A stretch of 41,417 nucleotides of DNA, taken from the NCBI GenBank assembly GCA_022769125.1, contig JALEKN010000008.1:1-41417 (forward strand), in the 5' to 3' direction. The position numbers and the translations under genes were made by a program. How positions within the stretch are numbered: the stretch's first letter is position 1; the number at the start of each line of letters is the position of its first letter. Shown here in pieces: positions 1-41,417 of this stretch. The stretch comes from Agathobacter sp. GTDB taxonomy: Bacteria; Bacillota; Clostridia; Lachnospirales; Lachnospiraceae. The notes below the pieces were generated by a model, which searched no databases, was not told the origin of the DNA, and was given only the letters and a program-made list of their open reading frames with translations.

Positions 1-1977
1 GAGGTTTATCGGAATGCAATGGATCAAGCGCTTGCCGGAGTCTTGTCGGTCATGCTGGTGGGTGATAAGAGCCGGATTGATACGGAAACAAAAAGTCTTT
101 ATCAGAAAGCGGGAATATCACATATTCTGGCAATTTCCGGTCTGCATGTTTCGCTGGTTGGCATGGGGCTTTACCGTTTTTTCAGGAGAAGGGGACTAAA
201 ATATGGCACAGCGTTTGGCGCAGCCTTCGCCGTGATTCTGTCCTATGCGTTTATGAGCGGCAACGGCGTATCAACGCAGCGGGCAGTCGGGATGATGCTT
301 TTGTGTATGCTGGCGGATGTTTTGGGGCGCGGGTACGACCTTTTGAATGCGCTAGGTGGAATTGTACTGCTGTTATTGTGGGAAAATCCATTTCTGGTCT
401 GGTATTCCGGATTTCAATTTTCTGTGACAGCAATTCTTGTCATTGGGACCGCCGGGAGCTGTATTTTGGTGGAGGCACGAAGTGGGAATGAATATGAGAA
501 GGCGGGGAGACATAAGAAAACAGAAGAAAAAAATAGTGTTTTGGGAGAAACGCCTGGAAACCGGAAAATGGTGCTTCAATGTATGAATAAATTGTACAGT
601 GCGCTGGCGGTATGGCTTGGCACATTGCCGCTGGTAGCTTTTTATTATTATGAAATACCTGTTTATGCAGCCTTTTTGAATATGCTTGTGCTGCCGGCTA
701 TGCCGATACTTTTCCTCTGCGGGCTGGCGGGTGGCCTTGCCGGCTGCATGAGTCTTCCTATCGCAAGAATTCTGCTGATCCCTTGCACGATTATTTTACA
801 AATTTATGAAAAACTAGCAGAGGTATTTCTGCATTTTCCACAGGCAAATCTGATTGTCGGGAAACCGGCTGCATTTCGAATATTCCTTTTTTATGGAGCT
901 TTTCTGGTAATTGCTGCAATCTGGAAGAAAAAGCAAGTCTCGCATGGACTTCGGATAATCGGAATGACTATGCTTTTGACCCTTTTGTTATATCCGCAAA
1001 GGCAGCCCCAGGAGATTGTTGTACTGGATGTGGGACAGGGCGATGGGACTTTTCTGCGGACAAAGGAGAAGCTGGCAATTTTTGTAGATGGAGGAAGTTC
1101 TAACATAAAAGGAGTTGGGACGTATCGGATCTTGCCATTCCTAAAAGCAAAGGGTGTGCAAAAAATCGATTATTGGATGGTGTCGCATGGAGATTTTGAT
1201 CATATCAGTGGATTGCTGGAGGTGTTGGAGAGCAGATATCCGGTTGAACACCTTGTTGTGTCGGAATGGGCATTTTTGAATGAGGCGGAAACAGAGAATA
1301 TGCAAATACTGCTGGAGCTTGCGGATCAGAACAATACATCGGTTCTCACGGTGGCATCTGGGGACCAGCTTCAGATGGAGGAAACCCGGATTTCCTTTCT
1401 GTGGCCGCAAAGGGAGAGCGAAGGCACGTCAGACGCCAATGATAATAGTCTTGTGTTTCTCTATGCAGATGAGGCCTTTCGGGGAATTTTTGCAGGGGAT
1501 ATTTCATCTGAGACGGAGAAAGCGCTGATCAAAACCTATGTGGAGAGCGATGGCGAAGTCGGTGGAAGAGAGAATCTCTGGGGACAGATGATGCAAGGTG
1601 CAGGAGAAGAAAGTGTGGAACAGGTAATACAAGGCGAAACTGAATGCGTGGAACAGGCGGGTGCAGTGATAGAATGCCAAAAATATAGGGAAAATTTGCT
1701 TGACGTGGATTTTTACAAGGTAGATCATCATGGATCAAAGTATTCAAGCTGTGGGGAATGGCTTGCTGCATTATCACCCAAGGTCGCAACAATATCGTGC
1801 AGCCAGAAAAACAGCTATGGGCACCCGCATGAGGAGACGCTGAAACGCTTGCATGAGGCGAAAACTATCGTATATAGAACCGATGAAGTGGGTGCTATAA
1901 CAATCCGGCTTGAACGTGCGGAGCAAGCAGTTGGGACAGACGAAAAGGTGTTGAATGTTAAAGGATATTTAGAGTGA
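1..1977 (+). CDS. comEC: ComEC/Rec2-type DNA uptake channel protein, 5'-partial
   Basis: The reading frame is open from base 1, so the N-terminus lies upstream; the first ATG at base 19 is internal. Visible first is the Competence-domain signature AGISHILAISGLHVS, followed by several hydrophobic membrane segments. The C-terminal third is a metallo-beta-lactamase-like domain: VLDVGQGDG, the metal motif SHGDFDH, then KVDHHGSKYSS and NSYGHPHEET. ComEC is known to form the inner-membrane channel for single-stranded DNA during transformation. A poorly conserved insert (about 1525-1690) rich in Glu, Gly and Gln sits between the domain halves. The last 40 codons are duplicated about 1.2 kb downstream. 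comEC next to holA, rpsT, gpr and lepA is a common Clostridia arrangement. The family assignment is secure; whether this strain is competent cannot be told. Confidence 0.93.
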   Translation, partial: EVYRNAMDQALAGVLSVMLVGDKSRIDTETKSLYQKAGISHILAISGLHVSLVGMGLYRFFRRRGLKYGTAFGAAFAVILSYAFMSGNGVSTQRAVGMMLLCMLADVLGRGYDLLNALGGIVLLLLWENPFLVWYSGFQFSVTAILVIGTAGSCILVEARSGNEYEKAGRHKKTEEKNSVLGETPGNRKMVLQCMNKLYSALAVWLGTLPLVAFYYYEIPVYAAFLNMLVLPAMPILFLCGLAGGLAGCMSLPIARILLIPCTIILQIYEKLAEVFLHFPQANLIVGKPAAFRIFLFYGAFLVIAAIWKKKQVSHGLRIIGMTMLLTLLLYPQRQPQEIVVLDVGQGDGTFLRTKEKLAIFVDGGSSNIKGVGTYRILPFLKAKGVQKIDYWMVSHGDFDHISGLLEVLESRYPVEHLVVSEWAFLNEAETENMQILLELADQNNTSVLTVASGDQLQMEETRISFLWPQRESEGTSDANDNSLVFLYADEAFRGIFAGDISSETEKALIKTYVESDGEVGGRENLWGQMMQGAGEESVEQVIQGETECVEQAGAVIECQKYRENLLDVDFYKVDHHGSKYSSCGEWLAALSPKVATISCSQKNSYGHPHEETLKRLHEAKTIVYRTDEVGAITIRLERAEQAVGTDEKVLNVKGYLE

Positions 1978-1978
1978 T

Positions 1979-2013
1979 GGGGCATGGTGGGGAAGAACAG
2001 ACTGTTATGCCCC
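1979..2013 (+). terminator. Possible hairpin just after comEC
   Basis: GGGGCAT (1979-1985) and ATGCCCC (2007-2013) are perfect 7-bp inverted arms around a 21-base loop, starting immediately after the comEC stop. There is no T-run afterwards, so termination is uncertain. The right arm is also the start of the first 52-bp repeat unit. Confidence 0.25.
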
Positions 2014-2236
2014 GGTGCGTGAAAAAATGGGGGTATGGCAAGCAAAAAGCAAGTCGCCATGCCCCGGTGCGTGAGAGAATGGGGGAAAGACAGGCGGAGA
2101 ACGAGCCACTATGCCCCGGTACGCGAAAGCATGAGGGTATAGCAAGGGGAGAATAAGCAATTATGCCCCTGCGTGTGAGAAAATGGGGACAAGACAGACG
2201 GAGAACGAGCACGATGCCCCAGTGAGAAAAATAAAG
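2007..2236. repeat. 52-bp noncoding tandem repeat, about 4.4 copies
   Basis: The motif ATGCCCCGGTGCGTGA and its variants begin at 2007, 2059, 2111, 2163 and 2214, giving spacings of 52, 52, 52 and 51 bases. Each unit opens with ATGCCCC and has ATGGGG (or a variant) about 15 bases later, so each could form a small CCCC/GGGG hairpin. A second conserved part of some units reads GACAGGCGGAGAACGAGC or a close variant (units 2 and 4). The period is not a multiple of three and the copies have diverged, so this is not coding. Open frames on either strand here are shadows of the repeat. It fills the space between comEC and the following decayed gene. Confidence 0.85.
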
Positions 2237-2251
2237 AAAGTGAGAGAAGAT

Positions 2252-2422
2252 ATGTTTGCAAATTATGAAGGAATAAGAAAGCGGATTGAATTTTTGGAGA
2301 ACGAAATAAAACGGTTACAGGAGTTGCAGAAAAAATTCCCGGAGGGAAATCTGATATGTAGCAGAAACAATGAGAGGTATAAGTGGTATTTAAGAAATAA
2401 AAAAGTATTATCAATTATATGA
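2252..2422 (+). pseudogene. N-terminal fragment of a Lachnospiraceae-type family protein
   Basis: An ATG at 2252 follows GAGAGAAG and opens a 56-residue frame with a coiled-coil-like start (RIEFLENEIKRLQELQKK) and then PEGNLICSRNNERYKWY. That resembles the N-terminal 'PEGxLxxSRxxxxYKWY' segment I know from roughly 250-residue Lachnospiraceae hypothetical proteins. The frame stops at 2420-2422. The C-terminal part of the same family type resumes at about 2444, with the linking sequence open in another frame (from about 2403). I infer one gene broken by at least two indels. An upstream ATG at 2183 lies inside the tandem repeat and is less likely as the start. Confidence 0.5.
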
Positions 2423-2443
2423 AAACGAATTAGGCGATGAACT

Positions 2444-2977
2444 TTGGCTTGTAGAAAATATATGCAAGGATGTAAAAATAAAGGTAATTCCCTTGAAAAA
2501 TTCTTTAGTAATAATGAGCATGTGCGGCTTATCGAAAATCAGATTATTCCGTTGGGACAGGAACTGAAAGAGTGGGCGGAGTCGGACTATGAGAGGAATG
2601 GTAAATATCCGGAGAACTTGGTGGTAAAGGGGGTTGGTGGAAAATACTTAAGGTCAAAGGCAGAGGCATTTATTGATAAATTGTTGTTTCAGCACGGAAT
2701 TCCATTTCATTATGAGGAAAAAATAATATTAGGTGGAATTGCGATATATCCGGATTTTACAATTCGCCATCCAAGGACGGGAGAATATTTTTATTGGGAG
2801 CATTTTGGAATGATGGATAGCCAGGAGTATGTTAGTAAAGTGTGCAGAAAATTGAAACTATATTGTGATGGCGGAATTTATCCGTCAATCAATTTGATTA
2901 CGACGTATGAAACGAAGGATCATCCATTGGGGGCGGAGTGTATAGAAAATGTCATAAAGGAATATTTTCTGCAATGA
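2444..2977 (+). CDS. Conserved hypothetical, C-terminal part, endonuclease-like fold possible
   Basis: This 177-residue frame begins at a TTG and probably lacks its true N-terminus (see the fragment at 2252-2422). Recognisable parts are WAESDYERNGKYPENL, LRSKAEAFIDKLLFQHGIPFHYEEKI, YPDFTIRHPRTGEYFYWEHFGMMD and the C-terminal LITTYETKDHPL. The order Ser-Lys-(Ala/Ser)-Glu helix, beta strand with YPDF, then YWEH recalls PD-(D/E)XK nuclease-like folds; that is inference from motif order only. The family is common in Lachnospiraceae with no function I can name. No partner genes are nearby. It is likely non-functional unless the fragment is translated by re-initiation. Confidence 0.55.
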   Translation: MACRKYMQGCKNKGNSLEKFFSNNEHVRLIENQIIPLGQELKEWAESDYERNGKYPENLVVKGVGGKYLRSKAEAFIDKLLFQHGIPFHYEEKIILGGIAIYPDFTIRHPRTGEYFYWEHFGMMDSQEYVSKVCRKLKLYCDGGIYPSINLITTYETKDHPLGAECIENVIKEYFLQ

Positions 2978-2992
2978 AGCGTGTGGGAATTT

Positions 2993-3017
2993 TTATTAAA
3001 GAATATTTCCTGCTGTA
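2993..3017 (+). pseudogene. Vestige of a second copy of the same 3' end
   Basis: TTAAAGAATATTTCCTGCTG followed by TAA resembles the 3' end of the preceding gene (ATAAAGGAATATTTTCTGCA followed by ATGA, ending at 2977). It encodes KEYFLL-stop against KEYFLQ-stop. This is a short and therefore weak match, but it lies right between the gene and the comEC duplication, where rearrangement is otherwise evident. Confidence 0.3.
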
Positions 3018-3057
3018 AGGTAGGTGGTTTAAATAGGGGAAATGTAACAATCCGACG

Positions 3058-3179
3058 GGAACGCTTGCAGGAGGCGGAAACTATCGTATATAGAACCGAT
3101 GAAGTGGGCGCTATAACAATCAGGATTGAATGTGCGGAGCAAGCAGTTGGGACAGACGAAAAGGTGTTGAATATTAAAG
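3058..3179 (+). repeat. Duplicated comEC 3' end
   Basis: Bases 3062-3179 match 1846-1963 inside comEC at a constant offset of 1216, with about 7 differences in 118 bases. The copy encodes the comEC C-terminus (YRTDEVGAITIR, EQAVGTDEKVLN) in an open frame without a start or upstream domain, so it is a gene fragment. The two copies bracket the 52-bp repeat and the decayed hypothetical gene. This is the footprint expected from insertion or unequal recombination at the comEC 3' end. Confidence 0.9.
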
Positions 3180-3321
3180 TGCAAATCTACTTAAAACTGT
3201 GAAAAGTCGACAAGAACTGAGAAAAGGAACTAGAGAATTGATAGCTGGTATGGTACAATAATAAGAAAGTGTCACCCGGGAGTTGGCAGATGTGAACTTG
3301 ACGGGAACATAGATAGGGGAA
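3180..3321. other. Intergenic stretch with a weak promoter
   Basis: No gene is recognisable here. The only supported site is an extended -10 box, TGG followed by TACAAT at 3254-3259, without a good -35. It would serve the decayed surE at 3340, whose ribosome site AAGGAGG lies at 3327-3333. Confidence 0.35.
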
Positions 3322-3339
3322 GTGGTAAGGAGGCATGGA

Positions 3340-3606
3340 TTGACAAAGATTTTGATTACCAATGATGACGGGATTAATTCGGACGGACTAGCTCGTTTGG
3401 CTGCGGAGGCAGTTAAGTTTGGAGAGGTGTGGGTTGTGGCACCGGATGTCTTTTATGCGGATCATTATATCGAGACGAGGCTTTCGAATGATCGCATTTC
3501 GTACATGGTGGAAGGCGTCCGCAATTATTCCACAAGCGGTGAGACGGATCTGAAGGCAATATTTGATAACTATATATCGATCGGTCGGGTAACGAATATT
3601 TCGTGA
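3340..3606 (+). pseudogene. surE: Truncated, diverged SurE (5'/3'-nucleotidase)
   Basis: AAGGAGG at 3327-3333 is 6 bases before TTG 3340, which starts TKILITNDDGINSDGLARLA, the canonical SurE N-terminus with the metal-binding Asp pair. Further on, VEGVRNYSTSGETDLKAIFDN aligns by eye with the SurE 'VEGVxxYSCSGTPADCVxxxL' region. The intervening active-site Ser segment (normally D-x-x-RS-x-x-S) is replaced by VFYADHYIETR, and the metal-site Asn/GTP-x-D-C motif is lost. The frame stops after 88 codons; SurE is normally about 250. I infer an eroded gene without enzyme activity. A frame extending upstream to 3322 is open but has no better ribosome site. Confidence 0.75.
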
Positions 3607-3668
3607 GGACGCTATATGTACTTGAACAGTTACGAAATACAATAATATATACCAGCATGGAGGAAAAA

Positions 3669-5675
3669 ATGTCAGCAAAAGAGATAACAAGAATACTATA
3701 CGGTGGAGATTATAATCCAAATCAGTGGCCGCGGGAAATCTGGGATGAGGATATGCGCTTCTTTAAAGATGCGCACATTAACAGTGCAACGATCAATGTT
3801 TTTTCTTGGGCGAAAATCCAACCGGAAGAAGATAGATATGAGTTTGCAGAGCTTGATGATATTGTAGAGATGCTTAGTAAAGAGGGATATGATATTGTCC
3901 TGGCAACCGCAACGGGAGCACTTCCTGCATGGATGGCACGAAAATATCCGGAGGTAGAGCGTACAGATTATCAGGGAATGCATCACAAATACGGACACCG
4001 GCACAATGCCTGCCCGAATTCTCCAGTATTCCGCAAGTATTCCAAGAAACTTGCATCAAAGCTTGCAGAGCGTTATGGGAAGAATCCGCATATAAAGTGC
4101 TGGCATATCAGCAACGAATATGGTGGAACGTGTTATTGCGAGAATTGCGAGAGGGCATTCCGTGTGTGGCTGCAGAAAAAATATGGCACAATCGAAGCTG
4201 TAAATAAAGCATGGAATACGGAATTCTGGGGTCATACTTTCTATGACTGGGACGAGATTGTTGCACCGAATGCTTTAGGTGAAGGCATGTGGGATGAGCG
4301 AAGCGCGTTCGCCGGAATGTCAATTGATTATAAGCGCTTTAATTCTGACAGTCTGCTTCAAAACTATAAGGATGAGCGAGATGCAATCCGTCAGTATGAC
4401 AAGGATGCTGTTATCACGACAAACCTTATGGGAACCTATAAGGAACTGGATTACTTTAAGTGGGCGAAGGAAATGGATGTGATCTCATGGGATAATTATC
4501 CTTCTTACAATACCCCGTGGAGCCGCACTGCGATGACACACGATCTGATGAGAGGATTAAAGGACAAGCCATTTATGCTGATGGAGCAGACTCCAAGCCA
4601 GCAGAACTGGCAGCCGTACAATTCCCTAAAGAAGCCGGGACAGATGCGTGCACAGAGCTATCAGACGATTGCACATGGAGCAAACACAATACAGTTTTTC
4701 CAATTGCGAAGAAGCGTGGGAGGCTGCGAGAAATTCCATGGGGCAGTCATCAGCCATGCAGGAACAGAAGATACCAGAGTCTTTCGTGAGGTGGCACAGC
4801 TTGGCGCGGAATTAGAGCAGCTTGGAGACACGGTGCTAAAGAGTAGAAATGAGGCACAGGTAGGAATCGTATTTGACTGGGACAATTATTGGGGACTTGA
4901 ATATGCCAGTGGCCCGTCCGTGGACTTAAAGTATGTGGATCAGATCCATTCATATTATGAGTATTTTTATAATCATAACATTCCGGTAAATATGATTCCT
5001 GTTGATGCAGATTTTGAGCGTTATAAGGTAATTGTCGCACCGGTACTTTATATGATAAAGGACGGAATGAAAGAGGCTTTGGAGCAGTTCGTTAGAAATG
5101 GTGGTACTCTGATTACCACCTATATGAGCGGAATTGTCGGGGAGTCGGATAATGTTTATCTTGGCGGATATCCGGGACCACTTCGTGCAATGACCGGAGT
5201 ATGGGTAGAAGAGATCGACGCATTGGCACCGGAGCAGTACAATGAAGTTTTGACAGGGGACGGAAATAAGTATCGCTGTAATCTTGTATGTGAGCGAATT
5301 CATTTAGAGGGCGCAACTGCACTCGCAAGCTATACGGAAGATTTCTACGCGGGAGAGCCTGCTGTGACAAAGAACAGCTTTGGAAACGGAGTGGTATACT
5401 ATATCGGAACACAGCTTGACCGTGAAGGAAAAGCGGACATTCTTGCAAGAGCATGTAATGAGGCGGATATCACGAGCATCGTGGAAGGCGCGGAGGGACT
5501 TGAAATCGTAAAGCGTACAAAGGAAGGAAAAGAGCTTTACTTTATCATGAACTTCGAGCAGGATGGCAAGAAAATTCCGGATGTTTTTGTTGGATGCACA
5601 GATTTATTGACCGGAAAAGTCCTTGAAAAAGAGATGCCGGTGCATAAATATGACACTTATCTGGTCGAGAAATAG
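3669..5675 (+). CDS. GH42 beta-galactosidase
   Basis: This 668-residue cytoplasmic enzyme (no signal peptide) hydrolyses terminal beta-galactosides. The GH42 TIM barrel starts with LYGGDYNPNQW. The acid/base Glu150 lies in ISNEYGG and the likely nucleophile Glu306 in MLMEQTPSQQNW. Cys115, Cys155, Cys157 and Cys160 match the zinc-cluster cysteines known in GH42 enzymes. A trimerisation-type domain (about 400-610) and a small C-terminal beta domain follow, so it is full length. I chose ATG 3669 because GGAGG (3659-3663) precedes it; in-frame starts at 3603 and 3657 are upstream but weaker. The alpha-glucosidase gene follows after 89 bases, likely as a glycan-use pair. No transporter or dedicated regulator is adjacent. 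Confidence 0.93.
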   Translation: MSAKEITRILYGGDYNPNQWPREIWDEDMRFFKDAHINSATINVFSWAKIQPEEDRYEFAELDDIVEMLSKEGYDIVLATATGALPAWMARKYPEVERTDYQGMHHKYGHRHNACPNSPVFRKYSKKLASKLAERYGKNPHIKCWHISNEYGGTCYCENCERAFRVWLQKKYGTIEAVNKAWNTEFWGHTFYDWDEIVAPNALGEGMWDERSAFAGMSIDYKRFNSDSLLQNYKDERDAIRQYDKDAVITTNLMGTYKELDYFKWAKEMDVISWDNYPSYNTPWSRTAMTHDLMRGLKDKPFMLMEQTPSQQNWQPYNSLKKPGQMRAQSYQTIAHGANTIQFFQLRRSVGGCEKFHGAVISHAGTEDTRVFREVAQLGAELEQLGDTVLKSRNEAQVGIVFDWDNYWGLEYASGPSVDLKYVDQIHSYYEYFYNHNIPVNMIPVDADFERYKVIVAPVLYMIKDGMKEALEQFVRNGGTLITTYMSGIVGESDNVYLGGYPGPLRAMTGVWVEEIDALAPEQYNEVLTGDGNKYRCNLVCERIHLEGATALASYTEDFYAGEPAVTKNSFGNGVVYYIGTQLDREGKADILARACNEADITSIVEGAEGLEIVKRTKEGKELYFIMNFEQDGKKIPDVFVGCTDLLTGKVLEKEMPVHKYDTYLVEK

Positions 5676-5764
5676 GAAGACCGGAGAAGGCAAAAATGCT
5701 GGATGGCGGAAGTGGACAGAAAAGATAGCTGAATGCCATAAACAGATAAAAATGAGGTACTACA

Positions 5765-7378
5765 ATGGAGAGAAAATGGTGGCAGAATGCCGTAATATAT
5801 CAGATATATCCGAGAAGTTTCCAAGATAGCAACGGTGATGGGATCGGTGATTTACAGGGAATCATACAGAGGCTGCCCTATCTTGGACGGCTTGGGATAG
5901 ATGCAATCTGGCTTTCACCTGTCTACAAATCGCCACAGGTCGACAACGGATACGACATTTCGGATTATCAGGATATCGATCCGATGTTTGGAAGCATAGA
6001 CGATATGCAGCAATTGATTGACGAGGCAAAAAAATATAACATTCATATTATTATGGACCTTGTTCTTAACCATTCCTCAAATAAGCATAAATGGTTTGAG
6101 GAAGCAAGAAAGAGCAAAGATAATCCTTATCATGATTATTATGTCTGGAGAGATGGAAAAGAAGGCGTTTTGCCGAATGATATGCATGCTGCGTTCGGTG
6201 GAAGTGCATGGGAATGGGTGCCGGAGGTCGGGCAGTATTATTTTCATCAGTTCGCCCCGGAACAACCGGATCTGAATTGGGAAAATCCCAAGGTCAGACG
6301 TGCGATATACGATATGATCCTTTGGTGGATGGATCGCGGTGTCGGTGGATTCCGTCTTGATGTGATTGATCAGATTGCAAAAGAACCGGATAGAAAAATC
6401 ACACAGAATGGTCCAAGACTGCACGAGTTTATTCGGGAGATGAGCAGGGAAACATTCCAAAAGGGTAACCTTATCACGGTGGGCGAGGCATGGGGAGCAA
6501 CACCGGAATTGGCAAAGCTGTATAGCAATCCGGATGGAAGTGAATTTTCCATGGTGTTTCAGTTTGAACATATCGGACTAGACCAGCAGGAGGGCAAGGA
6601 AAAGTGGGATCTTTCACCCCTTCCGTTTCTAAAGCTGAAGCAAGTGTTTAGCCGTTGGCAGACAAGCCTGTATAACTGTGGCTGGAACAGCCTGTTCTGG
6701 AATAATCATGACCTTCCACGTATCGTATCACGTTGGGGAAATGATGGTAAGTATCGCGTGCAATCTGCAAAAATGCTTGCCATGCTGTTGCATGGAATGC
6801 AGGGAACTCCATATATCTATCAGGGCGAAGAGCTTGGAATGACAAATGTGCGTTACCGGATTGAAGACTACAGAGATCTTGAGACGCTCGATGTATACAG
6901 GGAGCGGCTGGAGGCAGGATATGACAAAGCAGAAATCATGAAGTCCATATATGCGAAGAGCCGTGATAATGCAAGAACTCCGATGCAATGGGATGACACA
7001 AAGAATGCCGGATTTTCTACCGGGATACCATGGATTCGCGTGAATGATAACTACAGCGAAATCAACGCAGCAAGTCAGGTGGATGATCCTGACTCGGTAT
7101 TTGCGTGCTATCAAAAACTGATTTCCCTGCGCAAAGAATATCCGGTGTTTATAGAAGGACAATTTCGCCTGTTATTGGAGGAGGATGCGAATATTTTTGC
7201 ATATGAGAGGGTAAGTGAAAGTCAGCAATTGACCGTAGTCTGCAATTTCTTTGACAAGATTGTGCCTGTCCGGGATATTTGCGAAGACAAAGACAAGAAG
7301 TTACTTCTTTGTAATTATAAAGAGGTGGAGGAAAATGCAATCCTTCGTCCGTATGAGGCACGTATATATTTAAAGTAG
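5765..7378 (+). CDS. malL: GH13 alpha-glucosidase, probably oligo-1,6-glucosidase
   Basis: At 537 residues this is close to full length for the family (about 550-560). It starts with WWQNAVIYQIYPRSF. GH13 regions are visible: DLVLNHSS (98-105), GFRLDVID with nucleophile Asp199, VGEAWG with acid/base Glu241, and NNHD with Asp316. The residue after the nucleophile is Val200; in this subfamily Val there goes with alpha-1,6 linkages and Thr with alpha-1,4 maltases, so isomaltose-type substrates are favoured (family knowledge). There is no signal peptide, so it acts inside the cell on imported oligosaccharides. ATG 5765 follows a GAGG site. It is likely co-transcribed with the beta-galactosidase. 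Confidence 0.92.
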   Translation: MERKWWQNAVIYQIYPRSFQDSNGDGIGDLQGIIQRLPYLGRLGIDAIWLSPVYKSPQVDNGYDISDYQDIDPMFGSIDDMQQLIDEAKKYNIHIIMDLVLNHSSNKHKWFEEARKSKDNPYHDYYVWRDGKEGVLPNDMHAAFGGSAWEWVPEVGQYYFHQFAPEQPDLNWENPKVRRAIYDMILWWMDRGVGGFRLDVIDQIAKEPDRKITQNGPRLHEFIREMSRETFQKGNLITVGEAWGATPELAKLYSNPDGSEFSMVFQFEHIGLDQQEGKEKWDLSPLPFLKLKQVFSRWQTSLYNCGWNSLFWNNHDLPRIVSRWGNDGKYRVQSAKMLAMLLHGMQGTPYIYQGEELGMTNVRYRIEDYRDLETLDVYRERLEAGYDKAEIMKSIYAKSRDNARTPMQWDDTKNAGFSTGIPWIRVNDNYSEINAASQVDDPDSVFACYQKLISLRKEYPVFIEGQFRLLLEEDANIFAYERVSESQQLTVVCNFFDKIVPVRDICEDKDKKLLLCNYKEVEENAILRPYEARIYLK

Positions 7379-7463
7379 AAGGACGGAATTGCAGACTGCA
7401 AAAAAGCAGGGCGCAACTGAGCCCGGGAATTAAGCAGGAGATTGGGAGAGGGTTTTATACAAC

Positions 7464-8126
7464 ATGCGGATACAGGATTTGCCACTACAGAGTGACATTA
7501 TTCTTGAAGTTGATAGAGGAGAGTCTTCGTTTTGTGTACGTTCTAAGGTGCTTGAATACTTTTCGGACGGGATTGCAATTGCTCCGATTTATGTGAAGGG
7601 AACAGTGCTCAATATCGGAATCCGGCCATTCTCGACATGGAAATATCATGTGTACGCCTGTGTGGGTAAGGAACACCGAAGAATTTCTTGGAAAAATGTA
7701 CAGATTGAAATGATCCATACTGCCAGTGCGGGAGATGCATATTATTTGCGGACGTATGCCTTTGCAAAGGAGAGTGTTTCCAGTGAAAGGCGGACGGATA
7801 CAAGGTACACTGTGGATGCACAGGGACTTGTACGTTCCGGAGATGAAGAGTTTGCAGTAAAGATTCATGATGTTTCTTCGATGGGAGTTTCCTTCTGGAT
7901 GGAGGAGAGCAATATTCTTCCGGAAGCAAACCTGACGCTTCGCTTCAGCGACGATGTACATGGAAATCTGGGACCGATGGAATTATTTTGTCAGGTGGCA
8001 AGGCGGGTAGGCAGGGACGGCAAGACTCTTGTGGGATGCCGTATCAGCAAATATAACAATGCATATGTGTCATATATCCGCTATATGAACCGCCTTACCT
8101 GTGAGGAAAAAAATGAGACAAATTGA
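7464..8126 (+). CDS. PilZ-domain cyclic-di-GMP receptor, YcgR-like
   Basis: 220 residues. The N-terminal half (1-100) looks like the beta-rich YcgR-N type module. The C-terminal half carries both PilZ signatures: R110-TDT-R114 (RxxxR) and D136-VSSM-G141 (DxSxxG), the residues that clasp c-di-GMP in known PilZ proteins. Such proteins typically brake or redirect flagella or surface functions; the actual target here is not visible. GGGAGAGGG lies upstream of ATG 7464. The 3' end overlaps the holA start by 14 bases, implying translational coupling with a replication gene, which is probably incidental. Confidence 0.85.
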   Translation: MRIQDLPLQSDIILEVDRGESSFCVRSKVLEYFSDGIAIAPIYVKGTVLNIGIRPFSTWKYHVYACVGKEHRRISWKNVQIEMIHTASAGDAYYLRTYAFAKESVSSERRTDTRYTVDAQGLVRSGDEEFAVKIHDVSSMGVSFWMEESNILPEANLTLRFSDDVHGNLGPMELFCQVARRVGRDGKTLVGCRISKYNNAYVSYIRYMNRLTCEEKNETN

Positions 8127-9108
8127 CAACGATATCAAGACAGGACAATTGAAGAAAGTATATCTCATATATGGGCAGGAGACATATCTGATCCGGCAGT
8201 ATCGCGACAAGTTAAAGCGGGCAATTGTGGCAGAAGATGACACAATGAATTTTTCATCATATGAGGGGAAGGATATCAGCCAGAATGAAATTATCGATCT
8301 GGCTGAGACACTCCCGTTTTTTGCGGACAAAAGGCTGATCCTGATTGAGGGAAGCGGCTGGTTTGACGGTTCGGGTGAGGATATCGCTGCGTATCTGCCT
8401 ACGGCACCGGAAAGTACCTTTTTTCTTTTTGTGGAAGAAAAAGTGGACAAGCGTTCCAAGTTGTACAAGACAGTGGCAAAAGAGGGCTATATTGCAGAGA
8501 TTGGCGCGCAAAATGAGGAGACGCTGCAGCGGTGGGTGCTTGGCCGATTGAAAAGAGAGGGAAAGGGAATCACGCAGCAGGCGTATCGTCTTTTCATCGA
8601 AAAAACTGGGACTGATATGGAAAATATTGACCGGGAGATGGAAAAACTTATCTGCTATACACTTGAGAAAGAGACGATTGAGCCGGAGGATGTAGAGGCA
8701 ATCACAACAGAGCAGACGCAGAATAAGATTTTTGATATGGTAGATGCAATTTCCTCCCATCAACAGAAGCGGGCGCTGGACCTGTACTATGATCTGCTCG
8801 CTTTAAGGGAACCATCCATGCGCATTCTGTATCTGATAACGCGGCAATTTCATGTCCTTGCAATTGTGAAAGCAATGAGTAACCAGGGATTTGGAAATAA
8901 AGATATCGCTTCAAAAGCGGGATGTCCGGAGTGGGCGGTGCGAAAGTATGCAGCTCAGTGTAAAGGGTATTCACTCGACCAGATTAAACAGGCAATCAAG
9001 GATGGCACAGAACTTGAAGAGGCGGTAAAGACCGGACAACTGAATGATCAGCTGGCAGTAGAACTTTTTATCTTACAGTACAGTACAAAAAAAGCCCCAT
9101 CGACATGA
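8113..9108 (+). CDS. holA: DNA polymerase III subunit delta
   Basis: 331 residues. The HolA fold is seen in LKKVYLIYGQETYLIRQY at the N-terminus (a degenerate P-loop-like region typical of delta), then FADKRLILIEGSGWF, and the C-terminal clamp-loader collar helices. The delta subunit opens the beta sliding clamp as part of the clamp-loader complex. ATG 8113 is preferred, with GAGG at 8102-8105; GTG 8101 in frame would include that site. Its stop codon lies in the loop of the convergent terminator shared with rpsT. The neighbours comEC, rpsT and gpr fit the usual Clostridia order. Confidence 0.93.
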   Translation: MRQIDNDIKTGQLKKVYLIYGQETYLIRQYRDKLKRAIVAEDDTMNFSSYEGKDISQNEIIDLAETLPFFADKRLILIEGSGWFDGSGEDIAAYLPTAPESTFFLFVEEKVDKRSKLYKTVAKEGYIAEIGAQNEETLQRWVLGRLKREGKGITQQAYRLFIEKTGTDMENIDREMEKLICYTLEKETIEPEDVEAITTEQTQNKIFDMVDAISSHQQKRALDLYYDLLALREPSMRILYLITRQFHVLAIVKAMSNQGFGNKDIASKAGCPEWAVRKYAAQCKGYSLDQIKQAIKDGTELEEAVKTGQLNDQLAVELFILQYSTKKAPST

Positions 9109-9129
9109 CGGTATCGATGGGGTTTATTT
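9095..9129. terminator. Bidirectional terminator between holA and rpsT
   Basis: CCCCATCGA (9095-9103) and TCGATGGGG (9114-9122) are perfect 9-bp arms around a 10-base loop. On the plus strand TTTATTTAT follows; on the minus strand the complement of the AAAAAAA run at 9087-9093 provides a stronger U-tract for rpsT. The holA stop codon (9106-9108) lies in the loop, so the left arm is coding sequence of holA. Confidence 0.85.
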
Positions 9130-9156
9130 ATAATCGAGGGTTAATTATTTTGCCGA

Positions 9157-9420
9157 TTAGGCAATTCCGTTTACGAGCTTAGCTAAACGGGATACTTTTC
9201 TAGCGGCATTGTTCTTATGGTAAACACCCTTAGAAGAAGCAGCTTCGATAACAGAAGTAGCATTCTTAAGCTCAGCCTCTGCAGCAGTCTTATCACCTGC
9301 AACAACAGCAGCCTCTACTTTCTTAATAGATGTCTTAACCTCAGATCTGATTGCTTTATTGCGAGCAGCCTTAATCTCGGTAACTAAAATTCTTTTCTTA
9401 GCAGATTTAATGTTAGCCAA
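9157..9420 (-). CDS. rpsT: 30S ribosomal protein S20
   Basis: 87 residues, full length: ANIKSAKKRILVTEIKAARN at the start and GVYHKNNAARKVSRLAKLVN near the end, which are S20 hallmarks. S20 binds 16S rRNA early in 30S assembly. The start is TTG (complement of 9418-9420), placed 8 bases after GGAGGT on the minus strand; no ATG is suitable. In E. coli, S20 also starts with UUG and represses its own translation, so the weak start may matter here too (inference). It is transcribed against holA and gpr, a usual arrangement. Confidence 0.97.
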   Translation of the reverse strand: MANIKSAKKRILVTEIKAARNKAIRSEVKTSIKKVEAAVVAGDKTAAEAELKNATSVIEAASSKGVYHKNNAARKVSRLAKLVNGIA

Positions 9421-9463
9421 TCCGGTACACCTCCATTTTAATTCATTTCATACAATATTTATC

Positions 9464-9498
9464 TTCCGTTAAAGCCGGACACGGACGTTTCAACGGAA
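9464..9498 (-). promoter_or_regulatory. rpsT leader hairpin
   Basis: TTCCGTT (9464-9470) and AACGGAA (9492-9498) are perfect 7-bp inverted arms in the untranslated leader of rpsT, which is roughly 85 bases by the promoter below. It could serve S20 autoregulation or mRNA stability; only the pairing is seen. Confidence 0.35.
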
Positions 9499-9510
9499 AC
9501 ATACTAGAGT

Positions 9511-9540
9511 ATAATATTCCTAGCATTAGGCGTTTGTCAA
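9511..9540 (-). promoter_or_regulatory. rpsT sigma-A promoter
   Basis: On the minus strand a perfect -35 TTGACA (9540-9535) is followed, 18 bases later, by TATTAT (9516-9511). This is a strong vegetative promoter, fitting a ribosomal protein gene. Confidence 0.75.
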
Positions 9541-9663
9541 TACATAAATTTCTTTTTTTCGGAAAAAATAGAAGAAAAATAACCGGATACCGGAACAGTA
9601 AGAAGAAAGACGCTTATTATAAATAAAAATAGGCGGAGAATGCAGGTAAGGAGGCGGCTGTTT

Positions 9664-10638
9664 ATGCTGGAGGAAAACTATCCGATCCGAACGGATCTTG
9701 CGCTCGAAACGCAGGAGCGCATCGGGCACGGCAGTGGGACAATCAAGGGAGTTGATTTTTCAGAAAATAAACTGGAAAACGGAATTACAATAAGTACGGT
9801 ACACATTCTGACCCGCAATGCAGAAAAGACTATGGGGCGTCCGAGAGGATATTACATTACAATCGAGGCTCCGGACATGATTGACAACGACGAGGGATAT
9901 CATAGGGAAATATCGGTAGAATTGGCAAAAATCATTCGAAAGCTCCTCCCGGATATCGGTAAGGAGCCGGATGAGAATATTTCTGCTCTTGTAGTTGGAC
10001 TTGGAAACCGGGCGGTGACGCCGGATGCTCTTGGACCGCGTGTGATCGACAATATGTTTATTACACGGCACATTATCAAGGAATATGGAAAATATGCGTT
10101 TGGAAATGAACATGTGAGTAAAATCAGCGGGATAGTTCCGGGAGTTATGGCCCAGACAGGAATGGAGTGTCTTGAAATTGTGCGGGGGGTTGTAAAGGAG
10201 ACACACCCGGACTTTGTGATTACGGTAGATGCACTTGCTGCACGGAATGCGAAACGTCTTTGCCGTACCATTCAGCTTACAGATACGGGAATAACACCCG
10301 GAAGCGGGATAGGGAATCATAGACACGCATTAAATAGGGAGAGCGTCGGTGTGCCAGTGCTTTCGCTTGGAGTCCCTACTGTAGTGGATGCCGCAACCAT
10401 CGTAAATGATACTATGTACAACCTGATTGCTGCGATGAACCAGAGCGAGGCTCTCGGAACGCTTACGGATTCTTTGGAAAGCCTTGATGAGGCGGAAAAA
10501 TATGAATTGATCCGAGAACTTCTCTCGCCTAACCTAAATGCGATGTTTGTAACACCAAAGGACATTGATGAATCGATAAAGAGGCTTAGTTTTACGATTT
10601 CGGAAGGAATTAATATTGCGTTTTCGCAACAGGAATAG
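9664..10638 (+). CDS. gpr: Spore germination protease GPR
   Basis: 324 residues from ATG 9664, which follows AAGGAGG (9646-9652); an in-frame ATG at 9640 lies upstream of that site and is rejected. GPR degrades small acid-soluble spore proteins during germination. Family landmarks: the propeptide region NYPIRTDLALE, LVVGLGNRAVTPDALGPRV with one catalytic-type Asp, TVDALAARN with the second, and TGITPGSGIGNHR. It is made in the forespore as a zymogen and self-processed (known of the family). It pairs with spoIIP downstream, showing that the host makes spores. Confidence 0.95.
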   Translation: MLEENYPIRTDLALETQERIGHGSGTIKGVDFSENKLENGITISTVHILTRNAEKTMGRPRGYYITIEAPDMIDNDEGYHREISVELAKIIRKLLPDIGKEPDENISALVVGLGNRAVTPDALGPRVIDNMFITRHIIKEYGKYAFGNEHVSKISGIVPGVMAQTGMECLEIVRGVVKETHPDFVITVDALAARNAKRLCRTIQLTDTGITPGSGIGNHRHALNRESVGVPVLSLGVPTVVDAATIVNDTMYNLIAAMNQSEALGTLTDSLESLDEAEKYELIRELLSPNLNAMFVTPKDIDESIKRLSFTISEGINIAFSQQE

Positions 10639-10684
10639 GTGGAACAGATCCGGCATATAATGTGATACCAAGGGTGGTGAGTAT

Positions 10685-11890
10685 TTGATCAGACGACTGA
10701 TTTCACTTTTTATGGCATGCATTATGAGTTTTTTTCTGCCACAGATTTCAACAAACGGGGCACATGGCGTTTCTTTTCTCTCGAAGGAACTTGTAACGTC
10801 TGTTGCCCCGGTTCTTTCGTATAATGAGGAGACAATTGCAAAAAAAGAGCAATTGGCAGCCGGAGCTGAGTATGAGAATCAGCGTGCACTAGGGCTGTCA
10901 AGGAGCGGAGGGGAACAGGAACAAGCCGGGCAGGCTGATTCCCGGAATGCCACAGAACAACCGGAGAACACGAAAGCAGACAGCTTCGGATTGGATGATC
11001 CAAAAGAAAGCCCATCACAGGAGGCAGACAGTCAGTCACAGGATGAGGAAAAGTCAACGCAGACATTTCAGATTTTGTGGCCGGACGATACAACTGTGGA
11101 GGAGCAAGTGCACAATGATACGGCAGTGACGGATGCCAAACTGCTTGAAAAATTAAATGATTTTGACTACTTGATACAAAATTATTACATAGTGGACAGC
11201 AGTACTACAATTCGAAGCTCGGACATTAGTGCAGCAGAGCTTCTGGCAAAGAATCTGACAGTCCAAAGAGATGCGGATGGTCCGCAGATCCTGATTTATC
11301 ACACACATTCCCAGGAAACCTATGGAGGTGCGCCGGAGGGGGATGATGAGAACTCTGTCGTGGCGGTAGGAGAATTCCTGGCGAAACTTCTGACGGAAAA
11401 ATATGGTTTCTCAGTTCTGCATCACACAGGGGAGTATGATGTGAATGACCGGGACCATGCATATTCCAATGCAGCCCCTTCGTTGAAAAAACTGCTGGAG
11501 GAGAATCCAACCATTGAGGTTGTCATAGATCTGCACAGAGACAGTGTCCCTGATGAAAGCCATCTTGTGACGACGATAGATGGAAAGAAATGTGCCAAGA
11601 TCATGTTTTTTAATGGCTTGTGCCGGACAACGGCGAGAGGGGAGCTGACAAAAATGCAAAATCCGTATCTGCAGGATAATCTTGCGTTTTCTTTGCAGAT
11701 GCAGCTTGCAGCCGCAGAAAGGTATCCCGATTTTACAAGAAAAATTTATCTCAAGGGATATCGCTATAACATGCATATGTGCCCAAAATCTCTTCTGGTA
11801 GAAGTGGGGGCGCAGAACAATTCGCTGGAGGAGGCAATGAATGCGATGGAGCCGCTTGCGGATCTGCTCGCGGATGTGCTGCAAAATTGA
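10685..11890 (+). CDS. spoIIP: Stage II sporulation protein P (cell-wall hydrolase)
   Basis: 401 residues. An N-terminal hydrophobic anchor (LISLFMACIMSFFLP) is followed by a low-complexity Glu/Gln/Ser linker (about 55-135) and then the SpoIIP amidase/endopeptidase domain. Domain landmarks are ILIYHTHSQETYGG (His and Glu ligands), VVIDLHRDSV and LLVEVGAQNNSLEEA near the end. With SpoIID and SpoIIM it drives engulfment by cutting septal peptidoglycan. The start is TTG 10685 after GGTGGTGAG; an in-frame ATG at 10712 is possible but would clip the anchor. It follows gpr by 46 bases, likely as one sporulation unit. Confidence 0.92.
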   Translation: MIRRLISLFMACIMSFFLPQISTNGAHGVSFLSKELVTSVAPVLSYNEETIAKKEQLAAGAEYENQRALGLSRSGGEQEQAGQADSRNATEQPENTKADSFGLDDPKESPSQEADSQSQDEEKSTQTFQILWPDDTTVEEQVHNDTAVTDAKLLEKLNDFDYLIQNYYIVDSSTTIRSSDISAAELLAKNLTVQRDADGPQILIYHTHSQETYGGAPEGDDENSVVAVGEFLAKLLTEKYGFSVLHHTGEYDVNDRDHAYSNAAPSLKKLLEENPTIEVVIDLHRDSVPDESHLVTTIDGKKCAKIMFFNGLCRTTARGELTKMQNPYLQDNLAFSLQMQLAAAERYPDFTRKIYLKGYRYNMHMCPKSLLVEVGAQNNSLEEAMNAMEPLADLLADVLQN

Positions 11891-11909
11891 GTGGCGCGGA
11901 TATGTGGAG

Positions 11910-12014
11910 CATGATATAATGAGCGCAGCGAAATTATATCAGACGCGAAGTGCGAAGCACGGATGCGCATAAAATATCATCTATCATGTGCGAAAGCACA
12001 TGATATAATGAGCG
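11910..12014. repeat. REP-like palindromic element with flanking direct repeats
   Basis: The 16-mer CATGATATAATGAGCG occurs at 11910-11925 and again at 11999-12014. Within and around it are three hairpins: TGATATAAT (11912-11920) with ATTATATCA (11933-11941); GTGC-GAA-GCAC at about 11950-11960; and 10-bp arms TATCATGTGC (11982-11991) and GCACATGATA (11996-12005) around a GAAA tetraloop. No coding potential is seen. The compact nested palindromes with terminal repeats suggest a small repeat-family element between spoIIP and udp. Confidence 0.6.
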
Positions 12015-12039
12015 TACAAGTCACAAGAGGAGGGATATG

Positions 12040-12816
12040 ATGGTAGATTATACAGAAGGTTCAGGAAAACAGTATCACACAGGGGTTGGCCCGGGGGACG
12101 TCGGGGAATATGTGATTCTGCCGGGCGATCCAAAGCGGTGTTCCAAAATCGCGGCACACTTTGACAATCCCGTATTGGTAGCGGACAGCAGGGAATATGT
12201 TACATATACAGGAACGATTGATGGTGTGAAGGTAAGTGTTACATCAACAGGAATCGGTGGTCCATCCGCCGCTATTGCAATTGATGAACTAACAAAGTGC
12301 GGGGCACACACCTTTATTCGTGTCGGAACCTGTGGAGGAATGCAGGAAGAGGTTCTGGGAGGCGATATCGTGATTGCGAACGGTGCAGTCCGCATGGAAG
12401 GGACAAGCCGGGAATTTGCTCCAATCGAATATCCGGCGGTACCGGATGTCAATGTCATGAATGCATTGATTGAGGCAGCAAAGAAGCAGAACATCCGCCA
12501 TCACGTAGGCGTTGTACAGTGCAAGGATTCCTTCTTCGGACAGCATGAACCGCAGATCATGCCGGTCAGCTATGAACTGGAACAGAAGTGGGAGGCCTGG
12601 AAGCGCATGGGATGTCTGGCATCCGAGATGGAATCGGCGGCACTCTTTATTGCGGGCAGTTTTCTTCGCGTACATGTTGGTTCCTGTTTTCTGGTAGTGG
12701 CGAATCAGGAGCGTGCAAAGCTTGGATTGGAGAATCCACAGGTACATGATACCGAGCTTGCCATCCGCACTGCGGTGGAAGCAATCCGGATATTGATCCG
12801 GCAGAGCAGAAAATAA
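12040..12816 (+). CDS. udp: Uridine phosphorylase
   Basis: 258 residues, like E. coli Udp (253). It cleaves uridine with phosphate to uracil and ribose-1-phosphate. The nucleoside phosphorylase fold shows VILPGDPKR near the N-terminus, [27 protein letters not shown] (phosphate site) and [10 protein letters not shown] (ribose site). AGGAGG (12028-12033) is 6 bases before ATG 12040; ATG 12037 is only 3 bases away and less likely. It is the first gene of the nucleoside block, with its own spacing from bmp, so it may be a separate transcript. Confidence 0.92.
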
Positions 12817-12824
12817 GAATAGAG

Positions 12825-12862
12825 AAGGAGTTGTTGCGCAAGGGGCGTGACAACTGTTCCTT
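12825..12862 (+). terminator. Hairpin after udp
   Basis: GTTGTTGCGC (12830-12839) pairs with GCGTGACAAC (12845-12854), allowing two G-T pairs, around a 5-base loop; AAGGA and TCCTT extend the stem across a bulge. There is no clean T-run, so it may be a weak terminator or a processing site. Confidence 0.4.
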
Positions 12863-12886
12863 TACTGCAGGTGCACGGATTTAGGA

Positions 12887-12915
12887 TTGTAAAATAAAGG
12901 CATCCGTGATAAAAT
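12887..12915 (+). promoter_or_regulatory. Sigma-A promoter of the nucleoside transport genes
   Basis: TTGTAA (12887-12892), an exact 17-base spacer, and TAAAAT (12910-12915), about 50 bases before the lipoprotein start. No operator palindrome was recognised. Confidence 0.65.
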
Positions 12916-12963
12916 GATACATGTTTCTTAAAAACATTCATATTGAAAAGAGGAGGAATTCAA

Positions 12964-14178
12964 ATGAAGAAGATTATTTCTTTATTGCTTACAGCCGGCC
13001 TTATGATCGGTTGTTTGGCAGGATGCGGAAGCAATAGCGCCGATTCTAACGATGCGGCAGACAATTCTGCATCAGGCGCAGATGCTGCTTCTGAGTACAG
13101 CGTTGCAATGATCACAGACTATGGTGATATCACCGACCAGTCATTCAACCAGACTACTTACGAAGCTTGCAAGGAATTCTGTGAGGCACAGGGTATTCAG
13201 TTTAACTACTACAAGCCATCCGGAGATTCAACCGCAGAGCGTGTTGCTTCTGTTGAGAAGGCAATCGATGACGGATACAATGTAATTGTTATGCCGGGAT
13301 ATGCATTCGGTGGAACATTGGTTGAGGTATCTGAGTCTTACAAGGATGTTAAGTTTATCGCTCTTGACGTTGCAGCGGGAGATATCCTTGAGGCAGGTGT
13401 TGCAAAGGCAGGCGAGACCTATGACTACAATCCGGCTAACTGGAATGTAAATGATTACTGCTACATGGATAATGTATACTGCGCAATCTATCAGGAAGAG
13501 CTTTCCGGATACATGGCAGGATATGCAGCAGTTAAGCTTGGATATACTGAGCTTGGATTCTTGGGAGGAATGGCAGTTCCTGCAGTTATCCGTTTCGGAT
13601 TTGGATTTGTACAGGGTGCTGACGCAGCAGCTGCTGAACTTGGAATTACTGTTAACTTAAAGTACGCATATGGCAACCAGTTCTACGGTGATGGTGATAT
13701 TACCGCTGCTATGGATACCTGGTATGGCGATGGCACACAGGTTGTATTTGCCTGTGGTGGTGGAATTTACACTTCTGCAGCAGAGGCAGCAGCTAAGGTT
13801 GGTGGCAAGGTAATCGGTGTTGATAGTGACCAGTCTCCAATCATTGATGGCGGATATGGCGAGGGAATGACCGTTACTTCAGCTATGAAGGGTCTTTACC
13901 CAACTACCTACGATACACTTACTGATGTCATTGTAAACGGCAATTGGGCAAACTACGCTGGAAAGATTACAACTCTTGGTCTTGTATCTGACGAACCTAC
14001 TGAGAACTATGTACAGATTCCAATGGATACTACCCAGTGGAGTGATTCCTTTACACAGGATGATTACAAGGCTCTTGTAGCATCTATGCGTGCCGGAGAT
14101 ATCACAGTTTCCAACGATACTACTGCTATGCCGGCTACCACTAACGTGAATGTCAGTGACCTTGGCAACCTGAAGTAA
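12964..14178 (+). CDS. BMP-family nucleoside-binding lipoprotein
   Basis: 404 residues from ATG 12964, 7 bases after AGGAGG (12951-12956). The signal sequence ends in the lipobox L18-A-G-C21. The mature part is a BMP/PnrA-like solute-binding domain: VAMITDYGDITDQSFNQ, VIVMPGYAFGGTL, YMAGYAAVKLG and GKVIGVDSDQS. Such proteins bind purine or pyrimidine nucleosides outside the membrane for an ABC importer, and the importer genes follow. Its codons are noticeably biased, suggesting high expression. A strong terminator separates it from the ATPase gene, which favours excess binding protein over transporter. Confidence 0.9.
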   Translation: MKKIISLLLTAGLMIGCLAGCGSNSADSNDAADNSASGADAASEYSVAMITDYGDITDQSFNQTTYEACKEFCEAQGIQFNYYKPSGDSTAERVASVEKAIDDGYNVIVMPGYAFGGTLVEVSESYKDVKFIALDVAAGDILEAGVAKAGETYDYNPANWNVNDYCYMDNVYCAIYQEELSGYMAGYAAVKLGYTELGFLGGMAVPAVIRFGFGFVQGADAAAAELGITVNLKYAYGNQFYGDGDITAAMDTWYGDGTQVVFACGGGIYTSAAEAAAKVGGKVIGVDSDQSPIIDGGYGEGMTVTSAMKGLYPTTYDTLTDVIVNGNWANYAGKITTLGLVSDEPTENYVQIPMDTTQWSDSFTQDDYKALVASMRAGDITVSNDTTAMPATTNVNVSDLGNLK

Positions 14179-14224
14179 GCTGTATTGACAGAAACATATA
14201 ACTGCATAGTGATATATGCATGAC

Positions 14225-14285
14225 AAAAAGCTGTTGTGCCGGATGACTCATATCTGAGTCGAACCGGTGTAACAGCTTTTTTGTT
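14225..14285 (+). terminator. Strong terminator after the BMP lipoprotein
   Basis: AAAAGCTGTT pairs with AACAGCTTTT, with inner CCGG/CCGG and GACTCA/TGAGTC stems, followed by TTTTTTGTTTTT. It probably attenuates read-through into the transporter genes. Confidence 0.85.
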
Positions 14286-14324
14286 TTTAAAGCGGTTTTC
14301 TTTCTTTTTTTTTCAGAGATGTCA

Positions 14325-14333
14325 TGGTATAAT
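14325..14333 (+). promoter_or_regulatory. Extended -10 promoter of the ABC transporter genes
   Basis: TGG followed by a perfect TATAAT (14328-14333) forms an extended -10 element about 48 bases before the GTG start. The -35 region is a T-rich run without a good hexamer. Confidence 0.55.
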
Positions 14334-14380
14334 CAATAGTATGTTTAACACCAATAATGTTGGGAGAGAGGAGTAGGACT

Positions 14381-15922
14381 GTGGAACAACCTTATGCTAT
14401 TGAAATGCTTAACATTACCAAAAGGTTCCCGGGTATAGTCGCCAATGATAACATATCACTTCAATTGAAAAAGGGAGAGATACATGCACTTCTTGGCGAA
14501 AATGGGGCGGGAAAGTCTACGCTTATGAGTGTATTGTTCGGACTGTATCAGCCGGAAGAGGGAATAATCAAAAAGGATGGAAAGGAAGTAAAGATCCAGA
14601 ATCCCAATGATGCAAATGACCTTGGAATAGGAATGGTACATCAGCACTTTAAGCTGGTTGAGTGCTTTACGGTACTTGACAACATCATTCTTGGAGTAGA
14701 ACCGAATAAAGCGGGATTTTTAAAGAAGAACGAGGCACGCAAGAAGGTGCTTGAGTTGTCTGAAAAGTACGGACTTGCCATCGATCCGGATGCCCTGATC
14801 GAGGACATTACGGTAGGAATGCAGCAGCGTACCGAAATCTTAAAAATGCTCTATCGTGACAATGAGATCTTAATCTTTGATGAACCGACTGCGGTACTTA
14901 CTCCGCAGGAAATATCAGAACTGATGCAGATTATGAAAAATCTTGCAGCGGAAGGGAAAAGCATCCTCTTTATTTCGCACAAACTTGCAGAAATCATGGA
15001 AGTTGCTGACAGGTGTACTGTTATCCGAAAAGGCAGGTATATCGGAACAGTTGAGACCGCCAAGACTTCGATGGAAGAATTGTCTGCAATGATGGTTGGC
15101 CGTAATGTCAATTTCCATGTTGAAAAGGACGAGGAAAAGCTTGGCGACGAGGTATTATCCATTGAGAATATGACGGTTGCCTCCAAGATTCACAAGAATA
15201 ACGCAGTCAAGAATGTATCCTTGAAGATCCGTGCCGGAGAGATTGTATGCATTGCCGGAATTGATGGCAATGGACAGACGGAGTTTGTTCATGGACTTAC
15301 CGGATTGGAGCCACTGGTGAGCGGAAAAATCACGATGTGTGGCAAGGATATTACCAAAGCTTCCATCCGTGAGCGCAGCGTCATGGGAATGAGCCATATT
15401 CCTGAGGACAGACACAAACATGGTCTGGTGCTGGATTATACGCTTGAGGATAATCTGGTACTCCAGAGATACTTTGAGCCTGAATTTACCAGCAAGGCAG
15501 GGTTTTTAAAGCGGAAGAACATTAGACAATATGCAACCAAGCTGATCGAACAGTATGATGTGCGTTCCGGACAGGGACCGGTCACAATTGCAAGAAGCAT
15601 GTCCGGTGGTAATCAGCAGAAGGCGATCATCGCACGTGAGGTAGACCGCAATCCGGAGCTTCTGGTTGCGGTTCAGCCGACAAGAGGTCTGGATGTTGGC
15701 GCTATTGAGTATATTCACAAGCAGCTGATCGCGCAGCGGGATGCGGGCAAGGCTGTGCTGCTTGTTTCCTTGGAATTGGATGAGGTTATGGATGTCCCGG
15801 ATCGTATCTTGGTTATGTACGAGGGGGAGATTGTAGGAGAGTTTGATCCAAAGAAGACAACACAGGAAGAACTTGGTCTGTATATGTCCGGTGCGAAGAG
15901 AAACGAGGTGGCTGTATCATGA
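14381..15922 (+). CDS. nupO: Nucleoside ABC transporter ATP-binding protein, two NBDs
   Basis: 513 residues from GTG 14381, preceded by GAGAGGAG (14366-14373). NBD1 has Walker A GENGAGKS (39-46), a relaxed signature (TVGMQQRTEI) and Walker B LIFDEPTA. NBD2 has a degenerate Walker A (IDGNGQTE) but a good signature MSGGNQQK, as usual in NupO/YufO and RbsA-type ATPases. It powers uptake of nucleosides captured by the BMP lipoprotein. It overlaps the first permease gene by 4 bases (ATGA), so translation is coupled. An in-frame ATG at 14357 is upstream of the ribosome site. Confidence 0.9.
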   Translation: MEQPYAIEMLNITKRFPGIVANDNISLQLKKGEIHALLGENGAGKSTLMSVLFGLYQPEEGIIKKDGKEVKIQNPNDANDLGIGMVHQHFKLVECFTVLDNIILGVEPNKAGFLKKNEARKKVLELSEKYGLAIDPDALIEDITVGMQQRTEILKMLYRDNEILIFDEPTAVLTPQEISELMQIMKNLAAEGKSILFISHKLAEIMEVADRCTVIRKGRYIGTVETAKTSMEELSAMMVGRNVNFHVEKDEEKLGDEVLSIENMTVASKIHKNNAVKNVSLKIRAGEIVCIAGIDGNGQTEFVHGLTGLEPLVSGKITMCGKDITKASIRERSVMGMSHIPEDRHKHGLVLDYTLEDNLVLQRYFEPEFTSKAGFLKRKNIRQYATKLIEQYDVRSGQGPVTIARSMSGGNQQKAIIAREVDRNPELLVAVQPTRGLDVGAIEYIHKQLIAQRDAGKAVLLVSLELDEVMDVPDRILVMYEGEIVGEFDPKKTTQEELGLYMSGAKRNEVAVS

Positions 15923-17043
15923 AAAAATTATTGAAAAACAGTGGCGTACAGTCATTTATTGCATCTTTGATCTGTATCGTCATCGGCATGTTTGTCGGTT
16001 TTTTGTTTTTGCTTGCAATTGAACCAAGCGGGGCAGGTGAGGCGATTCTTGCCGTGGCAAAGAATTTCTTTGCATACAGCAGAAGAGCTACACAGCTTAA
16101 ATACTTGGGAAGTACGCTTGTCAAGACAGCACCGCTTCTGATGTGCTCGCTTTCCGTTTTGTTTTCGTATAAGGTAGGTCTTTTTAACATTGGAGCGGCA
16201 GGACAGTATGTCATGGGCGCATGTGCATGCCTGTATGCGGCGATCATGCTCGGATGGGGATGGCTGCCATGTATGATTTTAGCTGCTGTTGCAGGCGGTG
16301 TGTACGGAGCGATCACAGGTCTGCTTAAAGCGTATGCCAATGTCAACGAAGTAATCTCCGGCATCATGCTCAACTGGATCGGACTATATTTTACGAACAT
16401 GGTTTTAAGCCAGGCAAAGGATGCCAGCAGCGCATATACATATCCACTGCAGAATAAGGGACCGAAGGCAATTCTTCCATCACTTGGATTGACATCTGTA
16501 TTTGGTGATAACAAGTATGTTGGAATTGCAATTCCACTTGCGGTTATTTTTGCTATTCTGGTATGGGTTCTTTTGGAAAAGACAAAACTTGGATATGAGT
16601 TAAAAGCAACCGGATTTAATAAGAATGCGGCTAAGTATTGCGGAATGGCGGAGAAACGCAACGTGATTTTATCACTGGTGATCAGTGGTGTGCTTGCAGG
16701 TCTTGCAGGCTCCTTTATGTATCAGACAGATATGGAGCAGTGGCAGGTAACGATCGCTTCCGTTCCGGGTATGGGATTTAACGGTATCGCAGCTGCCTTT
16801 CTTGGAGGCTTAAATCCAATCGGAGCTATCTTTTCATCCTTCTTTATCCAGCATATTACGGATGGCGGCTCCAATGTTGATCTTAGTATTTACTGTTCAC
16901 AGATTTCAGATCTGATCTCTTCACTGATCATTTATCTGTGTGGCTTCGTCGCATTTATCAAATATGCGATGAACACAGGAATTGCCAAGTCAGAAGAGAA
17001 AAAGGCTGCCAAAGCAGTAGCTGAGAAAGGAGGAGACAAGTAA
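15919..17043 (+). CDS. nupP: Nucleoside ABC transporter permease 1
   Basis: 374 residues with about ten hydrophobic segments, of the BPD_transp_2 (YufP/NupP) type: LYAAIMLGWGWLPCM, YANVNEVISGIMLNWIG and VPGMGFNGIAAAFLGGLNP. The last is the conserved motif that contacts the ATPase in this family. The N-terminal periplasmic stretch near residues 45-70 is typical of the longer of the two permeases. It overlaps neighbouring genes at both ends, as expected for subunits made in fixed ratio. Confidence 0.9.
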   Translation: MKKLLKNSGVQSFIASLICIVIGMFVGFLFLLAIEPSGAGEAILAVAKNFFAYSRRATQLKYLGSTLVKTAPLLMCSLSVLFSYKVGLFNIGAAGQYVMGACACLYAAIMLGWGWLPCMILAAVAGGVYGAITGLLKAYANVNEVISGIMLNWIGLYFTNMVLSQAKDASSAYTYPLQNKGPKAILPSLGLTSVFGDNKYVGIAIPLAVIFAILVWVLLEKTKLGYELKATGFNKNAAKYCGMAEKRNVILSLVISGVLAGLAGSFMYQTDMEQWQVTIASVPGMGFNGIAAAFLGGLNPIGAIFSSFFIQHITDGGSNVDLSIYCSQISDLISSLIIYLCGFVAFIKYAMNTGIAKSEEKKAAKAVAEKGGDK

Positions 17044-17984
17044 TGGTTTTATTGATTCAATACACACTTTTATTTGCTTGCATTCTTTCTCTGGTAGCAC
17101 TTGGTGGATGCTTTTCCGAACATTCCGGTGTTATCAACCTTGGACTAGAGGGAATCATGGTCATGGGTGCCATGGGTGGTGCGCTTACGATGAAATACCT
17201 TCCAAATGGAACTTCTGCATTTGTGATCGTAGTTGTCACGATAGTGGCGAGTGTTTTGCTGGGACTTGCATATTCGGCATTGCTTGCTGTTGCGGCAATT
17301 CATTTTAAAGCGGACCAGACGATCGTTGGTACGGCTCTTAACATGCTTGGTGCAGCACTTGCGACCGTTATCGTAAAGTCTATCAACACGATCAGCAATC
17401 CGGACGACCATTCTTCCATCGTGCAGTACATTGAGCAGAAGAAGGCTTTTATTATTAACATCAATGGTTTTGAATTCAGCTGGTTTATGCTGATCACGGT
17501 AATTGTTATCATTGTATCTTATGTTGTATTGTACAAAACCAAATTCGGACTTCGGCTTATGGCGTGCGGTGAGCACCCACAGGCGGCTGACTCTGTAGGT
17601 ATCAATGTATATAAGATGCGCTGGGCTGGGGTACTGATCTCAGGAGCACTTGGAGGACTCGGTGGTATCTGCTATATTACAACCGGTGTTTCCGAGTGGA
17701 AGTTTGAGTATGGTGTGGCAGGATTCGGATTTCTTGCACTTGCCGTTATGATCTTTGGTAAGTGGAGACCACAGAACATTGCGCTTGCAGCACTGTTGTT
17801 CGGATTTTTCCGGGCATTGTCTAATGTATATTTTGGATTTGATTTCCTTGTGAATTTAAATATCCCAAGTGGCATTTACAACATGCTGCCGTATGTGATC
17901 TCATTGATCGTGCTTGCGTTTACTTCTAAGCAGTCACGGGCGCCGAAGGCAGAAGGTATCCCATACGATAAGGGAAGCCGTTAG
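17043..17984 (+). CDS. nupQ: Nucleoside ABC transporter permease 2
   Basis: 313 residues, of the BPD_transp_2 (YufQ/NupQ) type, with roughly eight to ten membrane segments. The N-terminus ALGGCFSEHSGVINLGLEGIM is a strong signature of this subfamily; later GVAGFGFLALAVMIFGKW corresponds to the ATPase-facing loop. The start ATG shares one base with the stop of permease 1. With permease 1 it forms the membrane channel. Confidence 0.92.
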   Translation: MVLLIQYTLLFACILSLVALGGCFSEHSGVINLGLEGIMVMGAMGGALTMKYLPNGTSAFVIVVVTIVASVLLGLAYSALLAVAAIHFKADQTIVGTALNMLGAALATVIVKSINTISNPDDHSSIVQYIEQKKAFIININGFEFSWFMLITVIVIIVSYVVLYKTKFGLRLMACGEHPQAADSVGINVYKMRWAGVLISGALGGLGGICYITTGVSEWKFEYGVAGFGFLALAVMIFGKWRPQNIALAALLFGFFRALSNVYFGFDFLVNLNIPSGIYNMLPYVISLIVLAFTSKQSRAPKAEGIPYDKGSR

Positions 17985-17996
17985 AACCTAGCAGAT

Positions 17997-18049
17997 AAGG
18001 CAGTATCAAGTCTCCTTTGACTTATGACCGAGACGGATGCTGCCTTTTT
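17997..18049 (+). terminator. Terminator after the transporter genes
   Basis: AAGGCAGTATC (17997-18007) pairs with GATGCTGCCTT (18036-18046, with a wobble), then TTTG. It separates the importer genes from the catabolic genes, although cdd begins only about 45 bases later. Confidence 0.75.
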
Positions 18050-18093
18050 GTTCCGCGGCGGACAATAGATGGATAGATTGCGGAGGGATTATC

Positions 18094-18513
18094 ATGCAGA
18101 TAAGTGAATTGATCGAACAGGCATTAAAGGCAAGAGAAAGTGCTTACATTCCATATTCCGGATGGGCGGTCGGGGCCGCGCTTCTTACGGCTGACGGAAA
18201 AGTATATCAGGGGTGCAATATCGAAAATGCATCCTATACACCAACGAACTGTGCAGAGCGAACCGCCTTTTTCAAGGCTGTCAGTGAGGGTGAACGGGAA
18301 TTTACATCGATTGCCATTGTCGGTGGCAAGGCTGGAGAACTTCCGACTACCTACTGTGGACCATGCGGCGTGTGCAGGCAGGTGATGATGGAATTCTGTG
18401 ATCCGAAGACATTTTGCATCTATGTGGCAAAGAGTCCGGAGGATTACAAGAAATATACACTCGAAGAGATGCTGCCGCTCGGCTTTGGACCGGCAGATCT
18501 CGGGAAAAAGTAG
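18094..18513 (+). CDS. cdd: Cytidine deaminase
   Basis: 139 residues from ATG 18094, after GGAGGG. It converts (deoxy)cytidine to (deoxy)uridine. Zinc and proton-shuttle residues are visible: C53-A-E55 in NCAERT, and C91 and C94 in GPCGVCRQ; GCNIENASY is the substrate loop. The open frame to 18037 runs through the terminator and is not used. Its product feeds uridine phosphorylase upstream and, for deoxyuridine, the aldolase route downstream. Confidence 0.93.
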   Translation: MQISELIEQALKARESAYIPYSGWAVGAALLTADGKVYQGCNIENASYTPTNCAERTAFFKAVSEGEREFTSIAIVGGKAGELPTTYCGPCGVCRQVMMEFCDPKTFCIYVAKSPEDYKKYTLEEMLPLGFGPADLGKK

Positions 18514-18585
18514 CAGATTGAAAACAGAAGAGATTTATTCAGGAATAATAAGAATAACGGCGATAGAAAAGAGAGGTAAATAAAA

Positions 18586-19245
18586 ATGGATAAGAAAGAT
18601 ATTCTGGCAGTATGTGACCATACTTTATTGTTACAGGGAAGCACCTGGGAGGAAATCAAGGGCATCTGTGATGATGCAATGAAATACCACACCGCATCTG
18701 TATGCATTCCGCCATGCTATGTAAAACAGGCAGCAGACTATATGCAGGGAAAGATTAAGGTATGTACCGTTATCGGATTCCCGAACGGCAATATGACAAC
18801 CGCAACGAAGGTTTTCGAGACAAAAGATGCTGTTGCCAATGGTGCAGAAGAAATCGATATGGTCATCAACATCGGTATGCTCAAGGCAAAAGAGTACGAT
18901 TATGTATTGAATGAAATCAATGCAATCAAGGAAGCTTGCGATGGCAGACTCCTTAAGGTCATCATTGAGACATGCCTCTTAACAGATGAGGAGAAGGTAA
19001 AGATGTGCGAAATCGTAAATGCTTCCAACGCGGATTATATCAAGACATCTACCGGATTTTCAACTGCGGGCGCAACCTTTGCGGACATTGAGCTTTTTGC
19101 AAAACATATGAATCCAGATAAGAAGATCAAGGCAGCAGGCGGAATCGCATCTATGGCAGATGCTGAGAAGTTTATCGAGCTTGGCGCAAACCGCCTCGGA
19201 ACCAGCCGTATTGTAAAGCTTGTTAAAGCCGAGGAGAACGCTTAA
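18586..19245 (+). CDS. deoC: Deoxyribose-phosphate aldolase
   Basis: 219 residues, full length. It splits 2-deoxyribose-5-phosphate into glyceraldehyde-3-phosphate and acetaldehyde. The Schiff-base Lys153 lies in YIKTSTGF, with the relay pair Asp91 (EIDMVINIG) and Lys182 (IKAAGG). It sits between cdd and deoB, and its substrate comes from phosphopentomutase. A GAGAGG site precedes ATG 18586. Confidence 0.95.
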
Positions 19246-19287
19246 GAGAGCAGAGGCGTTATTAGTCAGGAAAGGAGAGGAAACAGC

Positions 19288-20481
19288 GTGAAAAAATATA
19301 AGAGAGTATTTGTGATCGTCATTGATTCCTTTGGCATCGGGGCGATGCCGGATAGTGAGAAGTTTGGTGACATCGGGGTAGACACTTATGGACATATTGC
19401 AGAATCAGTTGACCATTTTGTAATCCCGAATCTGCAGAGGCTTGGATTATCCAATCTGCATCCGGTAAAGGGCGTTGATCCGGTGGCAGAGCCAATTGGA
19501 TACCGCGCGAAGCTGAGGGAGACAAGTAATGGCAAGGACACCATGACCGGACATTGGGAGATGATGGGAATCAATACCCAGAAGCCGTTCATCACATTTA
19601 CCGAGACAGGATTCCCGAAAGAGCTGATTGAGGAATTGTCCAAGCGCTGTGACGGTAGAGAGATCATTGGCAATAAATCGGCCAGCGGAACAGAGATACT
19701 TGACGAGCTGGCAGAACAGGAAATCAATGAGGGAAAGCTGATCGTCTATACATCTGCGGATTCTGTTCTTCAGATCTGTGGTAACGAGGAGATGATGGGA
19801 CTTGAAACCTTGTACCGATACTGCGAGGCAGCGCGCGAGCTGACGCTTCGGGATGAGTGGCGCGTTGGCCGTGTCATTGCCCGTCCGTATGTCGGCAGGA
19901 AGAAAGGCGAGTTCGTACGCACCAGCAACCGCCACGACTATGCGTTGAAACCGACCGGACAAACAGCACTGAATGCGTTAAAGGACGCTTCCTATGACGT
20001 GATCTCCGTCGGTAAGATCAACGATATTTTTGTCGGAGAGGGAATCACGGAGAGTTATCGTTCGAAGAGCAGCGTACACGGAATGGAGCAGACAATTGAA
20101 ATTGCACAGAAGGATTTTACGGGGCTTTGCTTTGTAAACCTTGTTGACTTCGATGCACTCTGGGGACACCGCAGGAATCCGCAGGGCTACCGGGATGAAC
20201 TGGAACGCTTCGATGTGAAACTTGGCGAGCTGCTTCCTCTTTTGCAGAAGAATGATCTGCTAGTCATTACTGCGGATCACGGCAACGATCCAACTTACAC
20301 CGGAACGGATCATACGAGGGAAAAGGTTCCATTTCTGGCATATTCACCATCTATGGTGCAGTCAGGGGAACTTCCGGAGCAGGAGACCTTTGGCGTGATC
20401 GGTGCAACAATTGCGGACAATTTTGATGTAGAGATGCCAAAAGATACGATTGGGACTTCCCTTTTGGAGAATTTTCAGTAA
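19288..20481 (+). CDS. deoB: Phosphopentomutase
   Basis: 397 residues. It interconverts (deoxy)ribose-1-phosphate and -5-phosphate, linking the phosphorylase to DeoC. Alkaline-phosphatase-superfamily metal sites are visible: [14 protein letters not shown] at the N-terminus and [22 protein letters not shown] near the end; the phosphorylated Thr region is [15 protein letters not shown]. The start is GTG 19288 after AAGGAGAGG. It is the last gene of the nucleoside block, 59 bases before lepA with no clear terminator, so read-through into lepA is likely. Confidence 0.95.
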
Positions 20482-20540
20482 AATGAGAAATGCGGCAAAA
20501 CACCGCAGAATAGAATGCAACAGAAAGAGGTAACGATATT

Positions 20541-22352
20541 ATGGCAATTGACCAGAGCAAGATTCGAAATTTTTGTATTATCGCGCATATCGATCACGGT
20601 AAATCAACTCTGGCTGACCGAATCATCGAAAAGACCGGAACCCTGACAAGCCGCGAGATGCAGGCGCAGGTTCTGGACAATATGGATCTGGAACGGGAAC
20701 GGGGTATCACGATCAAGTCACAAGCTGTACGTATTATCTATAAAGCGAAGGATGGGGAGGAGTATATCTTTAACCTCATTGACACTCCGGGACATGTGGA
20801 TTTTAACTATGAGGTTTCCCGAAGCCTTGCTGCGTGTGACGGTGCAATCCTTGTCGTGGACGCGGCGCAGGGCGTGGAGGCACAGACGCTTGCAAACGTA
20901 TACTTAGCGCTGGACCATGACCTGGATGTATTTCCGGTCATCAATAAGATCGACCTTCCGAGTGCAAGACCGGATGAAGTGATTCAGGAGATCGAGGACG
21001 TGATCGGAATCGAGGCGCAGGATGCACCACGTATTTCCGCAAAGACCGGATTGAATGTCGAGGAAGTTCTGGAACAGATTGTCACAAAGATCCCGGCACC
21101 GAAGGGGGATCCGAAGAACCCGCTCAAGGCATTGATCTTTGATGCGGTGTATGATCCGTACAAGGGAGTTATCGTCTTTTGCAGGATCATGGAAGGAATC
21201 GTAAAGGTCGGCACAGAAATCAAGATGATCGCTACCGGAGCGCAGGATATTGTAACGGAAGTCGGATATTTCGGCGCGGGACAGTTTATCCCATGTGATG
21301 AGCTTTCCGCCGGAATGGTCGGATACATTGCAGCGAGTATCAAGAATGTGCGCGATACGCGCGTCGGTGATACCGTAACAGAAGCTCTTCGCCCTTGTGA
21401 TGAGGCACTTCCGGGTTACAAGAAGGTAAACCCTATGGTATATTGCGGCATGTATCCGGCAGATAGCTCCAAGTATCCGGATCTGCGCGATGCACTAGAA
21501 AAATTGCAGATCAATGATGCCTCCCTGTTTTTTGAGCCGGAGACTTCTCTGGCACTCGGCTTTGGATTCCGGTGCGGCTTTTTGGGACTACTTCATCTGG
21601 AGATCATCCAGGAACGTCTGGAACGTGAGTTTGACCTGGATCTGGTCACAACTGCTCCGGGTGTTGTATACAAGGTGCATAAGACGGATGGCGAGGTAAT
21701 TGAACTTACCAATCCATCTAATCTTCCTGACCCATCCGAGATTGAATATATGGAAGAACCTTTTGTGAGCGCGGAAATCATGGTGACTAGTGAATATGTG
21801 GGAGCAATTATGAATCTGTGTCAGGAGCGGCGCGGAATCTATATCAGCATGGAATATCTGGAGGAGACGCGCGCACTCATCAAGTATGACCTGCCGCTCA
21901 ATGAGATCATTTACGATTTCTTTGATGCACTGAAATCACGTTCCAGAGGATATGCTTCTTTTGATTACGAGCTGAAGGGGTATGTCCGTTCCGAGCTTGT
22001 CAAGCTTGATATTCTCATCAACCGTGAGACTGTGGATGCATTATCCTTTATTGTATTTAAGGATAGTGCGTATGACCGCGGACGCAGGATGTGTGAACGC
22101 TTGAAGGAGGAGATACCGAGACATTTGTTTGAAATCCCAATCCAGGCGGCAGTCGGCGGCAAAGTAATCGCAAGAGAGACTGTAAAGGCGATGCGCAAGG
22201 ATGTACTTGCCAAGTGCTATGGTGGTGATATTTCCAGAAAACGTAAGCTGCTCGAAAAGCAGAAGGAAGGAAAGAAGCGAATGCGTCAGGTTGGTAACGT
22301 AGAGATTCCGCAGGAGGCATTTATGAGCGTTCTCAAACTTGATGAGGATTGA
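20541..22352 (+). CDS. lepA: Elongation factor 4 (LepA), back-translocating GTPase
   Basis: 603 residues, the family's normal length. GTPase motifs: AHIDHGKST (G1), RGITIKSQA (G2 region), DTPGHVDF (G3), NKIDLP (G4). The LepA-specific C-terminal domain includes [19 protein letters not shown]-type sequence and [21 protein letters not shown]. It acts on stalled or mistranslocated ribosomes. AGAGG precedes ATG 20541. lepA followed by hemW is a widespread Firmicute pair. Confidence 0.97.
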
Positions 22353-22428
22353 TCCTATAAGCAGGCAGATGCGTATGAAGTGTGCAGCTGCCGGAGTAAG
22401 ATGATGTAAGAGAGGAGTGTGTGGCAAT

Positions 22429-23655
22429 ATGAAGAATCTGGAGTTGTATGTGCACACTCCTTTTTGTGTGCGCAAATGTGAGTATTGTGATTTTCTGTCA
22501 TTTCCTGCAGATGAAAAGACACAGGAGGCGTATGTAGAGGCTCTGCTTCAGGAGATCCGCTACTACGGCACACAGTTAAGAGACTGCGAGATCTCCACTG
22601 TCTATATCGGCGGAGGTACACCGAGCTGGCTGTCGCAGGAGCTGATGCTTGCCATATTGGATACGATTGGCAGTTCTTTTCAGATTAATAAGAATGTGGA
22701 AGCAACGATCGAGTGCAATCCGGGAACACTTACCAAAAGCAAACTGCTTGCGTACCGGGAGGCGGGGGTCAACCGGCTTTCCATTGGATTGCAGTCTGCC
22801 AACAACGAGGAGCTGAAACGCCTCGGAAGAATCCACACGTTTGAACAGTTCATGAAAACGTATGAGATGGCAAGAAACGCAGGGTATGGAAACATCAATA
22901 TCGATCTGATGAGCGGTCTGCCATATCAGAAGGTTGAGGACTATCTGCGCTCGCTGCAGAGTGTTATCCGGATACGACCGGAGCATGTATCCGCGTACTC
23001 GCTGATCATCGAAAAGGGCACGCCTTTTTATGAAAAGTACAAGTTCGATGCGGTAAAGCAGGAAGCCGGAATGAAGCCGGATATACTTCCGGATGAAAAC
23101 GAGACCTACCGGATGATCAAGCTGACGCAGCAGCTGCTTGCGGAGGCAGGCTATGAACAGTATGAGATTTCGAATTTTGCCAGGCCGGGCTATGGGTGCA
23201 GGCACAATATCGGCTATTGGACAAGGGAAAATTACCTTGGGGTAGGACTTGGTGCGGCGTCGCTTATCGACAATGTAAGATACAGCAACACAAGGGATCT
23301 GTATAAGTATATAGAAGAATGTTCAAATATCTACAAAATGTCCTATGAGCCATCGGAACCGACACAGTTGTCGGCACCGAAGCCGGAGTACATCACGAAC
23401 CTCCATGCATCCGTGGAACCGATCACGAAGCAGGCGCAGATGGAGGAGTTTATGTTCCTCGGACTTCGCATGACAGAGGGTGTGACGCGCGCACGTTTTG
23501 AGGAGTGCTTTTCCATGCCGATCGAGGCGGTGTACCGGGAGAAAATCGAACAGCTTAAGGCGGAAGAACTTCTTATAGTAAAGGAAGGACGCATAGCACT
23601 CACGGATAAGGGACTTGATCTGTCTAATTATGCGATGGCAAAATTCCTGCGGTAG
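22429..23655 (+). CDS. hemW: HemW, radical-SAM heme chaperone-like protein
   Basis: 408 residues from ATG 22429; AGAGGAG (22411-22417) is 11 bases upstream, and GTG 22417 in frame overlaps that site. The radical-SAM cluster motif is CVRKCEYC, preceded by LYVHTPF, the typical HemW start. YIGGGTPS and the C-terminal HemN_C domain (EEFMFLGLRMTEGV) follow. It was formerly called coproporphyrinogen oxidase-like, and HemW is thought to deliver heme. In Clostridia it normally precedes hrcA-grpE-dnaK; here an unrelated AT-rich block begins 21 bases after its stop. Confidence 0.93.
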   Translation: MKNLELYVHTPFCVRKCEYCDFLSFPADEKTQEAYVEALLQEIRYYGTQLRDCEISTVYIGGGTPSWLSQELMLAILDTIGSSFQINKNVEATIECNPGTLTKSKLLAYREAGVNRLSIGLQSANNEELKRLGRIHTFEQFMKTYEMARNAGYGNINIDLMSGLPYQKVEDYLRSLQSVIRIRPEHVSAYSLIIEKGTPFYEKYKFDAVKQEAGMKPDILPDENETYRMIKLTQQLLAEAGYEQYEISNFARPGYGCRHNIGYWTRENYLGVGLGAASLIDNVRYSNTRDLYKYIEECSNIYKMSYEPSEPTQLSAPKPEYITNLHASVEPITKQAQMEEFMFLGLRMTEGVTRARFEECFSMPIEAVYREKIEQLKAEELLIVKEGRIALTDKGLDLSNYAMAKFLR

Positions 23656-23676
23656 GGACGGGATAAAAGGAGAACT

Positions 23677-24381
23677 ATGCGGATACTTATTTGTGATGAT
23701 GATAAATTGTTTTCAGAACAACTGGAGCTTTTGGTGGTTGAGTATTTTCAAAAGCATAAGCTTGAAATTCCAGATATTTGTATTTTTGATAATGGAGAAG
23801 CCTTAATTGCAGATTCAGGGGCGAAGGATATTGTATTTCTTGATGTAGAAATGCCGGGGCGTAGCGGAATCTATGTAGGTAACTATCTGGCGGAAAACAA
23901 TCCGAATACTATTATTTTTATAATAACATCATTTACAGAGTATTTGGATGACGCTATGCGATTTCATGTGTTCAGATATTTAAATAAGCCTTTGGATAAA
24001 AACCGATTGTATCGAAATTTAAAGGATGCATTGTGTGAATATACAACTTGTTCTGCTAAATTTCTTGTTGAAACGAAGGAACAGGTTGTGACTCTTTTGG
24101 CAAATGAAATTATCAGTGTTGAAACACAAAATCGTGTACTTACTGTGCATTCAACGCAAGGAGATTATATTTCTATTCATTCAATGTTGTATTGGCAGGA
24201 GATATTAGTGGATGCGTGTTTTTTTCAATGTCATCGCAGCTATATCATCAATCTTTCTCATGTGCTTCAATTTGGCAAGGAACTGATACAATTAACAAAT
24301 AATCAGCATGCCTATTTGACAAGAAGAAAGTATTCTTCTTTTAAAAAGGCTTATATGCTTTATCTGGAAAATACGAGGTAG
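23677..24381 (+). CDS. LytTR-family response regulator, AgrA-like
   Basis: 234 residues. The receiver domain (1-120) has the acidic pair in ICDDDK, phospho-acceptor Asp56 in VFLDVEMPG, and RYLNKPLD with the conserved Lys. The LytTR DNA-binding domain (about 130-230) shows VETQNRVLTVH, FFQCHRSYIINLSHV and AYLTRRKYSSFKKAY. AgrA-type regulators bind direct repeats upstream of pheromone operons. AAAGGAG precedes ATG 23677. The kinase gene follows after 4 bases. This is the first gene of the AT-rich block; no promoter of its own was seen, so it may be read from hemW. Confidence 0.9.
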   Translation: MRILICDDDKLFSEQLELLVVEYFQKHKLEIPDICIFDNGEALIADSGAKDIVFLDVEMPGRSGIYVGNYLAENNPNTIIFIITSFTEYLDDAMRFHVFRYLNKPLDKNRLYRNLKDALCEYTTCSAKFLVETKEQVVTLLANEIISVETQNRVLTVHSTQGDYISIHSMLYWQEILVDACFFQCHRSYIINLSHVLQFGKELIQLTNNQHAYLTRRKYSSFKKAYMLYLENTR

Positions 24382-24385
24382 GGTT

Positions 24386-25687
24386 ATGGAAGCAGTTGTG
24401 TATTTATGCATTTATTTAGTTGAGGCTTATATTTTCTATCAATACGCAGCAAATTTGTTTGAATTAAGATATTCTCAGCGAAAAACTGTTCTGGGGATAT
24501 TGTCAGCGCATGCTATTATGTATGCAGCCTCCTTTTTCCACAATGCGTTTGGTAATATTTTTGTCTTTGCGTTACTTTCTTGGCTGTTACTCATATGGCT
24601 ATTCGGAATAAATGTTTTTAATGCACTATTTCATACAATAATTCTTTCGGTTTCAATGGTATTGTGTGAAGCCTTGGCGGCAGCTATTTTATCCGGGTAT
24701 ATGCCCGAAATATGGCAGAACTGGTCTCGATATTCGGAAATGATATTTCTGGGTACGTTTAGCAAATTTTTCTATTTCATTTTTACGCAAGTATTAGCTG
24801 GCGTTCAAAGGAAAAGAGTAGTAAAACGTTTCACAGCGGACTTCGGTACATATCTGCTTATTTTGATCAGTCTATGTATAATTTCAGTTCCGTTTATTTT
24901 GTGTTTTCTTGGATGGAATCTTCCGTATTCGAGAACTTTAGAGTATGCGATCGCGATTGGATCAAGTATTATGTTTATCACACTTCTTCTTGTGTACAGT
25001 CTGTACGGCTATAACCAGAAAAAGAGTGAGGCATTTACAGAATTACAGATGCAACTGCAGAAGGAAAAGGATGCAGCAGAGTATTATCAGGTCTTGGTTG
25101 CACAGGATGAAAAACAAAAAATAATGATCCATGATATTAAGAATCATTTACAATCGATAGCATTATTAAATCAACAGAACGACCAGAAAAAAATTGAACA
25201 ATATCTTGATGAATTATTTAAGTCTGACAGCTTGCGCCCATCTGCTCAGATTTGCAGCCATGCATTGTTGAATGCAATTCTTTGCAGATATCGTGCACAG
25301 TGCATGGAAAGAAGCATACATTTTCAGGCTGATATCCGCAGCGGATGTGTAGATTTTTTGAATGATGAGGAAATTACGGCTTTATTTTGCAATCTTCTGG
25401 ACAATGCAATGGAAGCGATTGGAGATACCTCAGATAGTTTTGTTGAAGTGAGTGTGTCGAAACGAAAAAATCAACCGATAACAACTCTCGTGGTAAAAAA
25501 TAGTTGTAAAGATATTCCGAAGCAAGGGAAGATGGGACAGTTCCTTACCCAAAAATCCAACCCGCAGTATCATGGCTATGGATTTCGTAGTGTGAAGCAG
25601 ATTGCGTCACAACATCATGGTCATTTACAGGCATATTATGATGAGACGGAAGCGGTATTTCATGTTATTGTAAGTTTTTATGAGTAG
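24386..25687 (+). CDS. GHKL sensor histidine kinase, AgrC-like
   Basis: 433 residues. The N-terminal 210 residues form about six membrane segments, the pheromone-sensing architecture. A linker helix rich in Gln/Lys precedes the phospho-acceptor His249 in MIHDIKNHLQ. The ATPase part has an N-box (FCNLLDNAMEAIG) and a late Gly motif (GYGFRSVKQIASQHHG), as in the HATPase_c_5 group. It should phosphorylate the preceding regulator on pheromone binding. GC content is low: 19 of 60 bases are G or C in 24421-24480. Confidence 0.9.
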   Translation: MEAVVYLCIYLVEAYIFYQYAANLFELRYSQRKTVLGILSAHAIMYAASFFHNAFGNIFVFALLSWLLLIWLFGINVFNALFHTIILSVSMVLCEALAAAILSGYMPEIWQNWSRYSEMIFLGTFSKFFYFIFTQVLAGVQRKRVVKRFTADFGTYLLILISLCIISVPFILCFLGWNLPYSRTLEYAIAIGSSIMFITLLLVYSLYGYNQKKSEAFTELQMQLQKEKDAAEYYQVLVAQDEKQKIMIHDIKNHLQSIALLNQQNDQKKIEQYLDELFKSDSLRPSAQICSHALLNAILCRYRAQCMERSIHFQADIRSGCVDFLNDEEITALFCNLLDNAMEAIGDTSDSFVEVSVSKRKNQPITTLVVKNSCKDIPKQGKMGQFLTQKSNPQYHGYGFRSVKQIASQHHGHLQAYYDETEAVFHVIVSFYE

Positions 25688-25723
25688 TGTCGTGTGGGGA
25701 GTATTTTAAAGCATTCAGTTTTT

Positions 25724-26062
25724 TTACATAAAATCACTTGGATACTTATTATGACGCGATATCAGAAACTCAACCAAATTCTGTATGATCGCGAGATCAT
25801 CATTACAAAGCTGAAGCATATTTTGAAGATTGAGAGGAACATCATTTGGGTGTAATTGCCCCAACAAAAGGTAATCAGGGCTTACATCTAAAGTATCGCA
25901 AATTTTGCAAAATAATTCTATGCTTGCATGCCCTTTCCCATTTTCTATCGTTGAAAGATGATTATTAGAAATTTGGAGCATTTCTGCAAATTGATTCTGT
26001 GTAATGTTTAATTCTTTTCTGCGTCTTTTTATTCTTTTTCCCATCATAGAAAAATCCAACAT
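25724..26062 (-). CDS. Xre-family HTH regulator
   Basis: 112 residues on the opposite strand, inside the agr-like locus. The HTH_3 domain spans about 8-68: GKRIKRRRKELNITQNQFAEML, ISNNHLSTIENGKGHASIELFCKI and LDVSPDYLLLG. The last 40 residues are helical without a known fold. The start at 26062 has GGAGG 8 bases upstream on the minus strand. It is convergent with the kinase gene and divergent from the pheromone gene, so it is placed to repress or tune the latter. Regulators of this kind sit in several Clostridial agr loci, but this role is inference. Confidence 0.88.
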   Translation of the reverse strand: MLDFSMMGKRIKRRRKELNITQNQFAEMLQISNNHLSTIENGKGHASIELFCKICDTLDVSPDYLLLGQLHPNDVPLNLQNMLQLCNDDLAIIQNLVEFLISRHNKYPSDFM

Positions 26063-26322
26063 TGAGTTTCCTCCTTTGTATAATTGAATCTTATCAAATG
26101 GTAAGTTTTACAAGAAGAATGCGACACAGAATAATTCGCTTATAGATTATAAAAAGCGGATTAAATGTTCTGCGAAAGATTATTTTTTTGGACTAATATG
26201 TGCAAATGTGCCAAGTCGTTGAAATATAAGTTTATCCAAGCGGAGAGTGTCGAATAATTACTACAAATTCATTAAAATAGATACATAGCAATCAATGACA
26301 AAAACTGACAGGGGGTGAGCGT
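26063..26322. promoter_or_regulatory. Divergent control region of xre and agrD-like gene
   Basis: 260 bases, strongly AT-rich, without a convincing gene. Sites seen: the xre ribosome site at 26071-26075 (minus strand); an imperfect palindrome at 26090-26105; AGTCGTTGAA at 26214-26223; TAAAAT (26273-26278) as a likely -10 for agrD without a good -35, as expected of an activator-dependent promoter; and AGGGGGTGA (26310-26318), the ribosome site for agrD. I could not define a clean LytTR direct repeat. Confidence 0.45.
26090..26105. promoter_or_regulatory. Candidate Xre operator
   Basis: CTTATCAAATGGTAAG has arms CTTATC and GGTAAG matching at 5 of 6 positions around AAAT. It lies 27 bases before the xre start codon, where an autoregulator would be expected to bind. 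No second copy was found in the region. Confidence 0.3.
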
Positions 26323-26346
26323 ATCGAAAGAAAAATTAGTTCTGTA

Positions 26347-26469
26347 ATGGCTATGGCAACAGAAAAGGTACTGAAAATGGTCATTAAAGCAGATGCAAAT
26401 GCTGCATCTTGTTTTATGGTTTGGCAAGTAAAGGTGCCAAAAAAATTGGTGCAGTATAGGAGAAAGTAG
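26347..26469 (+). CDS. agrD: AgrD-like cyclic autoinducer peptide precursor
   Basis: A 40-codon gene from ATG 26347. The N-terminal part (ATEKVLKMVIKADANAAS) is an amphipathic-helix type leader. The core CFMVWQ with Cys22 and the tail VKVPKKL resemble the AgrD pattern of a thiolactone Cys followed by a 'PK-(V/I)-P-x-x-L' recognition tail. The simplest mature product is a five-residue ring Cys22-Trp26, but ring size and tail are inference. It ends 2 bases before agrB. The frame is open upstream: a strong Shine-Dalgarno sequence (26310-26318) is best spaced for ATC 26323, which would give 48 residues starting (M)ERKISSV; ATG 26347 has no such site. Confidence 0.85.
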   Translation: MAMATEKVLKMVIKADANAASCFMVWQVKVPKKLVQYRRK

Positions 26470-26471
26470 AG

Positions 26472-27047
26472 ATGATAGTGAGAGCAGTAACCGACTGGCT
26501 AGTTCGGCAAAATGCCATAGTGGAAGATGATAGTGAGTTATATGAATATGCGATTCAAAGCTTTGCCTATTCGGTTGCTCCGATTATATTATTGTTTGCT
26601 ATCGGTATGGTTGTTGGGCAGACCCAAAGTGCGATTATGCTTAGCATTCCGTTATGCTTAATTCGCAGATATAGTGGAGGGTATCATGCTCCATATGGGT
26701 GGTTATGTATAATAATATCGGTCGGAGTATTGAGTTTTTGCGTTCTCATTCAGGCGTATATGCAATGCAATATATGGCTTTTGCTATTTATGCTATTAGC
26801 TATTTTCGGTTTGTGCATTTTGAGCCCGATTGATTCTTTAAATCGACCACTTGATCAATCGGAAAAGAAGCGGTACAAGAAATGCACTATGATGATAACA
26901 TTGCAATGCGCATGTGCTTATTTGGGGGCATGGTTATTGGGCAAAGAGCAAGTCGCTTGTTGCGTTGCGACAGGAATTATACTTGCTGCATTACTTCAAC
27001 TTCCATGCATTCCAAAACTACTTAAAGACCACTTGGTAGGTAAATAA
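26472..27047 (+). CDS. agrB: AgrB-like pheromone-processing membrane protease
   Basis: 191 residues, typical of AgrB. Several membrane segments are visible. The catalytic pair is His72 and Cys79 in RRYSGGYHAPYGWLC, seven residues apart as in S. aureus AgrB. LSPIDSLNRPL is another family motif. AgrB cuts the C-terminal tail of AgrD and closes the thiolactone ring. It lies immediately after the agrD-like gene. Gene order here is regulator-kinase-(xre)-D-B, unlike the B-D-C-A order of Staphylococcus. Confidence 0.93.
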   Translation: MIVRAVTDWLVRQNAIVEDDSELYEYAIQSFAYSVAPIILLFAIGMVVGQTQSAIMLSIPLCLIRRYSGGYHAPYGWLCIIISVGVLSFCVLIQAYMQCNIWLLLFMLLAIFGLCILSPIDSLNRPLDQSEKKRYKKCTMMITLQCACAYLGAWLLGKEQVACCVATGIILAALLQLPCIPKLLKDHLVGK

Positions 27048-27169
27048 GTTGTTTCGTGCATGGATGATTGACAAAAAAATGCATGGAAGATAAGTTGAAA
27101 GTAGTCATTGAATTGCTATGGATGTTATTGGTTTATTATTAACAGAGTTATTAACAAAGGAGAAAAACT

Positions 27170-27568
27170 ATGAAAACACGAATTAAGCGAGTAATGGCAA
27201 TTATGTTGGGGTGTATGGTATTGGTTGCAGGAAATAGTGTGACAGTGAAGGCTGTTTCACAAGAGAGTGGAGTTTTGGGAACAGCAGCGGTTCAGGCTTC
27301 TGTGTCAATTAGCAGTTCATCGGCAACAGCGACAACAACATGTGGCAGAAGTGCTACTATCAATGTTTCTGCAACGGTGTATTACCATTTCGGAACTGGC
27401 TGTTACAAAACAACTGCAAGTAATTCCTCTTCCGGTGGTGGAACAAGTGCAACGGCTACAAAACAACTTGGGGGTGCCGATGTGATTGGAGGAAAGGGCG
27501 TGCATTATGTCGCGTTCGAGTCTTATTCATGGAATCCGACAACAACCGTTGGAGTTGTACTTGATTAG
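27170..27568 (+). CDS. Small secreted Ser/Thr-rich protein, unknown family
   Basis: 132 residues. A Sec signal peptide (basic MKTRIKRV, hydrophobic MAIMLGCMVLVAG) likely ends after VKA at residue 29, leaving about 103 residues. The mature part is rich in Ser, Thr, Gly and Val with alternating beta-type stretches and two Cys in SATATTTCGRSATINV and HFGTGCYKTT that could pair. No enzyme motif is seen. A good AAAGGAG precedes ATG 27170. Its place between agrB and an export-type ABC cluster makes it the candidate product or effector of the quorum system, for example a bacteriocin-like protein; I do not recognise the family. A hairpin follows the gene. Confidence 0.75.
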   Translation: MKTRIKRVMAIMLGCMVLVAGNSVTVKAVSQESGVLGTAAVQASVSISSSSATATTTCGRSATINVSATVYYHFGTGCYKTTASNSSSGGGTSATATKQLGGADVIGGKGVHYVAFESYSWNPTTTVGVVLD

Positions 27569-27588
27569 TTTAATAGTGAATTGAAATG

Positions 27589-27615
27589 CGGGGCACCTGA
27601 TAAATCAGCGTGCCC
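27589..27615 (+). terminator. Intercistronic hairpin without T-run
   Basis: GGGCAC (27590-27595) with GTGCCC (27609-27614), and inside it CTGAT with ATCAG around AA, form a nearly perfect 11-bp stem. Since TGTAAGTAAAA follows rather than a T-run, it is more likely an attenuator or 3'-end stabiliser that favours the small secreted protein over the downstream genes. Confidence 0.55.
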
Positions 27616-27636
27616 TGTAAGTAAAATGGAGGGGAT

Positions 27637-28893
27637 ATGAGAAAAGGAATACAAGCCATTGGGGTGATAGCACTTACTCTTATAATGACAGGATGTGGGC
27701 AAGCAAATTTAGGAAACAGTTATAACGAAGGAACAGATCATCAGTATATGTATGATGAACGAATCGGTTTTTTACACAAGCAGGCAAAAGGAGAAAATGG
27801 ATATTTCTTTTATCATGATAATTTTTTATATTATCGAGATTCAATGACAGAGGAGCTTATTCCTTTGTGTAATCGGGTGGACTGCCTGCATGATGAAGAG
27901 ACGGATATGGATAGGCGGGTTACTTGTAATGCTTATGTAGGCTACGAGACCGGCTCTGATTATCCTGCGGATGTTGGAATAAGCTACTATGATGGATATT
28001 TGTATTTTATTGCAGAAGACACACCATCGCATAGCTGCCTGCAAAGAATAAAGGAAGATGGAACAAATCGGGAGAAAGTGTATGATTTCGGGGATGCCGT
28101 TTTATATGGGTGGTGCATTCACAGAGGAGCGCTGTATTATTCAGAGCAAACATACACAACAGAAGAGATTTTTAAAATTAACAAGCTTACGCTTAGCGGA
28201 AAGAAAAAGCTGGAAACGATTTATGAACCGGATAGGGATAATGTAACGGTATACTCGTTAGGCGCGAGAATTACAGCTTATGGAGATTATGTTTTCTTTT
28301 CTTCTGTTGGAACAAAAGGAAATTCACAGGACGAGATAACACAAGAAAATTACGCGGATTATGCATTTGATCTTACCTACGCATACAATTTGGAAAATGG
28401 CGAACTAAGCGAAATTAAGGCACCAGATACGCAGAAAAATACATATTTGGGACAGGTTTCTTTTTGGAAAGATCATCTGGTGTTTGTGGAAAATATATGG
28501 GGAGAGGATTGGACAGGTAAATCAAACTTATATATTGCAGATTTAGATGGGCAAAATGCAGAGAAACTTTTGGAAACAGAAGGTGGAATGTATGTAGATA
28601 GTGATGGTACATATCTGTACCTGAATAATGAAGGTAGATATTCATCTGGAGTTGATGAGGCACAAAGATATTGGGTATATGGGGATAATATGGAATTGGT
28701 AGACTCTTTTCAAGTGAGCAGACCTAGATTTAACAGCATGCCAATAGGAGATGAGAATGGATTGTGTTACTGTGCGGATGATGAAAATGTATGGCGTTTG
28801 ATACAGTTTGACAAGTCAGACATTGGTACGATAAACGGGGAAGAATTGTCAGGTAAAGTATTGACGGAGCGTAAAAAAATTGCGGTTGAATGA
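27637..28893 (+). CDS. Lipoprotein with propeller-like repeats
   Basis: 418 residues. A lipoprotein signal ends at TGC20. The rest consists of repeated short strands with Tyr-rich motifs (GYFFYHDNFLYY, GYLYFIAED, GALYYSEQTY, DYVFFSSVG, DGTYLYLNNE) spaced about 45-60 residues apart, resembling DUF5050-like beta-propellers. A Cys/His cluster, LCNRVDCLHD followed by TCNAY, near residues 75-105 recurs in Lachnospiraceae relatives I recall. GGAGGGG precedes ATG 27637. It may be the surface partner, immunity or substrate-recognition protein of the ABC transporter behind it; this is inferred from position only. Confidence 0.75.
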   Translation: MRKGIQAIGVIALTLIMTGCGQANLGNSYNEGTDHQYMYDERIGFLHKQAKGENGYFFYHDNFLYYRDSMTEELIPLCNRVDCLHDEETDMDRRVTCNAYVGYETGSDYPADVGISYYDGYLYFIAEDTPSHSCLQRIKEDGTNREKVYDFGDAVLYGWCIHRGALYYSEQTYTTEEIFKINKLTLSGKKKLETIYEPDRDNVTVYSLGARITAYGDYVFFSSVGTKGNSQDEITQENYADYAFDLTYAYNLENGELSEIKAPDTQKNTYLGQVSFWKDHLVFVENIWGEDWTGKSNLYIADLDGQNAEKLLETEGGMYVDSDGTYLYLNNEGRYSSGVDEAQRYWVYGDNMELVDSFQVSRPRFNSMPIGDENGLCYCADDENVWRLIQFDKSDIGTINGEELSGKVLTERKKIAVE

Positions 28894-28930
28894 GCTGTGA
28901 ATACCATAACATGTATGCGAGGAGTAATGT

Positions 28931-30997
28931 ATGAAATTTGAATGCATGAAGCTAATGCAAAGAAAGGTTTTTTTGGTATTGACTCTTGGTCTGTTGGTGG
29001 GAAATGCCCTACTTATTTATATTCGGGAATATACACAGGAACGATATCACGTTGTCTATGAAAGCCGTAGCCAGTATGAACATTTTCTCGCCGGAGATGA
29101 TTCGGTGGAGGGGGCAGATGTATATGCTGTGGAGGAAGCAAAACAAGAGACTTATATTGAAAGTTATCCTCAATTCTTAAGCGGAATGAAGCAGCGCGTC
29201 GAAACGCAGAAAAAATTGGAAATATATGAGGCGGATAGCTACGCCTCCCGTAATTTGGAAAAAAGTTATGAAGATTATCAAAGGCTAAGTGGAATTAGCT
29301 TGGAAAAGGGAAACAATTATGGAATTGAGGCATACAGTGGATACCATATGGGAATTGTTTTCGTTTTCTGCTTCCTGCTTATCAGTGTGTATTATATGGT
29401 GTACGAGGAACGTGGGAAAGGCTTGTTTTTACTGACGAAGGGAACTAAGAACGGACATGTAGTTTTCGCTGCGAGAAAAGATCTGGTATTATGCATGTTA
29501 TGTGGAATATACACCTTGGCACAGGAGTTGATAACGATAGCTCTATTTGCCTATTGGTATGGATTCGGCAACTTACAGCGCAGCATACAATCTGTCCCGC
29601 AGTTTCGCAACTGCCCATATCGGATAAACATCTGGATGGCGGTGGTAGGACAGACAGGTATCAGGATATTGGTGGCAGTTGTTCTAACCGCAGTTGTTTA
29701 TTTGATCGGCATTTGTATAAGAAATGAAGTGTTGGCGCTTGTACTGTCTGCAGGAATTTTAGGCTTGCTTTATATCAGCAGTACAGTTTTTTCTTTGTAT
29801 GGTTCAGTAAATGGTGTGCGTTGCATCAACCCATTTTTTGTATGGAGTATAGATAATACATTTGGAATGTATTTAAATCTGAATTTGTTTGGATTTCCGG
29901 TAGGAAAGAATGTGGCTGCAGCAGCTATGGGATTGGCGGTTGTAGTGATTGCTTGTATTGTAGGCGCATATGTATTTCACAGAAGTTGCCAGATCCGCTC
30001 GAAAAGCCGGTTAGAGAATTTTTTATATTATATAAGGAAAAAGACGGCATGGCAGTGGCAGCATACGAGTCTGTTCCGCTTTGAACTATCTAAGCTTATG
30101 ATTGGTCAGAAGCGGATTATAGTGCTTTTACTTTTGGAAATGTGGTGTGTATATTCCGTTTGGTCAGTACACACTGTTCATTTTTATCCGACTGCGGAAT
30201 TGATGTCATATCATAATTTCATGAAGAATATTCATGGTCGGATTACGGATGGAAGTCTTGCTTATGTCGAGACGCAGATTACGAATATTGATGAACTGTA
30301 TAATCAGATTGAAGTGGCTATGCAAGGGGATACAGAGAAAAATGCACCTTATATCATGAATTTGCAGCATGAACTGCAAATTAAAGAGGATGCAGTGCGG
30401 CGTCTGCAGAATCAACGGGACAATTTATTCGCCCAAAAAGAAAGTATATATGATAAATATTTTGTGGACGAGGTTGCATATAATGACATCTGGCAGGATG
30501 TAACTGGAGAACTTGTGAGATGGTTTGTGTGTGCTGGCTCGATTATGCTTCTGCTCTGTGGCACTTTCGCGTTTGATGAAAAGAAAGGAATTTCGCCTCT
30601 TTTGTCTGCAACGGTTAATGGAAGAAGGACACTTGAAAGACAACAAAAGCGAGCAGGGTGGTTTGGTGCATGCATGTTGATTGCCCTGACGGAAATACCG
30701 ATACTTTATGAGTATTGGCATATTGATGGTTTTTCCTGCTTGCAGCACAGACTATCTGATTTTTGGATGCTTTCTATGTCGGGAAATTTTACGATTGGCG
30801 CATTTATTGCAGTGACAATGTTCTTTCAGATAATTTCACTTTTATTTGTCACATATGCAGGGATGAAGTTAGCATTGTTTGTAAAAAACGAGATTGTTTC
30901 CTGCGTGATAGGAATTGGGATACTTGGTTGTGCATTCTTTATATTATATATAACACAGAAAGATATTACAGGGCTGATATTGAGCATACAGATGTAA
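28931..30997 (+). CDS. Fused double ABC-2 permease with ectodomains
   Basis: 688 residues. Two similar halves are visible, each opening with a single membrane segment after a basic 'FE(C/L)xKLM' motif (residues 3-30 FECMKLMQRKVFLVL and about 385-405 FRFELSKLMIGQKRIIVLLLL). Each then has an outside domain of about 100 residues rich in coiled-coil segments, and a cluster of five or so membrane segments. This is the layout of a tandem ABC-2 or bacteriocin-associated permease. No nucleotide-binding domain is present; the ATPase gene follows 13 bases later. AGGAG lies 5 bases upstream of ATG 28931. Confidence 0.8.
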   Translation: MKFECMKLMQRKVFLVLTLGLLVGNALLIYIREYTQERYHVVYESRSQYEHFLAGDDSVEGADVYAVEEAKQETYIESYPQFLSGMKQRVETQKKLEIYEADSYASRNLEKSYEDYQRLSGISLEKGNNYGIEAYSGYHMGIVFVFCFLLISVYYMVYEERGKGLFLLTKGTKNGHVVFAARKDLVLCMLCGIYTLAQELITIALFAYWYGFGNLQRSIQSVPQFRNCPYRINIWMAVVGQTGIRILVAVVLTAVVYLIGICIRNEVLALVLSAGILGLLYISSTVFSLYGSVNGVRCINPFFVWSIDNTFGMYLNLNLFGFPVGKNVAAAAMGLAVVVIACIVGAYVFHRSCQIRSKSRLENFLYYIRKKTAWQWQHTSLFRFELSKLMIGQKRIIVLLLLEMWCVYSVWSVHTVHFYPTAELMSYHNFMKNIHGRITDGSLAYVETQITNIDELYNQIEVAMQGDTEKNAPYIMNLQHELQIKEDAVRRLQNQRDNLFAQKESIYDKYFVDEVAYNDIWQDVTGELVRWFVCAGSIMLLLCGTFAFDEKKGISPLLSATVNGRRTLERQQKRAGWFGACMLIALTEIPILYEYWHIDGFSCLQHRLSDFWMLSMSGNFTIGAFIAVTMFFQIISLLFVTYAGMKLALFVKNEIVSCVIGIGILGCAFFILYITQKDITGLILSIQM

Positions 30998-31010
30998 GGA
31001 AAGGAGCCAT

Positions 31011-31877
31011 ATGGAACTGGAATTGAAATCTGTTAGCAAGAGTTACCAAAAGGGACAGAAGATAGCGGTTGATGATTTTTCAATGAAATTTGAAACGGGA
31101 GTGTATGGGCTGCTTGGACCAAATGGAGCTGGAAAAAGTACGCTGATGAATATGATTACCGATAATCTGAAGCCGGATAAGGGAACTATTTGCTATAATG
31201 GAACATCTATTTTAGCGCTTGGGGCAGAATACAGGAATTTACTTGGCTATATGCCACAGCAGCAGAATCTGTATGATGATTTTTCTGGTGAGGAATTTTT
31301 ATGGTATATGGCATCCCTAAAGGGAATGAAAAAATGTGATGCAGCAGAACAGATAGAGATGCTTCTTAAGATCGTAAACCTTTCGGATGAAAGGTATAAA
31401 AAGCTTAAAGCTTACTCCGGGGGTATGAGACAGAGAATTTTAATTGCGCAGGCACTGTTAAATAATCCATCCATCCTTATTCTTGATGAACCGACGGCGG
31501 GGCTTGATCCCAAAGAGCGTATTCGCATTAGAAATTTTATCAGTGAGATGGCAAAAAATAAAATTGTACTCTTAGCAACGCATGTAGTATCAGATATAGA
31601 ATATATTGCCCGTGAAATTTTAATTATGCAAAATGGACACATTGTGAAAAGCGGAACACCGGAAAAACTACTTCAATCAATGGAACATAAGGTGTTTGAA
31701 GTTTTGGTTAACGAAGAAGAGAAAAGGTGGTATGAAAACCAAAATTACCGCATTGCAAATGTTATGTATGCAGGCGAAGGTACATGCCTTCGTATCGTGT
31801 CAGATGAAAAACCAACCAAGGGAACTGTGCAGGAGACGCGTCCAAGTTTGGAAGATGTATATTTGTATTTGGTATAG
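31011..31877 (+). CDS. ABC transporter ATP-binding protein
   Basis: 288 residues. Walker A GLLGPNGAGKST, Q-loop MPQQQNLYDDF, signature YSGGMRQR, Walker B LILDEPTAGLD, and ATHVV as the H-switch are all present. The C-terminal 70 residues are an accessory domain as in CcmA/BcrA-type ATPases of drug and lantibiotic exporters. AAGGAG precedes ATG 31011. It should drive the preceding permease. It is the last gene of the low-GC block, and the transcript end is unclear. Confidence 0.92.
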   Translation: MELELKSVSKSYQKGQKIAVDDFSMKFETGVYGLLGPNGAGKSTLMNMITDNLKPDKGTICYNGTSILALGAEYRNLLGYMPQQQNLYDDFSGEEFLWYMASLKGMKKCDAAEQIEMLLKIVNLSDERYKKLKAYSGGMRQRILIAQALLNNPSILILDEPTAGLDPKERIRIRNFISEMAKNKIVLLATHVVSDIEYIAREILIMQNGHIVKSGTPEKLLQSMEHKVFEVLVNEEEKRWYENQNYRIANVMYAGEGTCLRIVSDEKPTKGTVQETRPSLEDVYLYLV

Positions 31878-31959
31878 AGATATAGTAAATAAAAATTATA
31901 AAACTCCTTATTTATGGGCTTTAGACTGTTGATCACTACTAGTAAAAACTTTCCCGCTA

Positions 31960-31968
31960 TGCTAAAAT
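31960..31968 (+). promoter_or_regulatory. Extended -10 before the LytS-like kinase
   Basis: TGC followed by TAAAAT (31963-31968) forms an extended -10 without a clear -35, 29 bases before the kinase start. It overlaps the small palindrome GCTAT/ATAGC. Confidence 0.4.
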
Positions 31969-31996
31969 AGCAACCAATAAAGAGGAGTGACCTACG

Positions 31997-33775
31997 ATGC
32001 CGGATAAAAAAATCAAAAAAAATTCCATCGTTCTGCCAGTCTTAGCAGCTCTTGTGCTGGCTGTCCTGCTTGTGACTGTATCGCAGACAGAGGACATATC
32101 CGTTACCGGGACAAGAAACAGTTCTGGTTTTGCGGCAATGGAGGATGTGACAGAAATAGAACTTACGCAGGAGGATGCCCCCATCGGTGTGCGAAAGGAA
32201 TATACTTTCACCCTGAGCGATATCGTAGCACATGACACGAGCCTTGCGTTCTACACCGTCCACCAGTATGTGACCGTCTACCTGGACGGAAAGGAAATCT
32301 ACAGCTTAAAGCCAGCGGGCAGTCACCGTTTCACAAAGACAGTCGGCAGCAACTGGGTGATGATACCGCTGTATGCAGAGGACAGTGGAAAAGAAGTAAA
32401 AGTAGACATCACGCCCGTTTACGAGAGTTTTCGAAACAGGAAAGTGACCTTTTTCATTGGCTCCCCGCTTGCCATATACCGCAACCGTCTAGCAAAAGAC
32501 CTGCCGCAGATTATCCTTGCTAGTATCGCAATCTTAATGGGATTTACGTTTGTGTGTGTAGCGGGGTACAGCCATCTCAAAAAACGTCCGGGAAAAAGAC
32601 TTGCTGTTCTTGGAATATTTTCCGTTATGCTCGGATTATGGAGATTGATGGACACAAGATTTACACCGTTCATGGATGGCGGTCAGCCAGTGCTTTTTTA
32701 TTACATCGCGATCACCATGCCGATGCTTGGGATACTGCCGCTGGTGCAGTGGACAAAAGACTCTTTTTCGGAAAAAGGGCGTAAAGTGATAAGCGGTTAC
32801 GAGGCAGGAATAGCCATTCTCTGCCTATTGCAGTTTACACTACAATGGCTTGGAATCTGTGATCTGAGAGAGTCCATGACAGCCACCCATGTTTCAATGG
32901 GAATCGGGGCGGCAATCCTTGTCGGACTTTCAGTGAAAGAGCGGAAGAAAATGCAGATACCGCTTGCACTTTTATGTGTGGCAGGTATCCTCGCAGATGT
33001 GGCAGCCTTTTATATCAAGGGCAACTCCTCTGGTCTGTTATTCTCCCTCATGGCATTTGTCATCTATATCATGATCATGGGCGTACATACCATGTTTGAA
33101 TACGGCGGACAACAGGTGCAGATCGCAAAATTAGACCGGGAGCTTGCGGAGAAAGACCGGGAGCTTGCAGCACAGGAGCGGGAACTGACGGACAGCAGGA
33201 TAAAAGCCATGATGAGCCAGATACGCAGCCACTTTATTTTCAACGTGCTTTCAACAATAAGCAGTTACTGTAAAGTTGATCCGAAAGAGGCTGACCGGGC
33301 ATTGATCACCTTTTCAAGATATCTGAGAAGAAATATCCAGAATATTGAGGAAGATGGACTGATTGATTTTGCCACGGAATTGGAACAGGTAAAAGATTAT
33401 GTGGTATTGGAACAGCTCCGGTTTATGGACAGGATTCTGTTTGAGACAGACATTGAAACGACTAGTTTCCAGATACCGCCCCTTACCATACAGCCGATTG
33501 TTGAAAATGCAATCAAGCACGGTATCATAGAACACGGTAAAAGTGGGGTTATCATACTGCAAACAAGAAGAAATGAGAACTGTATTGAAATCACAGTGAC
33601 GGATAACGGTGTGGGATTCGACTTAAAGCTGCTTGAAAAAAGTGAGTCTGTGGGCATTCGAAATGTCCGCTACCGGGTAGAAAATATGTTAAACGGAACA
33701 ATGGAATACCATAGCGTCATGGGGAAGGGTACGACAGTAACCATTAAGATACCGCAAAAGAGTGATATGGTGTAA
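31997..33775 (+). CDS. LytS-like sensor histidine kinase
   Basis: 592 residues. An N-terminal membrane segment is followed by an outside beta-rich domain (about 35-160) like 7TMR-DISM-type sensors. Seven or so membrane segments (about 170-385), a charged coiled coil (KLDRELAEKDRELAAQEREL) and the His_kinase domain follow, with phospho-acceptor His412 in IRSHFIFNVL. The ATPase has an N-box (QPIVENAIKHG) and VTDNGVGFD. GAGGAGTGA precedes ATG 31997. It forms a pair with the next gene. GC is higher than in the preceding block (28 of 60 in 33181-33240), so it may have a separate origin. The ligand is unknown. Confidence 0.92.
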   Translation: MPDKKIKKNSIVLPVLAALVLAVLLVTVSQTEDISVTGTRNSSGFAAMEDVTEIELTQEDAPIGVRKEYTFTLSDIVAHDTSLAFYTVHQYVTVYLDGKEIYSLKPAGSHRFTKTVGSNWVMIPLYAEDSGKEVKVDITPVYESFRNRKVTFFIGSPLAIYRNRLAKDLPQIILASIAILMGFTFVCVAGYSHLKKRPGKRLAVLGIFSVMLGLWRLMDTRFTPFMDGGQPVLFYYIAITMPMLGILPLVQWTKDSFSEKGRKVISGYEAGIAILCLLQFTLQWLGICDLRESMTATHVSMGIGAAILVGLSVKERKKMQIPLALLCVAGILADVAAFYIKGNSSGLLFSLMAFVIYIMIMGVHTMFEYGGQQVQIAKLDRELAEKDRELAAQERELTDSRIKAMMSQIRSHFIFNVLSTISSYCKVDPKEADRALITFSRYLRRNIQNIEEDGLIDFATELEQVKDYVVLEQLRFMDRILFETDIETTSFQIPPLTIQPIVENAIKHGIIEHGKSGVIILQTRRNENCIEITVTDNGVGFDLKLLEKSESVGIRNVRYRVENMLNGTMEYHSVMGKGTTVTIKIPQKSDMV

Positions 33776-33801
33776 ACAGCTTTCGGGGAAAGGATGGCAA
33801 C

Positions 33802-34587
33802 ATGAATGTAATATATGTAGATGATGAACCAATGCAGATAAAAAACTTCTGCCTCACGACAGAAGGAATGAGGCACATTGACAGCCTGGAAACCTTCGAA
33901 AAAGGACAGGACGCTTTGGAATGGACAAAAGCACATTCCGTGGATGTGGCATTCCTTGATATTGAGATGCCCGTGATGAATGGAATCGAGCTGGCAAAGA
34001 AATTAAGGGAGATAAACATCAATATCCGGATCATATTTGTGACGGCTTATGAGAAATACGCATTAGATGCTTTTGGAGTGGAGGCCATCGGGTATCTCTT
34101 AAAACCATATACCAGTGGAGATGTGGAAAAGCAACTGAAGAGAGCCTTTTATATGAGGGAAATTCCCAAAAAGGAAATACGGATAAAGACCATGCCTAAT
34201 CTTCGGATATGGGTGGATGAAACTCCGCTTGTGCTGGGACAGACGAAACAGATAGAATTGCTGGCATATTTTATAGATCACGGGGAAAAAGGGGTAACAA
34301 AGTTGGATGCCATAGAGACACTTTGGGCAGGATATTCGACAGAGAGTGTGTATTGGACAACGATGTCAAGATTGAAGTCACTGTTGGATGAAGCGGAAAT
34401 CCCCAATCTCATCATATCAAGAGGGCAGGCAAAATGTATCAACATGGGGATTGTGGACTGTGACCTGTATCGCATGCTAAACGGGGATGAGACGGTAATT
34501 GACCAATATAACGGGGAATATCTGGAAGAATATGTATGGGCAAAAGATAGAAAAAAAGAATTGGACAGAATAAAGCAAAACAGATAG
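33802..34587 (+). CDS. Response regulator with SARP/BTAD-like output domain
   Basis: 261 residues. Receiver: IYVDDEP with the acidic pair, phospho-acceptor Asp53 in AFLDIEMPVMNG, FVTAYEKYALDAF and YLLKPY. The output begins at about 130 as a winged helix (IRIKTMPNLRIWVDETPLVL, ELLAYFIDHGEKGVTKLDAIETLW), followed by VDCDLYRMLNGDETVIDQYNG and a C-terminal BTAD-type helical part. It is similar in layout to SARP regulators rather than LytTR, which is unusual next to a LytS-like kinase. A hairpin terminator follows, then the giant surface protein gene, the likely target. Confidence 0.9.
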   Translation: MNVIYVDDEPMQIKNFCLTTEGMRHIDSLETFEKGQDALEWTKAHSVDVAFLDIEMPVMNGIELAKKLREININIRIIFVTAYEKYALDAFGVEAIGYLLKPYTSGDVEKQLKRAFYMREIPKKEIRIKTMPNLRIWVDETPLVLGQTKQIELLAYFIDHGEKGVTKLDAIETLWAGYSTESVYWTTMSRLKSLLDEAEIPNLIISRGQAKCINMGIVDCDLYRMLNGDETVIDQYNGEYLEEYVWAKDRKKELDRIKQNR

Positions 34588-34604
34588 CAGATGAATATTT
34601 GGGA

Positions 34605-34645
34605 AGGGACTGCAGACGAAAAAGAAATGTCTGAGGTCCTTTTCT
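34605..34645 (+). terminator. Terminator after the two-component genes
   Basis: AGGGAC (34605-34610) with GTCCTT (34636-34641), and CAGAC (34613-34617) with GTCTG (34629-34633), separated by a 2/2 internal loop; TTTCTT follows. This is a moderately good intrinsic terminator. Confidence 0.6.
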
Positions 34646-34655
34646 TATGCAAAAG

Positions 34656-34695
34656 TGTAAGGTTTCTGTAAGGAACAGCCCAAGAAAATTATGAT
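34656..34695 (+). promoter_or_regulatory. Candidate activator site and promoter of the surface protein gene
   Basis: The heptamer TGTAAGG occurs at 34656-34662 and 34667-34673, 11 bp apart, on the same DNA face. The second copy occupies the -35 position (34667-34672), with exactly 17 bases to TATGAT (34690-34695). There is no good -35 hexamer, so an activator bound to the repeats is expected. SARP and OmpR-type regulators are known to bind such heptamers at 11-bp spacing, and a regulator with that output type is encoded just upstream. Confidence 0.5.
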
Positions 34696-34748
34696 AAGGT
34701 AAATATGATACGATATTCAGAAGAAATTATATATGAGGTGTAATACGA

Positions 34749-37700
34749 ATGAAAAAATTTTTCTTATTTATAAAAACTTTTAGACAAATTCGTAAGAAAA
34801 GAAAGAACGCGCGGTTTGAGGCGTTGTATAATAGCACACTTCCTCTTCGGGTTGCGAAAAAGAATACGATTTCTGCACTTGCAGGGGTTGGAAGGAATCA
34901 TAAACTATTGCGCTATCCAATATTGGCGCTGTTAGCGATTTTTATCTTTATCTACAATTTGTTTTTGTATGCCTTTTTACATCTGAAAATGCGTGAAAAA
35001 CTAGCAAGGGGAATGGCTGTTGTAATGACAGCCGCGCTTGTGATCACCAGCATTGACCTTACGGTATTTGCTACGATGTTACAGGAAGGCTGGAAGGATA
35101 GCTGGACGATAAATGAAATTGTGGATGAAGTAGCAGCCGTAGAGGTACCTTATGGCACAAAGCAGGCGGATATCGGATTAACGGATAAATTAGCCGTTAC
35201 TGTGTCATATGAGGTAGAGGCTGCAGAAGAAGCAGAAGACACACAGCGAGAAGAGAGTACTAAAACACCAGAGGATACACAGGTATCAGAGACACCGGAA
35301 GTTGAGCCGGAGACAGCTACGGTAGAGAAAGCTGGCGTAGAAGAAATACCGGCAACCGAGGAAGAAGCAGAAGCAGCAGAGGAATCAACCACAGAAGAAA
35401 TACCGGCAACAGAGGAACCTGCAACAGAGGAAGTGCCGGCAGTCGAGGAAGAAACAGAAGCAACAGAGGAACCTGCCACAGAAGAAATAGCGGAAGCTGA
35501 GCCGGAGTCAGAAGAATTAGAGGAGACTGAGCCAGAAGAAACATCGGAAATTGAGCCGGAAACAGAGAAAATAATGGAACCTGTTATTCGGACAGAACAG
35601 ATTGATGTTGATGTTGACTGGGTGTGTGATTCCTACGATAGAAAGACTCCTGGAGAATATGTATTTCAGGCAATTCTGAGCAAGTCCACCTATGAAGGGC
35701 ATGGGCTTGTTCTTGATGCTGTTCTTCCAAGTGTTACGGTAACGGTATTGGAACCGGAGGAGTTCTTTGCAAAGCAGGTGGTGGATGGAATTGAAGTCTC
35801 CCTTGTGGCAGAGGAAGGAGTGTTCCCGGAAGATGCAGTACTTTCTGTCAGACGGATTGATAATGAAAATGAAGTTCAAAAAATCGAAAGTGCAATACAG
35901 GATAGATTGGATGAGGAAACACAGAGACTGGAAGTAGTAGATGAGACAATCATTTTTGATATTACCGTTTATGATAAGGATGGTAATGCAATTCAGCCGG
36001 AAAGCAATGGAGCAAAATTATTTTTCCGGAATGTTGATCTCACAAAGCAAGTAGATGCGGAGGACAGCCTTGATATTTACTATGTGGATGATAACCATGA
36101 GACGGCAGAACTCGTGGAGTCTGTAGTGGAAGAAGATGGCCTTTCATTTGAACCGGAACATTTTTCTACATATTCTATTACAAAGGTAACAACAGCTGCA
36201 ATTTACGAGACGATTGGTATTGATTCGGAATCGCTGAATGCGAACGCAATCTGGGGTAAGACGGAGAGTTTTTCTAATGTGAAGACCTCCGGTGGAGTGG
36301 ATTTTTATGCGGCCTTTTATGAAGCAAGCCATAATTCCACAGGCGGAATCCAAAGCCAGAACTATGAAGTTGGCTCTATGGAGCCGAGTGCACCGGATGA
36401 TGCCACTATTCAGGTGGCTTTGGGAAATATTACCACAGATAAGGGAGTACCATATATTTTCTCACAGACAGGGGAAGATGTTCTCGATGGAAACGATGCA
36501 ATCCGATTGTCAGGTAATAAGACTTCGGCAAGTGTAAATCTTGCTTCCTATGGCTCTTATAACACCATTTATGTACTTGGCACAGCAGGAGGTCCGGGAA
36601 GTGGACACTATGCTGATTTTTCGGTAACACTTCATTATACGGACGGAAGTAAGGATAATTATGATTATAAGCTGTACGATTGGTATGACGGTTCTGTTAC
36701 ACAAGTAAATGATAAGGTGGAGCTTTACGCACCGCTTCAACGAATCCAGCTTAGCACACAGCGTGTTGATGGCTCAACGAAGGCAGGACCTTTTTTGCAG
36801 TCTGCTGCAATTAAGGCAGATCCGAATAAGCTGTTATGCTCGATTGATTTTGTGGCAAAAGGAAAAGATGGTTCTGGGTCTATGAGTGGGATCTATTGCG
36901 ATATTTTTGCAATTACAGGAGCAAAAGCAGCAAATGTCCCGGCAAGACCAACTGCATATTCTGCTGATGATAAGTTGACGGATCAGTGTACACTCCGCTG
37001 GTCGGAGGTGAGTGGGGCCAGCGGATATGTAATTGATATTTCGGAAGACCGTGACTTTACCAGCTATGTGATCGCAAATTACACGGATGAAAACCAGAAT
37101 AAGCAAACGTTTAAGTTTACAAACTATACTGTTCCAAATGCGCAGATTAAAGATGGAATGGTGTATGCGAAGGTTTATGGACTTGAGGCAGAAAAGAAAT
37201 ACTATTTCCGGGTAAGGGCTGTAGGTAATACAGGACAGAGTATAAGCTCAAATATTATTTCATTTTCGCTTCCGGGTGTCCTGCTGCAGCTTGATACATC
37301 CTCCAAGCTTGAGATTGCACTGGCACTCGGAACCACCAAGGTGGATAGTGCTGCATTTGAGGAGGAACTTCGTGCGGCATTGGAGAGAAAGGGAATTGCA
37401 TCCGAACGGATCTCATTTGCAGAGGTGGATGCGAATGCAAGTGCATCCACCAGTAAGTTTGACTGGTGGAAGTATGATCATACGAAAAAAAATGGTACTA
37501 ATGTTAAGCGTGATAATACGAAACATATATATATAGAACCCAATAGTAATGATACTCAGGTGTATGATAGACTTACCAGCCATATTGAAGAAAGCAGTGG
37601 ATCAATGATCTTCAAGGGTTATGGTTCTGAAGCATATACGGACTGGCTGTATCAGGTGAACACGCAGGCAACTCAGAAGCAGATCCAGTTTACCTTGAAA

Positions 37701-40700
37701 GAGGATGCATTTGATGCATTGGATGCATTTGGGTTTCTGGTTAATTGCTCGATAACCGGAAATTATCCCAATTACTCAAGCAATGCGCAGCGATTAAACG
37801 GATACCTGCTGGCATTTGAATATTATGGACAACCGTATGGTCAGAAGATTACCTTATATAAATTGGATAATGTCAATACATATCAGTTCCACCATGGAAC
37901 ACCGGGAGATCTTAGAAATTGGGATAACAGTAAAGGATATGGAACGATAACACCAATCGGAAGCTCTTCCGTATATAATTGGAACAATTCCAGTACAAGA
38001 AATCTTTATCGAAAGGTAAAGGTTGAGGTTATGCCTACCTATATCAAGATATGGCTGGCAAGCGGAACCGGCAGTAGTGTATTCAGCAAGGAACTTGGTG
38101 ACAGCGATCTGGTTTCCCTTACGGCAAGCAGCACCATAACCGGAGCTGTAACGGGGAAGGGATATACAGAATTTCCATTGACAGCAGGCTATGATGGAAA
38201 GCTATACCGGGGTGGATTCGGACCATTGGGATCATACCATTCACATGGTTGTGAACAAGAAACAAAAGTTACATTATCTAACCTTTCCATGACTGCAGAT
38301 TATGTGCGTTCATTGACAGAGGTGGTTCGTGAGCCAAATTGGAATGAAGATGCCTTAAGTTATCTGGTCAACTTGAATGAGGCGAGTATTGATGACTTTA
38401 GTGATGTTTATTCGACCGCGGAGATTATCAACCGCCTTACCGAAGATGATGTCACTTATATTGGCTGGTGTGGAAATGAAAATAAGGCGGCTTCCCAAGC
38501 ATTCGTAGATGGGGCAGCAAATAATAGTGCCCTTGTAAGTGTCGATGAGTATGCAGATGCAAATGGGAATGCATACACGAAGGAGGCAAGACTGCGTCAG
38601 GTTGATGCAATTGCGGAGGCTATCGTTGCTCGGCTTAAGCAGACAATTGTCCCTTCCACAAGCGGCGAAGTATCGAAAGGAACATATACCTCTGAAAGTG
38701 ATTTCTCATTTAGCTCAACAGGAACATCATTAGATGATGGCAATTGGAGCGTCGGATATAGTGAGATTGATTTCAACAGCTGTAAAGATAACGTACAGAC
38801 CTATAAGGATTTAGGTGCGGCATCATTTGAGACTGTGGGATATTACGAAGTCTATTATAATGGAGAATTGAAGTCCCAGATCCGTATTCATGATGCACCA
38901 CAGGCGATTTTGAACGTCAGCGTGAATAAATCGAGTGGGGAATCTGTTCTTGAGGTTGAGAATAGGTCATACGATCCGGACACAGTTAAGAAGGATAACC
39001 TAAACATTTCTGATGCAGATGGTTCAAAGACCTATGGTATTGATACATCAAAGACAGTTTTGGAATACAAGAAATTATCTGACAGCAAGGCAGAATGGAC
39101 AACATCAAAGCCAAAAACAGTTGCAGCAGGAGAAACATGGATTGTGCGATTAACTGTTACCGATGTGGAGGGAAGTACTTCTTCTACAACAAGACAGATA
39201 AGCGTAGCAGGAGAACAGCAGACAATGATCGCAGCTCCATATGGCTCTTTCCGTTTATCAAAATCAGTTTATACAAAAACAACCGGAAGTAACACGGCAG
39301 GATTTGATACCAGTGTTGTTATTACAGATCAGTCCTATTCGCTGGATGGATCGGCATTTACTACTTCATATGTCCTGACAGATGCGAACGGAAAGCAGAT
39401 GGCTGCTTTTTCGGTAACACCGGGAGCAACGTATGAATATCCTCTTACATCGTTAAGTGGTAATTATACATTATCAATGACAGCCACGATCACGGTTGGG
39501 AGTGTGACTAAAACATCCGCTAAGGTATCCAGAAACTTCTCTGTCAAGACCGGATATCTGGTAACATATGATGCGAACGGAGGACAGGGAGCACCTGCAA
39601 ATCAGAATAAGAATTCCGGTGAGGCATTGAAACTTTCAAAGAATGCACCGGCAAGAAATGGATATACGTTTGCAGGCTGGGCAACTTCCAAGGAAAATGC
39701 CGACTCTTATTCGGTTTCTTACACAACGGGTTCAACTTATAATACGGATGCAGGTCTTAACCTATATGCGGTATGGCTGAAAAACATGTCCGTTTCGGCG
39801 AAGGGAAGTACGGTTGAATATGATGGTCTGGCACATGGAATTAATGTTTCCGTGTCTGAACCGGGAAGTGACTATACGATTACATATGGTACAGCGGCAT
39901 CTTCTTGCAATTTAACTTCTCTGACATACAGCAAGCCGGGAAAGTATACAATATTCTATAAAGTAATAAAAAATGGATATCAGACAGTTACCGGAAGCAG
40001 GCAGGTTGAAATCAAAAAGGGAACTGCACGGATTGAATTAGAGGATACCGATGTAAGCTTTTATAGAACGAAATGTGGTGAAATTAAGCCTGCTCAAGTC
40101 ACAGCTGTAGATACAAAGTATGCAGAAGTGACGTACACTTACTATAAAAATGCAGATTGCAGCATTTTTACATCTACCTCCGATGGAGCAGTCGGCGAGG
40201 GAAAAGCACCAAAAAATCCGGGCACTTATTATGTAACGGCATCGAGCGCGGAAAATGAATATTATAAGTCTGGGACAAGCAATGTAGCTATTTTAAAAAT
40301 TCTGACCCATAAAGTGGAATTTGACGGAAATGGCAGAATATTTACGAAAAATGAACCGGAAAGTCAGCAAAACCTTGCAGTGGGTGATAAGATTGCAGCA
40401 CCTACGCCAATCCCGAAGACAGACGATGCAATTCTGGTTGGCTGGTACAAAGATGTTATATCTGAGACCGAATGGAATTTTGCAGAGGATACCATTGAAG
40501 GGGACACCGTTCTTTACGCAAAATGGCGCTTGAAATCGGATTATCCTGCTTATTGGAAAGTTGAGGGTGAGGATGATTATCACTATGGTGAAGTGGATGA
40601 AGTCCTTGATATCCTGGATAGACAGGATGCTCCGGGGGTTAGCGAAGTGCAGATTCAGAAGGACGCGGATATTAATGATCTGACAGTACCGGATGACGTC

Positions 40701-41417
40701 ACAGTCGGAGTAAAACCGGGCGCAAATGTGAACTTAAGTGGCAATACAAATATAAAGGGAACATTTGAAAATCGCGGAACTATAAATAATAAGGGTACAA
40801 TTTCGGGTGATGTAGATAATACGAGCGGAACCATAAATGGTGGAAGCATAAAGGGAAATGTTTCGAATGCAGATGGTACTTTAGCTGGTGTGAAACTCGA
40901 AGCAGGTTCTACTGCGACCGGTGGAACGTATACGGACGTAAATAATAACGGCACAATTATCGGTGGTACAATAAGTGGAGATACTACAAACCATGGAGAA
41001 ATTAAGGGCGGCAGCGTATCCGGAAATACCACCAATAATGGAACCATCTCTGGAAGCAATGTATCGGGAAGCCTTGATAATGCAGGCGGAACAGTCAGTG
41101 GCTCCACCATTGCAGAGGGAACAACAGCAAGTGGCGGATCTTATGAGGATGTGACCAATAAAGGAAGCCTCTCTGATGGTAAGATCAGTGGTGACTCTAC
41201 AAACCATGGAACCATAACAGACAGTGAAATCAGTGGAAAACTTGATAATACTGATGGAAAGGTAGACGGCAACACCAAGAATGAGGGAACCATCACTGGA
41301 GGAAGTTTATCCGGAAATACCACCAATAATGGAACCATCTCCGGAGGCAATATATCCGGAAGTCTTGATAATGCAGGAGGAACAGTCAGTGGCTCCACGC
41401 TTGCAGAGGGAACAACA
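34749..41417 (+). CDS. Giant secreted surface protein, 3'-partial
   Basis: The frame is open from ATG 34749 (GAGGTG 8 bases upstream) to the window end: 2223 codons without a stop. Two N-terminal hydrophobic segments (about 57-78 and 89-105, the latter ending VFA) serve as signal or anchor. Next comes an acidic Thr/Glu/Pro stretch (about 155-277), then beta-rich regions, a fibronectin type III-like domain (about 732-842), and a large unrecognised region. Two InlB-type B repeats (about 1603-1676 VTYDANGG to NLYAVW, and 1854-1928) flank an MBG-like domain (about 1679-1760, VEYDGLAHGINV). From about 1974 it is Gly/Asn/Ser/Thr repeats. This resembles a cell-wall adhesin; the sorting signal, if any, lies beyond the window. 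Confidence 0.88.
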   Translation, partial: MKKFFLFIKTFRQIRKKRKNARFEALYNSTLPLRVAKKNTISALAGVGRNHKLLRYPILALLAIFIFIYNLFLYAFLHLKMREKLARGMAVVMTAALVITSIDLTVFATMLQEGWKDSWTINEIVDEVAAVEVPYGTKQADIGLTDKLAVTVSYEVEAAEEAEDTQREESTKTPEDTQVSETPEVEPETATVEKAGVEEIPATEEEAEAAEESTTEEIPATEEPATEEVPAVEEETEATEEPATEEIAEAEPESEELEETEPEETSEIEPETEKIMEPVIRTEQIDVDVDWVCDSYDRKTPGEYVFQAILSKSTYEGHGLVLDAVLPSVTVTVLEPEEFFAKQVVDGIEVSLVAEEGVFPEDAVLSVRRIDNENEVQKIESAIQDRLDEETQRLEVVDETIIFDITVYDKDGNAIQPESNGAKLFFRNVDLTKQVDAEDSLDIYYVDDNHETAELVESVVEEDGLSFEPEHFSTYSITKVTTAAIYETIGIDSESLNANAIWGKTESFSNVKTSGGVDFYAAFYEASHNSTGGIQSQNYEVGSMEPSAPDDATIQVALGNITTDKGVPYIFSQTGEDVLDGNDAIRLSGNKTSASVNLASYGSYNTIYVLGTAGGPGSGHYADFSVTLHYTDGSKDNYDYKLYDWYDGSVTQVNDKVELYAPLQRIQLSTQRVDGSTKAGPFLQSAAIKADPNKLLCSIDFVAKGKDGSGSMSGIYCDIFAITGAKAANVPARPTAYSADDKLTDQCTLRWSEVSGASGYVIDISEDRDFTSYVIANYTDENQNKQTFKFTNYTVPNAQIKDGMVYAKVYGLEAEKKYYFRVRAVGNTGQSISSNIISFSLPGVLLQLDTSSKLEIALALGTTKVDSAAFEEELRAALERKGIASERISFAEVDANASASTSKFDWWKYDHTKKNGTNVKRDNTKHIYIEPNSNDTQVYDRLTSHIEESSGSMIFKGYGSEAYTDWLYQVNTQATQKQIQFTLKEDAFDALDAFGFLVNCSITGNYPNYSSNAQRLNGYLLAFEYYGQPYGQKITLYKLDNVNTYQFHHGTPGDLRNWDNSKGYGTITPIGSSSVYNWNNSSTRNLYRKVKVEVMPTYIKIWLASGTGSSVFSKELGDSDLVSLTASSTITGAVTGKGYTEFPLTAGYDGKLYRGGFGPLGSYHSHGCEQETKVTLSNLSMTADYVRSLTEVVREPNWNEDALSYLVNLNEASIDDFSDVYSTAEIINRLTEDDVTYIGWCGNENKAASQAFVDGAANNSALVSVDEYADANGNAYTKEARLRQVDAIAEAIVARLKQTIVPSTSGEVSKGTYTSESDFSFSSTGTSLDDGNWSVGYSEIDFNSCKDNVQTYKDLGAASFETVGYYEVYYNGELKSQIRIHDAPQAILNVSVNKSSGESVLEVENRSYDPDTVKKDNLNISDADGSKTYGIDTSKTVLEYKKLSDSKAEWTTSKPKTVAAGETWIVRLTVTDVEGSTSSTTRQISVAGEQQTMIAAPYGSFRLSKSVYTKTTGSNTAGFDTSVVITDQSYSLDGSAFTTSYVLTDANGKQMAAFSVTPGATYEYPLTSLSGNYTLSMTATITVGSVTKTSAKVSRNFSVKTGYLVTYDANGGQGAPANQNKNSGEALKLSKNAPARNGYTFAGWATSKENADSYSVSYTTGSTYNTDAGLNLYAVWLKNMSVSAKGSTVEYDGLAHGINVSVSEPGSDYTITYGTAASSCNLTSLTYSKPGKYTIFYKVIKNGYQTVTGSRQVEIKKGTARIELEDTDVSFYRTKCGEIKPAQVTAVDTKYAEVTYTYYKNADCSIFTSTSDGAVGEGKAPKNPGTYYVTASSAENEYYKSGTSNVAILKILTHKVEFDGNGRIFTKNEPESQQNLAVGDKIAAPTPIPKTDDAILVGWYKDVISETEWNFAEDTIEGDTVLYAKWRLKSDYPAYWKVEGEDDYHYGEVDEVLDILDRQDAPGVSEVQIQKDADINDLTVPDDVTVGVKPGANVNLSGNTNIKGTFENRGTINNKGTISGDVDNTSGTINGGSIKGNVSNADGTLAGVKLEAGSTATGGTYTDVNNNGTIIGGTISGDTTNHGEIKGGSVSGNTTNNGTISGSNVSGSLDNAGGTVSGSTIAEGTTASGGSYEDVTNKGSLSDGKISGDSTNHGTITDSEISGKLDNTDGKVDGNTKNEGTITGGSLSGNTTNNGTISGGNISGSLDNAGGTVSGSTLAEGTT
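35211..35580 (+). repeat. Low-complexity Glu/Thr/Pro-rich coding repeat
   Basis: Within the surface protein, short imperfect units such as ATEEPATEE, EEIPATEE and EAEPESEE recur over about 120 residues. At DNA level, GCAACAGAGGAA variants recur. The antisense strand therefore shows long Ser/Ala-rich open frames that are artefacts. The stretch likely spans the wall or spaces the adhesive domains from the membrane. Confidence 0.7.
41019..41417 (+). repeat. 97-residue repeat unit in the surface protein
   Basis: Bases 41019-41126 recur at 41310-41417 with an exact 291-base offset and about 100 of 108 identities. The encoded text runs SGNTTNNGTISG through GTVSGST to AEGTT. The window ends exactly at the end of the second 108-base match, so further units probably follow. 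Looser relatives begin at about 40735, with a different spacing (about 213 bases between the ATGG and ASGG segments). Confidence 0.85.

Follow-up and report, generated by a model that had tools for sequence, protein, structure and literature searches.

We describe a locus whose sequence suggests an antibacterial weapon of an undescribed kind, controlled by cell density and equipped with its own protection; it recurs with changing parts in related bacteria. It lies on contig JALEKN010000008.1 of Agathobacter sp. (GCA_022769125.1), a gut bacterium, in a window of 41,417 nt (the whole stretch of DNA that was analysed), and all coordinates refer to this contig. Its regulatory part comprises, in this order, genes for a LytTR regulator, a GHKL kinase, a divergent Xre, AgrD and AgrB. 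Behind AgrB follow those for a small Sec-type secreted protein (SSP), a propeller lipoprotein (LIP), a permease doubled internally (PERM) and an ATPase (ABC). We consider it probable that this is a bacteriocin-like operon, in which an agr-controlled, Sec-secreted antibacterial SSP is accompanied by immunity made up of LIP and PERM-ABC.

The gene content is observed directly. All genes of the first-pass annotation were found in their places by ORFs and Pfam/NCBIfam matches, Xre alone being on the minus strand, and the low-GC block it had described is real as well (GC 35-41% at 24-32 kb, below the 44-49% across the preceding 5 kb). For SSP, LIP and PERM no family of Pfam or NCBIfam passes its cut-off, and none of the operon proteins in the window reaches a bacteriocin or immunity family of these collections.

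The agr cassette

The AgrA-like response regulator (23677..24381, plus strand) matches PF00072 (receiver, 52 bits) and PF04397 (LytTR, 53 bits), both above cut-off. It is followed by an AgrC-like GHKL sensor kinase (24386..25687, plus; PF14501, 68 bits), relatives of which adjoin agrBD in genomes G010 (61% identity) and G037 (59%). The AgrB pheromone-processing membrane peptidase (26472..27047, plus) scores 125 bits with PF04647 (cut-off 23) and has an H-x6-C motif at residue 72, a spacing that presumably corresponds to the catalytic pair of S. aureus. By sequence, then, AgrB, GHKL kinase and LytTR regulator are all those of an agr system.

Divergently from agrD runs an Xre-type HTH regulator (25724..26062, minus; HTH_3, 59 bits). 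Its homologues stand at agr loci L108, L109, L110, L112 and L113, and by reading also at L094, so that Xre is, as far as sequence tells, a recurrent member of the agr cassette of the window type. The xre-agrD intergenic region (26063..26346, plus) contains blocks conserved in a three-way alignment with G010 and G037, among them a TATAGCAATCAATG-CAA-like sequence immediately 5' of agrD.

The putative pheromone precursor gene agrD (26347..26469, plus) adjoins agrB and its product is AgrD-like, scoring 16.3 bits with TIGR04223 (cut-off 19); two relatives pass this model with 34.3 and 44.4 bits. The predicted core is ...AASCFMVW, followed by QVKVPKKL. Leader and tail are alike among the relatives and the cores differ: CFMVW, SHLFY, CHLIY, CIIMY and CVITY occur inside a common frame. 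The true start of agrD may be an in-frame ATC at 26323 instead of 26347, for it is preceded by AGGGGG at 26310-26315, and relative L094 has ATG at this place when aligned by eye. A start this odd might reflect signalling that is weak, or has been lost, in the genome carrying the window.

The secreted protein and the genes behind it

SSP (27170..27568, plus) is a protein of 132 aa with a Sec-type signal peptide by inspection and a predicted beta-sandwich fold. Its AlphaFold2 model has pLDDT 75.7 and pTM 0.68; taken in blocks of ten, residues 41-130 reach pLDDT 85-93. Fold search with it returned generic beta-sandwiches only, the middling matches including a carbohydrate-binding module. Its relatives share 34-37% identity. 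We aligned 22 SSPs from 18 of 55 permease loci, the candidates having been drawn from a heuristic list with some visual selection and the doubtful ones of L071, L075 and L080 left out. Their signal peptides are of the Sec type, and the position where cleavage is expected is almost always Ala. For the L056 SSP the start is uncertain, and the SSP of L066 sits beyond a two-component pair.

LIP (27637..28893, plus; 418 aa) carries the lipobox IMTGCG. In structure its model (pLDDT 66, pTM 0.72) resembles TolB and a 7-bladed protein of Eubacterium rectale; the corresponding TolB-propeller sequence match is sub-threshold (15.9 bits), and one LIP homologue reaches DUF5050. We propose that LIP is an immunity lipoprotein which binds SSP. 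PERM (28931..30997, plus) is a fused double ABC-2-like permease with 10-11 hydrophobic segments, and its duplication is evident from the alignment of the two homologous halves (HHalign probability 99.8, E 1.6e-29). The ABC transporter ATPase (31011..31877, plus; PF00005, 108 bits) closes the operon.

The genes are closely spaced, with gaps of 68 bp from SSP to LIP, 37 bp to PERM and 13 bp to ABC. The 122 bp between AgrB and SSP leave room for a separate SSP promoter; promoter-like sites are at background level (25 found vs 22.0 expected). This adjacency would suit an ABC complex that exports SSP, one of the roles the first-pass annotation had offered, or assembles it on the cell surface. We regard this as very improbable: the Sec-type signal peptides of the 22 aligned SSPs and the 37 of 55 permease loci without a recognised SSP speak against it. 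Further, no processing peptidase is seen in the SSP-LIP-PERM-ABC operon, and the ATPase is best matched by the GldA and DrrA models, with scores below their cut-offs.

Two observations concern SSP and LIP together. Firstly, they occur as repeated units, three SSPs with five LIPs in G073 and two of each in G468. Secondly, they vary jointly in one genome pair, G051 and G036, where PERM is 95.6% identical, SSP1 94.9%, SSP2 78.3% and LIP 81.8%. In the lipoprotein comparisons one protein of L095, L5, was left out, its translation being out of frame. Both dN and dS are raised in SSP2 and LIP, and 150 of the 185 base changes in LIP fall in the first 260 of 435 codons. Because dS is raised too, recombination is suggested as much as selection.

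The gene slot after AgrB

A small secreted protein stands directly after AgrB at 7/7 readable same-genus loci of the window kinase clade and at 2/37 other readable AgrB loci of the genus (Fisher p 9e-7, kinship ignored). These counts come from 60 AgrB rows, called by Pfam, of which 50 entered the main count and 44 remained after removal of 6 with less than 1 kb behind AgrB; the strict rule demands a secreted protein of at most 220 residues as the first gene. A looser rule (at most 270 residues, or second gene) gives 5/37 for the other loci (p 2e-5), the strict one having passed over secreted proteins of 250 residues (L149), 267 residues (L146) and in second place (L120). Among the 10 weakest rows three lie in other proteins, one is at a contig edge and two are one gene; of the five remaining weak genes or fragments one, the cut AgrB at a contig end in G037 (C47), has a small secreted protein behind it, similar to the one in G005. 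Inclusion of the weak rows changes the count for other loci to 3/42. Outside the kinase clade a small secreted neighbour also occurs in G005, in G029 and at this fragment. The signal peptides at L094 and L113 were identified by visual inspection, the ORF caller having chosen starts further upstream.

The seven SSPs of the kinase clade share 19-28% mutual identity, values near noise for proteins so different, and their AgrBs share up to 77%; the product slot thus appears to be kept while the product changes. That this agr type recurs together with operons for secreted proteins and that the SSPs are diverse are both direct observations. The genes behind the SSPs vary too, being ABC sets or VanZ; in G010 the gene behind SSP encodes VanZ (85 bits), whose family counts glycopeptide-resistance proteins among its members. 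Since SSP keeps its place after AgrB in all seven loci despite differing sequence and downstream genes, the initial suggestion that it is the controlled product is very likely right.

Elsewhere in the genus bacteriocin-type genes take this slot. The AgrB of G029 is followed by a lactococcin-972-like operon (L_ocin_972_ABC 247.5 bits, cut-off 254.85; TIGR01654 E 1e-10 and TIGR01653 E 1e-5, both below cut-off), and behind that of G015 lies an ABC gene for peptide cleavage and export (TIGR01193, 603 bits, above cut-off). In both G027 and G013 the SSP that AgrB precedes is a DUF2712 protein (PF10916, above cut-off).

Association of LIP-PERM-ABC with agr

PERM profile matches occur in 59 of 397 Lachnospiraceae genomes. 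We collected 55 LIP-PERM-ABC loci, a non-random set with varying flank lengths, 5 of which were fetched for a nearby AgrB; counted from homology hits, 6 have AgrB in view and 49 do not. Two of the six, L093 and L096, show no SSP. G051 and G036, with the LIP-PERM-ABC modules closest to that of the window, have no AgrB match anywhere in their genomes. As for the 37 loci without a recognised SSP, 10 of which have less than 3 kb of upstream sequence, they are expected if LIP-PERM-ABC are resistance or immunity sets.

The prevalence of permease loci without agr would also be expected of a chance neighbourhood, in which an agr island came to lie next to an unrelated pump operon, and hemW lies on other contigs in G010 and G037, the carriers of the closest cassettes. 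However, AgrB lies within 10 kb of the permease in at least 5 further genomes vs 0.47 expected (Poisson P 1.3e-4), the expectation using 246 AgrB matches, 76 + 23 permease rows besides the window, some of them gene pieces, with genome sizes taken to be 3.0 and 2.8 Mb. An alternative estimate with 21 genus permease rows gives P 1.2e-4. Together with the invariable slot at the kinase-clade loci, these figures make mere chance a most improbable explanation.

That the downstream families usually occur without agrBD, the circumstance the first-pass annotation had named as speaking against a coupled system, is thus true of LIP-PERM-ABC; the association nevertheless exceeds chance. As this agr subtype is, moreover, tied to secreted-protein operons, the agr link survives in a changed form: the regulator is, on the sequences compared, loyal to a class of product and not to one family.

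A different role for the same genes is conceivable. SSP might be a public signal, a decoy or an envelope protein that binds an outside molecule such as an antimicrobial peptide or a glycan, LIP might read or receive it, and LIP-PERM-ABC might be a resistance or stress pump whose tie to agr is no more than induction at high density. The carbohydrate-binding module among the fold matches is in line with this, as are some LIP-PERM-ABC sets, among them those at L057, L067, L099, L101 and L103, which adjoin genes read as ECF sigma or OmpR-type two-component genes, a setting typical of envelope stress. But the repeated SSP-LIP units, their joint divergence and the bacteriocin-type genes in the slot after AgrB better fit a toxin with its immunity, and we judge such a signal or envelope function unlikely.

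Proposed mechanism and its significance

For the antibacterial operon we propose the following course of events, in which signal structure, regulation, antibacterial action and immunity are what we infer, largely from knowledge of the families. AgrB would turn AgrD into a small cyclic thiolactone, sensed by the GHKL kinase and the LytTR regulator, with Xre as a second control layer. At high density the run agrD-agrB-SSP-LIP-PERM-ABC would be switched on. SSP would then leave the cell through the Sec pathway, fold outside as a beta-sandwich and inhibit Gram-positive relatives, with the envelope as the probable site of action. On the producer surface, propeller LIP would capture the cell's own SSP, and PERM with its ATPase would clear SSP or an SSP complex from the membrane; the pump would thus serve immunity, not export.

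A broader proposal is that the window SSP belongs to a new superfamily of antibacterial beta-sandwich proteins in Lachnospiraceae, secreted by Sec under quorum control, each with a fast-changing propeller LIP for immunity and a doubled permease, and interchangeable behind one agr subtype with differing pheromone cores. We put it forward tentatively, at somewhat under an even chance. AgrB exceeds the cut-off in 132 of the 397 Lachnospiraceae genomes searched, and we know of no assigned output for the window agr subtype in this family. If our assumptions are true, part of gut quorum sensing governs competition of strain against strain by means of an undescribed class of proteins and an equally undescribed architecture of immunity, and the slot after AgrB is a handle for finding further such systems.

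Comparison with known systems

In the open-licence literature, searched by title and start of abstract for the topics agr, bacteriocin, lactococcin 972 and lipoprotein, we found no description of an operon of the window type. Several known systems resemble parts of it.

Lantibiotic producers protect themselves by a lipoprotein plus an ABC pump, LanI and LanFEG. The window likewise pairs a lipoprotein with ABC, and its ATPase scores 150.8 with the lantibiotic protection model TIGR03740 (cut-off 309.75); unlike LanI/LanFEG, it has a single fused permease and a propeller lipoprotein, and no lanthipeptide gene was seen in it. Behind DUF2712 genes of other Lachnospiraceae there stands, at several loci, a gene for an anchored or lipoprotein-like protein and then the start of an ABC-2-like permease, and one such locus has an AgrD-like ORF directly ahead. 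The window SSP, however, has no match to PF10916 and lies outside DUF2712, a word for which we found no paper in the open-licence literature.

The Fsr system is one we take to be an agr-type quorum circuit. In Enterococcus faecalis it is reported to control a secreted antimicrobial protein, enterocin O16/EntV (EF1097; PMC5454873, PMC9562342), and the window, with roles proposed from its genes, would likewise have a quorum circuit governing a secreted protein. EntV differs from the window SSP in that it is described as cleaved by a protease and active as an alpha helix (PMC6606811, PMC11077972).

A close parallel is offered by lactococcin 972 and streptococcin B, where a small Sec-secreted protein with a beta-sandwich fold, such as is predicted for SSP, is followed by presumed immunity and transporter genes. 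The streptococcin B operon is reported to be under peptide-pheromone control and to encode, besides the secreted protein, a membrane protein presumed to give immunity and a transporter protein (PMC11796350). One Staphylococcus genome has agr and lactococcin 972 at separate chromosome positions (PMC11161930); an AgrB-linked lactococcin-972-like operon is present in the same genus as the window (L123). Membership of the window SSP in the lactococcin 972 family is not supported by its sequence, with TIGR01653 and PF09683 absent at E up to 1; one of the 22 SSPs has a weak TIGR01653 match (E 0.037). Comparison by hhalign with lactococcin 972 of pBL1 gave a probability of 0.3 for SSP, and with its membrane protein 0.2 for PERM, which matches none of the NCBIfam models, TIGR01654 included, at E up to 1. 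The window ATPase scores 113.7 bits with TIGR03608 (cut-off 254.85), and in profile comparison of SSP with the G029 protein only the signal peptide region aligns. The doubled ABC-2-like permease and the extra propeller lipoprotein likewise set the window operon apart from lactococcin 972. Taken together, on these analogies the operon is best read as working in the manner of lactococcin 972 or of Fsr and enterocin O16, even though by sequence it does not pass as a lactococcin 972 operon.

Gene content and predicted proteins

All the genes that the first-pass annotation had named in the block at 23677-31877 are present there: a receiver-LytTR regulator, a GHKL kinase (24386..25687), a divergent Xre-type regulator, an AgrD-like ORF, AgrB, a small protein of 132 residues with a Sec-type signal peptide (SSP, 27170..27568), a lipoprotein of 418 residues (LIP, 27637..28893), a permease of 688 residues (PERM, 28931..30997) and, as the last gene, its ATPase (ABC, 31011..31877). 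The low GC content ascribed to the block is also borne out (35-41% vs 44-49% in the 5 kb upstream). Among the last four genes the ATPase alone reached a Pfam cut-off; one LIP homologue reached DUF5050. LIP is modelled as a propeller (pTM 0.72, mean pLDDT 66), with TolB and a 7-bladed Eubacterium rectale protein among its matches to solved structures. PERM is an internal duplication (HHalign of its halves: probability 99.8, E 1.6e-29), and the SSP model is a beta-sandwich whose blocks across residues 41-130 have pLDDT 85-93.

The block is flanked by hemW, which was found in 56 of 62 genus genomes (E 1e-100) and lies on other contigs in the two genomes with the closest cassettes (G010 and G037). 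Five other genus genomes contain relatives, 40-56% identical (E 1e-60), of the gene at 31997 that follows the module. The distribution of both genes would be consistent with a mobile island. Directly past the module comes another two-component pair, encoded at 31997-34587 by a His_kinase/HATPase_c protein and a response regulator. It is followed at 34749-41417 by a huge open frame that runs for 2223 residues up to the window end. This frame has Listeria-Bacteroides repeats and matches fibronectin III weakly; it is probably a surface protein.

The kinase clade and the gene after AgrB

Starting from the kinase gives a stronger test of the agr link than starting from the permease. When the window kinase was used as a query across the genus (E 1e-30), it retrieved 12 places, spread over 10 of the 62 genomes. 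Eight of them adjoin AgrB with at least 1 kb of contig beyond it and make up seven loci, in the window, G037, G010, G015, G027 (two kinases at one locus), G013 and G033. Elsewhere, the contig stops 169 bp after AgrB (G026) or before any AgrB (G041), and a further place in G015 (at 2751650) has none nearby among the genus AgrB matches. In G056 (contig C20, 7067-9126) a clade kinase and regulator form a pair with no AgrB in the 16 kb examined.

At all seven loci the gene directly after AgrB encodes a small protein that carries a signal peptide. In five (window, G037, G015, G027, G033) it is succeeded by a gene for a lipoprotein or anchored protein, behind which lie those for the ABC permease and ATPase; in G013 a lipoprotein precedes the contig end. 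In G010 (locus L108, 9323-11396, minus strand) a VanZ-family gene after agrD-agrB-SSP replaces the lipoprotein and ABC genes. Among 37 readable AgrB loci outside the clade, a small secreted near neighbour occurs at two (G005, G029), or at five under a looser rule; Fisher tests that ignore kinship among the seven give 9e-7 (strict) and 2e-5 (looser). The seven SSPs share 19-28% pairwise identity, and two are DUF2712 proteins.

The agrD frames have common leader and tail features and different cores: CFMVW in the window, SHLFY in G037, CHLIY in G010, CIIMY in G015 and CVITY in G033, with the ring presumed to follow the S. aureus pattern. In the window, the region 26310-26349 offers agrD no standard start codon at the distance that its ribosome-binding-like site would predict; ATC stands there, and translation may start at this non-standard codon (26323). 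By eye, G037 has ATG at the matching position.

The position after AgrB can also hold other genes. In G029 (locus L123, contig C76, 280-4359), AgrB, which lies at the contig start with two-component genes outside view, is directly followed by three genes. They encode a lactococcin-972-like protein of 93 residues, a membrane protein resembling TIGR01654 and an ATPase that scores 247.5 bits for L_ocin_972_ABC; all three fall below their curated cut-offs, yet their order matches the pBL1 operon. In G015 (L144, C1:837620-850156), AgrD-AgrB precede an ABC transporter of the peptide-cleavage/export type (603 bits, above its cut-off), accompanied by an HlyD-like adaptor and by small ORFs that have GG-type motifs or leaders. 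These ORFs read as bacteriocin precursors, making the locus a candidate agr-linked class II bacteriocin. Taken together, both loci indicate that the slot serves more than one kind of bacteriocin-like operon in the genus, besides other genes.

Among the secreted proteins near AgrB outside the clade, two that resemble each other follow AgrB of another agr type in G005 (L140, 5879-6295) and G037 (L175, C47); in both cases the next gene encodes another secreted protein, alike in kind at the two loci. Those at L120 (1845-2330) and in G004 (L149, C32) have a common VPDGATI/IPDGATI-like stretch and are perhaps another agr-linked family. In other Lachnospiraceae (L154-L166), several DUF2712 genes precede a lipoprotein-like or anchored protein and the start of an ABC-2-like permease; at L160 an AgrD-like 49-residue ORF lies just ahead of a DUF2712 gene.

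Linkage of the module to agr

A profile search for PERM relatives gave matches in 59 of the 397 genomes of the family and in 16 of the 62 from the genus. At 55 loci examined, with flanks of varying size and five chosen for nearby AgrB, an ATPase lies within 3 kb of the permease in 54, a LIP-family gene within 6 kb in 52 and AgrB within 10 kb in six. SSPs, picked partly by eye, were recognised at 18; 10 of the remaining 37 have less than 3 kb upstream of the permease. Two genomes of the same genus (G051, G036) group two SSP copies with LIP, PERM and ABC (PERM 41%, LIP 43% identical to the window's), and the AgrB search of the genus had no match in either. The regulators beside other modules include genes judged to encode ECF sigma factors and OmpR-type pairs.

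The proposal that the downstream families co-occur with agrBD holds in part: AgrB accompanies a minority of modules, and does so above chance. Besides the window, five genomes (G210, G476, G073, G015, G037) have AgrB within 10 kb of the permease, where the density of AgrB would predict 0.47 (Poisson P 1.3e-4). The link is real, and a merely accidental neighbourhood of agr and module, the least probable of the explanations weighed, is very unlikely. Four of the six loci contain SSP (window, L094 in G037, L095, L097); inspection of the other two (L093, L096) revealed none.

Proposed function

SSP and LIP form recurring units. G073 carries three SSPs (55-64% identical to one another) among five LIPs and AgrB; G468 has two of each, one SSP truncated by the contig end. 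Between G051 and G036, PERM (dN 0.020, dS 0.13) and SSP1 (0.026, 0.19) differ less than SSP2 (0.134, 0.38) and LIP (0.106, 0.40); most LIP changes fall within the gene's first 60%. SSP2 and LIP thus vary jointly, through recombination, selection or both. At the level of sequence, such units and joint variation are signs of a toxin-immunity pair.

To the anatomy and recurrence observed we add a proposed mechanism, which we consider reasonably probable. The quorum signal would induce the operon, SSP would be exported via Sec and attack kin that lack the gene set, and LIP plus PERM-ABC would protect the producer. That SSP acts outside the cell in a non-toxic role is less probable, though it deserves some weight; that the ABC complex exports SSP, which carries a Sec-type signal peptide, is improbable.

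Comparison with known systems

The operon is not described in the open-licence papers found by our literature search, and it failed sequence tests for membership of the lactococcin 972 family. Our proposed quorum-driven toxin operon would work like two known systems: lactococcin 972-type operons controlled by a peptide, as in streptococcin B (PMC11796350), and Fsr-controlled enterocin O16.
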